64,000 bases of DNA, from assembly GCA_017308375.1 (NCBI GenBank), contig JAFKEW010000041.1:62001-126000 (forward strand), written 5' to 3'. The position numbers and the translations under genes are program-made. Positions 1-64,000 of the stretch are shown piece after piece. The notes under the pieces are model-generated. The model had not been told where the DNA came from, made no database searches, and was given only the letters and a program-made list of their open reading frames with translations. The stretch comes from Alphaproteobacteria bacterium. Its GTDB lineage: Bacteria > Pseudomonadota > Alphaproteobacteria > Micropepsales > Micropepsaceae. Numbering within the stretch: position 1 is the stretch's first letter; each line of letters opens with the position of its first letter.

Positions 1-1
1 C

Positions 2-2197
2 GCATCGGATGCCGCGCGGGCCTATCGCAAAGATCAGACCGGGGATCAGCAGGCTGACGCCGGTGTGGAAATGGCGGTCCTGGTGCAGGAACTGGTGCCG
101 GCAACGGCCGCAGGCGTTCTGTTCACCCTCCATCCGGTTACGGAGCGTGTGGACCAGCTTGTCGTCAATGCGAATTACGGCCTTGGGGAATCGGTCGTAT
201 CCGGGCGAGCGGAGCCCGATACCTTTGTTCTCGAGAAGAAGACGGGCAAGGCCGTTGAGAAGCGGCTTGGTGCCAAGCGTACGATCTGCCGTCTCGCAGA
301 TCGTGGCGTTGAGGAGGTACCGCTTGCTGCCGAATGTCAGAACAGTTTCAGCTTGAATGAACATCAGCTGGCGGCACTGGCCGACGCCGCGCGCGCATTG
401 GAAGCCCACTTCGACATGCCGATGGATGTGGAATGGGCCTTTGTCGACAGCACCCTGCATATGCTCCAGGCACGTCCCGTTACAACAGGGGCGGAAGCTT
501 ATTACACCGATCTTCTTGATGACTGGGCGCGGGCACGCGGGTTGGAATTTGATCCCGAGGCGGTCTGGGCGCGCGGTTCGCCGCTTTCGGGCCTGCCGCT
601 TTCACCGCTTTATTATTCGGAGATGGCCGCGTTTTTCTCGGACATGTTTCCCCGTGTTGCGGCCTTGCATGGCGCTCAACCGGGAAAGCGCAAGAGCTTC
701 CGTTATTTCCGGGGTTTCAGCTATTCGGACGTCACCTTCACCAGCGCGGCCGATCCATCCGGCACCATCAAGCCGGCGGGTTTCTTTTCGCCCAGTTGGC
801 GTGCCAATATCCGGCTCGGGTTGCGCTATCCTGCAACGCTCGCCTTCTGGTGCAACATCGATGCTTATTACCGCAAGTGGAATACCGAATGGTATCCCGG
901 TATCGAGACCAATCGCCCCGATTATGCAACGGCGGATGCTGCCGTCATTCAACGCTTCATCGAATACATTGAAGCGCAGAGGCGGGAACGCAGCATCTTC
1001 GCAGCACTTGGCGTGGCCTATGCCAGCGACTATCTCGCGCTGCTTGCGCATCTTCTGGAGAGATGGGCACCCGGCCTTCCGGACGATACGCTTGGGGTTT
1101 TGACCAGCGGCGTTTCAGACTCCCTCACCCATGATGAGAATGTGGAGATGACGGCCCTGGCGGATGCGGCAGGTGCGCTCCTGTCCGTGCGGCAGGCGAT
1201 TCTGGCGCAGCGCTACCACGCCTTGGAAGAGAGTGCGGATGGCAGGGCGTTTCTCGCCCGCCTCGATGCGTTTCGCGAACGCCGGCCGCATCGCGGCTGC
1301 CCGGACCGCGATACGCTTCATCCCCGTTGGGGTGACAGCCGGGACATTCTGCTCAATCAGGTGCACGCGATGCTGAGCCTGGGGCAGAAAGCCGACCCAC
1401 AGGCTGCCCATGTCCGCACCGCTGCAAGGCGCCGCGTTCGGGAAGAAGAGGTGTTGCGCGCCGTGCGCCGGGGGCCCTTCGGCTTTCTTCGTGCCGCGAT
1501 CATGCGCCGGGTGATGCGGCAGGCGCAGCGCTACTGGATTCAGCGTGACAATCAACGCCACTCCTTTGACCGCTATTTCTTCGAATTGCGGCAAGCCTAC
1601 CGCGCGTTGGGTGCGCGTCTGGCGGCGCGCGGCGCACTTGCAGTGGAAGACCATGTTTTCTTTGCCGCCAAGACAGAGCTTTACGATTGTCTCGCAGGCC
1701 AACTGCCCGACATGCGCCTGCGTGCCCGTGCGCAATGGCGCCATGACTGGTGGCATCGGATGAAGGCGTTGGAACCGCCGCCGTTCCTGAAAGGCAATCA
1801 GCCTTATCAGCCGGGAGAGGCATCGGGCGCTGCAGGCGCAGGGGATCTGGGTGGCGTTGGCGGTGCCCCCGGCATCGCAAAAGGTCCGGTCCGGCTTATC
1901 CGCTCGATGAGCGAACTCGGATCAGTGGAGCAAGGCGATATTCTCGTGACCCATGCCATCGATCCCGCCTGGACGCCGGTGTTCGGCATCATCGGCGGGG
2001 TGATTTCCGAAGAAGGTGGCATCCTTTCACACGCGACGGTGCTCGGCCGTGAGTATGGGTTGCCGGTTGTGATCGGCGCATCCGGCGCGGCAAGCAAGCT
2101 CAAAAATGGCGATTGGGTCGAAGTCAACGGAACCGGCGGAACGGTTCGCCGCGTGACGGAAGAAAGCCTGCCGGCCGTTGATGCCGCGCGAGGCTAG
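2..2197 (+). CDS. Rifampin-phosphotransferase/PEP-synthase-like dikinase, N-terminus outside the window
   Basis: The frame is open from the window edge, so the start lies to the left; about 731 residues are visible. The first part is the end of a PEP/pyruvate-binding ATP-grasp domain (VLVQELVPA, NYGLGESVVSG, LQARPVTT). The last part is a swivelling phosphohistidine domain with GGILSHATVLGREYG; the phospho-acceptor His codon is at 2030-2032. No C-terminal PEP-binding TIM barrel follows, so the order is ATP-grasp, middle domain, His domain, as in rifampin phosphotransferase rather than PEP synthase. The middle (HRGCPDRD, PRWGD) matches the dikinase at 8581 and presumably binds the acceptor. Family reaction: ATP + acceptor + water gives phospho-acceptor + AMP + Pi. 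The acceptor here is unknown. The stop overlaps the stop of the convergent TetR gene by four bases. Confidence 0.85.
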   Translation, partial: ASDAARAYRKDQTGDQQADAGVEMAVLVQELVPATAAGVLFTLHPVTERVDQLVVNANYGLGESVVSGRAEPDTFVLEKKTGKAVEKRLGAKRTICRLADRGVEEVPLAAECQNSFSLNEHQLAALADAARALEAHFDMPMDVEWAFVDSTLHMLQARPVTTGAEAYYTDLLDDWARARGLEFDPEAVWARGSPLSGLPLSPLYYSEMAAFFSDMFPRVAALHGAQPGKRKSFRYFRGFSYSDVTFTSAADPSGTIKPAGFFSPSWRANIRLGLRYPATLAFWCNIDAYYRKWNTEWYPGIETNRPDYATADAAVIQRFIEYIEAQRRERSIFAALGVAYASDYLALLAHLLERWAPGLPDDTLGVLTSGVSDSLTHDENVEMTALADAAGALLSVRQAILAQRYHALEESADGRAFLARLDAFRERRPHRGCPDRDTLHPRWGDSRDILLNQVHAMLSLGQKADPQAAHVRTAARRRVREEEVLRAVRRGPFGFLRAAIMRRVMRQAQRYWIQRDNQRHSFDRYFFELRQAYRALGARLAARGALAVEDHVFFAAKTELYDCLAGQLPDMRLRARAQWRHDWWHRMKALEPPPFLKGNQPYQPGEASGAAGAGDLGGVGGAPGIAKGPVRLIRSMSELGSVEQGDILVTHAIDPAWTPVFGIIGGVISEEGGILSHATVLGREYGLPVVIGASGAASKLKNGDWVEVNGTGGTVRRVTEESLPAVDAARG

Positions 2198-2928
2198 GCG
2201 CGGGGCTTGGGAGCGTTGTGCGTCAGGCCGATGATATGAAGCTCGACAAGATTGTGCACCGAACGATGGAAGGCTTCGTGGTCGCGCCGGTCCACCCAGG
2301 CCACGAATGCAAACGTCCAGGCCGAGACAATCAACGGGGCAACCAGGGCAGCATCGAATTGCGGATCGAATTCGCCACGCCGCTGCCCTTCGGCGATGAC
2401 GTCCACCAGAGTGGCAATCAATCCACGCGCCATCGGATCGCCAAGGTTCTCCGTTATGTGCGTGCCCGCCCGCACAAACTCACGCGCCAGCACGCGAATC
2501 TGCGGCGCGCTGTTCAGCCATTCCTGGTAGAGCGTTTCGGTCGCACCGCGGATGCATTCGGTGGCACTCATGGTTTCGATGTCGATCACCGCATCGATCT
2601 TGGCGGCGATGCGTTGATTGAACTCATCCACCAGGCCGAATTTGCTGTCGAAATAGCGGAAGAAGGTCGCCTTGCTGACGCCGGCGGCCTCACAGATGTC
2701 ATCGACCGTGACTTCGGCGTAGCCGCGGGTATCGAACAGTGACAGGGCTGCCTGATAGATGTCGTCGTGCATGCGCAGCCGGTTGCGTTCGCGTGCACTC
2801 AGGCGGGGTTTGGGCGCCTGTATCGGCTCTGCCGTCTTTGCGGGTACTGCGGATGCCGATCTGGAAGTTCGGGGTTGTTTTGAGTTTTTCACAGGAAGGA
2901 AGTCCCGGGCGCGCGATCCCGCCCTCAA
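2194..2928 (-). CDS. TetR/AcrR-family transcriptional regulator
   Basis: A 244-residue protein with a typical TetR N-terminal helix-turn-helix: VTVDDICEAAGVSKATFFRY followed by FDSKFGLVDEF. It is preceded by an unusually long basic, proline-rich leader of about 50 residues. The longest form starts at a TTG at 2928; a GTG at 2892 (reading VKNSKQ) is an equally plausible start, and neither has a strong ribosome-binding site. It is transcribed away from the TonB receptor at 3102, and the 170-base gap carries inverted repeats, so it probably represses that receptor and the genes behind it. The C-terminal ligand domain gives no clue to the inducer. Confidence 0.85.
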   Translation of the reverse strand: MRAGSRARDFLPVKNSKQPRTSRSASAVPAKTAEPIQAPKPRLSARERNRLRMHDDIYQAALSLFDTRGYAEVTVDDICEAAGVSKATFFRYFDSKFGLVDEFNQRIAAKIDAVIDIETMSATECIRGATETLYQEWLNSAPQIRVLAREFVRAGTHITENLGDPMARGLIATLVDVIAEGQRRGEFDPQFDAALVAPLIVSAWTFAFVAWVDRRDHEAFHRSVHNLVELHIIGLTHNAPKPRA

Positions 2929-3009
2929 TCTTTGCTCGAAAGCTGAGCCATGCCGCTCCTACCACCTGAGATCGTGGTACGCCAGCCTGTAGTTTAATCT
3001 TCATACTCG

Positions 3010-3054
3010 TTGACAAAAAGAAACTGTAGTCTCAATATATAACTATAGTATTGA
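3010..3054 (+). promoter_or_regulatory. Putative promoter and operator of the TonB receptor/P450 operon
   Basis: TTGACA at 3010-3015 is followed after 17 bases by CAATAT (3033-3038), a weak -10. An inverted repeat, TCAATA at 3032-3037 and TATTGA at 3049-3054, overlaps the -10, and the 8-bp palindrome ACTATAGT (3042-3049) sits inside it. Related CTGTAGT copies occur at about 2987 and 3025. Placement over the -10 in a TetR-divergent gap fits a repressor operator; the exact binding unit is inferred. Confidence 0.45.
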
Positions 3055-3101
3055 TTTGTGAGTTCCGGCAGCAGATCGGAACGGCGAGGGCGGAGGAAAC
3101 A

Positions 3102-5261
3102 ATGAACAGGCCAGGTGCCACGTGCGGGCGTGCGAATGGGCGGGCATTGCGTACAGCAATGATGGGCGCGGCGGCGCTGATTTCGGTGGGCGGATATCCG
3201 CATGCCGCGATTGCGCAGGACAATCAAATCGAAACGATCATCGTAACGGCAGAAAAGCGGGCTGCCGACATCAACAAGGTGCCGGTCACGGTTCAGGCGA
3301 TCTCGGGCGATGATCTTGCCCGCCAGGGTATCCGGGATGTGAAATCGGCGCTCCCCTTCATCCCCGGTGCATCGCTTGCAGGCGAAACATCGCAAGGCAC
3401 GCAGGTCTATCAGCTTCGCGGTGTCTCCACCGGTGATACGACTGGCGATCCAACGGTCGCGTCCTATCTCGACGATTTCCCATTCTCGATTCCGGGCGTC
3501 CCCTTTGCTGCGCCGTCCGATCTTTTCGATCTGCAGCGACTTGAGGTACTGAAAGGTCCACAAGGCACGCTTTACGGTTCCAGCTCTCTCGGTGGCGTCA
3601 TCAAGGTTGTCACCAACGATCCCGATACCAGTGCGTTCGATGTACGTGCGGCGGCGTCCTTCGGTGCGGTAAGTGAGCACGGCTATGATTATTCCGCCGA
3701 TCTGATGGTCAACCTGCCGCTTGACGACACGTTCGCCATACGCGGGGTGATGAGCGGCAAACACCTGAGCGGTTACAGTTTCGTTCCCGCGCTGGGAATC
3801 CGGAACGGCAACAATGATGATACGGTAACAGGCCGGATCAAGGCGCTGTGGCAACCGACGGAGCGGTTGAGCTTCCTCGTCTCCTACTGGCGCTTTGACG
3901 ATCAACAGGACTTCACAAACCGCATGGATGGGTATGATCCACCCATGATCAACGATGTCGGATTCGGGAAATCGCCGACATCATTCTCTCTCTACACCGG
4001 AAAAATCACTTACGATTTCGATTTCGCAACGCTGACGTCAACGTCGGGTTATATCAGTCGCCACAACGGGCTGACGGCGAATGGCTGCCAGATCGATACC
4101 TGTTTTGTGGCCGAAATTCCGGGCACCTCCAATTCTTTTGTGCAGGAAGTCCGGCTCTCATCCAATGGCGACGGCCCACTGCACTGGATTGGCGGCGTTT
4201 ATTATCAATACGGCGAATCGTCCTCGAATACGCTCTTCCATCTCACTGGTATTTCCAACCCGGATATCTTCATTGACGGTTTGTCTGCCGTCCATTCCAT
4301 AGAATGGGCCGGATTCGGCGAAGTGTCCTATGATCTCTGGGGTGGTCTCATCCGTCCTCTCGTGGGCATCCGCTATTCTTCGGTCAAGCGGAATCTGATC
4401 CAGAATTCGACGACGACGGTTACAAGCGTTCCGCCGGTCGTGGTTGGCTCGTCCGACACACAGGCCGGCAAGAACTATCACCTCAATCCGCGTTTCAATG
4501 TTGCCATTCATCCGAATGACAACGGCATGGTGTATTTCAACGCGGCACAGGGCTTTCGTCCTGGCGCCTTGCAAACAGCGGCCAATGTCGCGGCTCTGCA
4601 GGCCGTAACTGGTGTGGTCACGGACATCCAGCTGAAGACCGATTCCTTGTGGAGTTATGAAATCGGAACGAAGTGGTCGCTGTTCGACAACGCGCTGAAC
4701 GTCAACGGCGCCGTCTACATGATCAAATGGGACGAGGCGCAGTATCAAACCGGCCTTTCGGGTATCGCCGGTATCGTCAACCTCGGCGATGTCAGTGGCC
4801 ACGGTATCGATCTGCAGATCGCCTATGCGACGCCCATACCCGGTCTGATCCTACAGGCGTCCGGCGGCTGGAATAGCACCACGATTGAAAGCATCAACCC
4901 CATGATCACGGCCGGTCTTCCCTTCCTGCACAATGGCGTACAGGTCCCCAATGTGCCGAAAGGGAATTTCTCGCTCGGGTTCAATTATGCGCGGCCGCTC
5001 GGTTATCGCGATCTGATCCTGATTGCAGATGCCACGTATCAATATCGCGCCAAGGAATCCGATCTCGCGACGGGTCTGCGGTCGGGTGATCTCAACATCA
5101 TCTCGTTCGAAATCGGTGTCGAGAAGGATGCCTATCAGATCCAGTTTTTTGCCGACAACATCACGGACGAGCGCGGGCCGTCGCTGTGGGAGCAAGGGCG
5201 TATGATTGTGCCCCGTCCCCGCACGCTCGGTATGCGTCTGTCTTTCAGCCCTGAACTCTAA
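3102..5261 (+). CDS. TonB-dependent outer-membrane receptor
   Basis: A 719-residue receptor. The ATG at 3102 is chosen over upstream codons because GGAGGA lies at 3092-3097. A signal peptide ends near AIAQ (residues 36-39), followed by a TonB box (IETIIVTA, 43-50), a plug with the conserved RLEVLKGPQGTLYGSSSLGG and a long beta-barrel. The C-terminus ends PEL rather than in the usual aromatic residue. It imports a large or scarce substrate across the outer membrane using TonB energy. It closely resembles the receptor at 22745-24880 (shared FSIPG-PFA and TNRMDG-DP stretches). Its place ahead of DUF7064-type, P450 and dikinase genes suggests it imports their substrate. Confidence 0.93.
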   Translation: MNRPGATCGRANGRALRTAMMGAAALISVGGYPHAAIAQDNQIETIIVTAEKRAADINKVPVTVQAISGDDLARQGIRDVKSALPFIPGASLAGETSQGTQVYQLRGVSTGDTTGDPTVASYLDDFPFSIPGVPFAAPSDLFDLQRLEVLKGPQGTLYGSSSLGGVIKVVTNDPDTSAFDVRAAASFGAVSEHGYDYSADLMVNLPLDDTFAIRGVMSGKHLSGYSFVPALGIRNGNNDDTVTGRIKALWQPTERLSFLVSYWRFDDQQDFTNRMDGYDPPMINDVGFGKSPTSFSLYTGKITYDFDFATLTSTSGYISRHNGLTANGCQIDTCFVAEIPGTSNSFVQEVRLSSNGDGPLHWIGGVYYQYGESSSNTLFHLTGISNPDIFIDGLSAVHSIEWAGFGEVSYDLWGGLIRPLVGIRYSSVKRNLIQNSTTTVTSVPPVVVGSSDTQAGKNYHLNPRFNVAIHPNDNGMVYFNAAQGFRPGALQTAANVAALQAVTGVVTDIQLKTDSLWSYEIGTKWSLFDNALNVNGAVYMIKWDEAQYQTGLSGIAGIVNLGDVSGHGIDLQIAYATPIPGLILQASGGWNSTTIESINPMITAGLPFLHNGVQVPNVPKGNFSLGFNYARPLGYRDLILIADATYQYRAKESDLATGLRSGDLNIISFEIGVEKDAYQIQFFADNITDERGPSLWEQGRMIVPRPRTLGMRLSFSPEL

Positions 5262-5278
5262 CCGCGAAAGGATACGTC

Positions 5279-6208
5279 ATGGTGTTACGAGCGGATGACG
5301 AACTGCGACACCCCAGTACCGATCTGCCGGAATGGCGTGAAAGCATGTGGTATTGCTTTCAGATGCCGGAATACGAGATGGGCGGCGCCATCTACTACAG
5401 CTATATGCCGAATGCGCCGAAACCCAGTGCAAGCTATAGCGTCTACCTGACCAAGGGCTGGCAGCGCGAACCGAACAAGCTGCTCTACCAGTTCGTCAAG
5501 GAAGTTCCGATCCCCGATGCGGAGTGGAGCGATCTCAAGGTTGACGGAAAGCTGCACTACAAGCGTATCGATCCGCTCAAGCGCTGGAACATCACGTTCG
5601 ATGACGGGGATCGCCTGGCGCTTGATTTCGATATCGATATCTTCGGCGGCAACTGGCACTATATCGACAATACCTATGAAACGCCGAAATATCTTGCGGG
5701 CGACCGATATCATCGTCCCTACGCCGCCAAAGGGGAACTTCGGCTCGACGGTAAGACCTATAAAATCGACATGACGGGCGACTCCGATCACTCTTGGGGT
5801 CCGCGCCGGTGGGAGCCGCTATACAAAAGCAAGTATATCGCCGGCCAATGCGGCCGCGACTGGGCTTTCCACGCGTTCGAAGGTGTGGCGCTGGATGGTG
5901 GCGTGTTTCCTTATGGCTTTGTCTATGACGGAAAGCGCATGACCCCGATTACCAATCTGGAGATTTGCCCCGACTATGATCGTGACGGCATTCAACGCGG
6001 CATTGTCATGAACATCGTGGACGCGAATGCCCGTCTGTCGCGGGTCGAAGGCAAATGCTTTACCTCTGCACCGACAGAGCGTGAAACGGTCTGGAACAAT
6101 GATTGTTATTTCAATTTCGAAGTTGATGGCGGCGCTCACAAGGGTTCCGGAATCCTCTCCTTCTTCTGGAATCGGGATTACTATCGGAAGATACTGAAGC
6201 GGTCGTGA
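5279..6208 (+). CDS. AttH/CrtC-like lipocalin-type protein (DUF7064/DUF7065 type), copy 1
   Basis: A 309-residue soluble protein without signal peptide or membrane segments, 17 bases behind the TonB receptor with an AAAGGA ribosome-binding site. It opens with MVLRADDELRHP and has GDSDHSWG at about 167-174, the D-H-S-W-G signature I associate with the DUF7064/DUF7065 proteins related to AttH and carotenoid 1,2-hydratase-like lipocalin folds. Such proteins are frequent near P450 and acyl-CoA genes but have no settled activity; binding, hydrating or isomerising a hydrophobic substrate is possible. A paralogue with the same opening lies at 7577. Family assignment is from motif memory, not a profile search. 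Confidence 0.72.
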   Translation: MVLRADDELRHPSTDLPEWRESMWYCFQMPEYEMGGAIYYSYMPNAPKPSASYSVYLTKGWQREPNKLLYQFVKEVPIPDAEWSDLKVDGKLHYKRIDPLKRWNITFDDGDRLALDFDIDIFGGNWHYIDNTYETPKYLAGDRYHRPYAAKGELRLDGKTYKIDMTGDSDHSWGPRRWEPLYKSKYIAGQCGRDWAFHAFEGVALDGGVFPYGFVYDGKRMTPITNLEICPDYDRDGIQRGIVMNIVDANARLSRVEGKCFTSAPTERETVWNNDCYFNFEVDGGAHKGSGILSFFWNRDYYRKILKRS

Positions 6209-6262
6209 TTGCAGGGCCCGCGGCCATGCAGGATCGCTATTCGTGAAATGTGGGAGGGAGAA

Positions 6263-7546
6263 ATGGATCCATCGGTTCAGGTGCCTGCGGACGTTGCGGA
6301 AACACTGGTGGATCCGCGCTGTTATGCTGATGCGCGAATCCATGATGCCTATACCTGGCTCAGGAATAACAATCCGCTTGGCGTCGCGGCGGCGAAAGGT
6401 TTCGATCCGTTCTGGGTGGTTACCAAGCACGCCGATATCCTTGCCGTCAGCAAGCAGAACGATGTGTTTCACAATGGCGATCGCCAGGCAACGCTGACGG
6501 ATCAGGAAAGCGATCGGCGGGTGCGCGCGATCACAGGCGGAAGCCCGCATCTGATCAAAAGCTTGGTGCAGATGGATGCGCCGGAACATCCGAAATATCG
6601 CGCTTTGGCGCAGCCGTGGTTTCTGCAGGGCAATCTGAAGAAACTGGAAGGGCGCATCCGTACAATCGCGCGCACGACTGTGGATCGGATGGCGGCCATG
6701 GGCGGACGGTGCGATTTCGTCAATGACGTCGCGCTCCGCTATCCCCTGCATGTGATCATGGAAATCCTCGGCGTGCCGGAAGAGGACGAGCCCCGCATGC
6801 TGCGCCTGACACAGGAATTGTTCGGGCCGCAGGATCCCGATACCGCTCGCGCGCAGCCCACCGATATCGATCCGGGCGAATATGCCAAGGCACTGACGGC
6901 CGTGGTGGACGATTTCGAGGCTTACTTCGCCAAAATCTCCGAAGAGCGTAAGGCCAACCCCCGTGATGATTTCGCCACGGTTATCGCCACGGCAAAGATC
7001 AATGGCGAGCCGCTGCCGCGGTTGGAACAGATGGGCTATTACATGATCATCGCCACGGCCGGGCACGATACCACGTCGTCCTCGACGGCTGGTGCCATCT
7101 GGCAGTTTTGCGATCGCCCGGATCAATTCGCCAAAGTGAAAGAAGATCCTTCGCTGATTCCGACGATGATAGAGGAATCGGTGCGCTGGATGACACCGGT
7201 GAAACACTTCATGCGCTCGGCGACACGCGATACGGAATTGCGCGGGCGAAAGATCGCGGCAGGCGACTGGCTGATGCTGTGTTACGCCTCCGGCAACCGC
7301 GATGAAGATGTGTTCGAGCAGCCCTTTGTTTTCCAGGTTGATCGAAAGCCCAACAAGCAGCTCGCCTTCGGCTATGGCGGCCATGTCTGCCTGGGGCAGC
7401 ATCTGGCGCGTATGGAAATGCGTATTCTGTTTGAGGAGTTGCTGCCGCGCCTCAAATCCGTTGAGCACGATGGCGAAGCGATGATGACTCAGGCCTTCTT
7501 CGTCAATGGGCCCAAGAAACTGCCGATCCGCTACGAAATGGCGTGA
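6263..7546 (+). CDS. Cytochrome P450 monooxygenase
   Basis: A 427-residue soluble class I-type P450. The ATG at 6263 is preferred because GGGAGGGAG lies directly upstream at 6252-6260. Visible motifs are the I-helix oxygen-activation stretch AGHDTT (266-271), the ExxR pair E305-S-V-R308 and the haem loop FGYGGHVCLG with the thiolate Cys at residue 376. No transmembrane anchor is present. It needs a ferredoxin and reductase, and neither is encoded in the locus. It lies between the two DUF7064-type genes in an operon with a dikinase, so a plausible role is to hydroxylate the imported substrate and create the hydroxyl the dikinase phosphorylates. That order of steps is inference. Confidence 0.93.
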   Translation: MDPSVQVPADVAETLVDPRCYADARIHDAYTWLRNNNPLGVAAAKGFDPFWVVTKHADILAVSKQNDVFHNGDRQATLTDQESDRRVRAITGGSPHLIKSLVQMDAPEHPKYRALAQPWFLQGNLKKLEGRIRTIARTTVDRMAAMGGRCDFVNDVALRYPLHVIMEILGVPEEDEPRMLRLTQELFGPQDPDTARAQPTDIDPGEYAKALTAVVDDFEAYFAKISEERKANPRDDFATVIATAKINGEPLPRLEQMGYYMIIATAGHDTTSSSTAGAIWQFCDRPDQFAKVKEDPSLIPTMIEESVRWMTPVKHFMRSATRDTELRGRKIAAGDWLMLCYASGNRDEDVFEQPFVFQVDRKPNKQLAFGYGGHVCLGQHLARMEMRILFEELLPRLKSVEHDGEAMMTQAFFVNGPKKLPIRYEMA

Positions 7547-7576
7547 CCGGAATAGCCTGCATGGAGGAATGCGCCG

Positions 7577-8584
7577 ATGGTTTTAAAGGCTGCCGATGAA
7601 CTGCGCCATCCGGCGTTTCTGAATGACGATTACCACTGGCGCGAAAGCCTTTATTTCAATTTCAACGATACGGCCAATCAGATTGGTGGCTGGCTCTATC
7701 TTTGGGTCGTGCCCAATCAGCCGATGCCATCCGGCATGCTCGTCAGCTTCTACCATGGCGGTTGGCCTGACCTCACGGTGAATGACAAAGCCATGGCCGC
7801 ACCTGGACACCGCTTGGTGGATGGCAAACGCTGGGTTTATTGCTTCAAGAAAGACGCGGATTATCTCATCGATGCCGATTTCGATAATGTCGAATTGTCC
7901 GGCTTGCGCTTTCGCCGGTTGGAGCCGTTAAAGCGTCAGCATCTCTCTTTTGACGATGGTGCTGGCAATGGCTTTGATTTCGATGCCCGCTTCATGATGC
8001 CGCCCTATGACTATGCCGATGGTATTCATCCCACCCCATCCTGGATGGCGGCCAACCGCTATCACCGCGCGTGGAAGGTTGACGGCAATATTCGTATCGC
8101 CGGCAAGGAGTATCGCGTTGCGGCCACGGGCGATTCCGACCATTCCTGGGGTCAACGGCATAGCATCGAGTTCTGCAAGAATCTGTTCAAGATGTGGTCG
8201 TTTCAGACCGCGGATGGTGCATTGGCCGTTTCGGTGCTGAAACAGGGCATCGATGAAAACGATAACCAGATCGCGCTTGGCTATGTCACACGCAACGGCA
8301 AGGTATCTGCCGCTGCAGAGATTGAAACCACGGCGCATTATGATGAAAACGGTGTACAACGCGACGTGACGCTGATCATTACCGATGAGACCGGGCATGT
8401 TATCCGCGCGCGCATGTCGGAAATGCATTCCTATATCGGGTCGGGGTCCTGGAATACTTTCTGGGGCTACGAAGGTGTTGGCGACTATGTGGTGGAGGGC
8501 GTGGGCACTGTCCCGGGTCTGATCTCCTATTTCTGGCCGCCGCGCGTCACGCCACAGGCGCTGGCAGCCGGCAAGTGGAAATGA
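7577..8584 (+). CDS. AttH/CrtC-like lipocalin-type protein (DUF7064/DUF7065 type), copy 2
   Basis: A 335-residue paralogue of the protein at 5279. It begins MVLKAADELRHP and carries GDSDHSWG at 185-192; GGAGG at 7563-7567 supports the ATG. It has no signal peptide or membrane segment. Its stop overlaps the next ATG in an ATGA junction, so it is translationally coupled to the dikinase at 8581. Two diverged copies around one P450 suggest successive substrates or a heteromeric binding protein. The function is not known from sequence. Confidence 0.72.
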   Translation: MVLKAADELRHPAFLNDDYHWRESLYFNFNDTANQIGGWLYLWVVPNQPMPSGMLVSFYHGGWPDLTVNDKAMAAPGHRLVDGKRWVYCFKKDADYLIDADFDNVELSGLRFRRLEPLKRQHLSFDDGAGNGFDFDARFMMPPYDYADGIHPTPSWMAANRYHRAWKVDGNIRIAGKEYRVAATGDSDHSWGQRHSIEFCKNLFKMWSFQTADGALAVSVLKQGIDENDNQIALGYVTRNGKVSAAAEIETTAHYDENGVQRDVTLIITDETGHVIRARMSEMHSYIGSGSWNTFWGYEGVGDYVVEGVGTVPGLISYFWPPRVTPQALAAGKWK

Positions 8585-11112
8585 TTTCCTCACTTGCGTC
8601 TCCCACCACCACGCGGGTCGAGGATGTTGGCGGGAAGGCGGCATCGCTTTTCCGTCTTCATGCCATGGGCTGTGTCGTGCCGGACTTTTTTGTCCTCACG
8701 GCCGGTGCCACGCGTCAGGGGTTGACACCTGAGGTTCGTGCCGCCGTTTTTGAGGCGCTGGCCGCGCTGGGCGGTGACAACCACGCTTACGCCGTACGGT
8801 CTTCCAGTATCGCGGAGGATTCGGCCGGCCACTCCTTTGCCGGGGTTTTCGACACCATTCTGGATGTGCGCGGCGGCGAAGCAGTTGTGGCCGCCGTTGC
8901 ACGTTGTCTGGCTTCGCATCACAGCGCTGCCTCGGCGGCCTATCGCGATAGCCGCTCTGTCGTTTCCGACGATGCCATGGCGGTCATCGTCCAGCGGATG
9001 GTGGATGCAAGCTGGGCCGGCGTTAGCTTCAGCGCCGATCCGGCGTCACAGGCGCTTTCGCATGTCGTGATCAATGCCGTCCGTGGTGTGGGCGAGAGTC
9101 TTGTTTCCGGTCACGTCAATCCGGAAGAAATCCTGCTCGACCGGGGAACGGGCGTTGTTATTGCGCGCCGCACACCCGCGGGGCAGGGGCCGTTTCCGGA
9201 TTTTCTATTGCACAAAGTTTTCGCGGAGACCGTCCGGATCGCCGATGTCTGCGGCTACCCGCAGGATATCGAATGGGCGTTCGATGGTGAAACACTGAAA
9301 GTGCTGCAAAGCCGCCCGGTTACGACCATTGCCAATGTCTGGCTGAATCGCCCGCTGGAACCCTGGGCGGCTTCTGCCGATGCCGATCCGGATGGCGCAG
9401 ATCGCATCTGGACCCGCGCCTATGCGGATGAGATCTGGGCCCCCCCGGTCAGCCCGCTCTTCTATGATGTGCAGAATCTGACCGGTCAGATTCCCATGCA
9501 ACTTGGCATGTATGGCGATCGCCGGCCCGGCCCACCCGATGCCTTCAAATATTATCGGGCGGCACCCTATCTCGATATCAGCCTGCTGGAACGGCTCTAT
9601 GTCTTTCTGCCGCGTATGGCGCGGCTTCCCAGCCTGCTCAACCAGCTTCCGCCCGAACGGCGTGTGGCGGTGCAATGTGCGCCGTGGAAATGGTGGGGGC
9701 TTGTGCGGCGGACCTGGATTTTCGAGGTCTTGTATGGCCGCCGCCGCGGCTTCACCCGAAATCACAAATTCCTGACCGGCGCCTGGGCTCCGTTTCTCGC
9801 CGCCACCGTTCCGCTCGCCGGCGTCGCGGTGCAAGAACTGGATGATCGTGCACTTGATGCGCATCTTGGTTCGATCTGGTCGCTGGCCAATACGATCGGC
9901 TTCGAATGCGGCATCACGGTCTTTTATTATGCGCAGGATCTGAAGTTGCTGCTGACGGCGTTGCTGGCGCGCTGGTGCGGTGACGGCGAGGGGCTTTACG
10001 CCGTCGTCTCGGCCGGCCTTGCGGGAAGCCATACGGTGCGCGAAGCCGATCATCTTTGGCAGATCGCGCAGCATTTGCGTGAGGCCGGCCCGGATGCAGC
10101 GAAATCGGCCATCCCATTGCGCTGGAACGAATTCAAGGAATCCGCCAATAGCGCATCCGCCCAACGCGTTGTGTCCGAGATCGAAGCCTTTCTCACATCG
10201 CACGGCCATCGCGGTGCCAATTACAAGGACCTTGTTTACCCCCGCTGGGGTGATGATCCCGATCTTCTCTGGCAACAGGTGAAGGCATTTCTTGGTGATG
10301 ACGGACTACGCCCGGCCGAAAGCAATGCCCGCAGCGCGGCAACACGTCTTGCCACGCAAAAGGCATGCCTTGAAAATATTTCCGGCCTCCTGGCGCCTTT
10401 CAAGCGTGCGGCCTTGCGTGTTCTGTTCCGCTACAACGAAATTTATATGAGCCTGCGGGACAACCACCGTTTTTATTACGATCGTATCTGGTGGCTGTTG
10501 CGGCGTGTCTATGCCGAGAAGGGGCGCCGCCTTCATGCAAACGGCTTACTCAAAAATGCGGATGATGTTTTTTTTCTGGTGCGTGCGGAAATCGCCGCGC
10601 TAATGGACAGAACGCTTCCCGCAAGCGAAGCGGATGCGCGCGTTGTGGCGCGGCGGGCAGAATGGGAAGAGACACGGAAAATTCAGCCGCCGAAATATCT
10701 GCGCCGCGGTTATGTGCCGGACGATGAAATACCGGCGGCTGGTGAAAACGCGCTGAGGCTTTCCGGCCTTGCGGCCAGCGCGGGCCAGGTTATGGGCAGG
10801 GCGCGCGTTATCTACGATGTTTCGGAGCTTGGCCGGGTCGGCAAGGGGGATATTCTCGTCACCCGCCAAACGGATCCGAGTTGGACGCCGGTTTTTGCGC
10901 GGTTGTGCGGTCTCGTGCTGGAAACGGGTGGCGTGCTCGCGCATGGCGCATCGCTCTGCCGCGAATTCAATGTTCCTTGTGTAACCGCGGTCGAACGTGC
11001 CACCGAACGGATCGCGGACGGCGATCTGATCGCCATCAATGGCGGCCTTGGTACGGTCGATATTGTCGAGAAAGGCCATGCGTCCGCAACGCGTTCACGG
11101 CGTGCGGGCTGA
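8581..11112 (+). CDS. Rifampin-phosphotransferase/PEP-synthase-like dikinase, full length
   Basis: 843 residues. The ATG at 8581 overlaps the preceding TGA (ATGA). The N-terminal 250 or so residues form the PEP/pyruvate-binding ATP-grasp domain (GGKAASLFRL, AVRSSSIAEDS, GVGESLVSG, LQSRPVTT). The middle of about 450 residues includes HRGANYKD and PRWGD, shared with the dikinase ending at 2197. The C-terminus is the phosphohistidine domain (TGGVLAHGASLCREF, His788). A PEP-binding barrel is absent, so PEP synthesis is unlikely; the layout is that of rifampin phosphotransferase. It likely phosphorylates a hydroxyl compound with ATP, releasing AMP and Pi. Rifamycin itself is not implied: the middle domain decides the acceptor, and the neighbourhood (TonB receptor, P450) points to a catabolic or tailoring substrate. 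Confidence 0.85.
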   Translation: MISSLASPTTTRVEDVGGKAASLFRLHAMGCVVPDFFVLTAGATRQGLTPEVRAAVFEALAALGGDNHAYAVRSSSIAEDSAGHSFAGVFDTILDVRGGEAVVAAVARCLASHHSAASAAYRDSRSVVSDDAMAVIVQRMVDASWAGVSFSADPASQALSHVVINAVRGVGESLVSGHVNPEEILLDRGTGVVIARRTPAGQGPFPDFLLHKVFAETVRIADVCGYPQDIEWAFDGETLKVLQSRPVTTIANVWLNRPLEPWAASADADPDGADRIWTRAYADEIWAPPVSPLFYDVQNLTGQIPMQLGMYGDRRPGPPDAFKYYRAAPYLDISLLERLYVFLPRMARLPSLLNQLPPERRVAVQCAPWKWWGLVRRTWIFEVLYGRRRGFTRNHKFLTGAWAPFLAATVPLAGVAVQELDDRALDAHLGSIWSLANTIGFECGITVFYYAQDLKLLLTALLARWCGDGEGLYAVVSAGLAGSHTVREADHLWQIAQHLREAGPDAAKSAIPLRWNEFKESANSASAQRVVSEIEAFLTSHGHRGANYKDLVYPRWGDDPDLLWQQVKAFLGDDGLRPAESNARSAATRLATQKACLENISGLLAPFKRAALRVLFRYNEIYMSLRDNHRFYYDRIWWLLRRVYAEKGRRLHANGLLKNADDVFFLVRAEIAALMDRTLPASEADARVVARRAEWEETRKIQPPKYLRRGYVPDDEIPAAGENALRLSGLAASAGQVMGRARVIYDVSELGRVGKGDILVTRQTDPSWTPVFARLCGLVLETGGVLAHGASLCREFNVPCVTAVERATERIADGDLIAINGGLGTVDIVEKGHASATRSRRAG

Positions 11113-11153
11113 TGATCGTCGCGTGATCGTGGCGGCGGCATATATGGCTTTTA

Positions 11154-11159
11154 TATAAT
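11154..11159 (+). promoter_or_regulatory. Possible -10 element of the kdp operon
   Basis: TATAAT lies in the short AT-rich patch between the dikinase and the kdp genes, about 70 bases before the first small reading frame. There is no good -35 at normal spacing. That would fit an activator-dependent promoter driven by KdpE, but the KdpE site itself cannot be named with confidence. Confidence 0.3.
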
Positions 11160-11231
11160 TTCCCTTAGGTTCCCGACCTCGAATTCCTATGTCCTGAACG
11201 CACATCCTGCCCTCCCGGTAAGGAGTGTGAT

Positions 11232-11315
11232 GTGTTCGACCTTCTGTTCATTGCTGCGGGCATTGCCTTCTTTGTGCTGTGCGCAGGCTATGCGCGTCTC
11301 TGCACCCGGTTATGA
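11232..11315 (+). CDS. 27-residue single-span membrane peptide upstream of kdpF
   Basis: A GTG at 11232 preceded by AAGGAG (11220-11225) at ideal spacing opens a 27-codon frame reading VFDLLFIAAGIAFFVLC then AGYARLCTRL, ending at TGA 11313-11315. It is one hydrophobic helix with a basic C-terminal tail, the layout expected for a tiny accessory subunit. It is separated from kdpF by ten bases. I recall similar short peptides in front of kdpF in other alphaproteobacteria, usually unannotated. A structural role beside KdpF is inference. Confidence 0.65.
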   Translation: MFDLLFIAAGIAFFVLCAGYARLCTRL

Positions 11316-11325
11316 GGGGAGTGCG

Positions 11326-11415
11326 ATGACACTTGACTATGTGCTTGGCGCTGCCGCCGTCCTCTTCATTTTTGTCTATCTCGTCTACGCGCTGGTGCGG
11401 CCGGAGAGATTTTAG
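11326..11415 (+). CDS. kdpF: KdpF, small subunit of the K+-transporting ATPase
   Basis: A 29-residue peptide ([20 protein letters not shown] then YALVRPERF) with one transmembrane helix and the characteristic RPERF ending of KdpF. The ATG at 11326 follows GAGGGGAG. KdpF stabilises the KdpABC complex in the cytoplasmic membrane. It lies eight bases before kdpA. Confidence 0.9.
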
Positions 11416-11423
11416 GAACGTCC

Positions 11424-13163
11424 ATGACGGTCAACGGCTGGGTTCAGATTGCACTGTTCTGTGTCATCGTCGCCGGGCTTACACGGCCGTTGGGCGGTTA
11501 CCTGACGCGCGTGTTCAACGGCGAACGCACATTGCTTTCGCTATTGCTTGGCCCGGTTGAGCGTTTGCTTTATCGCCTTTCGGGTGTGACGGCGGATGAA
11601 GAACAGCACTGGCTTACCTATGCCGTTGCCATGCTGGCGTTTAACCTTGCGGGCTTCGTGACACTCTACGCAATCCTGCGCCTGCAGGTCCTGCTGCCGT
11701 TCAACCCGCAACATCTGGGCGCTGTTGCGCCCGATCTGGCGTTCAACACGGCCGTCAGCTTTGTCACCAACACCAATTGGCAATCCTATGTCCCAGAGAT
11801 AACGATGAGCTATCTGACCCAGATGGCGGGGCTGACGGTCCATAACTTTGTCTCCGCGGCTACGGGTATCGCGCTGGCTGCCGCGCTGGTGCGTGGCTTT
11901 GTGCGGCGTTCGGCGAAAACTGTGGGAAATTTCTGGGTCGATCTGGTTCGCTGCACACTCTATGTGCTGCTGCCCATCGCCATCCTCGCCTGCCTGTTTT
12001 TTGTGTGGCAGGGCGTACCGCAGAATCTGAACGCCTATGTGGGCGTGACGACGCTGGAAGGGGTACACCAGACAATTGCGCAAGGGCCTGTGGCATCGCA
12101 GGAGGCGATCAAGCTTCTGGGCACGAATGGCGGCGGCTTTTTCAACGCCAACTCGGCACATCCTTATGAAAATCCTACGGCCATCACCGATCTGGTGCAG
12201 ATGGTCCTGATCTTCGCGATCGGCGCGGGCCTGACCAATATGTTTGGACGCATGGCGGGCGATGAACGTCAGGGCTGGGCGATTTTTGCCGTGATGGGTG
12301 TGCTGTTCCTGGCCGGTGTGGCCATTACGTATGCCGTGGAGAGCGGCGGAAATCCCGCTTTTGCAACCGATCATGTGGATCAGACAGCCGGCCCCCTCCA
12401 GGCTGGCGGCAATATGGAAGGCAAGGAGGTTCGCTTCGGAATCGCGAATTCGGCGTTGTTCGCGACTGTCACGACGGATGCTTCCTGTGGTGCCGTAAAT
12501 GCCATGCATGACAGTCTGATGCCGATCGCCGGCATGATCCCGATGGCCAATATGATGCTGGGGGAAGTCATCTTCGGTGGTGTCGGCTCAGGTCTTTACG
12601 GCATGCTGCTGTTCGCGGTGGTGGCCGTGTTCATCGCGGGTCTGATGGTGGGCCGCACGCCGGAATATCTGGGCAAGAAGATTGAGGGCAGGGAGGTGAA
12701 GATGGCGATACTGGCCATCCTTGTCCTGCCGCTTTCCATTCTGGGTTTCACCGCATTGGCGGTCTTGTTGCCGCAAGGGCTTTCGGGGTTGTTGAATGCC
12801 GGCCCTCATGGCTATGGCGAAATTCTCTACGCCTACACCTCTGCCACCGCAAATAACGGCAGCGCGTTCGCAGGCCTGAGTGCCAACACGCCATTTTATA
12901 ATTCCACATTGGCGGCTGCCATGCTTATCGGCCAGTTTCTGGTGATCATGCCGATGCTGGCGGCGGCTGGGTCGCTGGCGGGGAAAAAGATCGCTCCGCT
13001 GTCAGAGGGCACTTTTCCCACGCATGGCGTGCTGTTTGCCGGTCTCCTGCTTGGTGTGATCGTGATTGTTGGTGGCCTGACTTACGTCCCGGCGCTTTCA
13101 CTTGGCCCGATTGCGGAACACTTCGCGATGAATGCCGGTCTTCTATACGGTGGTTCGCCATGA
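11424..13163 (+). CDS. kdpA: Potassium-transporting ATPase subunit A
   Basis: A 579-residue polytopic channel-like subunit that selects and takes up K+ in KdpFABC. The four selectivity-filter loops can be read: [36 protein letters not shown] and ANNGSAFAG. Length is normal for the family. The stop overlaps the kdpB ATG (ATGA at 13160-13163), so the two are translationally coupled. Confidence 0.97.
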
Positions 13164-15289
13164 GCGCGGCCGGTACGGAACCTGGTCGCAGCGCCGGAAG
13201 GCGGCCCGTCATGGCCGGAATCGATTCGGACTTGATTCTTCCGGCCCTTTGGCAAGCCATCCGCAAGCTCAATCCCCGGGCCATGGTGCGAAATCCGGTG
13301 ATGTTTGTGGTTGAGGTTGTCACCGTGCTGACGACCATTCTGTTTCTTCGTGATCTGGCGATGGGCCGCGGTGGCCAACTCTTTTCATTCCAGATCAATC
13401 TGTGGCTCTGGTTCACGTTGTTGTTCGCCAATTTCGCAGAGGCGATTGCCGAAGGCCGCGGCAAAGCGCAGGCCGACACATTGCGCCGGATGAAGATCGA
13501 CCTTGAAGCGAAGCTGATGCCCGGCCCCGAACTGAAGGTTTGGCGCAAAGTGCCCGCTGCGCAGTTGGAGCGCGGTGATTTCGTGCTGGTTGAAGCCGGC
13601 GATCTGATCCCTTCCGACGGGGAGGTTGTTGAAGGCGTCGCCTCGGTTAACGAGGCTGCGATTACCGGCGAAAGTGCACCGGTCATCCGTGAATCCGGGG
13701 GCGACCGCTCTGCCGTCACGGGCGGAACGCGTGTCTTGTCGGACTGGATTGTGGTGAAGATCACCGCGTCCAAAGGAAACACCTTTCTCGATCGCATGAT
13801 TGCATTGGTCGAAGGGGCGGAGCGTCAGAAAACACCCAACGAAATTGCGCTGAACATCCTGCTTGCCGGCATGACGCTGATCTTCGTTTTTGCCGTGGCG
13901 GCGATTCCCGGGTTTGTGCATTACGCAGGCGGCACGATCTCCATCCTGGTTCTGGTGGCGCTTTTCGTGACCCTGATTCCGACCACGATCGGGGCGCTGC
14001 TCTCCGCAATCGGTATTGCGGGCATGGATCGCCTGGTCCGCTTTAATGTGCTTGCCGTGTCAGGGCGGGCGGTGGAAGCGGCGGGCGATGTCGATATTCT
14101 ATTGCTCGACAAGACCGGAACCATCACACTCGGCAATCGCCAGGCATCGGCCTTTCTGCCACTTCCCGGTGTGGAAGAACGCGATCTGGCGGAAGCAGCC
14201 CAGTTGGCATCGCTTTCGGATGAAACGCCGGAGGGCCGTTCCATCGTCGTGCTGGCGAAGGACAAATATGGCCTGCGTGGGCAGGAGTTCGCGTCTCACG
14301 AAACGCACTTCGTGCCCTTCACGGCCGCAACGCGAATCAGCGGCATTGATCTCAATGGCACAATTATTCGCAAAGGTGCCGCCGATGCGGTTCTGGGCCA
14401 TGTTCGTACGCTGAAAGGGTTTCCAGAGTCGAAAAACCCTGTCGCCGCCGCTGCCGAAACGCTTGGTCCGGAGACCGCGCGCAGCTTTCTCGCCCTTGTG
14501 GAACGTATTGCGAAATCTGGTGGCACACCGCTCGCGGTGGCGCGAAATGACAGGGTGCTCGGCCTGATCCATTTGAAGGACGTCGTGAAGGGCGGAATCC
14601 GTGAACGTTTCGCGGCACTGCGGAAGATGGGAATCCGGACGGTCATGGTCACCGGCGATAATCCGCTTACGGCCGCGGCCATTGCCGCCGAATCCGGTGT
14701 CGATTCTTTCCTCGCCCAGGCAACACCGGAGGCCAAGCTCGCCCTCATCCGTGAAGAACAGGCGAAGGGGAAGCTCGTTGCGATGTGCGGCGACGGCACC
14801 AACGATGCACCGGCATTGGCTCAGGCTGATGTCGGCGTGGCGATGAACACGGGCACCATGGCCGCGCGCGAGGCCGGAAACATGGTCGATCTCGACAGTG
14901 ATCCAACAAAACTGATTGAGGTGGTGGAGATCGGTAAACAATTGCTGATGACGCGTGGCGCGCTGACGACTTTCTCCATCGCCAATGATGTCGCCAAATA
15001 TTTCGCCATTCTTCCGGCGATGTTCGTTGCTTTTTATCCGGCGCTAGGCGCGCTCAACATCATGGCCCTTCACTCGCCGCGAAGCGCCATCCTGTCCGCA
15101 ATCATTTTCAATGCGCTGATTATCGTGGCGCTGATCCCGCTTGCGTTGAAGGGGGTACGATACCGGCCTGTCGGGGCAGCCAGCATCCTGCGCCGCAATC
15201 TGCTTGTCTATGGCCTCGGCGGCATTCTTATTCCCTTCGCGGGCATCAAATTAATCGACATTCTTGTGATGGCCATGGGCCTCGCCTAG
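13160..15289 (+). CDS. kdpB: Potassium-transporting ATPase subunit B (P-type ATPase)
   Basis: A 709-residue catalytic subunit that hydrolyses ATP to drive K+ import. The phosphorylation motif [11 protein letters not shown] puts the aspartyl-phosphate at about residue 317. The actuator motif [10 protein letters not shown] and the hinge [16 protein letters not shown] are intact. An N-terminal extension of about 17 residues precedes the usual start; a second in-frame Met (MAGIDSD) is possible, but the ATGA overlap with kdpA favours 13160. Confidence 0.97.
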
Positions 15290-15298
15290 GAGGCGCGC

Positions 15299-15880
15299 AT
15301 GTTACGGCAACTTCGCCCGGCATTCCTGATGATCGTGCTTCTCACGGTTCTGACCGGTATCGCCTATCCGCTCGGGATGACGGGCCTTGCACAGATACTG
15401 TTTCCTGATCAGGCCAATGGCAGTCTGATCAGAAAGGATGGGCATGTGATTGGCTCCATCCTGATCGGGCAGGGCTTCTCCGAACCCGGCTACTTCCATG
15501 GCCGTCCCTCGGCTGCCGGCAAAGGTTATGATGCTGCCAATTCATCAGGTAGCAATCTGGGTCCAACCTCCCGGTTGCTGGTCGATCGCGTGAAGGCCGA
15601 TGCGAAGGCGCTGCACAAGGAAAATCCTGATATGCCGGTGCCGGTCGATCTCGTCACAACATCGGCCAGCGGTCTTGATCCGGACATCACCCCGGCGGCC
15701 GCCTATTTCCAGGTACGGCGGGTGGCGAAGGCGCGCGGGCTCCCCGAAGCGGCCGTGCGCCAGCTCGTCCTCCGCAACACCACACAGCGTGTTCTGGGCC
15801 TGCTTGGCGAGCCGCATGTGAATGTGCTGCAGCTGAATCTGGCACTGGATGCGATGCAGGCGGCCAGGCATGCGCTATAA
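15299..15880 (+). CDS. kdpC: Potassium-transporting ATPase subunit C
   Basis: 193 residues with one N-terminal membrane helix and the conserved periplasmic signatures [11 protein letters not shown] and [15 protein letters not shown] at 15288-15293 positions the ATG. It completes the KdpFABC complex and sits seven bases before kdpD. Confidence 0.96.
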
Positions 15881-15887
15881 TTGAAGC

Positions 15888-18584
15888 ATGACCGATGAGG
15901 CCACCCGTCCGTCGCCCGACGCTCTGCTGAAACAGGCGGCCGGGAAAAAGCGCGGCCGGCTCAAGGTATTTCTGGGTGCCGCACCGGGTGTCGGCAAAAC
16001 CTATGAAATGCTGAGCGAGGCGCGCCAGCGCCGCGTGGATGCGGGTGATGTTGTCATTGGCGTGGTGGAAACCCACGGCCGTATCGAAACCGATATGCTG
16101 ACCAGGGGTTTCGAGGTCATTCCGAAGAAGCGCATGCTCTACAAGGGGCGCGTGCTGGCGGAAATGGATCTCGATGCCATCTTGCAGCGTAAGCCGGCAC
16201 TGGCCCTGATCGATGAGCTGGCCCACACCAATGTGCCGGGCAGCCGCCATGCGAAGCGCTATCTCGATGTGGAGGAGCTGCTTGATAACGGTATTGATGT
16301 CTACACGACGCTGAATGTTCAGCATCTGGAAAGCCTGAACGATGTCGTTGCGCAGATTACCCATGTGCGCGTGCGGGAGACTGTACCGGATGCCATTCTG
16401 GATCATGCCGACGATGTGGAGCTTGTCGACATCACGCCGGATGATCTTTTGCAGCGGCTGAAGGAAGGCAAGATCTATCTCCCTGATACCGCCCGGCGTG
16501 CTGCACATAATTTTTTCGCGCCCGGCAATCTGACGGCACTGCGTGAAATGGCACTGCGCCGTACGGCGCAGCGTGTCGATGCGCAGATGGTCGATTACAT
16601 GCGCGCGCATGCCATATCTGGCCCTTGGGAGGCGGGGGAGCGTCTTCTCACCTTTGTTGATGCGCAGCCGGGCAGCGCGATGCTGCTTCGTTATACGCGC
16701 CGGCTGGCCGACAAATTGCAGGCCCCCTGGGCGGCAATTCATGTGGAGACAGCGCAGGCTTCGGGCTTGAGCGAGACGGACCGTGACAAGGTTGCGGAAG
16801 TCCTGCGCATGGCCGAACGGCTGGGGGGTGAAGCCATAACCGTGCCGGCGGTCAGCATTGCCGAAGGCGTTCTTGATTACGCACGGTCCAACAATTTTAC
16901 GCAGATCGTCGTTCCCGGCGCACGGCGATCGGCTTTTTTCGGATGGTGGCGCCCGCCGCTTGCATTTGAAATCATACGTGGTGCCGGTGGCATGGGGGTC
17001 CATGTCGTGCCGGATGCGGCGGGCGATGTGCCGGGTGGCCCGGTGCCGCCATCTTTCGCGTTGCTTCGCCCCACGCTCGATACCCGTGCTTATGCCGGCG
17101 GCCTTCTCTACACACTTGGCGCCTTGGCCGTGGGGCTGGCATTAAGACAGTTTCTGGGCATCACCAGCGTGGCGCTCGTGTTCCTGACTGCCGTTCTTGC
17201 CAGTGCTATTGCCTATGGTTTGTGGCCTGCTCTTTTTGCCAGCCTTGTCAGCGTTCTGGCCTACAACTTCTTCTTTCTTCCGCCGCTGCACACGTTTCAG
17301 ATTGCCGATCCTGAGAATGTCAACGCCCTGTTCTTTTTCGCTGTTGTGGCGTTCATTGCCAGCGATCTGACATCGCGGGTTCGCGCGCAGGCGCAGGCGG
17401 CCCGGGAACGTGCGAAAGCGACGGAAGATCTTTATCTCTTTAGCCGTAAGCTCGCTGCCGTGTATACGCTGGATGATCTTCTATGGGCCGCGGCGTTTCA
17501 GTTTGCGCAGATGCTGAAGGTGCATGTGGTAATCCTGCTTCCCGAAGGCGGGCATGTTGCGGTGCGCGCAGGCTACCCCCCGGAAGATACGCTGGATGAG
17601 GGCGATATCGCGGCCGCCAAATGGGTGTGGGAACGCGGCGCACCCGCCGGGCGTGGCGCGGATACGCTCCCGGGTGGGAAGTGGTTGTTCCTGCCAATGC
17701 GCACCGGGCGGGGAACAGTCGGTGTGGTGGGACTGAGCAGTGAAAAGCAAGGTCAGCTCCTCACCCCCGATCAGCGCCGGTTGTTTGATGCCCTCGCAGA
17801 TCAGGCGGCGCTTGCCATCGAACGGGTCAATCTCGCACAGGATAGCGATCATATCCGGCTGATTGCAGAAACGGAAAAATTGCGCTCCGCCCTTCTGACA
17901 TCGATCAGCCACGACCTGCGTACACCGCTTGCTTCCATTCTGGGTGCGGCCAGCAGCCTGAAATCTTATGGCGGGACACTCGCGGATGCGGAAAAGCAGG
18001 AATTGCTGTCTTCGATCCTGGAAGAAGCGGAGCGTCTGAATCGCTTCATTGCCAATTTGCTCGATATGACACGGCTGGAATCAGGGGCCATCATCCCCAA
18101 GCTGGAATTGGTTGATGCGGGTGATGTTGTTGGCAGTGCGCTTCGCCGTGCATCGAAAGTGCTGGCGCAACACGATGTCGTTCTGGCACTGGCCACGGGC
18201 CTGCCGATGCTGAAGCTCGATCCGGTGTTGTTTGAACAGGCCTTTTTCAATCTTCTGGATAATGCTGCCAAATATGCCCCGGCCGGAACGAAGGTCCTGG
18301 TGGCGGGGGAGCGTGTTGGTATGCATGTGCGGCTTTCCGTGGCCGATAGCGGTAACGGTATCCCCGCCGGCGATATTGAACGCATTTTCGATAAATTCTA
18401 TCGCGTTCAGGTGGCGGACCGCGCGCGCGCCGGAACGGGGTTGGGGCTTGCGATCAGCCGTGGATTTGTTGAGGCCATGGGCGGCACCCTGACCGCCGCC
18501 AATCGCGGCGATGGCCATGGCGCCGTCTTCACGATCACGCTTCCTGTACCTGAAACAGATGAAAGGGAAGGGCGCGCAGCATGA
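15888..18584 (+). CDS. kdpD: KdpD sensor histidine kinase
   Basis: 898 residues in the full KdpD layout: an N-terminal KdpD domain with a Walker A (GAAPGVGKT), a universal-stress-protein domain ending around residue 370, four closely spaced membrane helices (about 395-500), a GAF-like region, then HisKA and HATPase. The phospho-accepting His is H675 in [10 protein letters not shown] and G boxes ([19 protein letters not shown]) are present. It senses low K+ or turgor and phosphorylates KdpE. Its last codons overlap kdpE by four bases. Confidence 0.97.
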
Positions 18585-19270
18585 CGGCTCCTTTGCGTGT
18601 GCTTGTGATTGATGATGAGCCGGCAATCCGCCGCTTTCTGCGGGTAAGTCTTGCCGCGCAAGGTTATCTGGTGCTGGAAGCGGATAGTGGGGAGAGTGGA
18701 TACGCCCTGCTTCAGCGCAATACGGTCGACGTCGTGATCCTGGATCTCGGGCTTCCGGGCGTCAGTGGCCTGGATATCCTGAAGAGGCTGCGGGAAGGTG
18801 GTTCATCGGTGCCTGTGATTGTGCTCTCCAGCCGGAGTGACGAGGGCGGAAAGGTCACGGCCCTCGATATGGGTGCCGATGATTATGTTACCAAACCCTT
18901 CGGTATGGATGAGTTGCTGGCGCGCATCCGTGCTGCGGTCCGCCACCGGCTGCAGCAGGAGGGCGAGCGGCCGATATTCAAAAGCGGCGATCTCGCCGTC
19001 GACCTCGTGCATCGTGTCGTGACTGTCGGCGGGGCAGAGGTGAAATTGACGCCGCGCGAATATGATCTCTTGCGTCTTCTGGTCATGCACGCAGGTAAAG
19101 TCCTGACGCACAAATTCCTCCTGCGCGAGGTCTGGGGCAGCGAGACGGATGTTCAATATCTGCGAATCTATATCCGCACCCTGCGGCAGAAGATCGAGGC
19201 CGATCCCGTGCAACCGGCATTGATCCAAACAGAGCAAGGCGTGGGCTACAGGTTGAAAATATTTGAATAG
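18581..19270 (+). CDS. kdpE: KdpE response regulator
   Basis: 229 residues of OmpR/PhoB type: receiver domain with acidic pair D11-D12 and phospho-acceptor D55 (VILDLGLPG), Lys in TKPFG, then a winged-helix domain ending VGYRLKIFE. It activates kdp transcription when phosphorylated by KdpD. It closes the operon; the PhyH gene at 19286 converges on it after 15 bases with no clear terminator. Confidence 0.96.
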
Positions 19271-19285
19271 CGGTTCTGCCGCACG

Positions 19286-20107
19286 TCAGTGGAATTTCAG
19301 CTTTCGTAGCTGCGGGTAATCAGCACTCTTCGCAGAATCGTTGCTTCCGAACCCCAGCATTTCGCGCAAGCGCGGGCTTGATTCCTGCAACACTTCGTCA
19401 GGAACGGTGGCAAACCAATTGAATTGCGGGCGAATGAAAGACCGCGTGTAATAGGCGAAAAGCCCAGTGCGTGTCTGGTCTTTTGACGTGTTCGGACCGG
19501 TTTGGTGCCACACCCGGCCATCCATCACGAAAACAGAGCCTGCCTTGCACTGTATCGGGCGTGTCTCCCGGACGATGGGAATAGCATCGCTGCCGGCATA
19601 ATCCGGCCCGTGCTGCATGTGGTATGAACCTGGAACATAGCGCGTTGCACCATTGTCTGCCCGGAAATCGTCGATAGCCCACGCGATGTTGAGCGCGATG
19701 GGGTAAGGTGGCCATGGCACCGGCATATAGCCTGCATCGGCGTGCATGTTCATGGCACCGGACCCGGGTGCCGTGATATTCCCCGAGAAATTCGACAGCA
19801 GGAAATTATCGCCCAGCCAGAAGCTTGCAAGGTCGACGGCGATCGGGTGCTCGACCAGGTCGCGGAATGTGCGGTCCTTACTGACAAGATCGAACAGGCG
19901 AATGTTGCGGTCATCGGGGTCGAAGGCAAAGCCCTGAAGCTGGATATCCGCCTTACGGTCGGATTCAACGCCGCGCTTCACCGCATCGCGGACGCGCGCA
20001 AGGCCGACCTGGTCCAGTACGCTCTCGATGATGACGAGGCCATGCTGTTTCAGATACGCCTTCGCGGCTGCAAGTTCTTCAACGGGGAATGTGGAAATCG
20101 TGTTCAA
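19286..20107 (-). CDS. Phytanoyl-CoA dioxygenase (PhyH) family protein, copy 1
   Basis: A 273-residue Fe(II)/2-oxoglutarate oxygenase. The metal triad is visible as NMHAD (H122, D124) and GRVWHQTG (H201), with the 2-oxoglutarate Arg about twelve residues on (R213). The start is a TTG: GGGAGG sits six bases before the TTG at 20107, while the alternative TTG at 20113 overlaps the upstream TGA but touches the Shine-Dalgarno. Translation is probably coupled to the lyase gene. PhyH enzymes hydroxylate carbon 2 of branched acyl-CoAs, but bacterial members also act on many small molecules. Partnership with the neighbouring ThDP lyase suggests alpha-oxidation. Confidence 0.88.
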   Translation of the reverse strand: MNTISTFPVEELAAAKAYLKQHGLVIIESVLDQVGLARVRDAVKRGVESDRKADIQLQGFAFDPDDRNIRLFDLVSKDRTFRDLVEHPIAVDLASFWLGDNFLLSNFSGNITAPGSGAMNMHADAGYMPVPWPPYPIALNIAWAIDDFRADNGATRYVPGSYHMQHGPDYAGSDAIPIVRETRPIQCKAGSVFVMDGRVWHQTGPNTSKDQTRTGLFAYYTRSFIRPQFNWFATVPDEVLQESSPRLREMLGFGSNDSAKSADYPQLRKLKFH

Positions 20108-20109
20108 TG

Positions 20110-21867
20110 TCAACCTCCCGATTTTAATGGCTCTGCCGCCGCAAGCGGAATGTTCTCGTAATAGGGAATGGAGATCTGATCTTCGGCGGAAACATCACCC
20201 ACCATTGCCACGGTGATGGGGTGCACAATATCCGCATCGACGATCAGATTGATGCAGGCTGGTTTTCCGGAGGCGAGCGCCCGCTTGACCGCGGGTACCA
20301 CGTCTTCATAGCGGTCCACCCGCTCGCCATAGCCGCCAAACGCCGCCGCAACGGCGTCATAATTCGTATCCGACAGGGCCACGGCTGCGCGCCTGTTGGC
20401 GCCGAAGACCAGGTCCTGTCCGTTCTGCGACATGCCCCAGCAGGCATTATTCAACACAATGGTCAGGATTGGCATTGCGTGCCGTACCATGGTGTCGAAT
20501 TCCTGAATGTTGAATCCGGCTCCGCCATCGCCGGTAAAGCACACGATCGGCGTATCGGGGCATGCGCGGGCGGCGCCAATGGCAAAACCCGGTGCCACGC
20601 CAAGACAGCCAAGATAGCCACAGGTCATGAAGTGGCCCGGCCCGGCCGATTTCAACTGGTCCTGCACCCAACACCCTGCCTCGCCGCCATCGGAAATCAC
20701 CAGCGTGTCGGGGCGCAGCGCTTCGAACACCGCAGCAACCGCATGAAAGGGATGCATGGCGTGGGGCTTGGGTTGTTTTGGCGCCTTCAGGAACGCCGCA
20801 CCACGCAGGCGCCGGAAGTCCTGCAACATCGCGGACCATTTATCCCGTCTAGGCCAGGTGTGGTGGTCCGCGGCATCGGCGAAGGCGCGCATTGTCTCGG
20901 AGCAATCCGCCACGATCCCGATATCGGCGGGCCGAAGCCGGCCGATTTCCGCACCATTAATGTCGATCTGAATCACTTTTGCCGTGTGCGGAATCACACC
21001 TCCGCTGCGTCCGCCGGTGAACATGCCCATTCGCGCACCCAGCAGGATGACAACATCCGGCCCGTGGCCTGCGAAGTTCGCCGCCCCAATGGTGCTGGTT
21101 AGCCCGGCATAGCAGGGGTGGTCATGTGGCAACACACCCGTGGCTTTGGAATTGGCGGCAACCGGTATGCCCGTCCGTTCGGCAAACCGCAGCAGCGGTT
21201 CGCTTGCCGGTGACAGAACGCTTCCGGCTCCGGCAATCATCACCGGCCGCTCCGCGGTCAGCAGAAGGGCCATTGCCGCATCGATTGCATCTGCGGCAGG
21301 CGCAGGCCGTGCCGGCAATTGCAGCGGTTTCACCTGCCGCCAGCCCGCTTCTGCCGGAGCGAACATGACGTCGATCGGTATTTCGAGGAACACCGGCCCC
21401 GGCCGTCCGGTCAGCGCGATTTGAACCGCGTGCGAGACCAGATCGGCGATTCGCTCGGCATTGGTGATGCGATGCGCCAATTTGGTCACCGGTGCCGCCA
21501 TGGCAACCTGATCGAACCCGCCCTGCAGCGGATTGGTTTGCGCTTCCCGCAATGGTGGGGAGCCCGAGATGAAAAGAACCGGCACACCATCGAGATAGGC
21601 GTTGGCGATGGCCGTCAGGCTGTTGGTGAAGCCGGGACCCGCGGTGGTAACGCAAACCCCGATCCGCCCGCCGCTCGCGCGGGCATAGCCGTCGGCGGCA
21701 TGGCCCGCACTTGCCTCATGCCGCGCGTCGGTCAACCGGATTCCAGCATCGGCACAGGCCGTCAGAAAGGAATCCAGGTGGCCGCCATGCAGGGTGAAAA
21801 CCTCCGCCACCTCGCATGCCGCAAGCGCGCGCGCCAGAAGATCGCCACCTGAGATTTTCGCTTTCAT
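20110..21867 (-). CDS. Thiamine-diphosphate-dependent lyase (2-hydroxyacyl-CoA lyase or acetolactate-synthase-like)
   Basis: 585 residues, close to the length of 2-hydroxyacyl-CoA lyase. The ATG at 21867 has AGGAG nine bases upstream; an open frame extends further but overlaps the upstream PhyH gene. Three ThDP-enzyme domains are present: a Pyr domain with the cofactor-activating Glu E51 (RHEASAGHAADG), a central domain, and a PP domain with GDGGAGFNIQEF leading to NN for Mg-ThDP. The HGGHLD segment resembles the IlvG-like branch rather than true anabolic IlvB, and no regulatory small subunit is nearby. Between two PhyH genes, cleavage of a 2-hydroxyacyl-CoA to an aldehyde and formyl-CoA is the most sensible guess. 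Confidence 0.8.
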   Translation of the reverse strand: MKAKISGGDLLARALAACEVAEVFTLHGGHLDSFLTACADAGIRLTDARHEASAGHAADGYARASGGRIGVCVTTAGPGFTNSLTAIANAYLDGVPVLFISGSPPLREAQTNPLQGGFDQVAMAAPVTKLAHRITNAERIADLVSHAVQIALTGRPGPVFLEIPIDVMFAPAEAGWRQVKPLQLPARPAPAADAIDAAMALLLTAERPVMIAGAGSVLSPASEPLLRFAERTGIPVAANSKATGVLPHDHPCYAGLTSTIGAANFAGHGPDVVILLGARMGMFTGGRSGGVIPHTAKVIQIDINGAEIGRLRPADIGIVADCSETMRAFADAADHHTWPRRDKWSAMLQDFRRLRGAAFLKAPKQPKPHAMHPFHAVAAVFEALRPDTLVISDGGEAGCWVQDQLKSAGPGHFMTCGYLGCLGVAPGFAIGAARACPDTPIVCFTGDGGAGFNIQEFDTMVRHAMPILTIVLNNACWGMSQNGQDLVFGANRRAAVALSDTNYDAVAAAFGGYGERVDRYEDVVPAVKRALASGKPACINLIVDADIVHPITVAMVGDVSAEDQISIPYYENIPLAAAEPLKSGG

Positions 21868-21905
21868 ATCCGGCACTCCTGCTCTGCCAGTGCGGTCTTG
21901 CAATC

Positions 21906-22715
21906 CTAGATCGGGTCGTAACCGTTGACATGGCCGAAAAAGGTGTCGAGCCGATAGCCCAGCATCCACAAAAGATCTTCCGACGCGCCCTGCCGCACCA
22001 GCGGGTTGAGCGAGAGGAACCAGTTTTCCTGCGTGCGGTAGATCTTCCGCACATTCCACGCGAAAATACCGGCGCGGCGCTCATTGGCGGTGACGTTACA
22101 GCCGGTGCGATGCCAGATGCGGCCTTCCATCACGCACATGGTTCCAGCCGACGCTTCGAGAGGCACGAAATATGATTCCGCCTCTGCGTCGTCCTTGGGC
22201 ATCCGGTTCAGGCGATGGCTACCAACCGCGACGTGGGTGGCGCCATTGTCGGCGGTGAAATCGTCTACCAGCCAGAAGCAATTGGCGCCTTGCGGCCGTG
22301 CGGGCCAGGGTTCTGGAACGAAGAGCTGATCGGCATGGATCACCATGCCGTCGTGGCCAGGCCCCGCAATGTTGGCGGAGATGCTGGAGAGCAGAAACGG
22401 CCATTCCAGCAGGTATTTCAGAAGTTCGATGCTTCTTGGATCTTCAACCAGATCGACAAATTCCTGCCCCCGGTTCAGCAGGCCCCAGATACGCTGGTTG
22501 TTGCTGTCATGATCGCCGCCGCTCGAACTGCTTGGCCGCTTCAGGCGCACATCGTCATCGGCGGCTGCATAAAGGCGATTCCGCAGCCGCGTCAGTTGCT
22601 CCGTACCCAATGCGCGGTCAATCAGGCATATGCCGAATTCGTCCAGGTCGCGCTTCGCCTTTTCAAGATCCTGGGTCGGCTTCGGTGGTTTGATCCGGTT
22701 GGGTACGATGTTCAT
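21906..22715 (-). CDS. Phytanoyl-CoA dioxygenase (PhyH) family protein, copy 2
   Basis: 269 residues, with the Fe(II)/2-oxoglutarate triad H127-D129 (VIHADQ) and H202 (GRIWHRTG) and the 2-oxoglutarate Arg at R214. It shares the DDF-ADNGAT segment and overall layout with copy 1 but is clearly diverged. It lies 29 bases behind the TonB receptor, with AGGAGG before its ATG, and 38 bases ahead of the ThDP lyase. Two copies with all ligands intact suggest two hydroxylation steps or two chain classes. Confidence 0.88.
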   Translation of the reverse strand: MNIVPNRIKPPKPTQDLEKAKRDLDEFGICLIDRALGTEQLTRLRNRLYAAADDDVRLKRPSSSSGGDHDSNNQRIWGLLNRGQEFVDLVEDPRSIELLKYLLEWPFLLSSISANIAGPGHDGMVIHADQLFVPEPWPARPQGANCFWLVDDFTADNGATHVAVGSHRLNRMPKDDAEAESYFVPLEASAGTMCVMEGRIWHRTGCNVTANERRAGIFAWNVRKIYRTQENWFLSLNPLVRQGASEDLLWMLGYRLDTFFGHVNGYDPI

Positions 22716-22744
22716 ATGCCTGTTCCTCCTCTTGCGGCGGCGCC

Positions 22745-24880
22745 TTAGAATCGCTGCTCAAAGGTAACGCCGATCTGGCGCGGGAATGGCGTTACAAAGC
22801 GGCCGGAGTCGACGGCGGCAGGTCCACGCTCGTTGGTCGCGTTCTCAACGAAGAACATCAGCGATTTGGTGTCGTCACTGATGCCGGCCCGGAAGCCCAG
22901 AAGGTTGAGGTTCGCCGCGTCCATACCGGTCACGATGTCCTTCTGCTTGGAATTGTAAGTATAACGCCCGATCAGGTTCAGCATGTAGGGGGAATTACCC
23001 AGCGGCGTGATGTAATCCACGTTCAGGCTGCCGGTGAACCGCGGCGTTCCGGGAAGCTGCTTCCCATCCGCAAGCCAGGGCAGAAGCGCCGTTATCGCGG
23101 GTTGCACGTCCTGCAGTTCGGTGCTGTTGATGTTTGCAACGGCGCTCAGGCGCAATCCTTCGATCGGCGTCAGATACACCAGGGTCAGGTCGGCGCCGCG
23201 GCCCTGTACGTCGCCGGCGCTGATGATGCCGTTGATACCGGCCGGCGAGAATTGAAGCTGGGCCTTCTTCCAGTTGAAATTGTAGAGTGCGGCTTCAAAT
23301 TGCAATGTGTTGTTCAGGAACTGCCACTTTGTGCCCACTTCATAGTTCCACAGCGTATCGGGCCCAAGCGCAGTGCTGGCCGATATGCCGAGCAGGCCGA
23401 GTGCCTGAACCGATGCGTTGCTCTGCACCGCGCCGCTACGGAAGCCCTTGGCGATCTCGGCGTAGAACATGCCGTTATCGGTCATGTGATAGGCAAGGTT
23501 GAAGCGTGGCGTGAAGGCCGCGTTGTTGCCGTCTCTCGTATCGCCGGAAACCGTTGTGCTTGGCGGTGTGAACACGGTGAAGATCGAGGTGCCGTCGAGC
23601 GTTCTGTGCTCGTGAAAATAGCGGCCGCCGATGGTGGGGATCAGCCGCCCGCCAAGCAGGTTTGCAGACACTTCACCATAAACGGCCCAGCTGACGGAGG
23701 ATGTCTTGTTGTTGGTTGTCGCAAGGAAACCTGGAATAGTGACTGAGAAATCCTGGTTCGATGCGTAATCCGAATGGCGGTAGAACGCACCGGCAACGTA
23801 GTTGATCAGGCCATCGGTTTTGGACGTCAGCCGCACTTCCTGTGAAAAGGCGTGCGCCCGTCCGAGTGTGGCAATGTTATAGGTGCCGAAGGTGGGCTGG
23901 CTGCCGATCGCAATCAGGTTTGTGCCCTGATTAAGATATCCGGTCGCGCTCAAAAGGTCCGCGAAACCCAGATCGTATTCAATGTTACCGGTGAAGAGCT
24001 TGTAGTTGACCGGCGATTGCCCAAGGCCTGTATCATTCGCAAAATAGGGATCGATGCCATCCATCCGGTTGGTGAAGCCGGTCTTGGTGTTATTGCCCCA
24101 GAACGCGAGTGAGATACGGAGTTTTTCCGTCGCCTGATAAAGCACTTTCAGGCGACCCGAAATGCTGTCGACGCTGTTGCCGTCCTTCAGGTTCATATTC
24201 GGAATGTCGACATAGCCGCCAATGCGCTCAAAACTCAGCACACCACGAACGGCGAGCGTATCTTCGATGATCGGAATGTTGATCATCGCATCGGCCGAAT
24301 AGCTGGGTGAGCCATCCTGCGTGGACGATGCGCTGGCGCGCATGCTGCCCTCGATCAGGTTGAGATCGGGGTCATTGGTCAGAACCTTGATCGTCCCGCC
24401 GAGGGAGCCCTGCCCGTAAAGTGTGCCGGAAGGTCCGCGCAGAACTTCCACGCGCTTCAGATCGTAAAGATTGGTCGATGGCGCAAAGGGAAGGCCGGGA
24501 ATGCTGAAGGCGAATTCGTCCAGATAGAATCCGGTTGTGCTGTCGCCGATTGTCTGGCTGGCGGATACGCCGCGGATCTGAAAGACCTCAGTTCCGGCCG
24601 ACATTTCAGCTGGCATCGATGCACTCGGCACAAGCGCCAGGCTGGATTTAAGATCGGTGACGCCGTTCCGGCTGAGTTGCTCTGCCGTCAGGGCTTGAAC
24701 CGCCTGCGGCACATCGATAAGCGCCTGCTCGCGGCGGGATGCCGTGACCGTCACGGTTTCGATCCCGGCTGAAGCCTGTTCGGCGCCGGATGTTTGAGAA
24801 ATGGCCGGTCCCGCTGACAAGCCATATCCCGCCATCGCGATGGCGGCCGTGCTATGGAGAAATACTTTCTTGCTAATCAT
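22745..24880 (-). CDS. TonB-dependent outer-membrane receptor
   Basis: 711 residues: signal peptide ending at AISQ (about residue 29), TonB box IETVTVTA, plug with RVEVLRGPSGTLYGQGSLGG, long barrel and a canonical C-terminal Phe (VTFEQRF). It is a paralogue of the receptor at 3102 across its whole length. It is the second gene of the minus-strand operon, between an SCP2-like protein and the PhyH/ThDP-lyase genes, and is therefore the likely importer of the substrate they degrade. Confidence 0.93.
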   Translation of the reverse strand: MISKKVFLHSTAAIAMAGYGLSAGPAISQTSGAEQASAGIETVTVTASRREQALIDVPQAVQALTAEQLSRNGVTDLKSSLALVPSASMPAEMSAGTEVFQIRGVSASQTIGDSTTGFYLDEFAFSIPGLPFAPSTNLYDLKRVEVLRGPSGTLYGQGSLGGTIKVLTNDPDLNLIEGSMRASASSTQDGSPSYSADAMINIPIIEDTLAVRGVLSFERIGGYVDIPNMNLKDGNSVDSISGRLKVLYQATEKLRISLAFWGNNTKTGFTNRMDGIDPYFANDTGLGQSPVNYKLFTGNIEYDLGFADLLSATGYLNQGTNLIAIGSQPTFGTYNIATLGRAHAFSQEVRLTSKTDGLINYVAGAFYRHSDYASNQDFSVTIPGFLATTNNKTSSVSWAVYGEVSANLLGGRLIPTIGGRYFHEHRTLDGTSIFTVFTPPSTTVSGDTRDGNNAAFTPRFNLAYHMTDNGMFYAEIAKGFRSGAVQSNASVQALGLLGISASTALGPDTLWNYEVGTKWQFLNNTLQFEAALYNFNWKKAQLQFSPAGINGIISAGDVQGRGADLTLVYLTPIEGLRLSAVANINSTELQDVQPAITALLPWLADGKQLPGTPRFTGSLNVDYITPLGNSPYMLNLIGRYTYNSKQKDIVTGMDAANLNLLGFRAGISDDTKSLMFFVENATNERGPAAVDSGRFVTPFPRQIGVTFEQRF

Positions 24881-24939
24881 ACCTGTTTGCCCCGTTTGTG
24901 TTTTGGTTGGCTACGCAAAGAGATCGTGATGCTGCTGTG

Positions 24940-25422
24940 TTATGCCGCCACCGTCCGTGCGACGATCCGGTCGTGCAATTCCTGCAGTGGGATCGGGCAC
25001 GCGGCGGATGTTCCCGTGACTTTGAATTTTCCGGCGCGCGTGAAGTGCTCTGAGGCCCTGGAAAGCTCCGGCCCGTTTTTCATACTCGCGAGTTGGATGC
25101 CAGCCTGCCAGTCGATGTGGACGATGAGATCGGCTGTTTCCTCGGCTGTGACGCTGGTCCGGAACGTGATCGTGCCGTCGCGGAAATCCATGCGATAACC
25201 GGGGAGGCCCGCTCGCGGCCGGACCTCAATTGGTGCGTCGAGAAATATTTCGACGAGGCTGAATGCGGCATGCGTTTTGGGCGCGGCCCGCAACAGCGCG
25301 CGCGCTTCCTCGCGAAGGATCGCAAGCCACGCTGGGCTGCCGTAAAGCGTTTGGCCGCCTACGCCTGCGCGATCCGCTTCGGGCACACGCCCGCATGCCG
25401 GAGCATCGCTGTGCGTGCTCAT
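24940..25422 (-). CDS. Small SCP2-like protein, first gene of the PhyH operon
   Basis: 160 residues, no signal peptide. The ATG at 25422 is chosen because GGGAG lies five bases upstream; a Met five codons earlier has no such site. The C-terminal half (ADLIVHIDWQAGIQLASMKN, then GKFKVTG) resembles the sterol-carrier-protein-2 fold, in which a buried strand and the GK-KVxG segment line a lipid pocket. This is a weak match made by eye. If right, it would hand a hydrophobic acyl or sterol-like substrate to the operon enzymes. Confidence 0.55.
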   Translation of the reverse strand: MSTHSDAPACGRVPEADRAGVGGQTLYGSPAWLAILREEARALLRAAPKTHAAFSLVEIFLDAPIEVRPRAGLPGYRMDFRDGTITFRTSVTAEETADLIVHIDWQAGIQLASMKNGPELSRASEHFTRAGKFKVTGTSAACPIPLQELHDRIVARTVAA

Positions 25423-25474
25423 GGCATCTCCCTGCATTCCTTCCCGATAGCCGCTCTGCCTGCGGTATTTTCAG

Positions 25475-25523
25475 ATTGTTATAGTGGACTCTAATGGAGT
25501 CAAGACTTTTTAGAGTGTACACT
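25475..25523 (-). promoter_or_regulatory. Promoter and operators of the PhyH/ThDP-lyase operon
   Basis: Read on the minus strand, TTGACT (plus-strand 25498-25503) and AACAAT (25475-25480) are separated by 17 bases. The inverted repeat GACTC-TAATG-GAGTC (25487-25501) lies in the spacer, and a 10-bp palindrome AGTGTACACT (25514-25523) lies just upstream. Both are natural operators for the divergent TetR regulator at 25659. Confidence 0.55.
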
Positions 25524-25658
25524 AATTTCAGTATGGTGCATGACGGCATCCGCTGGGCCGCACAACCCTGGAATTCCATCAGGCCGCGCTCAGATGGTAT
25601 ATCGGCGGTCAAGTCATCCCGGGGGGTGTCAGGGTGGGATTATACATCTTAATACGAC

Positions 25659-26393
25659 ATGAACGAACATATGCGATTGAAGCTGATGCTGATTGACGGC
25701 GAACGAAAAACGGATGCTGGGGCCAAAGAGCTGTCACGCCGCGACCTCGGGAAGAAGGAGCGGCGCACGCGTATCGTGAATGCTGCGTATGATCTGCTGC
25801 GCGAGGCGGGCGTTGATGCGTTATCCGTGATAAAGGTTGCGGAGCGTGCGCGTGTCAGTCCTGCAACCGTTTACAATCTTTTCGGTACCAAGGGCGCCAT
25901 TCTCGCCCAGGTGTTCGATCAGGACCTGAAGGCTTTTACAACGGTTGTCGGCCGTGCGCGGGCTGCCGATGCGCTCGATCATATCTTCAAGGCGATTTCC
26001 ATTGCGGCGGGTTTGTACAAGGAGGATCCCGGCTTTTACCGCGCCATCATGCATATGCGGCCAAATCAGGCGGATCCGGATCTTTATGCGGCCATGCGTG
26101 CGCCCAGGATCGAGTTTTGGCGCGGCATGATTCACAAGGCCGGTGAAGAAGGCCTTCTGAGACGGGACGCGAATAGCGGTATTCTTTCCGTCCTCGCGAC
26201 ACAGATCGCGAGTGGTGTTCTTGCTGAATGGGTTTCAGGCGTCATCTCCGCTGATCAGCTCGAACGGGAAACGAGCTACGGCTTTGCAGTCATCTTGATG
26301 CAATACGCAACGCCAAAGGGTGCGAAGAAACTGGCACCGCGCATCGCGGCCCTGGAAAAGGCCCTTGCGCAATATAGCCGCCGCCGCGCTTAG
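25659..26393 (+). CDS. TetR/AcrR-family transcriptional regulator
   Basis: 244 residues. The helix-turn-helix is VIKVAERARVSPATVYNLFG (about 52-71), preceded by a 30-residue basic leader. The ligand domain gives no inducer. It is transcribed divergently from the SCP2-like/TonB/PhyH operon, with palindromes in the shared 236-base gap, so it is the presumed repressor of that operon. The ATG lacks a strong ribosome-binding site; an alternative ATG lies four codons downstream. Confidence 0.88.
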   Translation: MNEHMRLKLMLIDGERKTDAGAKELSRRDLGKKERRTRIVNAAYDLLREAGVDALSVIKVAERARVSPATVYNLFGTKGAILAQVFDQDLKAFTTVVGRARAADALDHIFKAISIAAGLYKEDPGFYRAIMHMRPNQADPDLYAAMRAPRIEFWRGMIHKAGEEGLLRRDANSGILSVLATQIASGVLAEWVSGVISADQLERETSYGFAVILMQYATPKGAKKLAPRIAALEKALAQYSRRRA

Positions 26394-26504
26394 GTCGCCC
26401 GTCCGTCGGGCGGGACAATGCCTTTGGCCGTCATTCAGAACATATCTATTACATGTCAATGGCTTAATTTGTGTTTGACTTTTGATGGGTTCGATGGAAT
26501 GTTG

Positions 26505-26519
26505 GAACAAACAGAGAAC
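26505..26519 (+). promoter_or_regulatory. LexA (SOS) box of the imuA-imuB-dnaE2 operon
   Basis: GAAC at 26505-26508, seven bases, GAAC at 26516-26519: an exact match to the alphaproteobacterial LexA operator (GTTC-N7-GTTC read from the other strand). A TTGACT at 26475-26480 may be the -35. The box ends six bases before the imuA ATG, so it covers the leader just downstream of the promoter. Confidence 0.85.
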
Positions 26520-26525
26520 AAAAAG

Positions 26526-27290
26526 ATGAATGCGTCCTTCAAACCGAACTTGAAAACCCTGCCGGGGGGTGTACCCGGACTGGCGCTGGCCCGCGCTCCC
26601 CTCGGCCATGTGGCGGCCGACGCCTGCCTTTGCGGCGGCCTGCTGCCGGGCGCAGTGCATGAAGTGTTTGCCGCCATGGCGGGTGCGGGGGCTGCGGCTT
26701 CCGGTTTCGCGCTGGCGCTCGCGCTGCGCGCACTTGCGAAGCCCAAATGGCTTCTCTGGGTGCGTCAGGACTTTTCGGCGCTGGAACTGGGTGAGATCCA
26801 TGCCGATGGATTGCACGATTTCGGGGCCGATCCATCCCGAGTGCTGCTTCTGCGCGCGCCCGATGCCAATGCGGTGTTGCGCGGCGGGGCGGATGGGTTG
26901 GGCTGCAAGGGGCTTGGCGCCGTGATTGTTGAACCCTGGGGGTCTGCGCCCATGTTCAATCTCACTGCCAGCCGCAGACTGCTTCTCGCTGCCAGGCAGC
27001 ACGGCATCACCGTGATTGTTTTGCGGCATGGCTGCGCACCGGCACCCAGTGCAGCGGAGACACGCTGGCTGATCCGGCCTGCGCCGTTGGCACCCGATGA
27101 TGAGGATCGGGGGATACCGCGCTTTGATGCGGCGCTGCTGCGCAACCGGCATGGGCCTGCGGGGCGTTGGATGATGGACTGGGATTGCAACAATGGAATC
27201 TTCCGAACGGCGCATTCTCGCGCTTCTGTTCCCCCGTTTACCGGTCGATCGGTTGAAGCGCCGCTGGAAGATCTCCGGCAGGCTGGATAA
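26526..27290 (+). CDS. imuA: ImuA, mutasome accessory protein
   Basis: 254 residues from the ATG at 26526. Upstream start codons are rejected because they would place the SOS box inside the coding region. RecA-like ImuA features are visible: GGLLPGAVHEVF, LLWVRQDFSALELGEIHADG and GAVIVEPWG. ImuA works with ImuB and DnaE2 in error-prone translesion synthesis after DNA damage. Its 3' end overlaps imuB by 98 bases in another frame, a normal arrangement for this cassette. Confidence 0.9.
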   Translation: MNASFKPNLKTLPGGVPGLALARAPLGHVAADACLCGGLLPGAVHEVFAAMAGAGAAASGFALALALRALAKPKWLLWVRQDFSALELGEIHADGLHDFGADPSRVLLLRAPDANAVLRGGADGLGCKGLGAVIVEPWGSAPMFNLTASRRLLLAARQHGITVIVLRHGCAPAPSAAETRWLIRPAPLAPDDEDRGIPRFDAALLRNRHGPAGRWMMDWDCNNGIFRTAHSRASVPPFTGRSVEAPLEDLRQAG

Positions 27291-28743
27291 GCGTCCGCTT
27301 GTCGTTGCGGGGAAAAGTGGCAACGTCCTGCAATTGACATCTGTCGATATGCCCGCGGCAAAGCTCGGGCTTTATCCGGGCAAGGCGCTGGCCGATGCCC
27401 GCGCCATGGTGCCGGATCTCGCGGTTATTCGTGCAAACGAACCTGCGGATCGCAAATTGTTGGAGGCGATTGCCGATTGGTGCGTGCGCTACACGCCGCT
27501 GGTGGCGCTCGATCCGCCCCACGGCCTGTTTCTCGATGTCACGGGGGTTGCGCATCTTTTCGGCGGTGAAGCCGGGCTGCTGCAAGATGCCGTTCGGAAA
27601 TGCACCGCACAGGGTTTCCTGGTTCATGCCGCGCTGGCCACAACGGCGGAAGCGGCGCGCGCGCTCGCCCAATCCAAACCGGGCACCGTTGTGCCGCCGG
27701 GTGGGGAGGCCGAAGCGGTTGCGCCACTCCCGACCGACGCCCTGAACACGAAGCCTCACATCATCTATGCGTTAAAGCGTGCGGGGCTGAAAACCATCGG
27801 TGAGGTAGTAGGCCGCACACGCCAGGAATTGGCGTCGCGTTTCGGCGGCAGTTTTGTATTGCTGCTTGAGCGCACGCGCGGCCGTAATGGCGGGCCGATC
27901 ACACCGCGCATACCAGTCCCCTTGCTGATGGCGGAGCGGCGCTTTGCCGAACCGGTTACGGCCGGAACTGCCATTGCGGAAACCCTGCTGTCGCTCAGCA
28001 AAGACATTGCCGTCATTCTGGAGCCGCAGGGACAGGGCGTACGTATTCTGGAAGCTTGTTTCTTCCGCGCCGATGGCCAGGTACGTCATGTGACGATCGA
28101 AACCGGGCATGCGATCCGTGAACCCACGCTTATCGTGCGCCTGTTTCAGGAGAAACTGGACGCGCTGATCGATCCGCTGGACCCGGGCTTTGGCTTCGAC
28201 GTGATCCGGCTGTCGGTCCTGTCGGTTCAGGTCATACCGGTGGAAAACATCGGCTTCGATACCCGGTCTTGCGAGCAGGATGTGGCCTTCCTGGTCGACA
28301 GGCTGGCAGCGCGGTTCGGTGCACAACGCATATTGCGGTTCCTCCCTCAGAACACTCATATTCCAGAGGCTGCTTCCATTGCTGCTCCCGCACAATATAC
28401 CGAACCCGTTGCGGGGCCGTGGCGGGTGGAGCGGGACTCTGATGGGACGCCTTCCCGTCCGCTTCGGCTATTCGCCAAGGCTGAGCCCATCATCGTTCCG
28501 GAGGAAGATCTTGCCGGCATGCCGGTGCGGTTTTACTGGCGGCACGCCTTGCACAGGCTGGCACACGCCGAAGGGCCGGAGCGTATCGCCACGGAATGGT
28601 GGCACTACCAAAACCCGGGCCACACGCGGGATTATTTCCGTGTCAAAGATGAGGAAGGGCAGCATTTCTGGATCTATCGCGAAGGTTTGCCGGATCGTGA
28701 AACGTTGCAGCCACGCTGGTTCATGCACGGGTTGCTCGCATGA
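27193..28743 (+). CDS. imuB: ImuB, Y-family-polymerase-like mutasome scaffold
   Basis: 516 residues. The N-terminus (RILALLFPRLPVDRL, DPPHGLFLDVTGVAHLFGGE) has the Y-family polymerase fold, but ImuB proteins are catalytically inactive and serve as the hub that binds the beta clamp and DnaE2. The protein runs to the C-terminal HFWIYREGL segment typical of ImuB. Its stop overlaps the dnaE2 ATG in ATGA (28740-28743). Confidence 0.92.
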   Translation: MESSERRILALLFPRLPVDRLKRRWKISGRLDKRPLVVAGKSGNVLQLTSVDMPAAKLGLYPGKALADARAMVPDLAVIRANEPADRKLLEAIADWCVRYTPLVALDPPHGLFLDVTGVAHLFGGEAGLLQDAVRKCTAQGFLVHAALATTAEAARALAQSKPGTVVPPGGEAEAVAPLPTDALNTKPHIIYALKRAGLKTIGEVVGRTRQELASRFGGSFVLLLERTRGRNGGPITPRIPVPLLMAERRFAEPVTAGTAIAETLLSLSKDIAVILEPQGQGVRILEACFFRADGQVRHVTIETGHAIREPTLIVRLFQEKLDALIDPLDPGFGFDVIRLSVLSVQVIPVENIGFDTRSCEQDVAFLVDRLAARFGAQRILRFLPQNTHIPEAASIAAPAQYTEPVAGPWRVERDSDGTPSRPLRLFAKAEPIIVPEEDLAGMPVRFYWRHALHRLAHAEGPERIATEWWHYQNPGHTRDYFRVKDEEGQHFWIYREGLPDRETLQPRWFMHGLLA

Positions 28744-31700
28744 CGGGCTATACCGAAATCGCGGTCACGACGAATTATTCGTTTCTGCGCGGTGCGTCGC
28801 ATCCAAAAGAATTGGTGGTCATGGCCGCGCGATTGGGGCTCGATGCCATCGGCATTGCGGATCGCAATTCACTCGCCGGCGTGGTACGCGCCTGGGATGC
28901 ACTGAATCAGATGCGCGAACAGGGGACGGAGAAACTTCCCAAATTGCTGGTGGGAGCGCGGCTGGCCTTTGTCGATGGCACGCCGGATATACTTGCCTAT
29001 CCTGTCGATCGTGAAGCCTATGGCCGCCTTTGCCAGTTAATCAGCGAAGGGAAACTTCGTACAAAGAAAGGTGATTGTATCCTCACTCTGTACGATCTGC
29101 TGGGACATCAGGAAGGGCTGCTGCTGGCGGTGGTGCCGCCGCCACACCCCGGTAATGAAACCGAAAAGGTGCTTACCCATCTCTTGCCGAAGCTGGGTGA
29201 CCGGCTGTGGCTTGCGGCGTCCATGCTCCATCGCGGGCGCGACCGCAGACGATTGTTCTTTCTCCGCCGTCTCGCGGAAGCTGTTGGTGTGCCACTGATT
29301 GCGATCAATGATGTGCTCTATCACGCGCCTGAACGGCGCCCGTTGCAGGATATCGTGACCGGCATCCGCGAGCATGTGACCCTGGAACGGGCAGGGCGTC
29401 TTTTGGAGGTGAATGCCGAACGCCACTTAAAATCTCCGGAGGAAATGGCGCGTCTGTTTCGGGATATGCCGGAAGCGCTGGCCGAAACTCTGCACTTCGC
29501 CAAACAGATCGAATTTTCGCTTGGTCAAATCCGCTATAATTATCCTGATGAGCCGGTGCCGGGCGGCAAAACACCGGACGAACATCTGGCCGATCTCACC
29601 TGGAACGGGGCTGCCCGGCGCTATCCCCATGGTGTACCGGAGCAGGTGCGCACAACGCTTGCGAAGGAATTGGCGCTGATCACCAAATTGGCGATCGCGC
29701 CTTATTTTCTCACTGTGCATGACATTGTGCGCATTGCCGAAGAAAAGAAAATTCTATGCCAGGGTCGTGGTTCGGCCGCCAATTCTGCCGTTTGCTATGT
29801 GCTTGGCATTACCTCCGTTAATCCTGCGGAGGTCGATCTCCTGTTCGAACGCTTCATCTCGCAGGAGCGTAAAGAACCACCCGATATCGACGTCGATTTT
29901 GAGCATGAGCGGCGGGAGGAGGTGATACAGGCCGTATACAAACGCTATGGCCATGAGCGCGCGGCCTTGACGGCCACGGTCATCACCTATCGCCCGCGCA
30001 GTGCCATCCGGGATGTCGGGAAAGTGTTCGGCCTGACGGAAGACGTCACCTCTGCGCTGGTCAGCGGGCTTTGGGGCAGCGGGGACAAGGAGAGTTTGGG
30101 AGAAAAAAAGGACAAACGAATACGTCAGGCAGGTTTCACGCCGGGCAACCCGGTGGTGGAACAAGCTGTCTTTTTTGCCAGGCAGTTATGCGGCTTTCCT
30201 CGCCACCTGTCGCAGCATGTGGGCGGTTTTGTGCTCACGCAGGATCGGCTGGACACGATCGTGCCGATTGGTCCCGCCGCGATGAAGGATCGGTATTTTA
30301 TCGAGTGGGACAAGGACGATATCGACGCGCTGGGCATCATGAAGGTTGATGTTCTGGCACTCGGGATGTTGACCTGTATCCGCAAGGCCTTTGATCTGAT
30401 CGGCCTTTATGACCGAAAGCCGGATTTGGCCATGCCGCGTGACGATCCGGCGGTCTATGACATGTTGTGTGATGGTGATGCGATCGGCGTGTTTCAGGTC
30501 GAAAGCCGTGCCCAGATCAACATGCTGCCGCGGCTGAAACCGCGCGATATTTATGATCTTGTGATTGAAGTGGCGATTGTGCGGCCCGGCCCGATCCAGG
30601 GCAATATGGTGCACCCTTACCTCAAGCGCCGTAAGGATAGAAATTTAATTGTCATTCCAAAGCCGGCGCCCGAACACGGGCCGGCTGATGAGCTTGAGCA
30701 TATTCTGGGGAAAACCTGCGGCGTACCGCTGTTTCAGGAACAGGCGATGCGTCTTGCCATTACCGCCGCGCGTTTCACGCCAGAGGAAGCCAATCGGTTG
30801 CGCCGGTCCATGGCGACATTCCGCAATGTCGGTACGGTCGGGCAGTTTGAAAAGAAACTGGTAGAAGGAATGGTTGCGCGGGGCTATGAACGTGCTTTCG
30901 CACAGAACTGCTTCAATCAGATCAAGGGTTTTGGTTCTTACGGTTTTCCCGAAAGCCATGCGGCAAGTTTTGCTTCGCTTGTTTATGTCTCCGCCTGGAT
31001 TAAGCGCTATCATCCGGCGGCGTTTGCCTGTGCATTACTCAATTCGCAGCCCATGGGGTTTTATGCACCTGCCGAGATCGTGCGCGATGCGCGCGATCAT
31101 GGCGTAGAGGTTCGTCACCCTGATGTAAACGCCAGTGAGTGGGACAATATATTGGAGTTTGGCACAGACGGTTCGCGGGCCCTGCGTCTTGGCTTCCGCC
31201 AGATTGAAGGTTTCAAGCAGGACTGGGCGTTTGCGATTCTGGAATACCGTGACAACGGGCTTTCCAGTTTTGAATCCTTTGTGCGCCGCACGGGGTTGTC
31301 CAAACGGGCATTGATCATTCTGGCTGAGGCGGATTGTTTCGGTTCGCTCGGTCTGGACCGGCGTGAAAGCCTCTGGATGGTGCGCCGTCTTCCTGATGAT
31401 GAAGCCCTCCCTCTGTTTGCGGCGCAGTTCACGGAGGATATCGCTGAAGAAATTACCGCGCCGCTGCCCATCATGCCGCGCAGTGAGCATACGATTACGG
31501 ATTATGAGATGATGCGGCTATCGCTGCGCGCCCATCTGATGGAATTCTTGCGTGACTCTTTTCATGCGGAAGGTGTTATGAGTTGTGCCGGCGTTCAAGC
31601 CGCGGCCGATGGCACGCTGGCGTGTTGTGCCGGAATTGTTCTGACCCGGCAGCGGCCGGGCGATTCCGGCGTTGTTTTTGTCACGCTCAGCGATGAAACG

Positions 31701-32000
31701 GGTATCTGTAATGCGGTGGTGTGGCCATCGGTCTTTTCGCACTACAGGAAAGAGGTGATGGGCGCCCGCCTTTTATTGATCAAGGGTAAGGTTCAGCGCA
31801 GCAACGAAGATATCGTGCATTTGATTGCCGAATCTTTTGAAGACCGTACAACGGCCCTTGACCGGCTTTCAGAAAATGCCATCTGGCAGGCTCCCGGCTC
31901 ATCGGAAAGCGTTGGCCACCCATCTACCAATATACAGGCCTCTCTCCATCGCCATCCACACAATGTGCGCGTGCTGCCGAAGTCACGAGACTTTCATTGA
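28740..32000 (+). CDS. dnaE2: Error-prone DNA polymerase III alpha subunit DnaE2
   Basis: 1086 residues, the usual DnaE2 length. It starts with the PHP domain (TTNYSFLRGASHP), carries the polymerase acidic pair D382/D384 in PDIDVDFEHER, the fingers and helix-hairpin-helix region (FPESHAASFA) and a C-terminal OB fold. It is the translesion polymerase of the ImuAB-DnaE2 mutasome, induced through the upstream LexA box. The downstream neighbour converges after 25 bases. Confidence 0.97.
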   Translation: MTGYTEIAVTTNYSFLRGASHPKELVVMAARLGLDAIGIADRNSLAGVVRAWDALNQMREQGTEKLPKLLVGARLAFVDGTPDILAYPVDREAYGRLCQLISEGKLRTKKGDCILTLYDLLGHQEGLLLAVVPPPHPGNETEKVLTHLLPKLGDRLWLAASMLHRGRDRRRLFFLRRLAEAVGVPLIAINDVLYHAPERRPLQDIVTGIREHVTLERAGRLLEVNAERHLKSPEEMARLFRDMPEALAETLHFAKQIEFSLGQIRYNYPDEPVPGGKTPDEHLADLTWNGAARRYPHGVPEQVRTTLAKELALITKLAIAPYFLTVHDIVRIAEEKKILCQGRGSAANSAVCYVLGITSVNPAEVDLLFERFISQERKEPPDIDVDFEHERREEVIQAVYKRYGHERAALTATVITYRPRSAIRDVGKVFGLTEDVTSALVSGLWGSGDKESLGEKKDKRIRQAGFTPGNPVVEQAVFFARQLCGFPRHLSQHVGGFVLTQDRLDTIVPIGPAAMKDRYFIEWDKDDIDALGIMKVDVLALGMLTCIRKAFDLIGLYDRKPDLAMPRDDPAVYDMLCDGDAIGVFQVESRAQINMLPRLKPRDIYDLVIEVAIVRPGPIQGNMVHPYLKRRKDRNLIVIPKPAPEHGPADELEHILGKTCGVPLFQEQAMRLAITAARFTPEEANRLRRSMATFRNVGTVGQFEKKLVEGMVARGYERAFAQNCFNQIKGFGSYGFPESHAASFASLVYVSAWIKRYHPAAFACALLNSQPMGFYAPAEIVRDARDHGVEVRHPDVNASEWDNILEFGTDGSRALRLGFRQIEGFKQDWAFAILEYRDNGLSSFESFVRRTGLSKRALIILAEADCFGSLGLDRRESLWMVRRLPDDEALPLFAAQFTEDIAEEITAPLPIMPRSEHTITDYEMMRLSLRAHLMEFLRDSFHAEGVMSCAGVQAAADGTLACCAGIVLTRQRPGDSGVVFVTLSDETGICNAVVWPSVFSHYRKEVMGARLLLIKGKVQRSNEDIVHLIAESFEDRTTALDRLSENAIWQAPGSSESVGHPSTNIQASLHRHPHNVRVLPKSRDFH

Positions 32001-32025
32001 TGGATCGCGACGTCACTCTGCCCTA

Positions 32026-32247
32026 TCAGGCTGGCAACTGCCGCACCAGCCGGTGCAGCAGGGCGTTGAATCGCTTCCAGTTGGCCATATCGCGTTCCCG
32101 CAGCACGGCACATGCCCTGCCGGCCTGTTGGCAGGCAAGATCGGCTTTGCCTGCTTTGGCGAGCGCCTCCAGACTTTCAAGCAACACCGTGGAAAGTCCG
32201 GTGGTGATCGGAGCTGTGGCGGTATCGTGCGGCGCCGTGAATGTCAC
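32026..32247 (-). CDS. Small protein of unknown function, last gene of the NsrR-linked operon
   Basis: 73 residues from a GTG at 32247 that overlaps the preceding gene's TGA in a GTGA junction; this coupling fixes the start. Helical, Ala/Leu-rich, with two Cys (ADLACQQAGRACAVLRERD) and a basic, Trp-containing tail. No membrane span. I do not recognise the family. Last place in a nitric-oxide-type operon and the Cys pair suggest an adaptor or redox-related role, which is inference only. Confidence 0.6.
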   Translation of the reverse strand: MTFTAPHDTATAPITTGLSTVLLESLEALAKAGKADLACQQAGRACAVLRERDMANWKRFNALLHRLVRQLPA

Positions 32248-32576
32248 GGATCGTCGTCCACGATCCCGAAATGCTCCTTGGCTTCCGGGCTCATCATGTG
32301 CGGTGTCCACGGCGGTTCATAGGTCAGATTGACATCGACACTCGCAATTCCCTGGACGCTGCCGGCCGCCTCCTCCGCCCCCTCGCGCAGATAATTCGTG
32401 GCAGGGCAGCCGCGTGTGGTCGTAGTCATGTCCACATGGGCAATGCCGTCCGGCTCGACCGTCACGTCATAGACGAGGCCGAGATCGACGATATTGTAGC
32501 CAAGCTCAGGATCGATCACGAAACGAAGGGCTGTTTTGATTTGGGCGATCGTGTCTTCCGCTGGTTCGGGACTCAT
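32244..32576 (-). CDS. MIP18/DUF59 family protein (SufT/PaaD-like iron-sulfur assembly factor)
   Basis: 110 residues. The DUF59 core is clear: IDPELGYNIVDLGLVYDV, then TTTTRGCPATNYL with the conserved Cys, then VNLTYEPPWTPHMMSPEAK. These proteins help mature or repair Fe-S clusters. It overlaps its neighbours at both ends by four bases, so the block is translationally coupled. Fe-S repair makes sense under nitric-oxide stress. Confidence 0.88.
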   Translation of the reverse strand: MSPEPAEDTIAQIKTALRFVIDPELGYNIVDLGLVYDVTVEPDGIAHVDMTTTTRGCPATNYLREGAEEAAGSVQGIASVDVNLTYEPPWTPHMMSPEAKEHFGIVDDDP

Positions 32577-33109
32577 GCTGCCGCCCCCGTTGGTTTTCCA
32601 ACGCGCACCAGAACTTTGTATGTTTTCCCGTCGGCCTCAAAACCGCCGCGCCAGCTATGACCGCGCTTGGCCAGTTCCGGAAACAGGAAAAGCGGCTCAC
32701 GGCAGAGATAGGCGGAAAGAACCTCTCCCGGCGCCATGGCCTCGGTTGTCGCGAGGATTTTCACCATGGGTTCGGGCGGGTCGAGGTCGCGATTGTCGAG
32801 ATGCTGTACCGGCTCCGGCCATGCCGCGTTGTCTTTGGCGTTCGCATCCGCGCCTACCGTTGCGGCGTTGCTGGCTGGCGCCCCCGACGGGGTGAACAAC
32901 ACTTCCCAATCCCCGCCACCCAGTTCCTTCTCCTGATGCGTATAGCCCTTGGAGCCAAGGACATGAAACAAGGGTACGGGTTTGAAGGTGGCGAGAAGCC
33001 GTAAACCCTGATCCGGCTTCAGCGTATTGATTGTCTGCATGATCTTTTCAAACGGTTCGCCGCCGGCACGCAAAATGGGGCGAACATCCAGTTCAACAAA
33101 ACCCGGCAT
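32573..33109 (-). CDS. DUF2249 protein with two repeats
   Basis: 178 residues made of two DUF2249-type units: residues 1-75 (ELDVRPILRAGGEPFEKIM) and about 100-172 (LDNRDLDPPEPMVKIL, ending TYKVLVRVG), joined by an Ala-rich linker. DUF2249 proteins have a TusA-like compact fold and recur in NO- and nitrite-related operons; their chemistry is not settled. It lies twelve bases after the membrane protein. Confidence 0.82.
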   Translation of the reverse strand: MPGFVELDVRPILRAGGEPFEKIMQTINTLKPDQGLRLLATFKPVPLFHVLGSKGYTHQEKELGGGDWEVLFTPSGAPASNAATVGADANAKDNAAWPEPVQHLDNRDLDPPEPMVKILATTEAMAPGEVLSAYLCREPLFLFPELAKRGHSWRGGFEADGKTYKVLVRVGKPTGAAA

Positions 33110-33121
33110 TGGTATCTCCTT

Positions 33122-34513
33122 TCAAGCCTTTTTGACCTGTGCATAAAGCAAGTGGGCGCTGCTTGCGCCTTTCGGCATGCGAATCTCGGCCTTCACATCC
33201 AAAAGCCTGCGGGCCCGTAGCAGTTCGTTGATAATGGCGATCGTCGCGATCAGCATGATCGCGGACGTTATGCGAAAGCCGAGCGGAATTTCTGCAATCA
33301 GAAAAATCGTTCCGCACCACACCGTGGCGAAGTAAAGCCAGAACCACTTGATCGCGCGCGGTTCCGTAACCAGATCCTGCACACGGGGAGTTGGTCCTTT
33401 GCCCAAGGCTGGCCCATAGCATTCGAGCCAGGTGAGGAACGCCGTGATCTTGTAGAGTTTCGCCAGGCCGAGCCCTGACAGCCAGCCGAATGCGAACAGG
33501 AAAACCACAGCTCCGATATAGCGGTCTACGTTATCGGAAATAAGAAGTGCGATTAGAAGTACAATGGCGGCTGCGAGGTTACCCACTGCAATTGCGGCCA
33601 TGCGACTGTTCAATTCGATCTTGCGCCGTCTGCGCGTGCGATAGAGATAAAGGATGTCGCGTGCGTAAAAGCCGAGCGCCAACAGGCCAATGGCGAAGCC
33701 CATCAGCAGCGGGATTGTGGGGCCGATACCGGCCATGCTGGCCGGCACACCGCCCAGGATGGCGACGCCAAGTGCGGCCGCGCCAAGATAGAGTGCGCTG
33801 CGCGTGGTCGGGCCATCAAGCTCGGGTGCCAGCATGAACATGGCCAACAGGCGATAGCTGACGCCCATGGCGATAAAGGTCAGCCAGCCAACGAGGCCGG
33901 CAACGGCGTGAACCGGGACACCGGATTGCAGCAGGTTGATGAAATGACCGTGCTCGGTCAGGCCACCCAGAACAAGCGTAAAGATCACGCCGATCAGGAC
34001 TGTGGCTGCAATCGAGAGAAGTCCCACCGTAACAAAGCGGGCAGGCAATGTCAGTGGCCGTGCGGCCCAGAGCGTTTTCCCCAGATTCCACAGGACCAGT
34101 GCGAAGCCGATGGAAAGCAGAAAGCCTGCAACGGGGAAGCATAGCGCGTGTGGTGCGATGAACCCCGCCAATTGCAAGAAGCCGGCGATCAATGCGCCAA
34201 GCCCGGCAATCAAAAAAGCCAGAGCGGGCAATGGAAGCGTCTGGCTATGGATCGGGTGCGCGATCAGCACGGGTACAAATTGATACAATGCGCCGCACAG
34301 CAGCAAGCTCAACCAGCCGATGGCTGTGACATGAACCAGGATCAGTGTTTCGGGCGCGGCAATTGCTGTGGCGGGATAGCCATAGCCCGCTACCATGAGA
34401 AGCTCTGCGATCAAAAGAAAGATCAGGGCCGCCGCGAAGTAGGACATGGTCCAGCGCGAAAGTGTTACACCCGGCAAGGCTGAATTCCTTTGACTGCGAT
34501 TCCTGATTGCCAT
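33122..34513 (-). CDS. Polytopic membrane protein of the NsrR-linked operon, haem-copper-oxidase-like in layout
   Basis: 463 residues with about twelve hydrophobic helices and no signal peptide. Conserved-looking intramembrane His residues occur in LVHVTAIGWLSLL and in HGHFINLLQSGVPVHAVAGL, reminiscent of the haem and metal ligands of cytochrome-oxidase/NO-reductase subunit I or of NnrS. Membrane-embedded His plus an operon under NsrR suggest NO binding or reduction. No subunit II or cytochrome c partner is encoded nearby, so a complete respiratory NO reductase is unlikely. I cannot assign a named family. Confidence 0.75.
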   Translation of the reverse strand: MAIRNRSQRNSALPGVTLSRWTMSYFAAALIFLLIAELLMVAGYGYPATAIAAPETLILVHVTAIGWLSLLLCGALYQFVPVLIAHPIHSQTLPLPALAFLIAGLGALIAGFLQLAGFIAPHALCFPVAGFLLSIGFALVLWNLGKTLWAARPLTLPARFVTVGLLSIAATVLIGVIFTLVLGGLTEHGHFINLLQSGVPVHAVAGLVGWLTFIAMGVSYRLLAMFMLAPELDGPTTRSALYLGAAALGVAILGGVPASMAGIGPTIPLLMGFAIGLLALGFYARDILYLYRTRRRRKIELNSRMAAIAVGNLAAAIVLLIALLISDNVDRYIGAVVFLFAFGWLSGLGLAKLYKITAFLTWLECYGPALGKGPTPRVQDLVTEPRAIKWFWLYFATVWCGTIFLIAEIPLGFRITSAIMLIATIAIINELLRARRLLDVKAEIRMPKGASSAHLLYAQVKKA

Positions 34514-34569
34514 TCTCGCCTGGCGACGGCCAGGCTGCTGAACACAGCCCGTGCCGCCGCAAGCCGGGT

Positions 34570-34827
34570 TCAGGCAGCTTTCTGCAATTTACCGATTTCC
34601 ACGCGCCAGACTTGTGGCCCCTGTTCCAGGTAAGTCCAGGAGAACTGCTTCGGATGTTCAGCCTCAAGCTGGTAATAAAGTGGTTTTGGATCGTGATCGT
34701 TGACCAGAACGAAAGAGGCGCCCGGCGCCAACTGATCCACGAGCTGGAAAATTTTTGCGTGACGCTGTGCTGGAATAAGCATGCGGACGTCGACCTCCTG
34801 CGCGGACGATGTCTTGCTCTCGGCCAT
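34570..34827 (-). CDS. DUF2249 single-domain protein, first gene of the NsrR-linked operon
   Basis: 85 residues from the ATG at 34827, with GGAGGAG seven bases upstream. The whole chain is one DUF2249 unit: EVDVRMLIPAQRHAKIFQLV, then VNDHDPKPLYYQLEAEHP and WRVEIGKLQ. The HDPKPL segment is the family hallmark. It is the first gene behind the NsrR-type palindrome, hence the most directly controlled. Confidence 0.88.
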   Translation of the reverse strand: MAESKTSSAQEVDVRMLIPAQRHAKIFQLVDQLAPGASFVLVNDHDPKPLYYQLEAEHPKQFSWTYLEQGPQVWRVEIGKLQKAA

Positions 34828-34934
34828 TGATTGCTCCTCCGATCGCTGTGCATTGACATCTTGGCGGAACGGCGATCGGCGGTCCGGAGAAGATGCGACC
34901 GGCACATGCCCGATCATCAGTTTAAGATTCCGGT

Positions 34935-34965
34935 CTAAAAGAGGTATTGTCAATACATCTTTTAG
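34935..34965. promoter_or_regulatory. NsrR-type operator between nsrR and the DUF2249 operon
   Basis: Two 15-base arms around a single central T (34950), with 14 of 15 positions complementary. The inner AAGAGGTATTG-T-CAATACATCTT follows the 11-1-11 spacing of described NsrR boxes. Minus-strand TTGACA (plus-strand 34948-34953), a likely -35 of the DUF2249 operon, lies inside it, so NsrR binding would block transcription until NO destroys its Fe-S cluster. Confidence 0.8.
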
Positions 34966-35099
34966 CACAAGGATGCGGCAGTGCGTCCGGCCGGTATCCT
35001 GCGTCGAGGCATGTGGCCGGTTGTGCTTGCAAATGATGAAGGCAGCGCCCATCTTTAATGGCCTGCAATGATGCGGGCCGCGAGCAGCCGGAAACGACG

Positions 35100-35528
35100 A
35101 TGCGACTGACCAACTTCTCAGATTATGCGTTGCGTGTGCTGATGTATGCCGCAACACAGAACGACCGGTTGATCACGATTGAAGAAACGGCGCAGATCTA
35201 TGGGATTTCGCGCGCGCATCTAATGAAGGTGGTGAATCAATTGACGCGCGCCGGCTATCTGAAGGCGGTGCGCGGCCGTTCCGGTGGTCTGATGCTCGCC
35301 AGGCGGCCGAACAAGATCCGGCTTGGGGATGTGATGCGCGCCACCGAACCGGATTTCGCCATTGTCGAGTGTTTCAGCGATGCCGATTCTTGCCGTATCA
35401 GCCCGGCCTGCCGCCTGCGCGGAGTACTGCATGATGCGCTCGGTGCATTTCTGAAAACGCTGGATCGTTACACTCTGGCGGATCTGATTTTGCGGCCACA
35501 GGATTTTGGCCTGCGCTCTGCCGCCTGA
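35100..35528 (+). CDS. nsrR: NsrR, Rrf2-family nitric-oxide-sensing repressor
   Basis: 142 residues from the ATG at 35100. MRLTNFSDYALRVLMYAA is the hallmark NsrR opening. The winged helix and recognition region (ISRAHLMKVVNQLTRAGYL) are followed by the three Fe-S ligands C91, C98 and C104. NsrR holds an Fe-S cluster; NO disrupts it and relieves repression. It is divergent from the DUF2249 operon with a palindromic operator between, so it likely controls that operon. Confidence 0.92.
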   Translation: MRLTNFSDYALRVLMYAATQNDRLITIEETAQIYGISRAHLMKVVNQLTRAGYLKAVRGRSGGLMLARRPNKIRLGDVMRATEPDFAIVECFSDADSCRISPACRLRGVLHDALGAFLKTLDRYTLADLILRPQDFGLRSAA

Positions 35529-35705
35529 TCCGGTCCGGCTGCAATTTCCGTGAACACTCCGGATTTCTTCTAACATCTTATTCTGGCAGCAATTTTGCCA
35601 AATCAGCCGAAATCGAACGCGCGGTTAACCACAGCGGGCGTCCGTGGTGATTACAACCATAAGGAAATGTCTCTTCCACGTGCCCGTTTGCGGGATTTCA
35701 GGCTT

Positions 35706-35720
35706 CGGCACAACTTTTGC
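35706..35720 (+). promoter_or_regulatory. Sigma-54 (RpoN)-type promoter of the PEP-CTERM gene
   Basis: CGGCAC, five bases, TTGC: GG at 35707-35708 and GC at 35719-35720 with exactly ten bases between, one mismatch from the -24/-12 consensus. It sits 40 bases before the ATG at 35760. PEP-CTERM genes have been described as RpoN-dependent through the PrsK/PrsR system, which supports the reading. The rest of the 231-base gap shows nothing else I can name. Confidence 0.6.
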
Positions 35721-35759
35721 GATCATTGATCTCGCCGGGTACAATCATCGGAGGAGATT

Positions 35760-36578
35760 ATGTTTAAACAGAAGACAGCCGGTCTTGCGGCCATCCTGTG
35801 CGCAGCAGGCGTCATGGCTTTGGCGGGAACTGCACAGGCGAATGTGATAACCGGCGCCAGTTCGGCTTACGCAGAATCCGTCGCGGTTACGATTACGCCG
35901 CTGATCGGTGTAAGTGGTGCGTTGGAGAGCGGGCCTGGCCCGGTTGCGGCAGGCACTGCACCGGCTGCCTATAACGAGATGCATTCGGCCCTGTCGCTGA
36001 CCATCGGCAATATCCTGAGCACCGGTGTTTTGAACGCCGGTGCGGCCTCGAATGTCGACGGCAGCAGCGGCGCGAAGTTCGCATCCGCCAGTGCGTCCGT
36101 CGACCAGCTGGGCCTTCGGATTCTGAACGTCCTCGGAATCGGGGCGACAGCAATCGGGTCATCGGCGCAGGTCGATGGTGATTACGGTGCTTTCACCACT
36201 TCGGGCTTGACCACCCTGGCGGGGCTTTCTGTCGGTGGAATCGGAATTTTGACTGTTGCGCCCACGGTCAATGATGTCCTGCTTGATCTGGCAGGCCTTC
36301 GGATTGTTCTGAACGAACAGATCGCGAGCGGCAATGGTGTCAGCACAGCCGGGCTCGGTGTCAATGCGATCCACATTTCCCTGACCGATGTGCCTTACCT
36401 CTGGGGCATCGTGCCAAGCGTTCTGAATGGCGATATTGTTATTGGCCATTCCGAAGCCTTCCTGACGGCGGCGCCCTCTACCGGTGCGAACCCGGTGCCG
36501 GAACCGGCTACGCTTTCTCTGGCAGGGGCGGCGCTGATGGGACTTTTCGGGCTCCGGCGGAAGCGGGTCACTGCCTGA
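35760..36578 (+). CDS. PEP-CTERM-anchored surface protein (choice-of-anchor P type)
   Basis: 272 residues: signal peptide (cut near AQA-N, residue 27), a Gly/Ala/Ser-rich beta-type body, and a C-terminal sorting signal VPEPATLSLAGAALMGLFGL followed by RRKR. EpsH/XrtA-type exosortase cuts this signal during export of biofilm or floc proteins; no exosortase gene is in the window. GGAGG at 35751-35755 supports the start. The body has no enzymatic motif and resembles the choice-of-anchor P family. A strong terminator follows. Confidence 0.88.
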   Translation: MFKQKTAGLAAILCAAGVMALAGTAQANVITGASSAYAESVAVTITPLIGVSGALESGPGPVAAGTAPAAYNEMHSALSLTIGNILSTGVLNAGAASNVDGSSGAKFASASASVDQLGLRILNVLGIGATAIGSSAQVDGDYGAFTTSGLTTLAGLSVGGIGILTVAPTVNDVLLDLAGLRIVLNEQIASGNGVSTAGLGVNAIHISLTDVPYLWGIVPSVLNGDIVIGHSEAFLTAAPSTGANPVPEPATLSLAGAALMGLFGLRRKRVTA

Positions 36579-36600
36579 AGCCGCCATTGATTTATCGTTT

Positions 36601-36619
36601 TGCCGCATGATTTGCGGCA
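36601..36619 (+). other. Perfect 7-bp hairpin downstream of the PEP-CTERM gene
   Basis: TGCCGCA, loop TGATT, TGCGGCA. It has no T-run of its own and lies four bases before the strong terminator; it may help fold or stabilise the 3' end of the mRNA. Confidence 0.5.
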
Positions 36620-36622
36620 GGT

Positions 36623-36656
36623 GTGGGGTGGCGCGAGGGGCGTCGCCCCACTTTTT
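36623..36656 (+). terminator. Rho-independent terminator
   Basis: A 12-pair GC-rich stem (GTGGGG at 36623-36628 pairs with CCCCAC at 36646-36651; two inner pairs are G-U) closes a five-base loop and runs into TTTTT (36652-36656). It ends PEP-CTERM transcription ahead of the acyl-CoA dehydrogenase genes. Confidence 0.85.
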
Positions 36657-36758
36657 CTGTCTGTCTCGCCTCGTGGTATCGGCTGGCGCTTGCGCCTGCG
36701 TGGCGCGGGCGCAAGAATACGCCCGTTCCGATTTCGCTAAAGCTCTAAGGATTCTCCA

Positions 36759-37961
36759 ATGGGTACGCTTGACGCCTTTCGTCTGGAAACTCGCGCCTGG
36801 CTGCAGGAGAATTGCCCGCCTTCGATGCGCGGGCCCGATGCTGGCGGTGCCGATGACGGTGACTCGCCGGTTTGGGGCGGCAGGCGCGCGAAATGGACAA
36901 ATCCGGAAGCAAAACTCTGGCTGGATCGGATGGCGGAACGCGGCTGGACCGCGCCGGGCTGGCCCCGGGAATATGGTGGTGGCGGGCTTTCCCCTGACGA
37001 AACTCGCGTGTTGCACCAGGAACTTGCCAGGATAGAGGCCCGTCCGGCGCTGATGTCTTTCGGGGTCTGGATGCTGGGGCCGGTCCTGATGGAATACGGT
37101 AATGAAGAGCAGAAGAAGGAACATCTGCCGAAAATCGTGCGCGGGGAAATCCGCTGGTGCCAGGGTTATTCCGAGCCCGGCTCCGGCTCCGATCTGGCCA
37201 GCCTGCGGACACGCAGTGAGGACAAGGGCGATCATTATCTGATCAATGGCCAGAAGATCTGGACCTCCTATGCCAACAAGGCGGATTGGATTTTCTGTCT
37301 GGTGCGCACCGATACCAGCAAAAAGCATGAAGGCATTTCCTTCGTCCTGTTTGACATGACGACACCCGGTGTGGAGGCGCGGCCGATCCAGTTGATCTCC
37401 GGCAATTCGCCTTTCTGCGAGACGTTTTTTACCGATGTGAAGGTGCCGAAGCAGAATCTGGTTGGCCGGATCAATGGTGGCTGGGAGATTGCCAAGCGCC
37501 TGCTGCAATATGAGCGGCAGAATATTTCCGCAGGCGGGTTTGGCGGCGGGAGTGCCTACGATCTCCAGGATGCGGCAAAGGACTATGTGGGTCTGGAAAA
37601 TGGCAAGCTTGCCGATGCCGATCTCAGGGCGCGCATTACGGCACATAAGATGGAGGCGCGGGCCTTCACGCTGACCGTGCGCCGGTTGGAGCAGGAAGCG
37701 AAGGCGGCGAAGGGGCCGAGTGCCGCCACATCCATCATCAAATATGCGGCGGCGAAGATCAATCAGGACCGCACTGAACTGCTTGTTGAAACATTGGGTC
37801 ATCAGGGGTTGGGCTGGGAAGGTGACGGTTATCAGCCGGATGAGATTGCGGCGATGCGCGCGATGTTGCGTGCCAAGGGCAATTCGATCGAAGGCGGTAC
37901 CTCGGAAGTCAATCTGAATGTGGTTGCCAAACGGGTTTTGGGCTTACTCGACCATCAATAA
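36759..37961 (+). CDS. Acyl-CoA dehydrogenase family protein, copy 1
   Basis: 400 residues, FAD-dependent. Conserved signatures are EYGGGGLSPDE, CQGYSEPGSGSDLASL, ISGNSPFCETFFTDVKVPK and the C-terminal IEGGTSEVN. The position that holds the catalytic Glu in medium-chain enzymes (YEGT) is a Gly here, as in many FadE-type proteins that form mixed oligomers or act on unusual acyl chains. It is the first of three such genes in one direction. It would introduce a 2,3 double bond into an acyl-CoA; the chain is unknown. Confidence 0.93.
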   Translation: MGTLDAFRLETRAWLQENCPPSMRGPDAGGADDGDSPVWGGRRAKWTNPEAKLWLDRMAERGWTAPGWPREYGGGGLSPDETRVLHQELARIEARPALMSFGVWMLGPVLMEYGNEEQKKEHLPKIVRGEIRWCQGYSEPGSGSDLASLRTRSEDKGDHYLINGQKIWTSYANKADWIFCLVRTDTSKKHEGISFVLFDMTTPGVEARPIQLISGNSPFCETFFTDVKVPKQNLVGRINGGWEIAKRLLQYERQNISAGGFGGGSAYDLQDAAKDYVGLENGKLADADLRARITAHKMEARAFTLTVRRLEQEAKAAKGPSAATSIIKYAAAKINQDRTELLVETLGHQGLGWEGDGYQPDEIAAMRAMLRAKGNSIEGGTSEVNLNVVAKRVLGLLDHQ

Positions 37962-38006
37962 GGTCGGGACGCGAAACAGGCTGGGGATTCCAGCAGGGTG
38001 GAAACG

Positions 38007-39206
38007 ATGACACAGGATGCAAGCGCAGATGGCTTTCGCAGTGTGGCGCGGCAATGGCTGGCGGAGAATTTTCCGCCGTCGTTGAAAGGTGTGGACGTCC
38101 TGATGATGACGGCCACGGGGGGAACGCCGCCGCCGGATGCCCAGCGCTGGATCGTGGCGATAGGCAATAAGGGGTGGGGAACGCCGACCTGGCCCACGCA
38201 ATATGGCGGTGGCGGCCTGTCGCGCGAAGACGCGCGCATCCTGCAGCAGGAGATGCAGCGGGCGGGTGCACGGAATCCGATTGGCGGTATGGGGGTTGTG
38301 ATGCTTGGCCCCACGCTGCTGGAATATGGCAATGCAGATCAGAAACAGCGCCATATCCCCCCGATTGTGAAGGGGCAGTTGCGCTGGTGCCAAGGCTATT
38401 CCGAACCGGGTGCCGGCTCCGATCTTGCGTCGCTGCGCACGCAAGCCGTCGACATGGGCGATCATTATCTGGTCAACGGGCAGAAAATATGGACCTCCGG
38501 CGCGCAATATGCGGATTGGTGTTTCTGTCTGGTGCGCACCGACAATTCGCGCAAGCACGAAGGCATCAGTTTCCTTCTGATTGACATGCACACACCGGGG
38601 ATCGAAGTCCGGCCGATCAAATTGATCTCCGGAAATTCTCCCTTCTGCGAGACCTTTTTCACCGATGTGAAGGTGCCCAAGGAAAATCTGGTCGGGCCAC
38701 TGAATGGCGGTTGGACAATTGCAAAACGGCTCCTTCAGTTCGAGCGCCAGAGCCTGGGCAATGGGGGTGGTGGTGGCGCGGCCCATGGCGGCGATATGCG
38801 CGCGCTGGACGTGATCGCCAAATCCTATCTCGGGGCTGATGGCGCAGGGCGCATTGCGAACGCGGACTTGCGTGCCCGTATCGCGCAACATCAGATGGAT
38901 GCAAAGGCTTTCGGGTTGACGGTGCAGCGAGCCGTGAGCGAAGCGAAATCCAATCAAGGGCCGAGCGCGACAACCTCGATCATGAAAAATGCGGGCGCGC
39001 GCGTGGCCCAGGATCGTGCCGAATTATTACTCGAAATCATGGGGTATCAGGGCCTGGGTTGGTCCGGTGAAGGCTATGCCGATCTTGAAATCGAAAGCAC
39101 GCGAACCTGGCTCTCCGGCAAAGCCGTCACCATTTACGGTGGATCGAACGAAATCCAGAACAATATCATCGCGAAACGGATATTGGGTCTGCTGGATCAT
39201 CAATGA
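38007..39206 (+). CDS. Acyl-CoA dehydrogenase family protein, copy 2
   Basis: 399 residues from the ATG at 38007; a GTG three codons earlier is an alternative. It is about half identical by eye to copy 1 (QYGGGGLSREDARI, YSEPGAGSDLASL, LISGNSPFCETFF). Its C-terminus reads IYGGSNEIQNNI, again with Gly where the catalytic Glu is usual. The pair may form one hetero-oligomer. It starts 45 bases after copy 1. Confidence 0.93.
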   Translation: MTQDASADGFRSVARQWLAENFPPSLKGVDVLMMTATGGTPPPDAQRWIVAIGNKGWGTPTWPTQYGGGGLSREDARILQQEMQRAGARNPIGGMGVVMLGPTLLEYGNADQKQRHIPPIVKGQLRWCQGYSEPGAGSDLASLRTQAVDMGDHYLVNGQKIWTSGAQYADWCFCLVRTDNSRKHEGISFLLIDMHTPGIEVRPIKLISGNSPFCETFFTDVKVPKENLVGPLNGGWTIAKRLLQFERQSLGNGGGGGAAHGGDMRALDVIAKSYLGADGAGRIANADLRARIAQHQMDAKAFGLTVQRAVSEAKSNQGPSATTSIMKNAGARVAQDRAELLLEIMGYQGLGWSGEGYADLEIESTRTWLSGKAVTIYGGSNEIQNNIIAKRILGLLDHQ

Positions 39207-39300
39207 GGCAACCGGCAACGTGCGGTGCATATCGCAGCGATAAATCTCGACTTGCTGTGTGATTGCCCGAACGCTGCATTTATCAGGCGGAACAAACGAA

Positions 39301-40437
39301 ATGGCAGTCCTTTCCGAAGAACAGATCATGCTGCGCGACGCCGCGAAATCCTGGATCAGGGAGAAGGCGCCGGTTACGGCGTTCCGCAAGTTGCGCGACA
39401 GCGGCAATCCGGATGGCTTTGACCGCGCGGTCTGGAAAGAGATGTGCGAGATGGGATGGTCCGCAATCCTGATCCCGGAAGAATTCGGCGGCACGGATCT
39501 TGGGTATCTGACGCTCGGCCTGGTGCTGGAAGAGGCTGGACGAACGCTGACGGCTTCTCCCCTTATTTCCACGGCGCTTACGGCGGTGACAGCACTTCTG
39601 CTGGCGGGAAACGATACGCAAAAGAAGACATGGTTGCCCAGGATTGCGGAAGGTAATGCCATCGCTGCCTTGGCGGCGGATGAAGGGGCCCATCACGATC
39701 CGGCCAGGATTGCGATGCAGGCCGTGAAATCCGGCGCGGGCTGGACATTGTTCGGCGCCAAGACGTTTGTGCTTGATGGTGCGGCGGCCGATCTTCTGAT
39801 CGTGGCGGCCCGCACCAGCGGCAAATCGGGCGATCATTCCGGCATCACGTTATTCCTGGTGGATGGCAGTGCCGGCGGGCTGACGCGCAAGCGGCTGAAG
39901 ACGGTGGACAGCCGCGGTGTTGCCAATCTGTCCTTCAACAATGTGGCTGTGGGGGCCGATGCCGTTTTGGGCGGCGTAGACCAGGGTTACGCCGTGCTGG
40001 AAGCGACGCTGGATCGTGCCAGGGCCGGTCTGGCCGCTGAAATGCTGGGCGGCGCCACACAGGCCTTCGAAACCACGCTCGATTATCTGAAGACCCGGGT
40101 GCAGTTTGGGCAGGTGATCGGTACGTTTCAGGCCCTGCAGCATCGGGCGGCCAAGATGTTCACCGACCTCGAATTAACCCGCTCCTGCGTCGAATCTGCT
40201 CTCAGCGCGATTGATTCCGGTGCGAATGATGTGCCGCAATTGGCTTCTCTGGCCAAGGCGAAGGCGTGCGAACTGTTTCATCTCGTTTCCAATGAAATGG
40301 TCCAGATGCATGGCGGTATCGGCATGACCGATGCCCATGATGCGGGCCTGTATTTGAAACGGGCGCGGACGGCTGAAGCGACATTTGGCGGCGCTTCCTA
40401 TCATCGCGACCGCTATGCGACGCTGTTGGGCTATTAG
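39301..40437 (+). CDS. Acyl-CoA dehydrogenase family protein, copy 3 (shorter, diverged)
   Basis: 378 residues from the ATG at 39301. It keeps the fold (IPEEFGGTDLGYL, AADEGAHHDP, QVIGTFQALQHRAAKMFTDL, MHGGIGMTDAHDAGLY) but is much diverged from copies 1 and 2. It resembles the smaller partner of two-gene acyl-CoA dehydrogenases. It ends ATFGGASYHRDRYATLLGY, with no Glu at the canonical base position. A 94-base gap separates it from copy 2. Confidence 0.9.
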   Translation: MAVLSEEQIMLRDAAKSWIREKAPVTAFRKLRDSGNPDGFDRAVWKEMCEMGWSAILIPEEFGGTDLGYLTLGLVLEEAGRTLTASPLISTALTAVTALLLAGNDTQKKTWLPRIAEGNAIAALAADEGAHHDPARIAMQAVKSGAGWTLFGAKTFVLDGAAADLLIVAARTSGKSGDHSGITLFLVDGSAGGLTRKRLKTVDSRGVANLSFNNVAVGADAVLGGVDQGYAVLEATLDRARAGLAAEMLGGATQAFETTLDYLKTRVQFGQVIGTFQALQHRAAKMFTDLELTRSCVESALSAIDSGANDVPQLASLAKAKACELFHLVSNEMVQMHGGIGMTDAHDAGLYLKRARTAEATFGGASYHRDRYATLLGY

Positions 40438-40469
40438 TCCGGCGTAACGCTAAAATATATGTCAGGATA

Positions 40470-40502
40470 AGTTCGCCCGCATGCCGGTGTATGCGGGGAA
40501 CT
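40470..40502 (+). other. Stable hairpin in the gap before tal-pgi
   Basis: AGTTC-G-CCCGCAT at 40470-40482 pairs with ATGCGGG-GAACT at 40491-40502: twelve pairs with one bulged G around an eight-base loop. No T-run follows, so it is a poor intrinsic terminator; it may be a 5' leader element of the tal-pgi operon. The remaining bases of the 127-base gap include only an AT-rich TAAAATATAT. Confidence 0.5.
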
Positions 40503-40564
40503 TTGCTTGCACGCGTGCGTTCCACACGGGTATGGCCGTGCAGCAATGCAATAAGAGGCTTCTG

Positions 40565-43405
40565 ATGACGTCGCCCACCGCGAATCCGTTGCAGCAATTG
40601 AAAAATCTCGGTCAGTCGGTCTGGCTGGACAATTTGAGCCGGGCGCTTCTAACGAGCGGAGGGCTACGAAAACTGATTGAGGAGGACGGCTTATCCGGCG
40701 TCACCTCAAATCCTTCGATCTTCGAGAAAGCGATGGGGCACTCCGAAGATTATGACAAACAATTCATCGAGTTGATGAAAATGTCGCCTTCCGATCCGGG
40801 TACGGTATTCACGAAAATGGCCGTACAGGATATTCAGAATGCAGCCGACCTCTTGCACGGCACCTACCGTGCCACGCGTGGCGCGGACGGCTTCGTCAGT
40901 ATTGAGGTATCGCCCTATCTGGCACGAGATACGCAAGGTACCATTGGTGAAGCGCGGCGCCTGTGGCAGGCCGTTGCCCGTGACAATGTGATGATCAAAG
41001 TGCCGGCTACCCAGGAAGGGTTGCCTGCGATTGCGGCTCTGATCGGCGAAGGTATTAACGTCAATATCACGCTGCTCTTCTCACGTGACGTCTATCAGCA
41101 GGTGGCGGAGGCCTATCTGGACGGGCTGAAGGTCCTTGGAAAAAAGCGCGATCTGGAAAAGATCGCAAGTGTCGCCAGCTTTTTCGTCAGCAGAATCGAT
41201 ACCAAGGCCGATGCGGCGATTGAGGCCAAAGCCAAAGCGTCCAATGGTGCCGCGCGCGATCAGCTCCTGGCTATGCGCGGCAAGATTGCCATTGCCAATG
41301 CCAAGCTGGCCTACCGGCAATACAAGGCAATATTCCAGGGTGCACAATGGGACGCGCTCGCTGCGCGCGGTGCGCGGCCGCAGCGGTTGTTATGGGCATC
41401 CACAAGCACCAAGAATCCTGCCTATCCCGATCTGTTATACGTCGAAAGCCTTGCAGGACCGAGCACGGTAGATACCGTGCCGCCTGAGACGCTGGATGCT
41501 TTCCGGGACCATGGCCTGGCAACGCCCATGCTTGAGCAGGATGTGGGGGAGGCAGAGGCGGTCCTGAAGCAATTTGCCGAGGCTGGTCTCTCGCTCGATG
41601 GCATTACGCGCGAATTGGTGGATGAAGGCGTGGAGAAATTCGCGCAAGCCGCAGACACTTTGCTGGCCGCCATAGCGAAAAAACGATCGAAGATGCTTGA
41701 TACTCGCCAGTTTGCGCTCACTCTTTCTACGGGGTCCGCAGAAAAAGATATCGCGAAAGCAGCTGAAGAGTGGACGGCGAAAGGCAGTGTCCGAAAGATC
41801 TGGAGCCGCGACAGCACGCTGTGGACCAACGCGGATGAGGGCAAGTGGCTCGGCTGGCTCGATATTGTTGCGCGCGAACGCACCTCCGTCCAGGCACTTG
41901 AGACCTTCGCCCGGGCCATGAAGGCGCAGGGCTGGCGGGATGTTGTACTGTTGGGTATGGGCGGATCCAGCCTTGGTGCGGATGTTCTGGGTCAGGTCTT
42001 TGGCTCACAGAATGACTATCCGAAATTGCACGTTCTGGATTCGACAGAGCCCGATCAGATCGGCGCTCTCGAAGCCCGGCTGACGCTTGAGCAAACGCTG
42101 TTCATCGTTTCATCGAAGTCCGGCACGACACTCGAACCCAATATCCTCAAAGACTATTTTTATCAGCGTCTCAATGGTGCAATCGGCAGCGAGAAGACGG
42201 CGCGTCACTTCATTGCGATTACCGATCCGGGATCATCGCTGGAGAAGGTGGCGCGGGAGCAGGAATTTGCGCGGTTGTTTCATGGCGATCCGCAGATTGG
42301 CGGCCGCTACTCCGTTCTTTCTCCGTTTGGCTTGGTTCCCGCGGCCAGCATGGGGCTTGACGTGCGCCGCCTGCTTGATGCCGCGCAGATCATGGTCGAA
42401 AGCTGTAACGGCAATGTGCCGCCGGCTGAAAACCCTGGTGTGCAATTGGGGTTGGCGCTTGGCGTGCTCGCTACGCATCATGGCCGCGACAAGGTGACGA
42501 TTACCGCAACACCCGCGCTGTTATCTGTAGGATTGTGGCTCGAACAATTGATTGCCGAATCCACCGGTAAAATCGGGAAGGGGCTTGTTCCCGTGGATAG
42601 GGAGCGGGTAGGGACGCCAGCGGTCTACGGGCAGGATCGTGTCTTTCTCAGTTTGCGTTTTGCCAATGAAGTGGAGGACGGAGCACTTTCCCGTTTGGAG
42701 GAAGCAGGCCATCCGGTACTGCGGATTGTACTTCACGAACGCTACCAGATCGGACAATTGTTCTTTCTGGCGGAATTCGCCACAGCGGTTGCCGGCGCGG
42801 TGATCGGTATCAACCCGTTCGATCAGCCGGATGTGGAAGCGAGCAAGGTTGCCGCGCGGCAATTGACGGACGCGGTGGAAAAAACAGGATCTCTTCCAGT
42901 TGCCAAGCCTGTCTGCCGCTTCGATGGTGCTGAGCTTTATGCGCCGGAAAATCAGTGCTCTTTGTTTGAAGGGCAGAAAATACTCGTGGATGCGCTCCGC
43001 ACTCATTTCTCTCGTGCGTCGATCGGTGACTATGCGGCCCTTCTGGCCTTTATTGAGCCTGATGCGGGCAATACCGAGGGTATGCAAGCCATGCGGATGC
43101 TGCTTCGCGACCGCCTGCACATCGCGAGTTGCGCAGAATTCGGTCCACGCTTTTTGCACTCAACCGGTCAGGTCTACAAAGGTGGTCCGAATACGGGCAT
43201 ATTCCTGACCATTACGGCAACGCCGAAGCATGATCTGGATGTGCCGGGCCGCAAATTCAGCTTCGGTACCGTGGCGCTTGCACAGGCGCGTGGCGATTTC
43301 GCCGTCCTGGGGGAACGGGGACGGCGCGCTTTGCACATTCATTTGCACGATGTTCGGTCCGGCATGTCGATGTTGCTGGCCGCGCTGAGGGATGCTCTGA
43401 AATAA
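40565..43405 (+). CDS. tal-pgi: Bifunctional transaldolase / glucose-6-phosphate isomerase
   Basis: 946 residues from the ATG at 40565 (AAGAGG upstream). Residues 1 to about 370 are transaldolase (SGVTSNPSIFEKA, Schiff-base Lys in NVMIKVPAT, SFFVSRIDTKAD). About 390-946 are phosphoglucose isomerase (GMGGSSLGADVLG, SSKSGTTLEPN). One chain joins the end of the non-oxidative pentose phosphate path to glucose-6-phosphate, which feeds the zwf-pgl-gnd genes behind it. The fusion is known in several alpha- and cyanobacterial groups. It is the first gene of the sugar-phosphate operon, nine bases before gnd. Confidence 0.96.
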   Translation: MTSPTANPLQQLKNLGQSVWLDNLSRALLTSGGLRKLIEEDGLSGVTSNPSIFEKAMGHSEDYDKQFIELMKMSPSDPGTVFTKMAVQDIQNAADLLHGTYRATRGADGFVSIEVSPYLARDTQGTIGEARRLWQAVARDNVMIKVPATQEGLPAIAALIGEGINVNITLLFSRDVYQQVAEAYLDGLKVLGKKRDLEKIASVASFFVSRIDTKADAAIEAKAKASNGAARDQLLAMRGKIAIANAKLAYRQYKAIFQGAQWDALAARGARPQRLLWASTSTKNPAYPDLLYVESLAGPSTVDTVPPETLDAFRDHGLATPMLEQDVGEAEAVLKQFAEAGLSLDGITRELVDEGVEKFAQAADTLLAAIAKKRSKMLDTRQFALTLSTGSAEKDIAKAAEEWTAKGSVRKIWSRDSTLWTNADEGKWLGWLDIVARERTSVQALETFARAMKAQGWRDVVLLGMGGSSLGADVLGQVFGSQNDYPKLHVLDSTEPDQIGALEARLTLEQTLFIVSSKSGTTLEPNILKDYFYQRLNGAIGSEKTARHFIAITDPGSSLEKVAREQEFARLFHGDPQIGGRYSVLSPFGLVPAASMGLDVRRLLDAAQIMVESCNGNVPPAENPGVQLGLALGVLATHHGRDKVTITATPALLSVGLWLEQLIAESTGKIGKGLVPVDRERVGTPAVYGQDRVFLSLRFANEVEDGALSRLEEAGHPVLRIVLHERYQIGQLFFLAEFATAVAGAVIGINPFDQPDVEASKVAARQLTDAVEKTGSLPVAKPVCRFDGAELYAPENQCSLFEGQKILVDALRTHFSRASIGDYAALLAFIEPDAGNTEGMQAMRMLLRDRLHIASCAEFGPRFLHSTGQVYKGGPNTGIFLTITATPKHDLDVPGRKFSFGTVALAQARGDFAVLGERGRRALHIHLHDVRSGMSMLLAALRDALK

Positions 43406-43414
43406 GGTGATCTG

Positions 43415-44425
43415 ATGCAATTGGGAATCGTCGGTCTTGGCCGTATGGGTGGAAATATCGCGCGACGCTTGATGAAGGCGAGGCATGAGATTGTTGCTTA
43501 TGATCGTGATGAACATGCCATTGCAGCCCTGGCCAAGGATGGCGCCAAGGCTGCATCATCTCTCGACGCCTTTATATCTCTGCTTTCGCCACCCCGTGCC
43601 GTGTGGGTAATGGTACCGGCAGGCGCGGCAACGGAAGAAAGTGTCGCTGCGCTAAGCAATATTTTGCAGAAGGGCGACACCATTATTGATGGTGGCAACA
43701 GCTTCTACAAAGACGATATCCGCCGGGCGAAAATCGTAAGCGCGCGCGGTATCCACTATGTCGATGTCGGCACCTCAGGCGGGGTATGGGGCCTGGAGCG
43801 GGGCTATTGCATGATGATAGGCGGGGAACGCGCTGTGGTTGACCGGTTTGATCCCATTTTCGCGGCGCTTGCACCGGGCGTGGGTCAAATCACGCGCACC
43901 CCAAACCGTGAAAGCCGCGACCCCCGGGTTGAAAAGGGTTACATGTATGTGGGGGCGAACGGTGCCGGTCACTTTGTCAAGATGGTGCACAATGGCATCG
44001 AGTATGGATTGATGCAGGCCTATGCGGAAGGGTTCGATATTCTGAGAAACAAGATGTCGGAAGCCTTGCCGGAAGAAGAACGCTATTCGATTGATGTGGC
44101 CGATGTTGCGGAGGTGTGGCGGCGGGGCAGCGTTATTTCTTCATGGCTGCTCGATCTAACGGCGATCGCGTTGGCGAAGGACGCTGAGCTGGATGGGTTC
44201 TCCGGGTTTGTGCAGGATTCCGGTGAAGGCCGGTGGACGGTTGATGCCGCGATAGAAGAAGCCGTTCCGGCCAATGTCCTGTCGGCGGCCCTCTATGCCC
44301 GTTTCCGCTCCCGCATTCAGCATGGTTTCGCCGACAAGATGCTCTCGGCCATGCGCAAGGAGTTTGGGGGGCACATCGAAGGCGGGCCGGTGAAGGGCGG
44401 TTCGCCGGAAGGTGGAAACCAATGA
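43415..44425 (+). CDS. gnd: 6-phosphogluconate dehydrogenase, decarboxylating (short GndA/YqeC type)
   Basis: 336 residues, the short form rather than the 470-residue enterobacterial type. A Rossmann N-terminus ([16 protein letters not shown]) is followed by substrate signatures [30 protein letters not shown] and [14 protein letters not shown]. It converts 6-phosphogluconate to ribulose-5-phosphate and CO2; the short type is often NAD-dependent. The stop overlaps zwf by four bases. Confidence 0.95.
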
Positions 44426-45954
44426 GTGCGACGGACCGCCGCGAAGCGGCACAGCCCGCGCCACCTTGTGCGATGGTCATCTTTGGCGCCAACGGCGACC
44501 TGACAAAGCGGCTGGTCGTACCCGCGCTCTATAATCTTTCGCGCTCGAATTTATTGCCGGAGCGGTTTGCTCTGATCGGCGTGGATCACGGCGACCGGAG
44601 TACGGAAACGTGGAAGGCCGCACTCCATGATTTCCTGGAGCAGAGTGTCAAATCTCCGGATAGCGAATTCGAGGGGAAGGCCATCGACGCTGATGCGTGG
44701 GGGCGTGTCGCGAATGCGATGCGCTACGTGAAGGGCGATTTCCTCGATCCGAAACTGTACGCGGCTCTTGGTGACGTGCTGCAAAAGTTGGATGCGCAGG
44801 AGAAACTGGGCGGCGCGGTACTTTTTTACCTTGCGGTTGCGGATCGTTTCTTTGAACCGGTTGCCGAACAGTTGGGTAAAGCGGGGCTTGTACGCGCGGA
44901 AGGGGCAGGTTGGCGCCGTCTGATCGTGGAAAAGCCGTTTGGCCACAGCCTGCAGTCGGCAAAGGCGCTGAATGCACATCTGCTGCAGTGGTTGCATGAA
45001 GATCAAATCTATCGGATCGACCATTTTCTGGGCAAGGAAACGGTCCAGAACATCATGGCGTTTCGCTTCGCCAGCGGCCTGTTCGAACCGGTATGGAATC
45101 GGGACCGGATCGATCATGTTCAGATCACAGTGGCCGAATCCATTGGTGTGGAAAAGCGTGGTTCGTTTTATGAAGCGACCGGCGCGCTTCGCGATATGGT
45201 GCCAAATCACCTGTTTCAGCTTGTGGCCATGACCGCGATGGAGCCGCCTGTGTCGTTCGACGCCGATGCGGTGCGTTCGCAGAAGGTCGATGTTTTCAAG
45301 GCAACCCGCGCGGTTGGTGCCCATGATGCCGTGCGCGGTCAGTATGGCGGTGGGCATATCGCCGGTACGGCCGTCAACCCATACCGCGAGGAGTTCAGGG
45401 TTGCTCCCGATTCCGATACCGAGACGTTTGTTGCCATGCGCTTGAATATCGACAACTGGCGCTGGGCCGGAGTGCCGTTCTATCTGCGCACCGGCAAGCG
45501 CATGGCAAAACGGACCACCGAAATTGCTATCCGGTTCAAGCCGGCACCCATTGCGCTATTTCGCGGCACGGGTGTGGACCAGATGAATGCGGATTGGCTG
45601 ATTCTGCAGATTCAGCCGGATGAGGGTATTCGTTTGCGGCTGAATGCGAAGCGGCCCGGCCCGGTTGTTGCTCTGGAGAGTGTGGCGATGGATTTTAAAT
45701 ATGCAGACTGGTTTCATCGCCAGCCCGCTGTTGGGTATGAGACATTGCTTTACGACTGCTTTATGGGTGATGCCACCTTGTTCCAGCGGGCGGATCAGGT
45801 GGAGGCCGCATGGGCTGTGGTACAGCCATTGCTGGATGCCTGGAACAGCACGGTACCGTCGGGATTTCCGAACTACAACGCGGGGAGCGATGGGCCGCGG
45901 AGCGCGGATGAGCTGTTGGCGCGTGATGGGCGAACATGGCGGCAGATTCGTTGA
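44422..45954 (+). CDS. zwf: Glucose-6-phosphate 1-dehydrogenase
   Basis: 510 residues, normal length. Nucleotide site [13 protein letters not shown] and active-site segment [13 protein letters not shown] are intact. It oxidises glucose-6-phosphate to 6-phosphogluconolactone and makes NADPH. It overlaps gnd at its start and pgl at its end; the three oxidative pentose phosphate enzymes are thus translated as a coupled block. Confidence 0.97.
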
Positions 45955-46664
45955 TGCGGGTGCCCGATAGCACTGTTTTCGTTGCCGAAACTGCCGTTTT
46001 GGTGTGTGAGAAGCTTGCGCAGTTCATTGCGCGCCAGATTGCGGAAAGGGACGGGCCGTTCCGGCTGGCTCTTTCCGGTGGCAAGACACCTCAACTGCTT
46101 TATCAAACCCTGGCAGGGCTGCCGATCACATGGACGCATGTGGAATTCTTTTGGGGGGACGAACGCTTCGTCCCGCATGATGATCCCGACAGCAATTACC
46201 GAATGGCAGATGAAAATCTTTTGTCGCGGATTTCCGTTCCTTCCACGCAGATCCATCCGATCCCGACTGGTGCTTCGCCGGAGGTCGCTGCTGCGCAATA
46301 TGAAGGCCTGCTAAAGCAGCACTATGGCGGAGATGTGCTGAAGCCGGGACGTCCATTGTTCGATCTGAATTTGCTCGGGATTGGGCAAGACGGGCACACG
46401 GCGTCCCTATTGCCTGATCAACCTGTATTGAAGGAAAGAAAGAAATGGGTCGCGGCCGTGCCCCATGGACGGAATGAGCCGCGTATTACGCTGACTTATC
46501 CGACGCTGCAGTCGAGTGCCGTAACCGTATTTCTTGCCGTTGGTAGGGATAAGGCCAATGCTGTGCATCAGGCACGTGCGGGAAATGAAGCCATACCGGC
46601 CGGCCGGCTACGGCCGGAAGGGTCCGTCTTATGGTTTTTGGATGATGCAGCGGCGAGGGGATGA
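45936..46664 (+). CDS. pgl: 6-phosphogluconolactonase
   Basis: 242 residues: LALSGGKTPQLLYQ and FWGDERFVPHDDPDSNYRM are the DevB/Pgl signatures, with GIGQDGHTASLLP further on. It hydrolyses the zwf product. Two starts are possible: ATG 45936, used here, or ATG 45954, which shares TGATG with the zwf stop and would shorten the protein by six residues. The stop overlaps the next ATG (ATGA). Confidence 0.94.
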   Translation: MAADSLMRVPDSTVFVAETAVLVCEKLAQFIARQIAERDGPFRLALSGGKTPQLLYQTLAGLPITWTHVEFFWGDERFVPHDDPDSNYRMADENLLSRISVPSTQIHPIPTGASPEVAAAQYEGLLKQHYGGDVLKPGRPLFDLNLLGIGQDGHTASLLPDQPVLKERKKWVAAVPHGRNEPRITLTYPTLQSSAVTVFLAVGRDKANAVHQARAGNEAIPAGRLRPEGSVLWFLDDAAARG

Positions 46665-48532
46665 AGACAAAAAGTACCGATAAATTAAATTTCGCCGGGG
46701 CACCGATTGAAGATTACGCGATGATCGGGGATGGCCGGACGGCGGCGCTCGTCAGCCGCGGCGGTTCGATCGACTGGCTTTGTATGCCCCGTTTTGATTC
46801 AGAGGCATGTTTCGCGGCGCTTCTGGGAACTGTGGATCATGGTCATTGGCGTATAGCACCCAAAGGCAAGGCGAAGGTCACGCGTTGCTACCGCGACGAG
46901 ACCCTCATCCTCGAGACCACGTTCGAAACCAGGACAGGCCGGGTCATGCTCACCGATTTCATGCCGGCAAACAGCGATCGTTCCTGCATCGTTCGAAGGC
47001 TTACGGGGGTTTCCGGTACCGTATCGCTGGAAACTGAACTTGTTATCCGTTTCGATTACGGCGTCACGGTGCCATGGGTCAATCGTATCGATGATCACGT
47101 CCTGACGGCGGTTGCCGGGCCGAACATGCTTGTAATGCACACGGCTGCTGCTCTCCACGGCGAAGACATGCGTACGGTCGGAGATTTCAAGATCAAGAAG
47201 GGTGACGCGCTGGACTTCGTGCTGACACATGCGTCTTCGTTTGGACCGTTGCCGCCATCCCTGGATGTGAACACCGCGCTGACGCATACGGATGCGTACT
47301 GGCGGCGCTGGTCTGCGCAATACAAGCAGGGCGATAAATGGGGCAAAGAGGTCAAACGATCTCTGATAACCTTGAAGGGGCTGAACTACCGCCCGACCGG
47401 CGGCATTGTCGCAGCACCGACCACGTCTTTGCCGGAGCAGTGGGGCGGCGCGCGCAACTGGGATTACCGCTATTGCTGGCTTCGTGATGCCACGTTCACG
47501 CTGCTCGCCTTCCTGAACGCCGGTTATCGTGAGGAGGCCGACGATTGGCAGAACTGGTTGCTGCGGGCCGTAGCTGGTAGTCCGGAACAAGTTCAAATCA
47601 TGTACGGCGTGGCCGGTGAACGGCGATTGGATGAATGGGAAGTGCCGTGGCTGCCTGGTTATCACGGTGCTTCGCCTGTGCGGATCGGCAACGCCGCCAG
47701 CGGCCAGATGCAGCTCGATATTTATGGTGAGTTGGCAGACGCCATTGCACAGGCCATGCGCGGTGGTCTGCCGAGGCCACCACGGCAGCGCGCGCTGCGC
47801 GAGGCGATGCTGCAACATCTGGAGAGGATGTGGCGGCAGCCGGATAGCGGCATCTGGGAGATTCGTGGCCCCCCGCAGCATTTTACCCATTCCAAGGTGA
47901 TGGCTTGGGTCGCTTTCGATCGCGCTTGGCGTGTAACGGAGAAGGAAGCGGGAAATAAGCGGCTATGCGCGCATTGGAAAAATGTCGCGCGGGAAATTCA
48001 TGCGGATGTTTGCAAGAATGGTGTCGATAAGGATCGGGGCTGCTTCGTACAGGCTTATGGCTCTGACCATATGGATGCCAGCCTGCTTCTCCTGGCGGAT
48101 GTCGGATTCCTTCCCGCCTCGGATGTGCGTATTCGAAAGACGGTGAAAGAGATCGAGCGTTGCCTGATGCGCGGCGGGCTTGTCCGCCGCTATCAAAACG
48201 ACAGCGGTGTTGATGGGCTTGAGGGGGATGAAGGTGTCTTTCTCGCTTGCAGCTTCTGGCTGGTGGATAATTATGTCCTCGAGGGGCGTCTTAAAGATGC
48301 CAACAGACTTTTTCGCCGGCTTTTGCGGCTCTGCAATGATGTTGGCCTTCTTTCAGAAGAGTATGATCCAAAGCGCAAATGCATGATGGGCAACTTTCCA
48401 CAAGCCTTCAGTCATGTTGCCCTGGTCAACTCCGCAATCAATCTGATGCAGGCTGAAAAGGCGCAAAAGGTACGGCCGAAAGGCAAGCGTGAAGAGAAGC
48501 CGGTGCGGCGGCATGAAAAACAGGGGCGTTAG
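46661..48532 (+). CDS. Glycoside hydrolase family 15 protein (glucoamylase/trehalase type), copy 1
   Basis: 623 residues, cytoplasmic (no signal peptide). An N-terminal beta-sandwich region (EDYAMIGDGRTAALVSRGG) precedes the (alpha/alpha)6 barrel with WDYRYCWLRDATF. The two GH15 catalytic acids can be placed: general acid in DSGIWEIRG and base in LLSEEYDP. Bacterial members of this type cleave alpha-1,4-glucans, trehalose or similar glucosides to glucose. It is coupled to pgl by an ATGA overlap, which suggests it supplies glucose to the pentose phosphate genes. The last 20 residues form a very basic tail. Confidence 0.92.
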   Translation: MKTKSTDKLNFAGAPIEDYAMIGDGRTAALVSRGGSIDWLCMPRFDSEACFAALLGTVDHGHWRIAPKGKAKVTRCYRDETLILETTFETRTGRVMLTDFMPANSDRSCIVRRLTGVSGTVSLETELVIRFDYGVTVPWVNRIDDHVLTAVAGPNMLVMHTAAALHGEDMRTVGDFKIKKGDALDFVLTHASSFGPLPPSLDVNTALTHTDAYWRRWSAQYKQGDKWGKEVKRSLITLKGLNYRPTGGIVAAPTTSLPEQWGGARNWDYRYCWLRDATFTLLAFLNAGYREEADDWQNWLLRAVAGSPEQVQIMYGVAGERRLDEWEVPWLPGYHGASPVRIGNAASGQMQLDIYGELADAIAQAMRGGLPRPPRQRALREAMLQHLERMWRQPDSGIWEIRGPPQHFTHSKVMAWVAFDRAWRVTEKEAGNKRLCAHWKNVAREIHADVCKNGVDKDRGCFVQAYGSDHMDASLLLLADVGFLPASDVRIRKTVKEIERCLMRGGLVRRYQNDSGVDGLEGDEGVFLACSFWLVDNYVLEGRLKDANRLFRRLLRLCNDVGLLSEEYDPKRKCMMGNFPQAFSHVALVNSAINLMQAEKAQKVRPKGKREEKPVRRHEKQGR

Positions 48533-48622
48533 AAACGCCTGCGTTGTGCCACATATAATCCGCAATCTAGCGATTGCAGCGACCCTTTATTGGTGACAGA
48601 TGCCGTTACTCCCGAAAGGGTC
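48525..48622 (+). promoter_or_regulatory. Boundary region between GH15 copy 1 and otsB: hairpin, -10 box, long inverted repeat
   Basis: GGCGTT-AGA-AACGCC (48525-48539) forms a tight hairpin over the GH15 stop codon. TATAAT lies at 48554-48559. GCAATC-TAGC-GATTGC forms a small palindrome at about 48562-48577. GACCCTTT (48581-48588) and AAAGGGTC (48615-48622) form perfect 8-bp arms around 26 bases. This looks like the start of a separate transcript for otsB-GH15-otsA. No -35 is clear. Confidence 0.45.
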
Positions 48623-48677
48623 TGCATTTCGGGCTTGAGTGGTGGAAATCAGCGGTGGAAACCGGCAAAATGGGAAG

Positions 48678-49424
48678 ATGCCGTTCGAAAAGCCACCTTA
48701 CTTTGATCCAGCCCGGATCGCACTGTTTCTTGATGTTGACGGCACATTGCTGGACATTGCGTTGCGGCCAGATGCCGTGCATGTGCCGGATGGCCTGATC
48801 GATACGCTACTTCGCATACAGGCGTTGGCGTCCGGTGCATTGGCGCTGGTTAGCGGGCGCAGCGTTGCCCAGCTCGATCAAATTTTCGGTGCATCGCACT
48901 TTGCAGCGGCGGGTTGTCATGGCGCGGAAACTAGGTTCTTGCCGGATGGAAAGATCACGCGTGGTGAATCTGTTTCCACCGCATGCAAGGCGCGTTTTGC
49001 TGCTTTGGCGGAAAATTTTCCGGGCGTCCTCTTGGAAGACAAGGGCTGTTCTCTGGCATTGCACTATCGCGCGGTGCGGGAATTGGCCCCGAAAGTTTTG
49101 GCCGCTGCCGCGGACTGCATAAGGCATTTCCCGCACATGGAACTTCTGCCTGGCAAGGACGTCATTGAACTCAAACCAGCCGGCATCGATAAGGGATCTG
49201 CTTGTGTGGAGTTTCTTCGCCGACCGCCGTTCGCCGGCCGCACACCGGTTTATGTAGGCGATGATGTGACGGACGAGCGGGCGCTTGTTCGAGTGCACGC
49301 CCTTGGTGGCATCGGAATTTCGGTTGGCGGTTTGCGGCGCGGTGCGCGCTATAATCTGAAAACACCCGCGGAGGTGCGAGGCTGGCTCCTCATGCTATGT
49401 AAAGAAGCGGTGGGAGGGATTTGA
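48678..49424 (+). CDS. otsB: Trehalose-6-phosphate phosphatase
   Basis: 248 residues from the ATG at 48678; an in-frame GTG at 48639 is an alternative with no better ribosome-binding site. HAD-superfamily motifs: nucleophile and acid D19 and D21 in LFLDVDGTLLD, Lys in the GIDKGSA segment and DDVTDERA. It removes phosphate from trehalose-6-phosphate. Its TGA shares a base with the next ATG (TGATG). Confidence 0.93.
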   Translation: MPFEKPPYFDPARIALFLDVDGTLLDIALRPDAVHVPDGLIDTLLRIQALASGALALVSGRSVAQLDQIFGASHFAAAGCHGAETRFLPDGKITRGESVSTACKARFAALAENFPGVLLEDKGCSLALHYRAVRELAPKVLAAAADCIRHFPHMELLPGKDVIELKPAGIDKGSACVEFLRRPPFAGRTPVYVGDDVTDERALVRVHALGGIGISVGGLRRGARYNLKTPAEVRGWLLMLCKEAVGGI

Positions 49425-51220
49425 TGCCAGCACAACCTCTCGATCTTGCCGTTATCGGCAACGGGCGTACAGCCGCTCTTCTCAATACACAGGCCCGGCT
49501 GGTCTGGTGGTGTTATCCCCGTTTCGATGGTGACCCGGTATTCTGCCGGCTGATTTCGGGTGATGAGGAGAAAGGTTTCTCCGACGTCGTTCTGGATGGG
49601 TTTTCGCATTCGGAATCGGAATATGAGCGCAACACCGCCATTGTCAGAACCACGCTGACATCCTCTGATGGCTCCGCATTGCGGATCACGGATTTTGCGC
49701 CCCGTTATCATAATTTTGAGCGCATCTCGCGCCCGCCACAGCTGGTGCGCATGCTGGAACCGTTATCCGGCCTTCCGCGCATCACCCTGCGATTCCGTCC
49801 GGCGCAGGATTATGGCGCTCTGAGCCCCCGTGGCGTGATGGGTAGCAATCATATCCGCTATTGCGGCCCCGAAGACGTCATCCGGCTCACCACCGATGCA
49901 CCTCTGTCTTATATCGCTCATGAAGCACCCTTTGTGCTGAACCGGCCCATGCACATGGTGTTCGGCGCCGATGAACCATTTCCAACCGATCTGCCCACTG
50001 CCTGTCGCGAACTCTACGAGCGCACACGGGACTATTGGATGCAGTGGGTGCGTCGCCTTTCTTTATCCTACGACTGGCAGGATGTGATGATCCGCGCCGC
50101 CATCACGCTCAAGCTCAGCAATTTCGAAGAGACGGGTGCAATCGTCGCGGCGCACACAACATCTATTCCGGAATCACCGGGTTCCGGGCGCACCTGGGAT
50201 TATCGCTTCTGCTGGCTACGTGACGCTTATTTCGTGGTCAAGGCGCTGAACAGGATCGGCGCCACGCGGACGATGGAGGATTTCATTTCCTTCATTCTCA
50301 GTATCGCATCTCATGACAAAGCCGACCTGAAACCAGTCTATGGCGTGGTGCCAAACGTCGATCTTCTGGAAAAGGAGGCGCGCCATCTGAAAGGGTTTGA
50401 TGGTCATGGGCCGGTGCGTATCGGCAATGCGGCGTCCGATCAGTTGCAGCATGATGCCTATGGCAGCGTCATTCTAGCGGCGATGCCGATGTTTTATGAC
50501 AGGCGGCTACCGCGCATGGCCGACGCGCCGATCTTTCATCTTCTGGAACGGCTCGGCCAAAAGGCAGCAGAGTTGGCCCTGGTCCCGGATGCAGGCATCT
50601 GGGAATATCGTGGGCGTAAGCGTGTTCATACGCATTCCGCAACGATGTGCTGGGCGGGGATCAGCCGCATTGGCGCGATTGCCGAGCATTTGGGTTTCGC
50701 AGACCGTGCCTCCTATTGGAATGAATTGGCCGACGGAATACAGCGCACCATTCTGACGCGAAGCTGGAATGCACAGCGGCAGGCTTTTACCGCTGCGTTT
50801 GATACGGATGATCTGGATGCGAGCGTGCTGCTTCTGCCGGAACTTGGTCTGATCGATGCCAAAGACCCCCGATTTGTAGCAAGTGTCGATGCAATGCAGA
50901 GGGAACTCATGCGCGGCCGGCACGTTATGCGTTACGCGCGGGAAGATGATTTTGGTTTGCCCGAAACCGCTTTTCTCGTCTGCCGGTTCTGGCTGATCGA
51001 TGCTCTCTGGCTCATCGGCCGGCGGGAGGAGGCGCGCGACCTTTTCCGTGATGCATTACAATATCGTAACCACTATGGCCTCCTGTCCGAAGACGTTCAT
51101 CCCGAAACCGGCACACTGTGGGGAAATTTCCCGCAGACATATTCCATGGCAGGGCTCATACTGACCGCCATGCGATTGTCGCGAAGTTGGGAGGATCGGT
51201 ATTGGCACGCCTCTTCATAG
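49424..51220 (+). CDS. Glycoside hydrolase family 15 protein, copy 2
   Basis: 598 residues. The ATG at 49424 has GGGAGGG five bases upstream and overlaps the otsB stop. It has the same fold as copy 1: LAVIGNGRTAALL, WDYRFCWLRDAYF, acid in DAGIWEYRG, base in LLSEDVHPE. It is strongly diverged from copy 1. Placement between otsB and otsA suggests action on trehalose or on a glucan linked to trehalose turnover. Both catalytic Glu residues are present, so activity is expected. Confidence 0.92.
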   Translation: MPAQPLDLAVIGNGRTAALLNTQARLVWWCYPRFDGDPVFCRLISGDEEKGFSDVVLDGFSHSESEYERNTAIVRTTLTSSDGSALRITDFAPRYHNFERISRPPQLVRMLEPLSGLPRITLRFRPAQDYGALSPRGVMGSNHIRYCGPEDVIRLTTDAPLSYIAHEAPFVLNRPMHMVFGADEPFPTDLPTACRELYERTRDYWMQWVRRLSLSYDWQDVMIRAAITLKLSNFEETGAIVAAHTTSIPESPGSGRTWDYRFCWLRDAYFVVKALNRIGATRTMEDFISFILSIASHDKADLKPVYGVVPNVDLLEKEARHLKGFDGHGPVRIGNAASDQLQHDAYGSVILAAMPMFYDRRLPRMADAPIFHLLERLGQKAAELALVPDAGIWEYRGRKRVHTHSATMCWAGISRIGAIAEHLGFADRASYWNELADGIQRTILTRSWNAQRQAFTAAFDTDDLDASVLLLPELGLIDAKDPRFVASVDAMQRELMRGRHVMRYAREDDFGLPETAFLVCRFWLIDALWLIGRREEARDLFRDALQYRNHYGLLSEDVHPETGTLWGNFPQTYSMAGLILTAMRLSRSWEDRYWHASS

Positions 51221-52788
51221 TTTCGAATCGCGTCAATGTTCCAAAGGCCGGAAGTCCGAAGCGGGCCGGTGGATTGGAAGTGGCGCTGAGCGCGACGCTC
51301 AAACGCTATCCGTGCGTCTGGCTGGGTTGGAGCGGTGCGGTAAAGCCGGATGAGGGGGCCGTTGAAACCCGGACAGTCGTGCGTGGAAAGGTGACCTATG
51401 TCGTTACCGACCTGACCAAGGAAGACTACCAGGAATACTATGCCGGCTATGCCAACAGTGTGCTGTGGCCCGTGCTGCACTATCGCTTGAATTTGACGGA
51501 ATTCTCCAAACGCGATTTGACGGGATACCTCCGGGTCAATGAACATTTCGCCGATGAGTTGCACAAGATTCTGGAGCCGGACGATGTCGTCTGGGTGCAC
51601 GACTATCATTTGATTCCGTTTGCACGGGCGTTGCGCCAGCGCGGGCATTTCAACCGGATCGGTTTTTTTCTGCACATTCCAATGCCGCCGCCGGAAATCC
51701 TGACGGCCCTTCCAGGGCACGAAAAACTTATCCCCGCCTTGCGCGATTATGATCTGGTGGGCTTTCAGACGGAAAACGACGCTGCCAATTTCGCCCGCTA
51801 TCTGGCGGGTGAGTTGAATATTTCGGCACACATTGCGCGGCCGTTTAGTACGGGCGAACGGTCCATGCGGATTGGAACATTTCCTGTGGGTGTCGAAACA
51901 GAGGCGTTCAACCGCAGGGCTCGCCACGCCGCGCGGTCCACCTTTGTGAAAAAAGTGATTGGCAGCATGCCTGGCAGCATGGTGATCGGTGTTGATCGCC
52001 TGGATTATTCTAAGGGACTCCCGCACCGGCTTGAAGCTTTTGAAAAATTCCTGGCGGCCAGTCCTGCTTGGCATGGACGGGTGAATTATCTCCAGATTAC
52101 GCCGAAGAGCCGTTCGGAAATCCAAGAATATGCCGACATCCGGCGTGTTATCGATGCCGCCGCGGGCCGCATCAATGCCACTTATGGCGATCCATCCTGG
52201 ATTCCTGTTCGCTATATTAATCGCACATATGGCCGCACGGCGCTGGCCGGCCTTTATCGTTCCGCGCGTGTCGGGCTCGTCACGTCCCTGCGCGATGGGA
52301 TGAATCTCGTTTCAAAGGAATATGTCGCCGCGCAGGATGGAGATGACCCGGGTGTTCTGGTGCTGTCCCGTTTCGCAGGCGCCTCGGCCGAACTCAGGGC
52401 CGCACTTCTGGTCAACCCTTACGATCCCGAAGCCGTGGGCGCGGCCATCGCGCGGGCGCTGGAGATGTCACGCGATGAACGGATTGCGCGCCACGCCGAA
52501 CTTTATACAACCCTTCTGCAAAACGATATCGCCAGTTGGGGTGAACGCTTCCTGCTGGCTTTGGGGGCGGAAGCGCTGGAGCCCGACCCCAAAGCTGTTA
52601 CGCCGCTTCTCACGCCGCGATCGCGCAGGACCGAGCCGCGTACGACAAGCCCGCGAAACGGAAAATCGCTTCATTCCAATCGGCTGAGTGGTGCGGCCAC
52701 ATCCTCAAGGGATTTTCGTTCTGCCGCAACACCCAGAAGCGATTCCGTAATCGCGGCGAAAACCATCAATCCGCCGCCCAAGGCATAG
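51202..52788 (+). CDS. otsA: Trehalose-6-phosphate synthase
   Basis: 528 residues from a TTG at 51202. GGGAGGA lies seven bases upstream and the frame then reads ARLFIVSNRVNVP, the standard GT20 start. An upstream ATG (51118) would add an unrelated leader inside the GH15 gene. Glucosyl-transfer signatures are VWVHDYHLIPFA, VIGVDRLDYSKGLP and LRDGMNLVSKEYVAAQ. It makes trehalose-6-phosphate from UDP-glucose and glucose-6-phosphate. The last 50 or so residues (Ser/Arg-rich) go beyond the usual end and are encoded opposite the 3' end of the MFS gene. Confidence 0.95.
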   Translation: MARLFIVSNRVNVPKAGSPKRAGGLEVALSATLKRYPCVWLGWSGAVKPDEGAVETRTVVRGKVTYVVTDLTKEDYQEYYAGYANSVLWPVLHYRLNLTEFSKRDLTGYLRVNEHFADELHKILEPDDVVWVHDYHLIPFARALRQRGHFNRIGFFLHIPMPPPEILTALPGHEKLIPALRDYDLVGFQTENDAANFARYLAGELNISAHIARPFSTGERSMRIGTFPVGVETEAFNRRARHAARSTFVKKVIGSMPGSMVIGVDRLDYSKGLPHRLEAFEKFLAASPAWHGRVNYLQITPKSRSEIQEYADIRRVIDAAAGRINATYGDPSWIPVRYINRTYGRTALAGLYRSARVGLVTSLRDGMNLVSKEYVAAQDGDDPGVLVLSRFAGASAELRAALLVNPYDPEAVGAAIARALEMSRDERIARHAELYTTLLQNDIASWGERFLLALGAEALEPDPKAVTPLLTPRSRRTEPRTTSPRNGKSLHSNRLSGAATSSRDFRSAATPRSDSVIAAKTINPPPKA

Positions 52789-54113
52789 CCCCAGAAAATC
52801 TCCGACCGTGCACCGCTATCGATGAGTGCGCCAAAAAACACCGGCCCGGCAATGCCGCCAATGCCCGTCCCAAAAGCATAAAATAGTGCGATGGTCAGCG
52901 CACGCGCTTCAAGCGGAAAGCTCTCGCCCACGGTCAGATAGGCCGCGCTCGCGCCTGCGGACGCGAAAAAGAATATACCGCACCAGGCAATGGTTTGTGC
53001 TTCGGCGCCCAGTACCCCGTGTGCGAACAGATAACCCACAACAATCATGGCAATGCCCGCAACGGCATAGGTCGTTGCGATCATGGCTTTGCGCCCCACG
53101 GTGTCGAACAATGGGCCGAGAATCAAAGGGCCCAGGAAATTGCCGGCCGCAAAGGGCAGCATGAACCAGCCGACATCGCGGCTTTCCAGGGCATAGAACT
53201 GCGTCAGGATCAGTGCATAAGTGAAAAAGATCGCATTGTAACAGAATGCTTGCGTGGCCATCAGCACGACCCCGAGAATTACGCGCCGTGGATAGTTCTT
53301 CAATAGAGTGTGCGCCAACGCGTGAAACGTCAGGCGGTAGTGGCGTGACAGGCGGATCTTCGGAAGTGGAGTTCTTGGGGGCGGTACCCCCATATTGGCT
53401 TCGATCCGGCGGACAGTATCCTCGGCTTCACGCAGACGGCCATGGGTCATCAACCAGCGTGGGCTTTCGGGAAGAAAGCGCCGCAAGGCAATGATGCATA
53501 TCGCCAGAATGGCGCCAAGAACGAACGCGACACGCCATCCAAGCCAGACTGGAAACAGGTCAGGATCAAGAACGGCGATGGACCCCATTGCACCGAAAGC
53601 CGCGCCAAGCCACCAGCTTCCGTTGATTGCGAGATCGGTGCGGCCCCGATAGCGGGCGGGGATGAATTCCTGAATTGCGGAATTGATGGCGGCATACTCG
53701 CCGCCGATCCCGGCGCCGGCCATGAACCGGAACAGCGCAAAAGACCAGAAGTCCCACGCGAGGCCAGTGAGAAGCGTGGCAATCAAATAGACGCCAACCG
53801 TAACGGTGAACAGCTTCCTCCGCCCCAGCCGATCGGTCAGATGCCCGAAGAAGAGTGCGCCGAGCACCGCCCCGCTTAGGTAGGCACTGGCCGTAAGGCC
53901 GATCCGGGTTGCGGAAAGATCGAGAGATGAAGGCGCTGCGATGGCACCGGACAGTGAGCCGACCAGTGTTACTTCAAGCCCGTCGAGCACCCAGGTGATG
54001 CCCAACGCGATGACGACCAACCAATGGAACCGGCCCCATTCAAGCCGGTCCAACCGTGCCGGCACATCCGTTTCAACGCTGTCTGCACCGATCATCTGGT
54101 CTGTGCGTATCAC
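52671..54113 (-). CDS. MFS transporter, metabolite:H+ symporter-like
   Basis: 480 residues with twelve membrane helices. Family motifs are GHLTDRLGRRKLF between helices 2 and 3, RFMAGAGIGGEYAAINSAIQ with RYRG, and LPESPRWL before a central loop. This pattern is typical of sugar and carboxylate symporters of the MHS/sugar-porter type. It starts at a GTG (54113) or an ATG six codons later, just after the EgtB-EgtD gene, and may be co-transcribed with it. A substrate such as ergothioneine or a precursor is possible but not shown. Confidence 0.88.
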   Translation of the reverse strand: MIRTDQMIGADSVETDVPARLDRLEWGRFHWLVVIALGITWVLDGLEVTLVGSLSGAIAAPSSLDLSATRIGLTASAYLSGAVLGALFFGHLTDRLGRRKLFTVTVGVYLIATLLTGLAWDFWSFALFRFMAGAGIGGEYAAINSAIQEFIPARYRGRTDLAINGSWWLGAAFGAMGSIAVLDPDLFPVWLGWRVAFVLGAILAICIIALRRFLPESPRWLMTHGRLREAEDTVRRIEANMGVPPPRTPLPKIRLSRHYRLTFHALAHTLLKNYPRRVILGVVLMATQAFCYNAIFFTYALILTQFYALESRDVGWFMLPFAAGNFLGPLILGPLFDTVGRKAMIATTYAVAGIAMIVVGYLFAHGVLGAEAQTIAWCGIFFFASAGASAAYLTVGESFPLEARALTIALFYAFGTGIGGIAGPVFFGALIDSGARSEIFWGYALGGGLMVFAAITESLLGVAAERKSLEDVAAPLSRLE

Positions 54114-54133
54114 CGGCGGCCATCACTCCGTCT

Positions 54134-56368
54134 TCAACGCAGGAGAATTTCCGCGAAAGCGTGATCCTGGCTCTGCCAGACCTTCTGCATTTTCCATCCT
54201 GCGCGTTTGGCGAGATCCAGAAATCCGGCGACGGAATATTTGTGAGAATTTTCGGTATGGATCGTCTCGTCTTGCTCGAACCTGAATTGGTGGTTTCCCA
54301 TTCTGACGATTTGTTCGCATGTGCTGCGCAGGTGCATTTCGATGCGCGATTTTTCTGCATTCCAGATTGCCTGATGGGTAAATCGTTCAGGGACGAAAGT
54401 GCCCGCCAATTCGTGATTGATCCGTACCAGAATGTTCTTGTTGAAGGCTGCGGTAACACCCTCGCCATCATTGTAAGCGCGAAGAAGTGTTTCGATCGGC
54501 TTGATAAGGTCGATGCCGACAAGCAGTTGCGCATTTGTCCCAAGTCCGAGGCGTATGCGCTGCAGAAAGGCTTCCGCTTCACTGGTTGTGAAATTTCCGA
54601 TCGTCGATCCCGGAAAAAATCCCAGCCGCGGCAGGCCGGCCAGACCGGCTGGAATATGAAGCGTGTCTTCCAGATCGGTCACGATTCCTTCGATACGGAG
54701 ATCGGGAAATCGTTCGGCCAGTTTTGCGATAGTATTTTCCAGATGTGCCCCACTGATATCGGCAGGGATGTACGCTGAGAGCGTATCGATCCGTTCCAGA
54801 AGTTGCAGGCCTTTCGTCGCCGATCCGGCCCCCAGTTCGATCAGTGCGGCGCCCTTCGGTATCTCCGCCTTCAACTCGGGTGCCATGGTTTGCAGCAGTG
54901 CGATTTCAGTTCGCGTCGGGTAATATTCTTCGAGTTCGCAAATACGGTCGAACAGGCGTGAGCCTTCCTCGTCATAGAAATATTTGCTATCCAGCCGCTT
55001 TTGCGGTTGGCTGAGGCCGCTTACAACATCCTGCAGAAAACCGTTTTGCGCGGTGGTGTGTGTTTTGCTCCGCTGCGATGATGAAATATCACTGGCAAGG
55101 CGCAGGCCGGAAAATTGCCAGCGCTGATGAGGATGGAAAAAATTGCGGTAGGTGGCACGAATATGGGCCTCAGGTGTCACACAGGAGCCGCCACGCAGGA
55201 CCATCTGGTTGATCATGAATTTTCCATTGTACTCGCCAACGGCACCACTTGCGGCCTGGAATCCGGGATATGGAGAATAGGGGCTTTGCGTCCATTCCCA
55301 GACATCGCCGAACATCTGGCGCATATGGCCTTGCCCGCAATCTGCTGCAGGGCGCAGAAGACCGCGCTCGCGGAAATTGCCGTTGCGATGTGTGATGGTC
55401 TGCGCTGCACGTTCCCACTCGGCTTCGCGTGGAAGGCGCTTTCCTGCCCAGCGGGCGAAAGCGTCGGCTTCGTAAAAGCTGATATGTGAAACCGGGCTGG
55501 CCGGGTCCACTGGGCGTAATCCTGACAGGCTCATGGTCAGCCATTTGCCGTTTTCCTTGCGCCAATAGAGTGGCGCGGCCCATCCCTCGCTGCGGACACG
55601 GCTCCAGCCGTCGTCCAGCCAAAGAAGAGGATTTGCGTAACCGCCGTCGTCGATGAAATCCTGCCACTCACCGTTTGTGACCAGCCGGTCTGCAATGGCG
55701 TAAGGGGGCAGCATGACGTCGTGTGCAGGCCCTTCATTGTCGAACGCGAATCCGGTTCCTTCATGTCCGATCCGCGCGAGGCCTGCGCCAAACTCTACAT
55801 ATTGAAGGGGTTGAGGTGTTTGCGTTGGTGCAGCGCGAAAGGGGCGATACACCGGCGCCAGCACATTTTGCGAGAATGCGTGCAGGATATCGGTCAAAAT
55901 CAATTCCTGATGCTGTTCCTCGTGATTGAGGCCGAGCACGGTCAGCGCCATTGTCTTGTCCGGCGCATCGGTTTCCAGCACACGCAGCATCGCCTCATCG
56001 ACGTGATCGCGGTAACGCTTGATGTCTTCGCATGACGGCCTGCTTATGAGGCCGCGGGCCGGCCGCGGGTGCCTTGGGCCGACAGCCTCGTAGTAGGAGT
56101 TGAAAAGATAGCCGTAGTCCGGGTTGAACAGCCGGTATCCGGGCACATTGGCGAGAATAAACGTCTCAAAGAACCATGTGGTATGCGCGCGGTGCCATTT
56201 GACCGGGCTCGTGTCCGGCATGGATTGCAGCATCTGGTCTTCGTTTGTCAGTGGGGCAGCCAAATCCTCTGTTGCGCCGCGTACGGCCTGGTAACGGCGG
56301 ATGATGGCGCTTTCCGCCAGCGGCTCTGGTGAGGCGCGGCGTGGTTGCGATGCCGGCGGAATGTTCAT
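54134..56368 (-). CDS. EgtB-EgtD fusion: hercynylcysteine sulfoxide synthase joined to histidine N-alpha-methyltransferase
   Basis: 744 residues in one uninterrupted frame from the ATG at 56368. Residues 1-425 are EgtB: a DinB-like region with Fe ligands H59 or H62 (WHRAH) and H149/H153 (HEEQH), then the formylglycine-enzyme-like domain ending YRNFFHPHQRWQFSGLRLA. A 20-residue Ser/Thr linker follows. Residues 445-744 are EgtD: SKYFYDEEGSRLFD, SAM site LIELGAGSATKGLQLL, PGSTIGNF. EgtD trimethylates histidine to hercynine and EgtB adds the sulfur, so both early ergothioneine steps sit in one chain. The order is the reverse of fungal Egt1. No EgtC, EgtE or EgtA is nearby. Confidence 0.9.
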   Translation of the reverse strand: MNIPPASQPRRASPEPLAESAIIRRYQAVRGATEDLAAPLTNEDQMLQSMPDTSPVKWHRAHTTWFFETFILANVPGYRLFNPDYGYLFNSYYEAVGPRHPRPARGLISRPSCEDIKRYRDHVDEAMLRVLETDAPDKTMALTVLGLNHEEQHQELILTDILHAFSQNVLAPVYRPFRAAPTQTPQPLQYVEFGAGLARIGHEGTGFAFDNEGPAHDVMLPPYAIADRLVTNGEWQDFIDDGGYANPLLWLDDGWSRVRSEGWAAPLYWRKENGKWLTMSLSGLRPVDPASPVSHISFYEADAFARWAGKRLPREAEWERAAQTITHRNGNFRERGLLRPAADCGQGHMRQMFGDVWEWTQSPYSPYPGFQAASGAVGEYNGKFMINQMVLRGGSCVTPEAHIRATYRNFFHPHQRWQFSGLRLASDISSSQRSKTHTTAQNGFLQDVVSGLSQPQKRLDSKYFYDEEGSRLFDRICELEEYYPTRTEIALLQTMAPELKAEIPKGAALIELGAGSATKGLQLLERIDTLSAYIPADISGAHLENTIAKLAERFPDLRIEGIVTDLEDTLHIPAGLAGLPRLGFFPGSTIGNFTTSEAEAFLQRIRLGLGTNAQLLVGIDLIKPIETLLRAYNDGEGVTAAFNKNILVRINHELAGTFVPERFTHQAIWNAEKSRIEMHLRSTCEQIVRMGNHQFRFEQDETIHTENSHKYSVAGFLDLAKRAGWKMQKVWQSQDHAFAEILLR

Positions 56369-56537
56369 GACCCGATTATTCCTTGTGCGAAAGGTATAGT
56401 TCCTGGGAATCCCCATTGTTGTCAGAAACGGAGATAATCAAAAAGATCGGCAGTGCAATAAAGTTCCGTATTGCCGCCGGAACTGGGTGGATCATTTGTG
56501 CGTTACCGGTAGGAAATCTTTCAACGAGATCCACACA

Positions 56538-56717
56538 ATGCTGAAATGGGCATTGATATTCTTGATTGTTGGTCTGATTGCCGGTGTGTTGGGATTTACC
56601 ACCATTGCCGGTGCCTCCATCGCGATTGCCAAGCTCTTGTTCTTCGTCTTCCTGGCGTTGTTCGTGATCTTTCTCGTTCTTGGTATGTCGGCCGCCAGAA
56701 AGCTCACAAACGGATAG
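56538..56717 (+). CDS. DUF1328 family small membrane protein
   Basis: 59 residues ([20 protein letters not shown], then [20 protein letters not shown]) with two hydrophobic helices and a short basic tail, a normal-length DUF1328/YtjA protein. These are widespread, often stress-induced membrane peptides of unknown job. The start at 56538 follows a GAGAT site. It stands alone between divergent and downstream genes. Confidence 0.85.
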
Positions 56718-56879
56718 GGGCTGTCGGATAGAGGCCGTCTATCGCAATCGATAGAGATTGGATACGCGGGCATCCGGTTTCTGATTGTGGCCGGGATCTG
56801 CCTTCACTAAAGGGGGCCGCGAAGGAGGGCAGGCGGCCATGCCACGCCCGGCACAGCCCGTGGCTCGTTCGGCACTCCG

Positions 56880-56901
56880 TATAGACATAACTGTCTATAA
56901 T
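56880..56901 (+). promoter_or_regulatory. Palindromic operator with embedded -10 upstream of the enoyl-CoA hydratase operon
   Basis: TATAGACA (56880-56887), spacer TAAC, TGTCTATA (56892-56899): perfect 8-bp arms. A perfect TATAAT (56896-56901) starts inside the right arm, so a protein bound here would cover the promoter. The rest of the 295-base gap (56718-57012) shows nothing else I can name. Confidence 0.6.
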
Positions 56902-57012
56902 CTGCGCCATCTCGGCGCAAGCCTCATTCCTTGAGGCCGCGGTGGCTTGCCCAGACGGGCGGCGCGCGCAACCATGGCACAAAGTCATTCCAGAAAATCA
57001 CCGGAGAGGACA

Positions 57013-57825
57013 ATGCCAGGTCATTATGAAACGCTGTCGATTGAAAAAAAGGGCGAAGTGGATTGGGTGACGTTGAACCGTCCGGAGCGGCTGAACGCCC
57101 TGAACCCCCAACTGGTCAACGATCTCCTGGATTATTTTCAAAGCCTTTATATGGACCACTCCGTTCGTGTCGTGGTGGTCCGGGGTGCGGGGCGTGCCTT
57201 TTGCGCCGGGTTGGATCTGAAAGAATCGTCTGCCGCCGGTTCGCGGGGTGAGCGTCACGGCCCGGTTGCGGGCCTGATGAGTCAGCGCCGGATTAGCGAG
57301 ATCGTCATGCGGATGCGCCGCGCGCCACAACCGATCATTAGTCTGGTGCATGGGCCGGCCTGTGGGGGCGGGTTTGCCATCGCGCTGGCCTCCGACGTTC
57401 GTATCGCCGGGCAAAGCGCGCGGATGAACGCGGCCTTTATCCGGATCGGGCTGTCGGCCTGCGATATCGGGGTATCCTATTTCCTGCCGCGTCTGGTGGG
57501 TGTGTCCGTCGCATCTGAACTGATGCTGACCGGCCGCTTCATTCAGGCGGAGCGTGCGTTGCGCGTTGGCCTGGTGTCCGAAGTGGTGGCTGATGATGCG
57601 CTGGCCGCCGCCGCACAGCCTTATATCGACGAAATGCTGGCAACTTCACCTATCGGCCTCAGGCTGACCAAGGAATGCCTGAATATGAGCGTTGATGCCG
57701 GAAGCCTCGAAGCCGCCGTGGCGATGGAAGACCGCAATCAGATCCTCGCCAGCCAGAGTGATGATTTCCGCGAAGGCATTTCGGCATTTCTGGAAAAACG
57801 CCCGCCCTCATATCACAATCGCTGA
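57013..57825 (+). CDS. Enoyl-CoA hydratase/isomerase family protein
   Basis: 270 residues from the ATG at 57013, with GGAGAGGA upstream. Crotonase-fold oxyanion-hole segments are visible: GAGRAFCAGLDLKES and GPACGGGFAIALASD. The usual catalytic Glu positions read IRIGLSACDIG, with no Glu where hydratases have one, so hydration is not certain; isomerase, lyase or hydrolase activity is possible. First gene of a run with an SDR, a CoA ligase, a TetR gene and a nitronate-monooxygenase-like gene. Confidence 0.9.
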   Translation: MPGHYETLSIEKKGEVDWVTLNRPERLNALNPQLVNDLLDYFQSLYMDHSVRVVVVRGAGRAFCAGLDLKESSAAGSRGERHGPVAGLMSQRRISEIVMRMRRAPQPIISLVHGPACGGGFAIALASDVRIAGQSARMNAAFIRIGLSACDIGVSYFLPRLVGVSVASELMLTGRFIQAERALRVGLVSEVVADDALAAAAQPYIDEMLATSPIGLRLTKECLNMSVDAGSLEAAVAMEDRNQILASQSDDFREGISAFLEKRPPSYHNR

Positions 57826-57862
57826 AAATACGATCACCAAATCACGGGCGGAGACAACGGAA

Positions 57863-58624
57863 ATGGAAATGAGTGTCAAAGGGCGCGTCGCGCTGGTCAC
57901 GGGTGCGGGGCGCGGAATCGGGCGGGCCATCGCGCTCGCGCTGGCGGCGAACGGCGCCGATGTCGCTGTCAACTATCGGCGCGATGAGGCAGCGGCAAAA
58001 GATACTGTGCAGGAGGTTGAGAAACTGGGCCGCAAGGCGCGCGCCTACGCCGCCTCTGTTGAGAACTGGGACGAAGATGTGGCGATGGTCGCCGATGTGG
58101 TGCGGGATTTCGGCCGCATCGATATCCTCGTCAACAATGCCGGCATCGCCAGCCGGGGCCAAGCGGTGGCCGATACCGATCCGGCTGAACTGGAGCGCGT
58201 ATTGCGGGTGCATGCGATGGCACCGCATTATCTTGCCAAACTGGTTCTGCCGGTCATGCGGCAGCAGGCGCGTGGCGACATCATCATGATTTCCAGTGTG
58301 GCCACCGATCACGACGCGGCCAACGGCGCGCCCTACAATATGGGTAAAGCGGCAATGGAGGCGCTGGCGCGCACCCTTGCCAAGGAAGAACGTGCCCATG
58401 GCATCCGCACCAATATAGTCGCGCCCAGCCTGACAGTCACGGAGATGGGCAAACGGTTGATGAAGGCATCCGCAGGCGTGGAAAACATCCATGATCTTGA
58501 TGCCAAATGGCCGTTCGGCCATGTCAGCACGCCGGAAGACGTTGCCGCTGTCGTTGCCTTCCTGGTGTCGAGCGCCAATACCTATGTGAACGGGCAGCGT
58601 GTTGCCGTGGATGGCGGCGGTTGA
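57863..58624 (+). CDS. Short-chain dehydrogenase/reductase
   Basis: 253 residues from the ATG at 57863 (a Met two codons later is equally possible). The cofactor site is TGAGRGIG, with NNAGIA and the catalytic Ser (MISSVA) and Tyr-Lys (YNMGK). The residue after the second strand (NYRRDEAAA) favours NADP(H). It would act on a hydroxy- or ketoacyl intermediate of the same pathway. It sits 37 bases behind the enoyl-CoA hydratase and 11 before the ligase. Confidence 0.93.
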   Translation: MEMSVKGRVALVTGAGRGIGRAIALALAANGADVAVNYRRDEAAAKDTVQEVEKLGRKARAYAASVENWDEDVAMVADVVRDFGRIDILVNNAGIASRGQAVADTDPAELERVLRVHAMAPHYLAKLVLPVMRQQARGDIIMISSVATDHDAANGAPYNMGKAAMEALARTLAKEERAHGIRTNIVAPSLTVTEMGKRLMKASAGVENIHDLDAKWPFGHVSTPEDVAAVVAFLVSSANTYVNGQRVAVDGGG

Positions 58625-58635
58625 GGAGCAGTGCT

Positions 58636-60243
58636 ATGGGCTGGAATTACGGCGATATTCTCGATGCAATCGAGACGGTGCTGCCGGGGGATTCTCCGGC
58701 GCTGATTCATGGCGATCGCACGATTACGTGGGCCGAAAAGGGCCGGCGAACCAACAATCTGGCACGGGCGCTGATCGCCAATGGTGCCAAACCGGGTGAC
58801 AAGGTTGCGTTTTATATGCGCAACCGGCCGGAATATGTTGAGACCATGGCCGCCTGTTTCAAGGCGCGGCTGACGCATGTCAACGTCAACTATCGTTACA
58901 AGCCGGACGAAGTTTTCTACATCTTCGACAATTCCGATGCGCAGACGGTGGTCTATGGTGCGGAGTTTCGCGATACGATCGCGCAAATTCGTGACCGGTT
59001 GAGCAAAGTCCGCATATTTGTCGAAGTCAGCGATGATACGGTGGCGGACTTTGCGCTCCGCTATGAAGATTTGGCGACCACCGGCGATGGTACGCCGCTG
59101 GATATTGCGCGCTCACCGGACGATCAGTTCTTCATCTATACCGGCGGTACGACCGGCATGCCGAAAGGCGTGATCTGGACCCAGCACGACCTGCGGGAAA
59201 CCCAACTGACGGCGTTGCGCAAGCTCGGGCCCGTACCGGAAACGCTGCGGGAACTGGTGGAAGCCATCAGGCTGCAAGGGCCAGGCCCGCGAACCATTCC
59301 GTGTTGCCCGTTGATGCATGGCACCGGCATGCTGATGGCGCTTTCCACTATGCTGAGTGGCGGCTGTGTGGTCACGCTGGAAAAGCCTTCTTTCGACGCT
59401 GAAGAACTCTGGCAGGTGGCGGACCGGACCAAGGCGCAGGCGCTGGTGATCGTGGGCGATGCTTTCGCCAAGCCGATGCTGCAGGTGCTGGATGCCGCGC
59501 CCGGAAAATATGATCTTTCCAACATCGTCAATATCGTCTCCTCCGGCGTGATGTGGAGCGTGGAGGTCAAGCGCGGCCTGATCCGGCACATGCCGCAGGT
59601 GATTTTGATGGACAGTTTCGGTTCGTCCGAGGGTGTTGGCTTCGGCTCCTCCATGATGACGAAGGATGGTGAAGTTCAGACCGCGAAATTCCAGATCGGC
59701 GAACGTTGCCGGGTGTTCGATGAAAACGATCAGCCGGTTGAACCGGGATCGGGAAAGCCGGGAATTATCGCACAGGGGCCGCCCATCCCGCTCGGCTACT
59801 ACAAGGACCCGGAAAAGACCGCCCGTACCTTCAAAACCATTGGTGGCGTCCGCTATTCCATTCCGGGCGACTGGTGTGTGGTGGAAGCGGATGGTTCCTT
59901 GACGCTTCTCGGCCGTGGCAGTGTCTGCATCAACACGGCGGGCGAGAAGGTTTACCCCGAAGAAGTGGAAGAGGTTTTGAAGACCCATCCGGCCGTTGAT
60001 GACGCTCTGGTGGTTGGTGTGCCGGATGATAAATGGGGCCAGGCTGTTACGGCTGTCGTCACCCTGTCCGCTTCCGGCCGGTTCGACGAAGACGCGGTCA
60101 AGCGGCATGTGCGCGAAAAGCTTGCGGGTTACAAGACGCCGAAACGCATATTGTCCACCACCATTGCCTTGCGGGCCCCGAACGGGAAAGCCGATTACAA
60201 AGCGGCTGGCGAATTTGCCCGCCGCAGTCTGGGTGCCGGATGA
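58636..60243 (+). CDS. Acyl-CoA synthetase (AMP-forming ligase)
   Basis: 535 residues from the ATG at 58636 (GAGGAG at 58623-58628). ANL-superfamily motifs are in order: YTGGTTGMPKG (A3), GSSEGVGFG, GDWCVVEADGSLTLLGRG (A7/A8 hinge), INTAGEKVYPEEVE and the C-terminal catalytic Lys region PNGKADYK. It activates a carboxylic acid with ATP and CoA. Chain or ring preference is not readable. It is the entry step for the neighbouring enoyl-CoA hydratase and SDR. Confidence 0.94.
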   Translation: MGWNYGDILDAIETVLPGDSPALIHGDRTITWAEKGRRTNNLARALIANGAKPGDKVAFYMRNRPEYVETMAACFKARLTHVNVNYRYKPDEVFYIFDNSDAQTVVYGAEFRDTIAQIRDRLSKVRIFVEVSDDTVADFALRYEDLATTGDGTPLDIARSPDDQFFIYTGGTTGMPKGVIWTQHDLRETQLTALRKLGPVPETLRELVEAIRLQGPGPRTIPCCPLMHGTGMLMALSTMLSGGCVVTLEKPSFDAEELWQVADRTKAQALVIVGDAFAKPMLQVLDAAPGKYDLSNIVNIVSSGVMWSVEVKRGLIRHMPQVILMDSFGSSEGVGFGSSMMTKDGEVQTAKFQIGERCRVFDENDQPVEPGSGKPGIIAQGPPIPLGYYKDPEKTARTFKTIGGVRYSIPGDWCVVEADGSLTLLGRGSVCINTAGEKVYPEEVEEVLKTHPAVDDALVVGVPDDKWGQAVTAVVTLSASGRFDEDAVKRHVREKLAGYKTPKRILSTTIALRAPNGKADYKAAGEFARRSLGAG

Positions 60244-60256
60244 GCGCAAGCGGGCG

Positions 60257-60304
60257 TTGACTTCTCGCCAAGTTCTCGTACAGTGTACTCGTACACTGTA
60301 CGAG
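60257..60304 (+). promoter_or_regulatory. Promoter and 30-bp perfect inverted-repeat operator of the TetR gene
   Basis: TTGACT (60257-60262) and TACAGT (60279-60284) form a likely promoter with a 16-base spacer. The -10 lies within an exact inverted repeat: left arm 60275-60288, spacer TC, right arm 60291-60304, 14 of 14 complementary (core GTACAGTGTAC). It ends six bases before the TetR ATG at 60311, the classic position for autorepression. Confidence 0.85.
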
Positions 60305-60310
60305 ATGTGA

Positions 60311-60949
60311 ATGCCGCGCGCGCTTTCCAGGCAGGATGTTTCCGATTTCCGGGTCCGTGTGGGCGCCGCCGCAGCGGCCCTCTACGCCGAGGGGGGCGAG
60401 GGTGCGATCAGTATGCGCGAAATTGCGCGTGCGGTGGGCGCAAGCCCCATGGGACTTTACCGCTACTTTCGCGATCGCGACGCGATCATTGCCTATCTGC
60501 GCACCGATGCTTTCAATCGTTTTTCCAGCCGGCTGGAACAGGCATTCACCAGCGGCCGCGACCCGTTCGCGCGGGCGCGCGCGGTGGGCCGGGCCTATCT
60601 CGATTTCGCATTGGAAAATCCTGCTGATTACCGGCTTATGTTCGATCTCAGCCAGCCTGATGATGCAGGGGACGCGGCGCTTGCTGCTGCGGCCGGCCGG
60701 GCGGCGCACACCGTAACCCGCCATGTCGATGATCTGGTGGCGGCTGGAATCGTGAAGGGCGATCCGGAAAACATTGGGCGGGCACTATGGGCGGCTGCCC
60801 ACGGTGCGATCGTCCTTTATCTGGCGGGGCGTCTGCCCGGGAAAGCGGATGTGCGCACGCTCTATTTTGACACCATGCGGCTCGCCTTTCGTGGTGCCCG
60901 TACGCCATCCACGAATATCACTGCCATCCGAAAACGGAGAAAACCATGA
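60311..60949 (+). CDS. TetR/AcrR-family transcriptional regulator (WHG-type C-terminal domain)
   Basis: 212 residues. The DNA-binding part is ISMREIARAVGASPMGLYRY followed by FRDRDAII. The C-terminal domain (ALENPADYRLMFDL, GRALWAAAHGAIVLYLAG) matches the WHG-type TetR ligand domain. It lies just behind an exact 14-bp inverted repeat and so probably represses itself and the overlapping gene at 60946 (ATGA junction). Confidence 0.92.
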   Translation: MPRALSRQDVSDFRVRVGAAAAALYAEGGEGAISMREIARAVGASPMGLYRYFRDRDAIIAYLRTDAFNRFSSRLEQAFTSGRDPFARARAVGRAYLDFALENPADYRLMFDLSQPDDAGDAALAAAAGRAAHTVTRHVDDLVAAGIVKGDPENIGRALWAAAHGAIVLYLAGRLPGKADVRTLYFDTMRLAFRGARTPSTNITAIRKRRKP

Positions 60950-61935
60950 CCGTTCACACCAAACCGGATATACGCGTTCTGCCCGGTGCATTGGCGAAGC
61001 CGCTTTCCATTCCGGCCATCGCGTCACCGCTCTTCATCATTTCCAACCCTGATCTTGTGATCGCACAGTGCAAGGCGGGCGTGATCGGTTCTTTCCCCTC
61101 CCTCAATGCACGGCCGCTCTCGATGCTGGACGAATGGCTGGCACGCATTACCGAAGAACTGGCCGCGCACGACCGGGCCAACCCTGATCGGCCTGCCGCA
61201 CCTTTCGCCGTCAACCAGATCGTCCACAAATCCAACGACCGGCTGGAGCAGGATCTGGCGTTATGTGTGAAGTACGAGGTCCCGGTCGTCATCACGTCTC
61301 TGGGCGCGCGACCTGAGCTGAATGAGGCGGTGCACGCCTATGGCGGCGTTACCTTGCATGACGTGATTAATGTCTCTTTTGCCCGCAAGGCCATTGAAAA
61401 AGGCGCAGACGGGCTGATCGCGGTCGCGGCTGGCGCCGGCGGGCATGCGGGCACGCTCTCACCTTTCGCGCTGGTAGAAGAAATCCGTGAATGGTTTCAT
61501 GGGCCGCTTGCCCTCTCTGGCGCGCTTGCATCGGGCCGTGGTGTGCTGGCGGCGCGCGCGATTGGGGCTGATTTTGCCTATATCGGCTCCGCCTTCATCG
61601 CGACCACAGAGGCCAATGCCGCGGAAGGTTACAAACAGATGATCGCCAGTTCCGGCGCTGGCGATATTGTCTATACAAATCTGTTCACCGGCGTTCACGG
61701 CAATTACCTGCGTCCGTCGATTGTCGCCGCGGGTCTTGATCCTGATGATCTTCCGCAATCCGATCCTTCCAGGATGAATTTCGGTTCGGGCGGAAACATG
61801 AAACAGAAAGCCTGGAAGGATATCTGGGGCTGCGGTCAGGGTATCGGGCTGGTCAAGGATGTCGTGCCGGCTGCGGACCTGATTGCCCGTCTTGCACGGG
61901 AGTATGAAACGGCGCGTCGCGCAATCTGCATTTGA
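60946..61935 (+). CDS. Nitronate monooxygenase / 2-nitropropane dioxygenase-like FMN protein
   Basis: 329 residues, TIM-barrel FMN fold. Signatures are ASPLFIISNPDLVIAQCKAG, VAAGAGGHAG with the conserved active-site His, and ADFAYIGSAFIATTEA for FMN phosphate. Members oxidise nitronates, but many are misannotated enoyl-reductases or act on other acyl substrates. Translational coupling to the TetR gene and proximity to a CoA ligase, SDR and enoyl-CoA hydratase argue for a role in that pathway rather than in nitroalkane detoxification. Confidence 0.9.
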   Translation: MTVHTKPDIRVLPGALAKPLSIPAIASPLFIISNPDLVIAQCKAGVIGSFPSLNARPLSMLDEWLARITEELAAHDRANPDRPAAPFAVNQIVHKSNDRLEQDLALCVKYEVPVVITSLGARPELNEAVHAYGGVTLHDVINVSFARKAIEKGADGLIAVAAGAGGHAGTLSPFALVEEIREWFHGPLALSGALASGRGVLAARAIGADFAYIGSAFIATTEANAAEGYKQMIASSGAGDIVYTNLFTGVHGNYLRPSIVAAGLDPDDLPQSDPSRMNFGSGGNMKQKAWKDIWGCGQGIGLVKDVVPAADLIARLAREYETARRAICI

Positions 61936-61953
61936 AGCGATTTACCGGTTGAG

Positions 61954-61996
61954 CCGTGCGGGGCAGGGCGCTAGATAGAAGTCCGCTCTGCCACGG
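61954..61996 (+). other. Imperfect hairpin between the nitronate-monooxygenase-like gene and the TonB receptor
   Basis: GGCAGGGCG (61962-61970) pairs with CGCTCTGCC (61984-61992), eight Watson-Crick pairs and one G-U, with a 13-base loop. CCGT and ACGG outside extend the stem with a bulge. No T-run follows. It may end the upstream transcript weakly or form part of the receptor mRNA leader. Confidence 0.4.
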
Positions 61997-62002
61997 TTCT
62001 CC

Positions 62003-64000
62003 ATGTTATTTCCTTTTCATCCCCGGCGCAGGCGTTGCTGCGCTATTGCGTTTGCTGCGATCACGCTGTCTGGTGCGGCGGCTTGGCCGGTGTTTGCTGG
62101 TGGGCTTGAGACCGTGGTGGTTACGGCCAGCCCGCCGGATCCGGTTGGCAGCGATGCTTTTTCGGTCATGCGGCTGAACGGGGCCGATCTCCAATCCTCT
62201 CAGCAGCTGGACGTGGCGCTGGAGCAGGTGCCCGGCCTCTCCCTTTACCGTCGCAATTCCAGTCTCAGTGCGAATCCGACTGTTCAGGGCGTTTCGTTGC
62301 GGGCAATTGCGCCGTCGGGGGCAGGGCGCGCCTTGGTAACGCTTGATGGTGTGCCGCAGAACGATCCGTTCGGTGGCTGGGTGATCTGGAGTGCGCTGCC
62401 GCCGGAAGATGTGGCGAGTGCTGAAATTGTTCGCGGCGCCGGTGCCGGCCCTTATGGCGCGGGTGCGCTGACCGGTGTGATCGCGTTGACAGAAGACGCG
62501 GGAAGCGGCCTTACACGGGCTGATGCCTCATGGGGTGAGCGCGAAAGTGGGCGTGCAGCGGCCGCAGGTGGCGCACAGTGGGGCCCTGTTTCATTGTTTG
62601 CAAGCGGGGCCATCAGTTCGACCGCTGGGTGGATTGCGGTCAGCCCGGCGCAGCGCGGCGCTGCCGATACGCCTGTCACCCTGAACGCGCGCAGTGCATC
62701 CTTGCGTGCGGAGAGCGAGGTCTGGTCCGGCACGATACTCTCCGGCCGTATCGGCCTTTATGACGAGGCGCGCCATTCGGGCCTTCAGAACACGGCGTCT
62801 GAGGCGAGCGGGCTCAGCCTCTCCGCCACGCTCGCTCATCCGGCGCAGACGAACGCCCCCGGCTGGCGGTTGCAGGCATGGTTGCGCAAGAGCGATTTGC
62901 AGAACAGTTCTGCCGCCGTCAGCGCCGATCGGTCGGCCACCACACCCGCCAATGATCAGTACACGACGCCTGCAACCGGTTGGGGTATCAGCGCCGCATT
63001 GCGAGATTCTTTGCCCTGGCTCGATTGGGAGGTCGGGGCGGATGCGCGCTTTGCTGACGGCGAATCGCGGGAGCATTTCGGTTACTCCGCCGGGCAGTTC
63101 ACGCAGAATCGCCGTGCGGGCGGCCGGACATTTGTTGGTGGCGTCTATGCCGAAGGGGCGAGTCATATCGATCGCTGGCTTCTGACCCTGGGCGTGCGCG
63201 CAGATGAATGGACGAGTTCAAGCGGGCATTTGATTCAATCGCGCCTTTCGGATGGCACAGTGACCTTGATGCAGACGATGCCCTCGCGAAGTGGAGCGGT
63301 TCCAACCGCGCGGGCCGGCGCACGCTATGCAATCTCGCCGAATATCTATCTGCGCGGTGCGGCCTATGCCGGGTTTCGTGCGCCCTCCCTCAATGAACTT
63401 TACCGTCCCTTCCGGGTCGGCAATCTGACGACACAGGCCAACGCCGCCCTTTCGCCGGAAGAGCTTTACGGTGTCGAACTGGGCGCCGGCGGCGGCAACG
63501 ATGCGCTGTCGTGGAGTGCGACCGTCTTCTTCAATCAATTGCATGGCGCGATCACAAACGTCACGATCGGCCCCAATCTGCAGCAGCGGCAGAATGCCGG
63601 AAACATCAATGCGCCCGGCATAGAGGCTGATGCCCGCTATCGCCTGTCGAAGCAGGTGGCGCTGCGGGCGGCTTTCAGTCTGAGCGACGCGCATGTGGAT
63701 GGTAAAGCGCAAGTGCCGCAGCTGACAGGCTTGCGCCCGGCACAGACACCGCGCTGGACCGTCACGGGCGGTGCCTCGATACAGCCCTGGGATCGGCTTA
63801 CCATCGATGCGGGTTTGCGATTTGAGGGCGCACGCTTCGCCGATGACCGCAATCTCCTGCGTCTGGGCTCGGCACTGACGGCCGATGCGCGTATTTCTTA
63901 TCGTCTCTATGAAGGCGTATCGGCCTATATCGCCGGCGACAATCTGTTCAATACCGATGTCGCGAGCACTGAAAGCCAGGACGGCATTATCAGCTACGAT
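62003..64000 (+). CDS. TonB-dependent receptor, BtuB-like, cut by the window end
   Basis: An ATG at 62003 opens a frame that stays open to the last base (666 residues, no stop), so the C-terminal barrel strands lie outside the window. A basic, hydrophobic signal peptide ends near VFAG (residue 33), followed by a TonB box (LETVVVTAS) and a plug (TLDGVPQNDPFGG, AEIVRGAGAGPYGAGALTG). The barrel has RAPSLNELYRPFRVG, typical of vitamin B12 and siderophore receptors. It is not closely related to the two receptors at 3102 and 22745. The upstream gap of 67 bases is too short for a full cobalamin riboswitch. Confidence 0.92.
   Translation, partial: MLFPFHPRRRRCCAIAFAAITLSGAAAWPVFAGGLETVVVTASPPDPVGSDAFSVMRLNGADLQSSQQLDVALEQVPGLSLYRRNSSLSANPTVQGVSLRAIAPSGAGRALVTLDGVPQNDPFGGWVIWSALPPEDVASAEIVRGAGAGPYGAGALTGVIALTEDAGSGLTRADASWGERESGRAAAAGGAQWGPVSLFASGAISSTAGWIAVSPAQRGAADTPVTLNARSASLRAESEVWSGTILSGRIGLYDEARHSGLQNTASEASGLSLSATLAHPAQTNAPGWRLQAWLRKSDLQNSSAAVSADRSATTPANDQYTTPATGWGISAALRDSLPWLDWEVGADARFADGESREHFGYSAGQFTQNRRAGGRTFVGGVYAEGASHIDRWLLTLGVRADEWTSSSGHLIQSRLSDGTVTLMQTMPSRSGAVPTARAGARYAISPNIYLRGAAYAGFRAPSLNELYRPFRVGNLTTQANAALSPEELYGVELGAGGGNDALSWSATVFFNQLHGAITNVTIGPNLQQRQNAGNINAPGIEADARYRLSKQVALRAAFSLSDAHVDGKAQVPQLTGLRPAQTPRWTVTGGASIQPWDRLTIDAGLRFEGARFADDRNLLRLGSALTADARISYRLYEGVSAYIAGDNLFNTDVASTESQDGIISYD

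Follow-up and report, generated by a model that had tools for sequence, protein, structure and literature searches.

In peroxisomal alpha-oxidation, the hydroxylase PHYH acts before the ThDP-dependent lyase HACL1, and SCP2 helps PHYH. Benzaldehyde lyase (BAL) and the engineered formolase serve in chiral synthesis and in synthetic C1 routes, and BAL-type enzymes carry out carboligation in vitro. To our knowledge these enzymes have been studied chiefly as biocatalysts, and authors rarely say what BAL/formolase relatives do in nature. Catabolism of aryl ketones of the 4-hydroxyacetophenone type employs a Baeyer-Villiger monooxygenase and an esterase.

The window analysed here, 64,000 nucleotides of a contig from a member of the Micropepsaceae (Alphaproteobacteria), contained an operon in which two PhyH genes flank a gene for a ThDP enzyme. 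A search of a limited body of literature yielded nothing relevant on PhyH with benzaldehyde lyase or on bacterial HACL operons. The ThDP enzyme resembled BAL (PDB 2AG0/2UZ1) and the formolase (4QQ8) in sequence (~41% identity), clade, fold and residues H26/H29/E50/Q113, but differed from BAL in its pocket residues, an invariant Glu at BAL position 395, a PYYEN tail and the linkage to PhyH. It shared with HACL1, TbHACS and Oxc the ThDP fold, C-C lyase chemistry and the PhyH partner known from peroxisomal alpha-oxidation, but fell in another clade, lacked the GKGAAY motif and the CoA-contact tail, and had a His pair in place of GxIP. The two PhyH proteins were of the same fold family as PrhA, AusE, SptF, KanJ and EctD, with the HxD...H...R residues, and had these as best PDB matches (1e-21 to 1e-11); unlike them, they belonged to a bacterial subfamily of two subtypes and were encoded beside a ThDP lyase.

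Gene organization of the operon

The five packed minus-strand genes of the preliminary description were all found where it had placed them, and were borne out by Pfam, the small protein alone being without a Pfam match. Neighbouring genes were spaced by ≤59 bp, and the Pfam matches (PhyH twice, three ThDP domains, TonB plug and barrel) were all over the cut-off. PhyH1 (19286–20113, minus strand; PF05721, 95.7 bits), an Fe(II)/2-oxoglutarate dioxygenase, started at a TTG overlapping the ThDP stop codon, and the two frames shared a 4-base overlap. The ThDP-dependent lyase occupied 20110–21867 (minus strand, 585 aa). Its longest open reading frame (20110–22059) began with GTG and overlapped PhyH2, but ATG 21867 is the likely start, in agreement with a GGAG upstream and the N-termini of relatives. 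PhyH2 (21906–22715, minus strand; PF05721, 74 bits) was an Fe(II)/2-oxoglutarate dioxygenase aligning with subtype 2. Next in coordinate order were a TonB-dependent outer-membrane receptor with Plug and barrel domains (22745–24880, minus strand) and a small soluble protein of 165 aa from an unnamed family (24940–25437, minus strand). An end at 25422, given earlier for the small protein, was a second ATG; the longer frame reached 25437.

A divergent gene for a TetR-family regulator (25659–26393, plus strand; PF00440) and two operator palindromes had been absent from the preliminary description. Orthologues of this TetR, 42–54% identical, were found beside the ThDP/PhyH loci L056, L029, L088 and L074. 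The putative TetR operators, TTATAGTGGACTCTAA (25479–25494) and TTAGAGTGTACACTAA (25510–25525), each had 1 mismatch to the palindrome TTAGAGTnnACTCTAA.

The small protein had been called SCP2-like, which was not borne out: it had no Pfam match up to E 10, and hhalign against an SCP2 alignment gave a probability of 2–4%. An AF2 model from two sequences (pLDDT 48) was unusable and had no meaningful fold match. Across the order, 11 genomes contained members of the family, at 15 places in all; one of these lay next to TonB, TetR and PhyH genes at 24–29 kb of contig C27 (L105). On contig C47 of the organism itself, as in three related genomes, a PhyH protein carried the domain at its N-terminus. 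Because of this fusion, the small protein probably assists PhyH, a role alongside PhyH being probable whatever its fold.

The ThDP enzyme is a member of the benzaldehyde lyase clade

In a phmmer search against PDB sequences, the ThDP enzyme scored 424 bits with BAL, 368 with Herbiconiux BAL, 250 with AcHACL and 224 with Oxc. In an 83-sequence tree it joined BAL in a clade (SH-aLRT 98) separate from Oxc/TbHACS, IlvI and Gcl, and a careful 26-sequence IQ-TREE analysis recovered the clade with BAL at a support of 100/99; both trees were built without AcHACL, an actinobacterial HACL and a CoA lyase lacking the ADP domain. BAL nested inside the clade, beside an enzyme of a Rhodococcus plasmid. A constraint holding the ThDP enzyme with Oxc and TbHACS was rejected (IQ-TREE, p-AU 0.0004). 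The AF2 model (pLDDT 89.6) matched formolase/BAL structures with Z 46–47, HACS with 42 and AcHACL with 40; PDB 8y7s was named BAL in the structural match list.

No NCBIfam model reached its cut-off for this protein. The HACL model NF058623 scored 309 against a cut-off of 600 and TIGR03254 scored 268 against 739; the best sub-threshold scores came from acetolactate synthase-like models. Assignments as HACL, Oxc or acetolactate synthase were rejected on the tree, motif and curated scores.

Counting from ATG 21867, H27, H30, E51 and Q115 corresponded to BAL H26, H29, E50 and Q113. The equivalents of E50 and H29 were each present in 67/67 family members and that of Q113 in 67/68, and the H26 equivalent was likewise kept in essentially all of ~67. 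Oxc had Val, Pro, Glu and Glu at the four positions, and the catalytic His pair of BAL had no counterpart in IlvI. The GKGAAY motif of Oxc/HACS was replaced by GAGSVL. The column of TbHACS R540, one of the basic C-terminal residues in contact with CoA (PMC11271303), held Asp in an alignment covering the TbHACS sequence to residue 540 only. Thus the checkable HACL features were absent, and the sequence makes activity as a 2-hydroxyacyl-CoA lyase improbable. In AcHACL the catalytic residue is Glu493 (PMC8760513); judged from residue offsets, this position is probably Ser or Cys in the ThDP family.

The aromatic pocket of BAL was not kept, W163, Y397, A480 and F484 being replaced by Ile, Gly, Met and Gly, respectively, which makes benzoin an improbable substrate. 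The family had features of its own that BAL lacked, namely an invariant Glu396 (BAL position 395) and a conserved C-terminal (I/V)PYYEN tail.

PhyH–ThDP pairing and a putative shared operator

The catalytic residues had been described as intact, and this held for the ThDP enzyme (Glu51 and GDG...NN) and for both PhyH proteins, whose HxD...H...R set (H124, D126, H203 and R215 in PhyH1) was invariant in 18/18 relatives. A profile of the PhyH subfamily matched PrhA, AusE, SptF, DhiD, KanJ and AndA best among PDB entries (4e-21 to 2e-17), then EctD, and matched PHYHD1 at 4e-6; none of its 60 best PDB matches was a chain labelled peroxisomal phytanoyl-CoA hydroxylase. By profile similarity, the subfamily thus appeared nearest to natural-product and small-molecule dioxygenases. 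One PhyH of each of the two subtypes was present in this operon, at L039 and at a second locus of this genome, on contig C49 (L097).

A PhyH of the same subfamily lay near the ThDP gene at 13 of the 69 loci with ThDP relatives, in Alphaproteobacteria, Gammaproteobacteria and Nocardia. The gene order varied, and the PhyH and ThDP frames abutted or overlapped at L021, L026, L029 and L039. The paired loci placed in the 83-sequence tree all fell in one 35-row subclade (support 99), and among the 69 ThDP loci no pairing with PhyH was found outside it. The association is genuine and beyond chance. Nearest to the operon was Caulobacteraceae L056, with 66% identity for the ThDP enzyme, 61 and 65% for the PhyH proteins, 58% for the TonB receptor, 38% for the small protein and 54% for TetR. 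Other branches of the ThDP family stood near genes for aldehyde dehydrogenase, FMO-like/FAD monooxygenase, SDR, Zn-ADH and SnoaL-like proteins; an oxygenase partner is thus a recurrent theme.

A perfect copy of TTAGAGTnnACTCTAA lay between the TetR and ThDP genes of Chelatococcus L074, and at L029, L056 and L088 a similar site with 2–3 mismatches accompanied the TetR orthologue. TetR proteins of 42–54% identity were thus accompanied by a site with 0–3 mismatches, whereas those of <36% identity had background matches only (5–7 mismatches). In the 3.58-Mb genome, three sites with ≤1 mismatch were observed against ~0.16 expected from base composition, a match that was not fully blind because the search pattern, the perfect Chelatococcus site, was picked after the C49 site had turned up in a half-site scan. 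Two of the three were upstream of the operon, and the third preceded a type-1 PhyH gene of C49 by ~60 bp, adjoining a promoter-like TTGACA-17-AACAAT. Nowhere else in the genome was as close to TTAGAGTnnACTCTAA as these three sites. Binding of TetR to the putative operators is predicted from this pattern of conservation, and the operator apparently shared with the C49 PhyH gene is the strongest single link.

On the minus strand, C49 encoded a second PhyH, a type III PKS (Cys-His-Asn intact), an MFS transporter, an FMO-like monooxygenase, a beta-lactamase-fold hydrolase, an FAD monooxygenase and an ecdysteroid-kinase-like protein; this group began 470 bp away from the site, and whether it is co-regulated is uncertain. 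C49 further carried an Old Yellow Enzyme gene, more TonB receptors and flavoproteins resembling acyl-CoA dehydrogenases. The acyl-CoA dehydrogenases at 36759–40437 of the window had been suggested to continue the degradation, but no operator with ≤2 mismatches and no linkage to the operon was found for them.

A candidate route for free carbonyl compounds

Gene content, clade, catalytic residues, PhyH–ThDP linkage and operator conservation were computed. With modest confidence we favour the reading that the operon is an inducible, TonB-fed module for oxidative C-C cleavage of free carbonyl compounds. The TonB receptor would take up the substrate, and PhyH, assisted by the small protein, would hydroxylate a ketone- or aldehyde-type compound, free and not bound to CoA, at the carbon next to its carbonyl; the second PhyH subtype would perform another hydroxylation. 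The BAL-like lyase would then split a 2-hydroxy ketone (acyloin) via a ThDP-bound carbanion into two aldehydes. TetR would repress the operon and, in trans, the C49 PhyH gene through TTAGAGTnnACTCTAA. The order of reactions, the free-carbonyl type of substrate and the catabolic direction are what we infer. Against this reading, the operon itself had no aldehyde dehydrogenase gene, the pocket residues of BAL were replaced, and the type III PKS and MFS genes at C49 could point to biosynthesis. More tentatively, PhyH and the BAL-like lyase may form a widespread and probably CoA-independent counterpart of alpha-oxidation, a conserved, TetR-controlled two-step unit cutting free ketones or aldehydes into two aldehydes. 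The FMO-like monooxygenase and hydrolase genes at C49, and the FMO-like genes beside ThDP relatives, recall 4-hydroxyacetophenone-type catabolism, which goes via an ester, whereas the proposed route would go via hydroxylation and acyloin cleavage.

The polyketide synthase at C49 makes biosynthesis the main rival: the ThDP enzyme would be a carboligase joining two carbonyls, the PhyH proteins would tailor the product, and the C49 genes would contribute to a secreted metabolite. Carboligation by BAL-type enzymes in vitro, the mostly natural-product PDB relatives of the PhyH proteins, and the PKS, MFS and FMO-like genes adjoining the putatively co-regulated PhyH gene would all suit such a role, but a TonB receptor and TetR repression fit substrate uptake, the Old Yellow Enzyme, flavoproteins, hydrolase and TonB receptors of C49 are typical of degradation, and relatives of the ThDP gene lie in catabolic neighbourhoods. 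We regard biosynthesis as rather unlikely. A ThDP enzyme acting on a 2-oxo acid, of decarboxylase or acetolactate-synthase type, with the PhyH proteins serving an unrelated reaction elsewhere in that catabolic route, is very improbable; the acetolactate synthase-like models did score best, but they, like every NCBIfam model, stayed far under the cut-off, and the 100/99 BAL clade and the His pair missing from IlvI argue against it.

The preliminary description had proposed bacterial alpha-oxidation, in which 2-hydroxylation of a branched acyl-CoA by PhyH is followed by cleavage to an aldehyde and formyl-CoA by the ThDP enzyme. A PhyH step followed by a ThDP lyase repeats the chemical order of PHYH and HACL1, the fold is common to HACL-type enzymes and the ThDP enzyme, and the fusion of the small-protein domain to PhyH recalls SCP2 aiding PHYH. 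The phylogeny proposed as a check, however, grouped the enzyme with BAL and rejected Oxc/HACS membership; GKGAAY and the CoA-binding tail Arg were missing, the HACL model fell far short of its cut-off, and the SCP2 fold of the small protein was unsupported. The operon contained neither a CoA ligase nor a formyl-CoA gene, and branched lipids, CoA activation and formyl-CoA handling found no evidence in it. Alpha-oxidation of branched acyl-CoA is therefore improbable. What stands of that proposal is PhyH hydroxylation coupled to ThDP-dependent C-C cleavage with uptake, for which gene pairing and shared regulation argue; the phytanoyl-CoA/HACL part failed the check proposed with it.

The operon looks like a little-known way of splitting ketone-like molecules, similar in logic to alpha-oxidation but probably without CoA. 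The comparison corrects a tempting misannotation, as a PhyH gene beside a ThDP lyase gene need not mean alpha-oxidation of phytanic acid. If the cleavage reading is true, it would give benzaldehyde-lyase-type enzymes a physiological setting: the conserved hydroxylase, receptor and repressor would make up a testable natural pathway, and the regulon would offer a route to its substrate.

PhyH-family genes elsewhere in the genome

The organism's own 3.58-Mb genome contained 11 PhyH-family genes, at 11 places, and any PhyH-family match was found in only 1 of the 14 control genomes. A further set, comprising genes for a PhyH protein, a TonB receptor, the small protein and a TetR regulator, was located at 24–29 kb of contig C27 (locus L105), ~53 kb ahead of the operon and beyond the window. 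A second PhyH pair was found on contig C49 (42000–51200; loci L097 and L152), accompanied by genes for a type III polyketide synthase, an FMO-like monooxygenase, a beta-lactamase-fold hydrolase and an ecdysteroid-kinase-like protein; farther along were those for an Old Yellow Enzyme, an acyl-CoA-dehydrogenase-like flavoprotein and TonB genes. Fusion proteins in which the domain of the small operon protein is N-terminal and a PhyH domain C-terminal were encoded on the organism's own contig C47 (60089–61057; L127) and, in three related genomes, at loci L121, L122 and L123.

C-terminal tail of the ThDP enzymes

A C-terminal (I/V)PYYEN tail was kept in benzaldehyde lyase (BAL)-like ThDP enzymes from several phyla, but was absent from BAL itself.

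Genes flanking the operon

Immediately downstream of the operon (11424–19270), genes named by eye only, from their sizes and sequences, resembled a potassium-transport Kdp set, including a sensor kinase similar to KdpD and a response regulator similar to KdpE. Straight after the TetR gene (26418–32000), genes likewise named by eye only looked like an ImuA-ImuB-DnaE2 mutagenesis set. Both flanking sets are ordinary.
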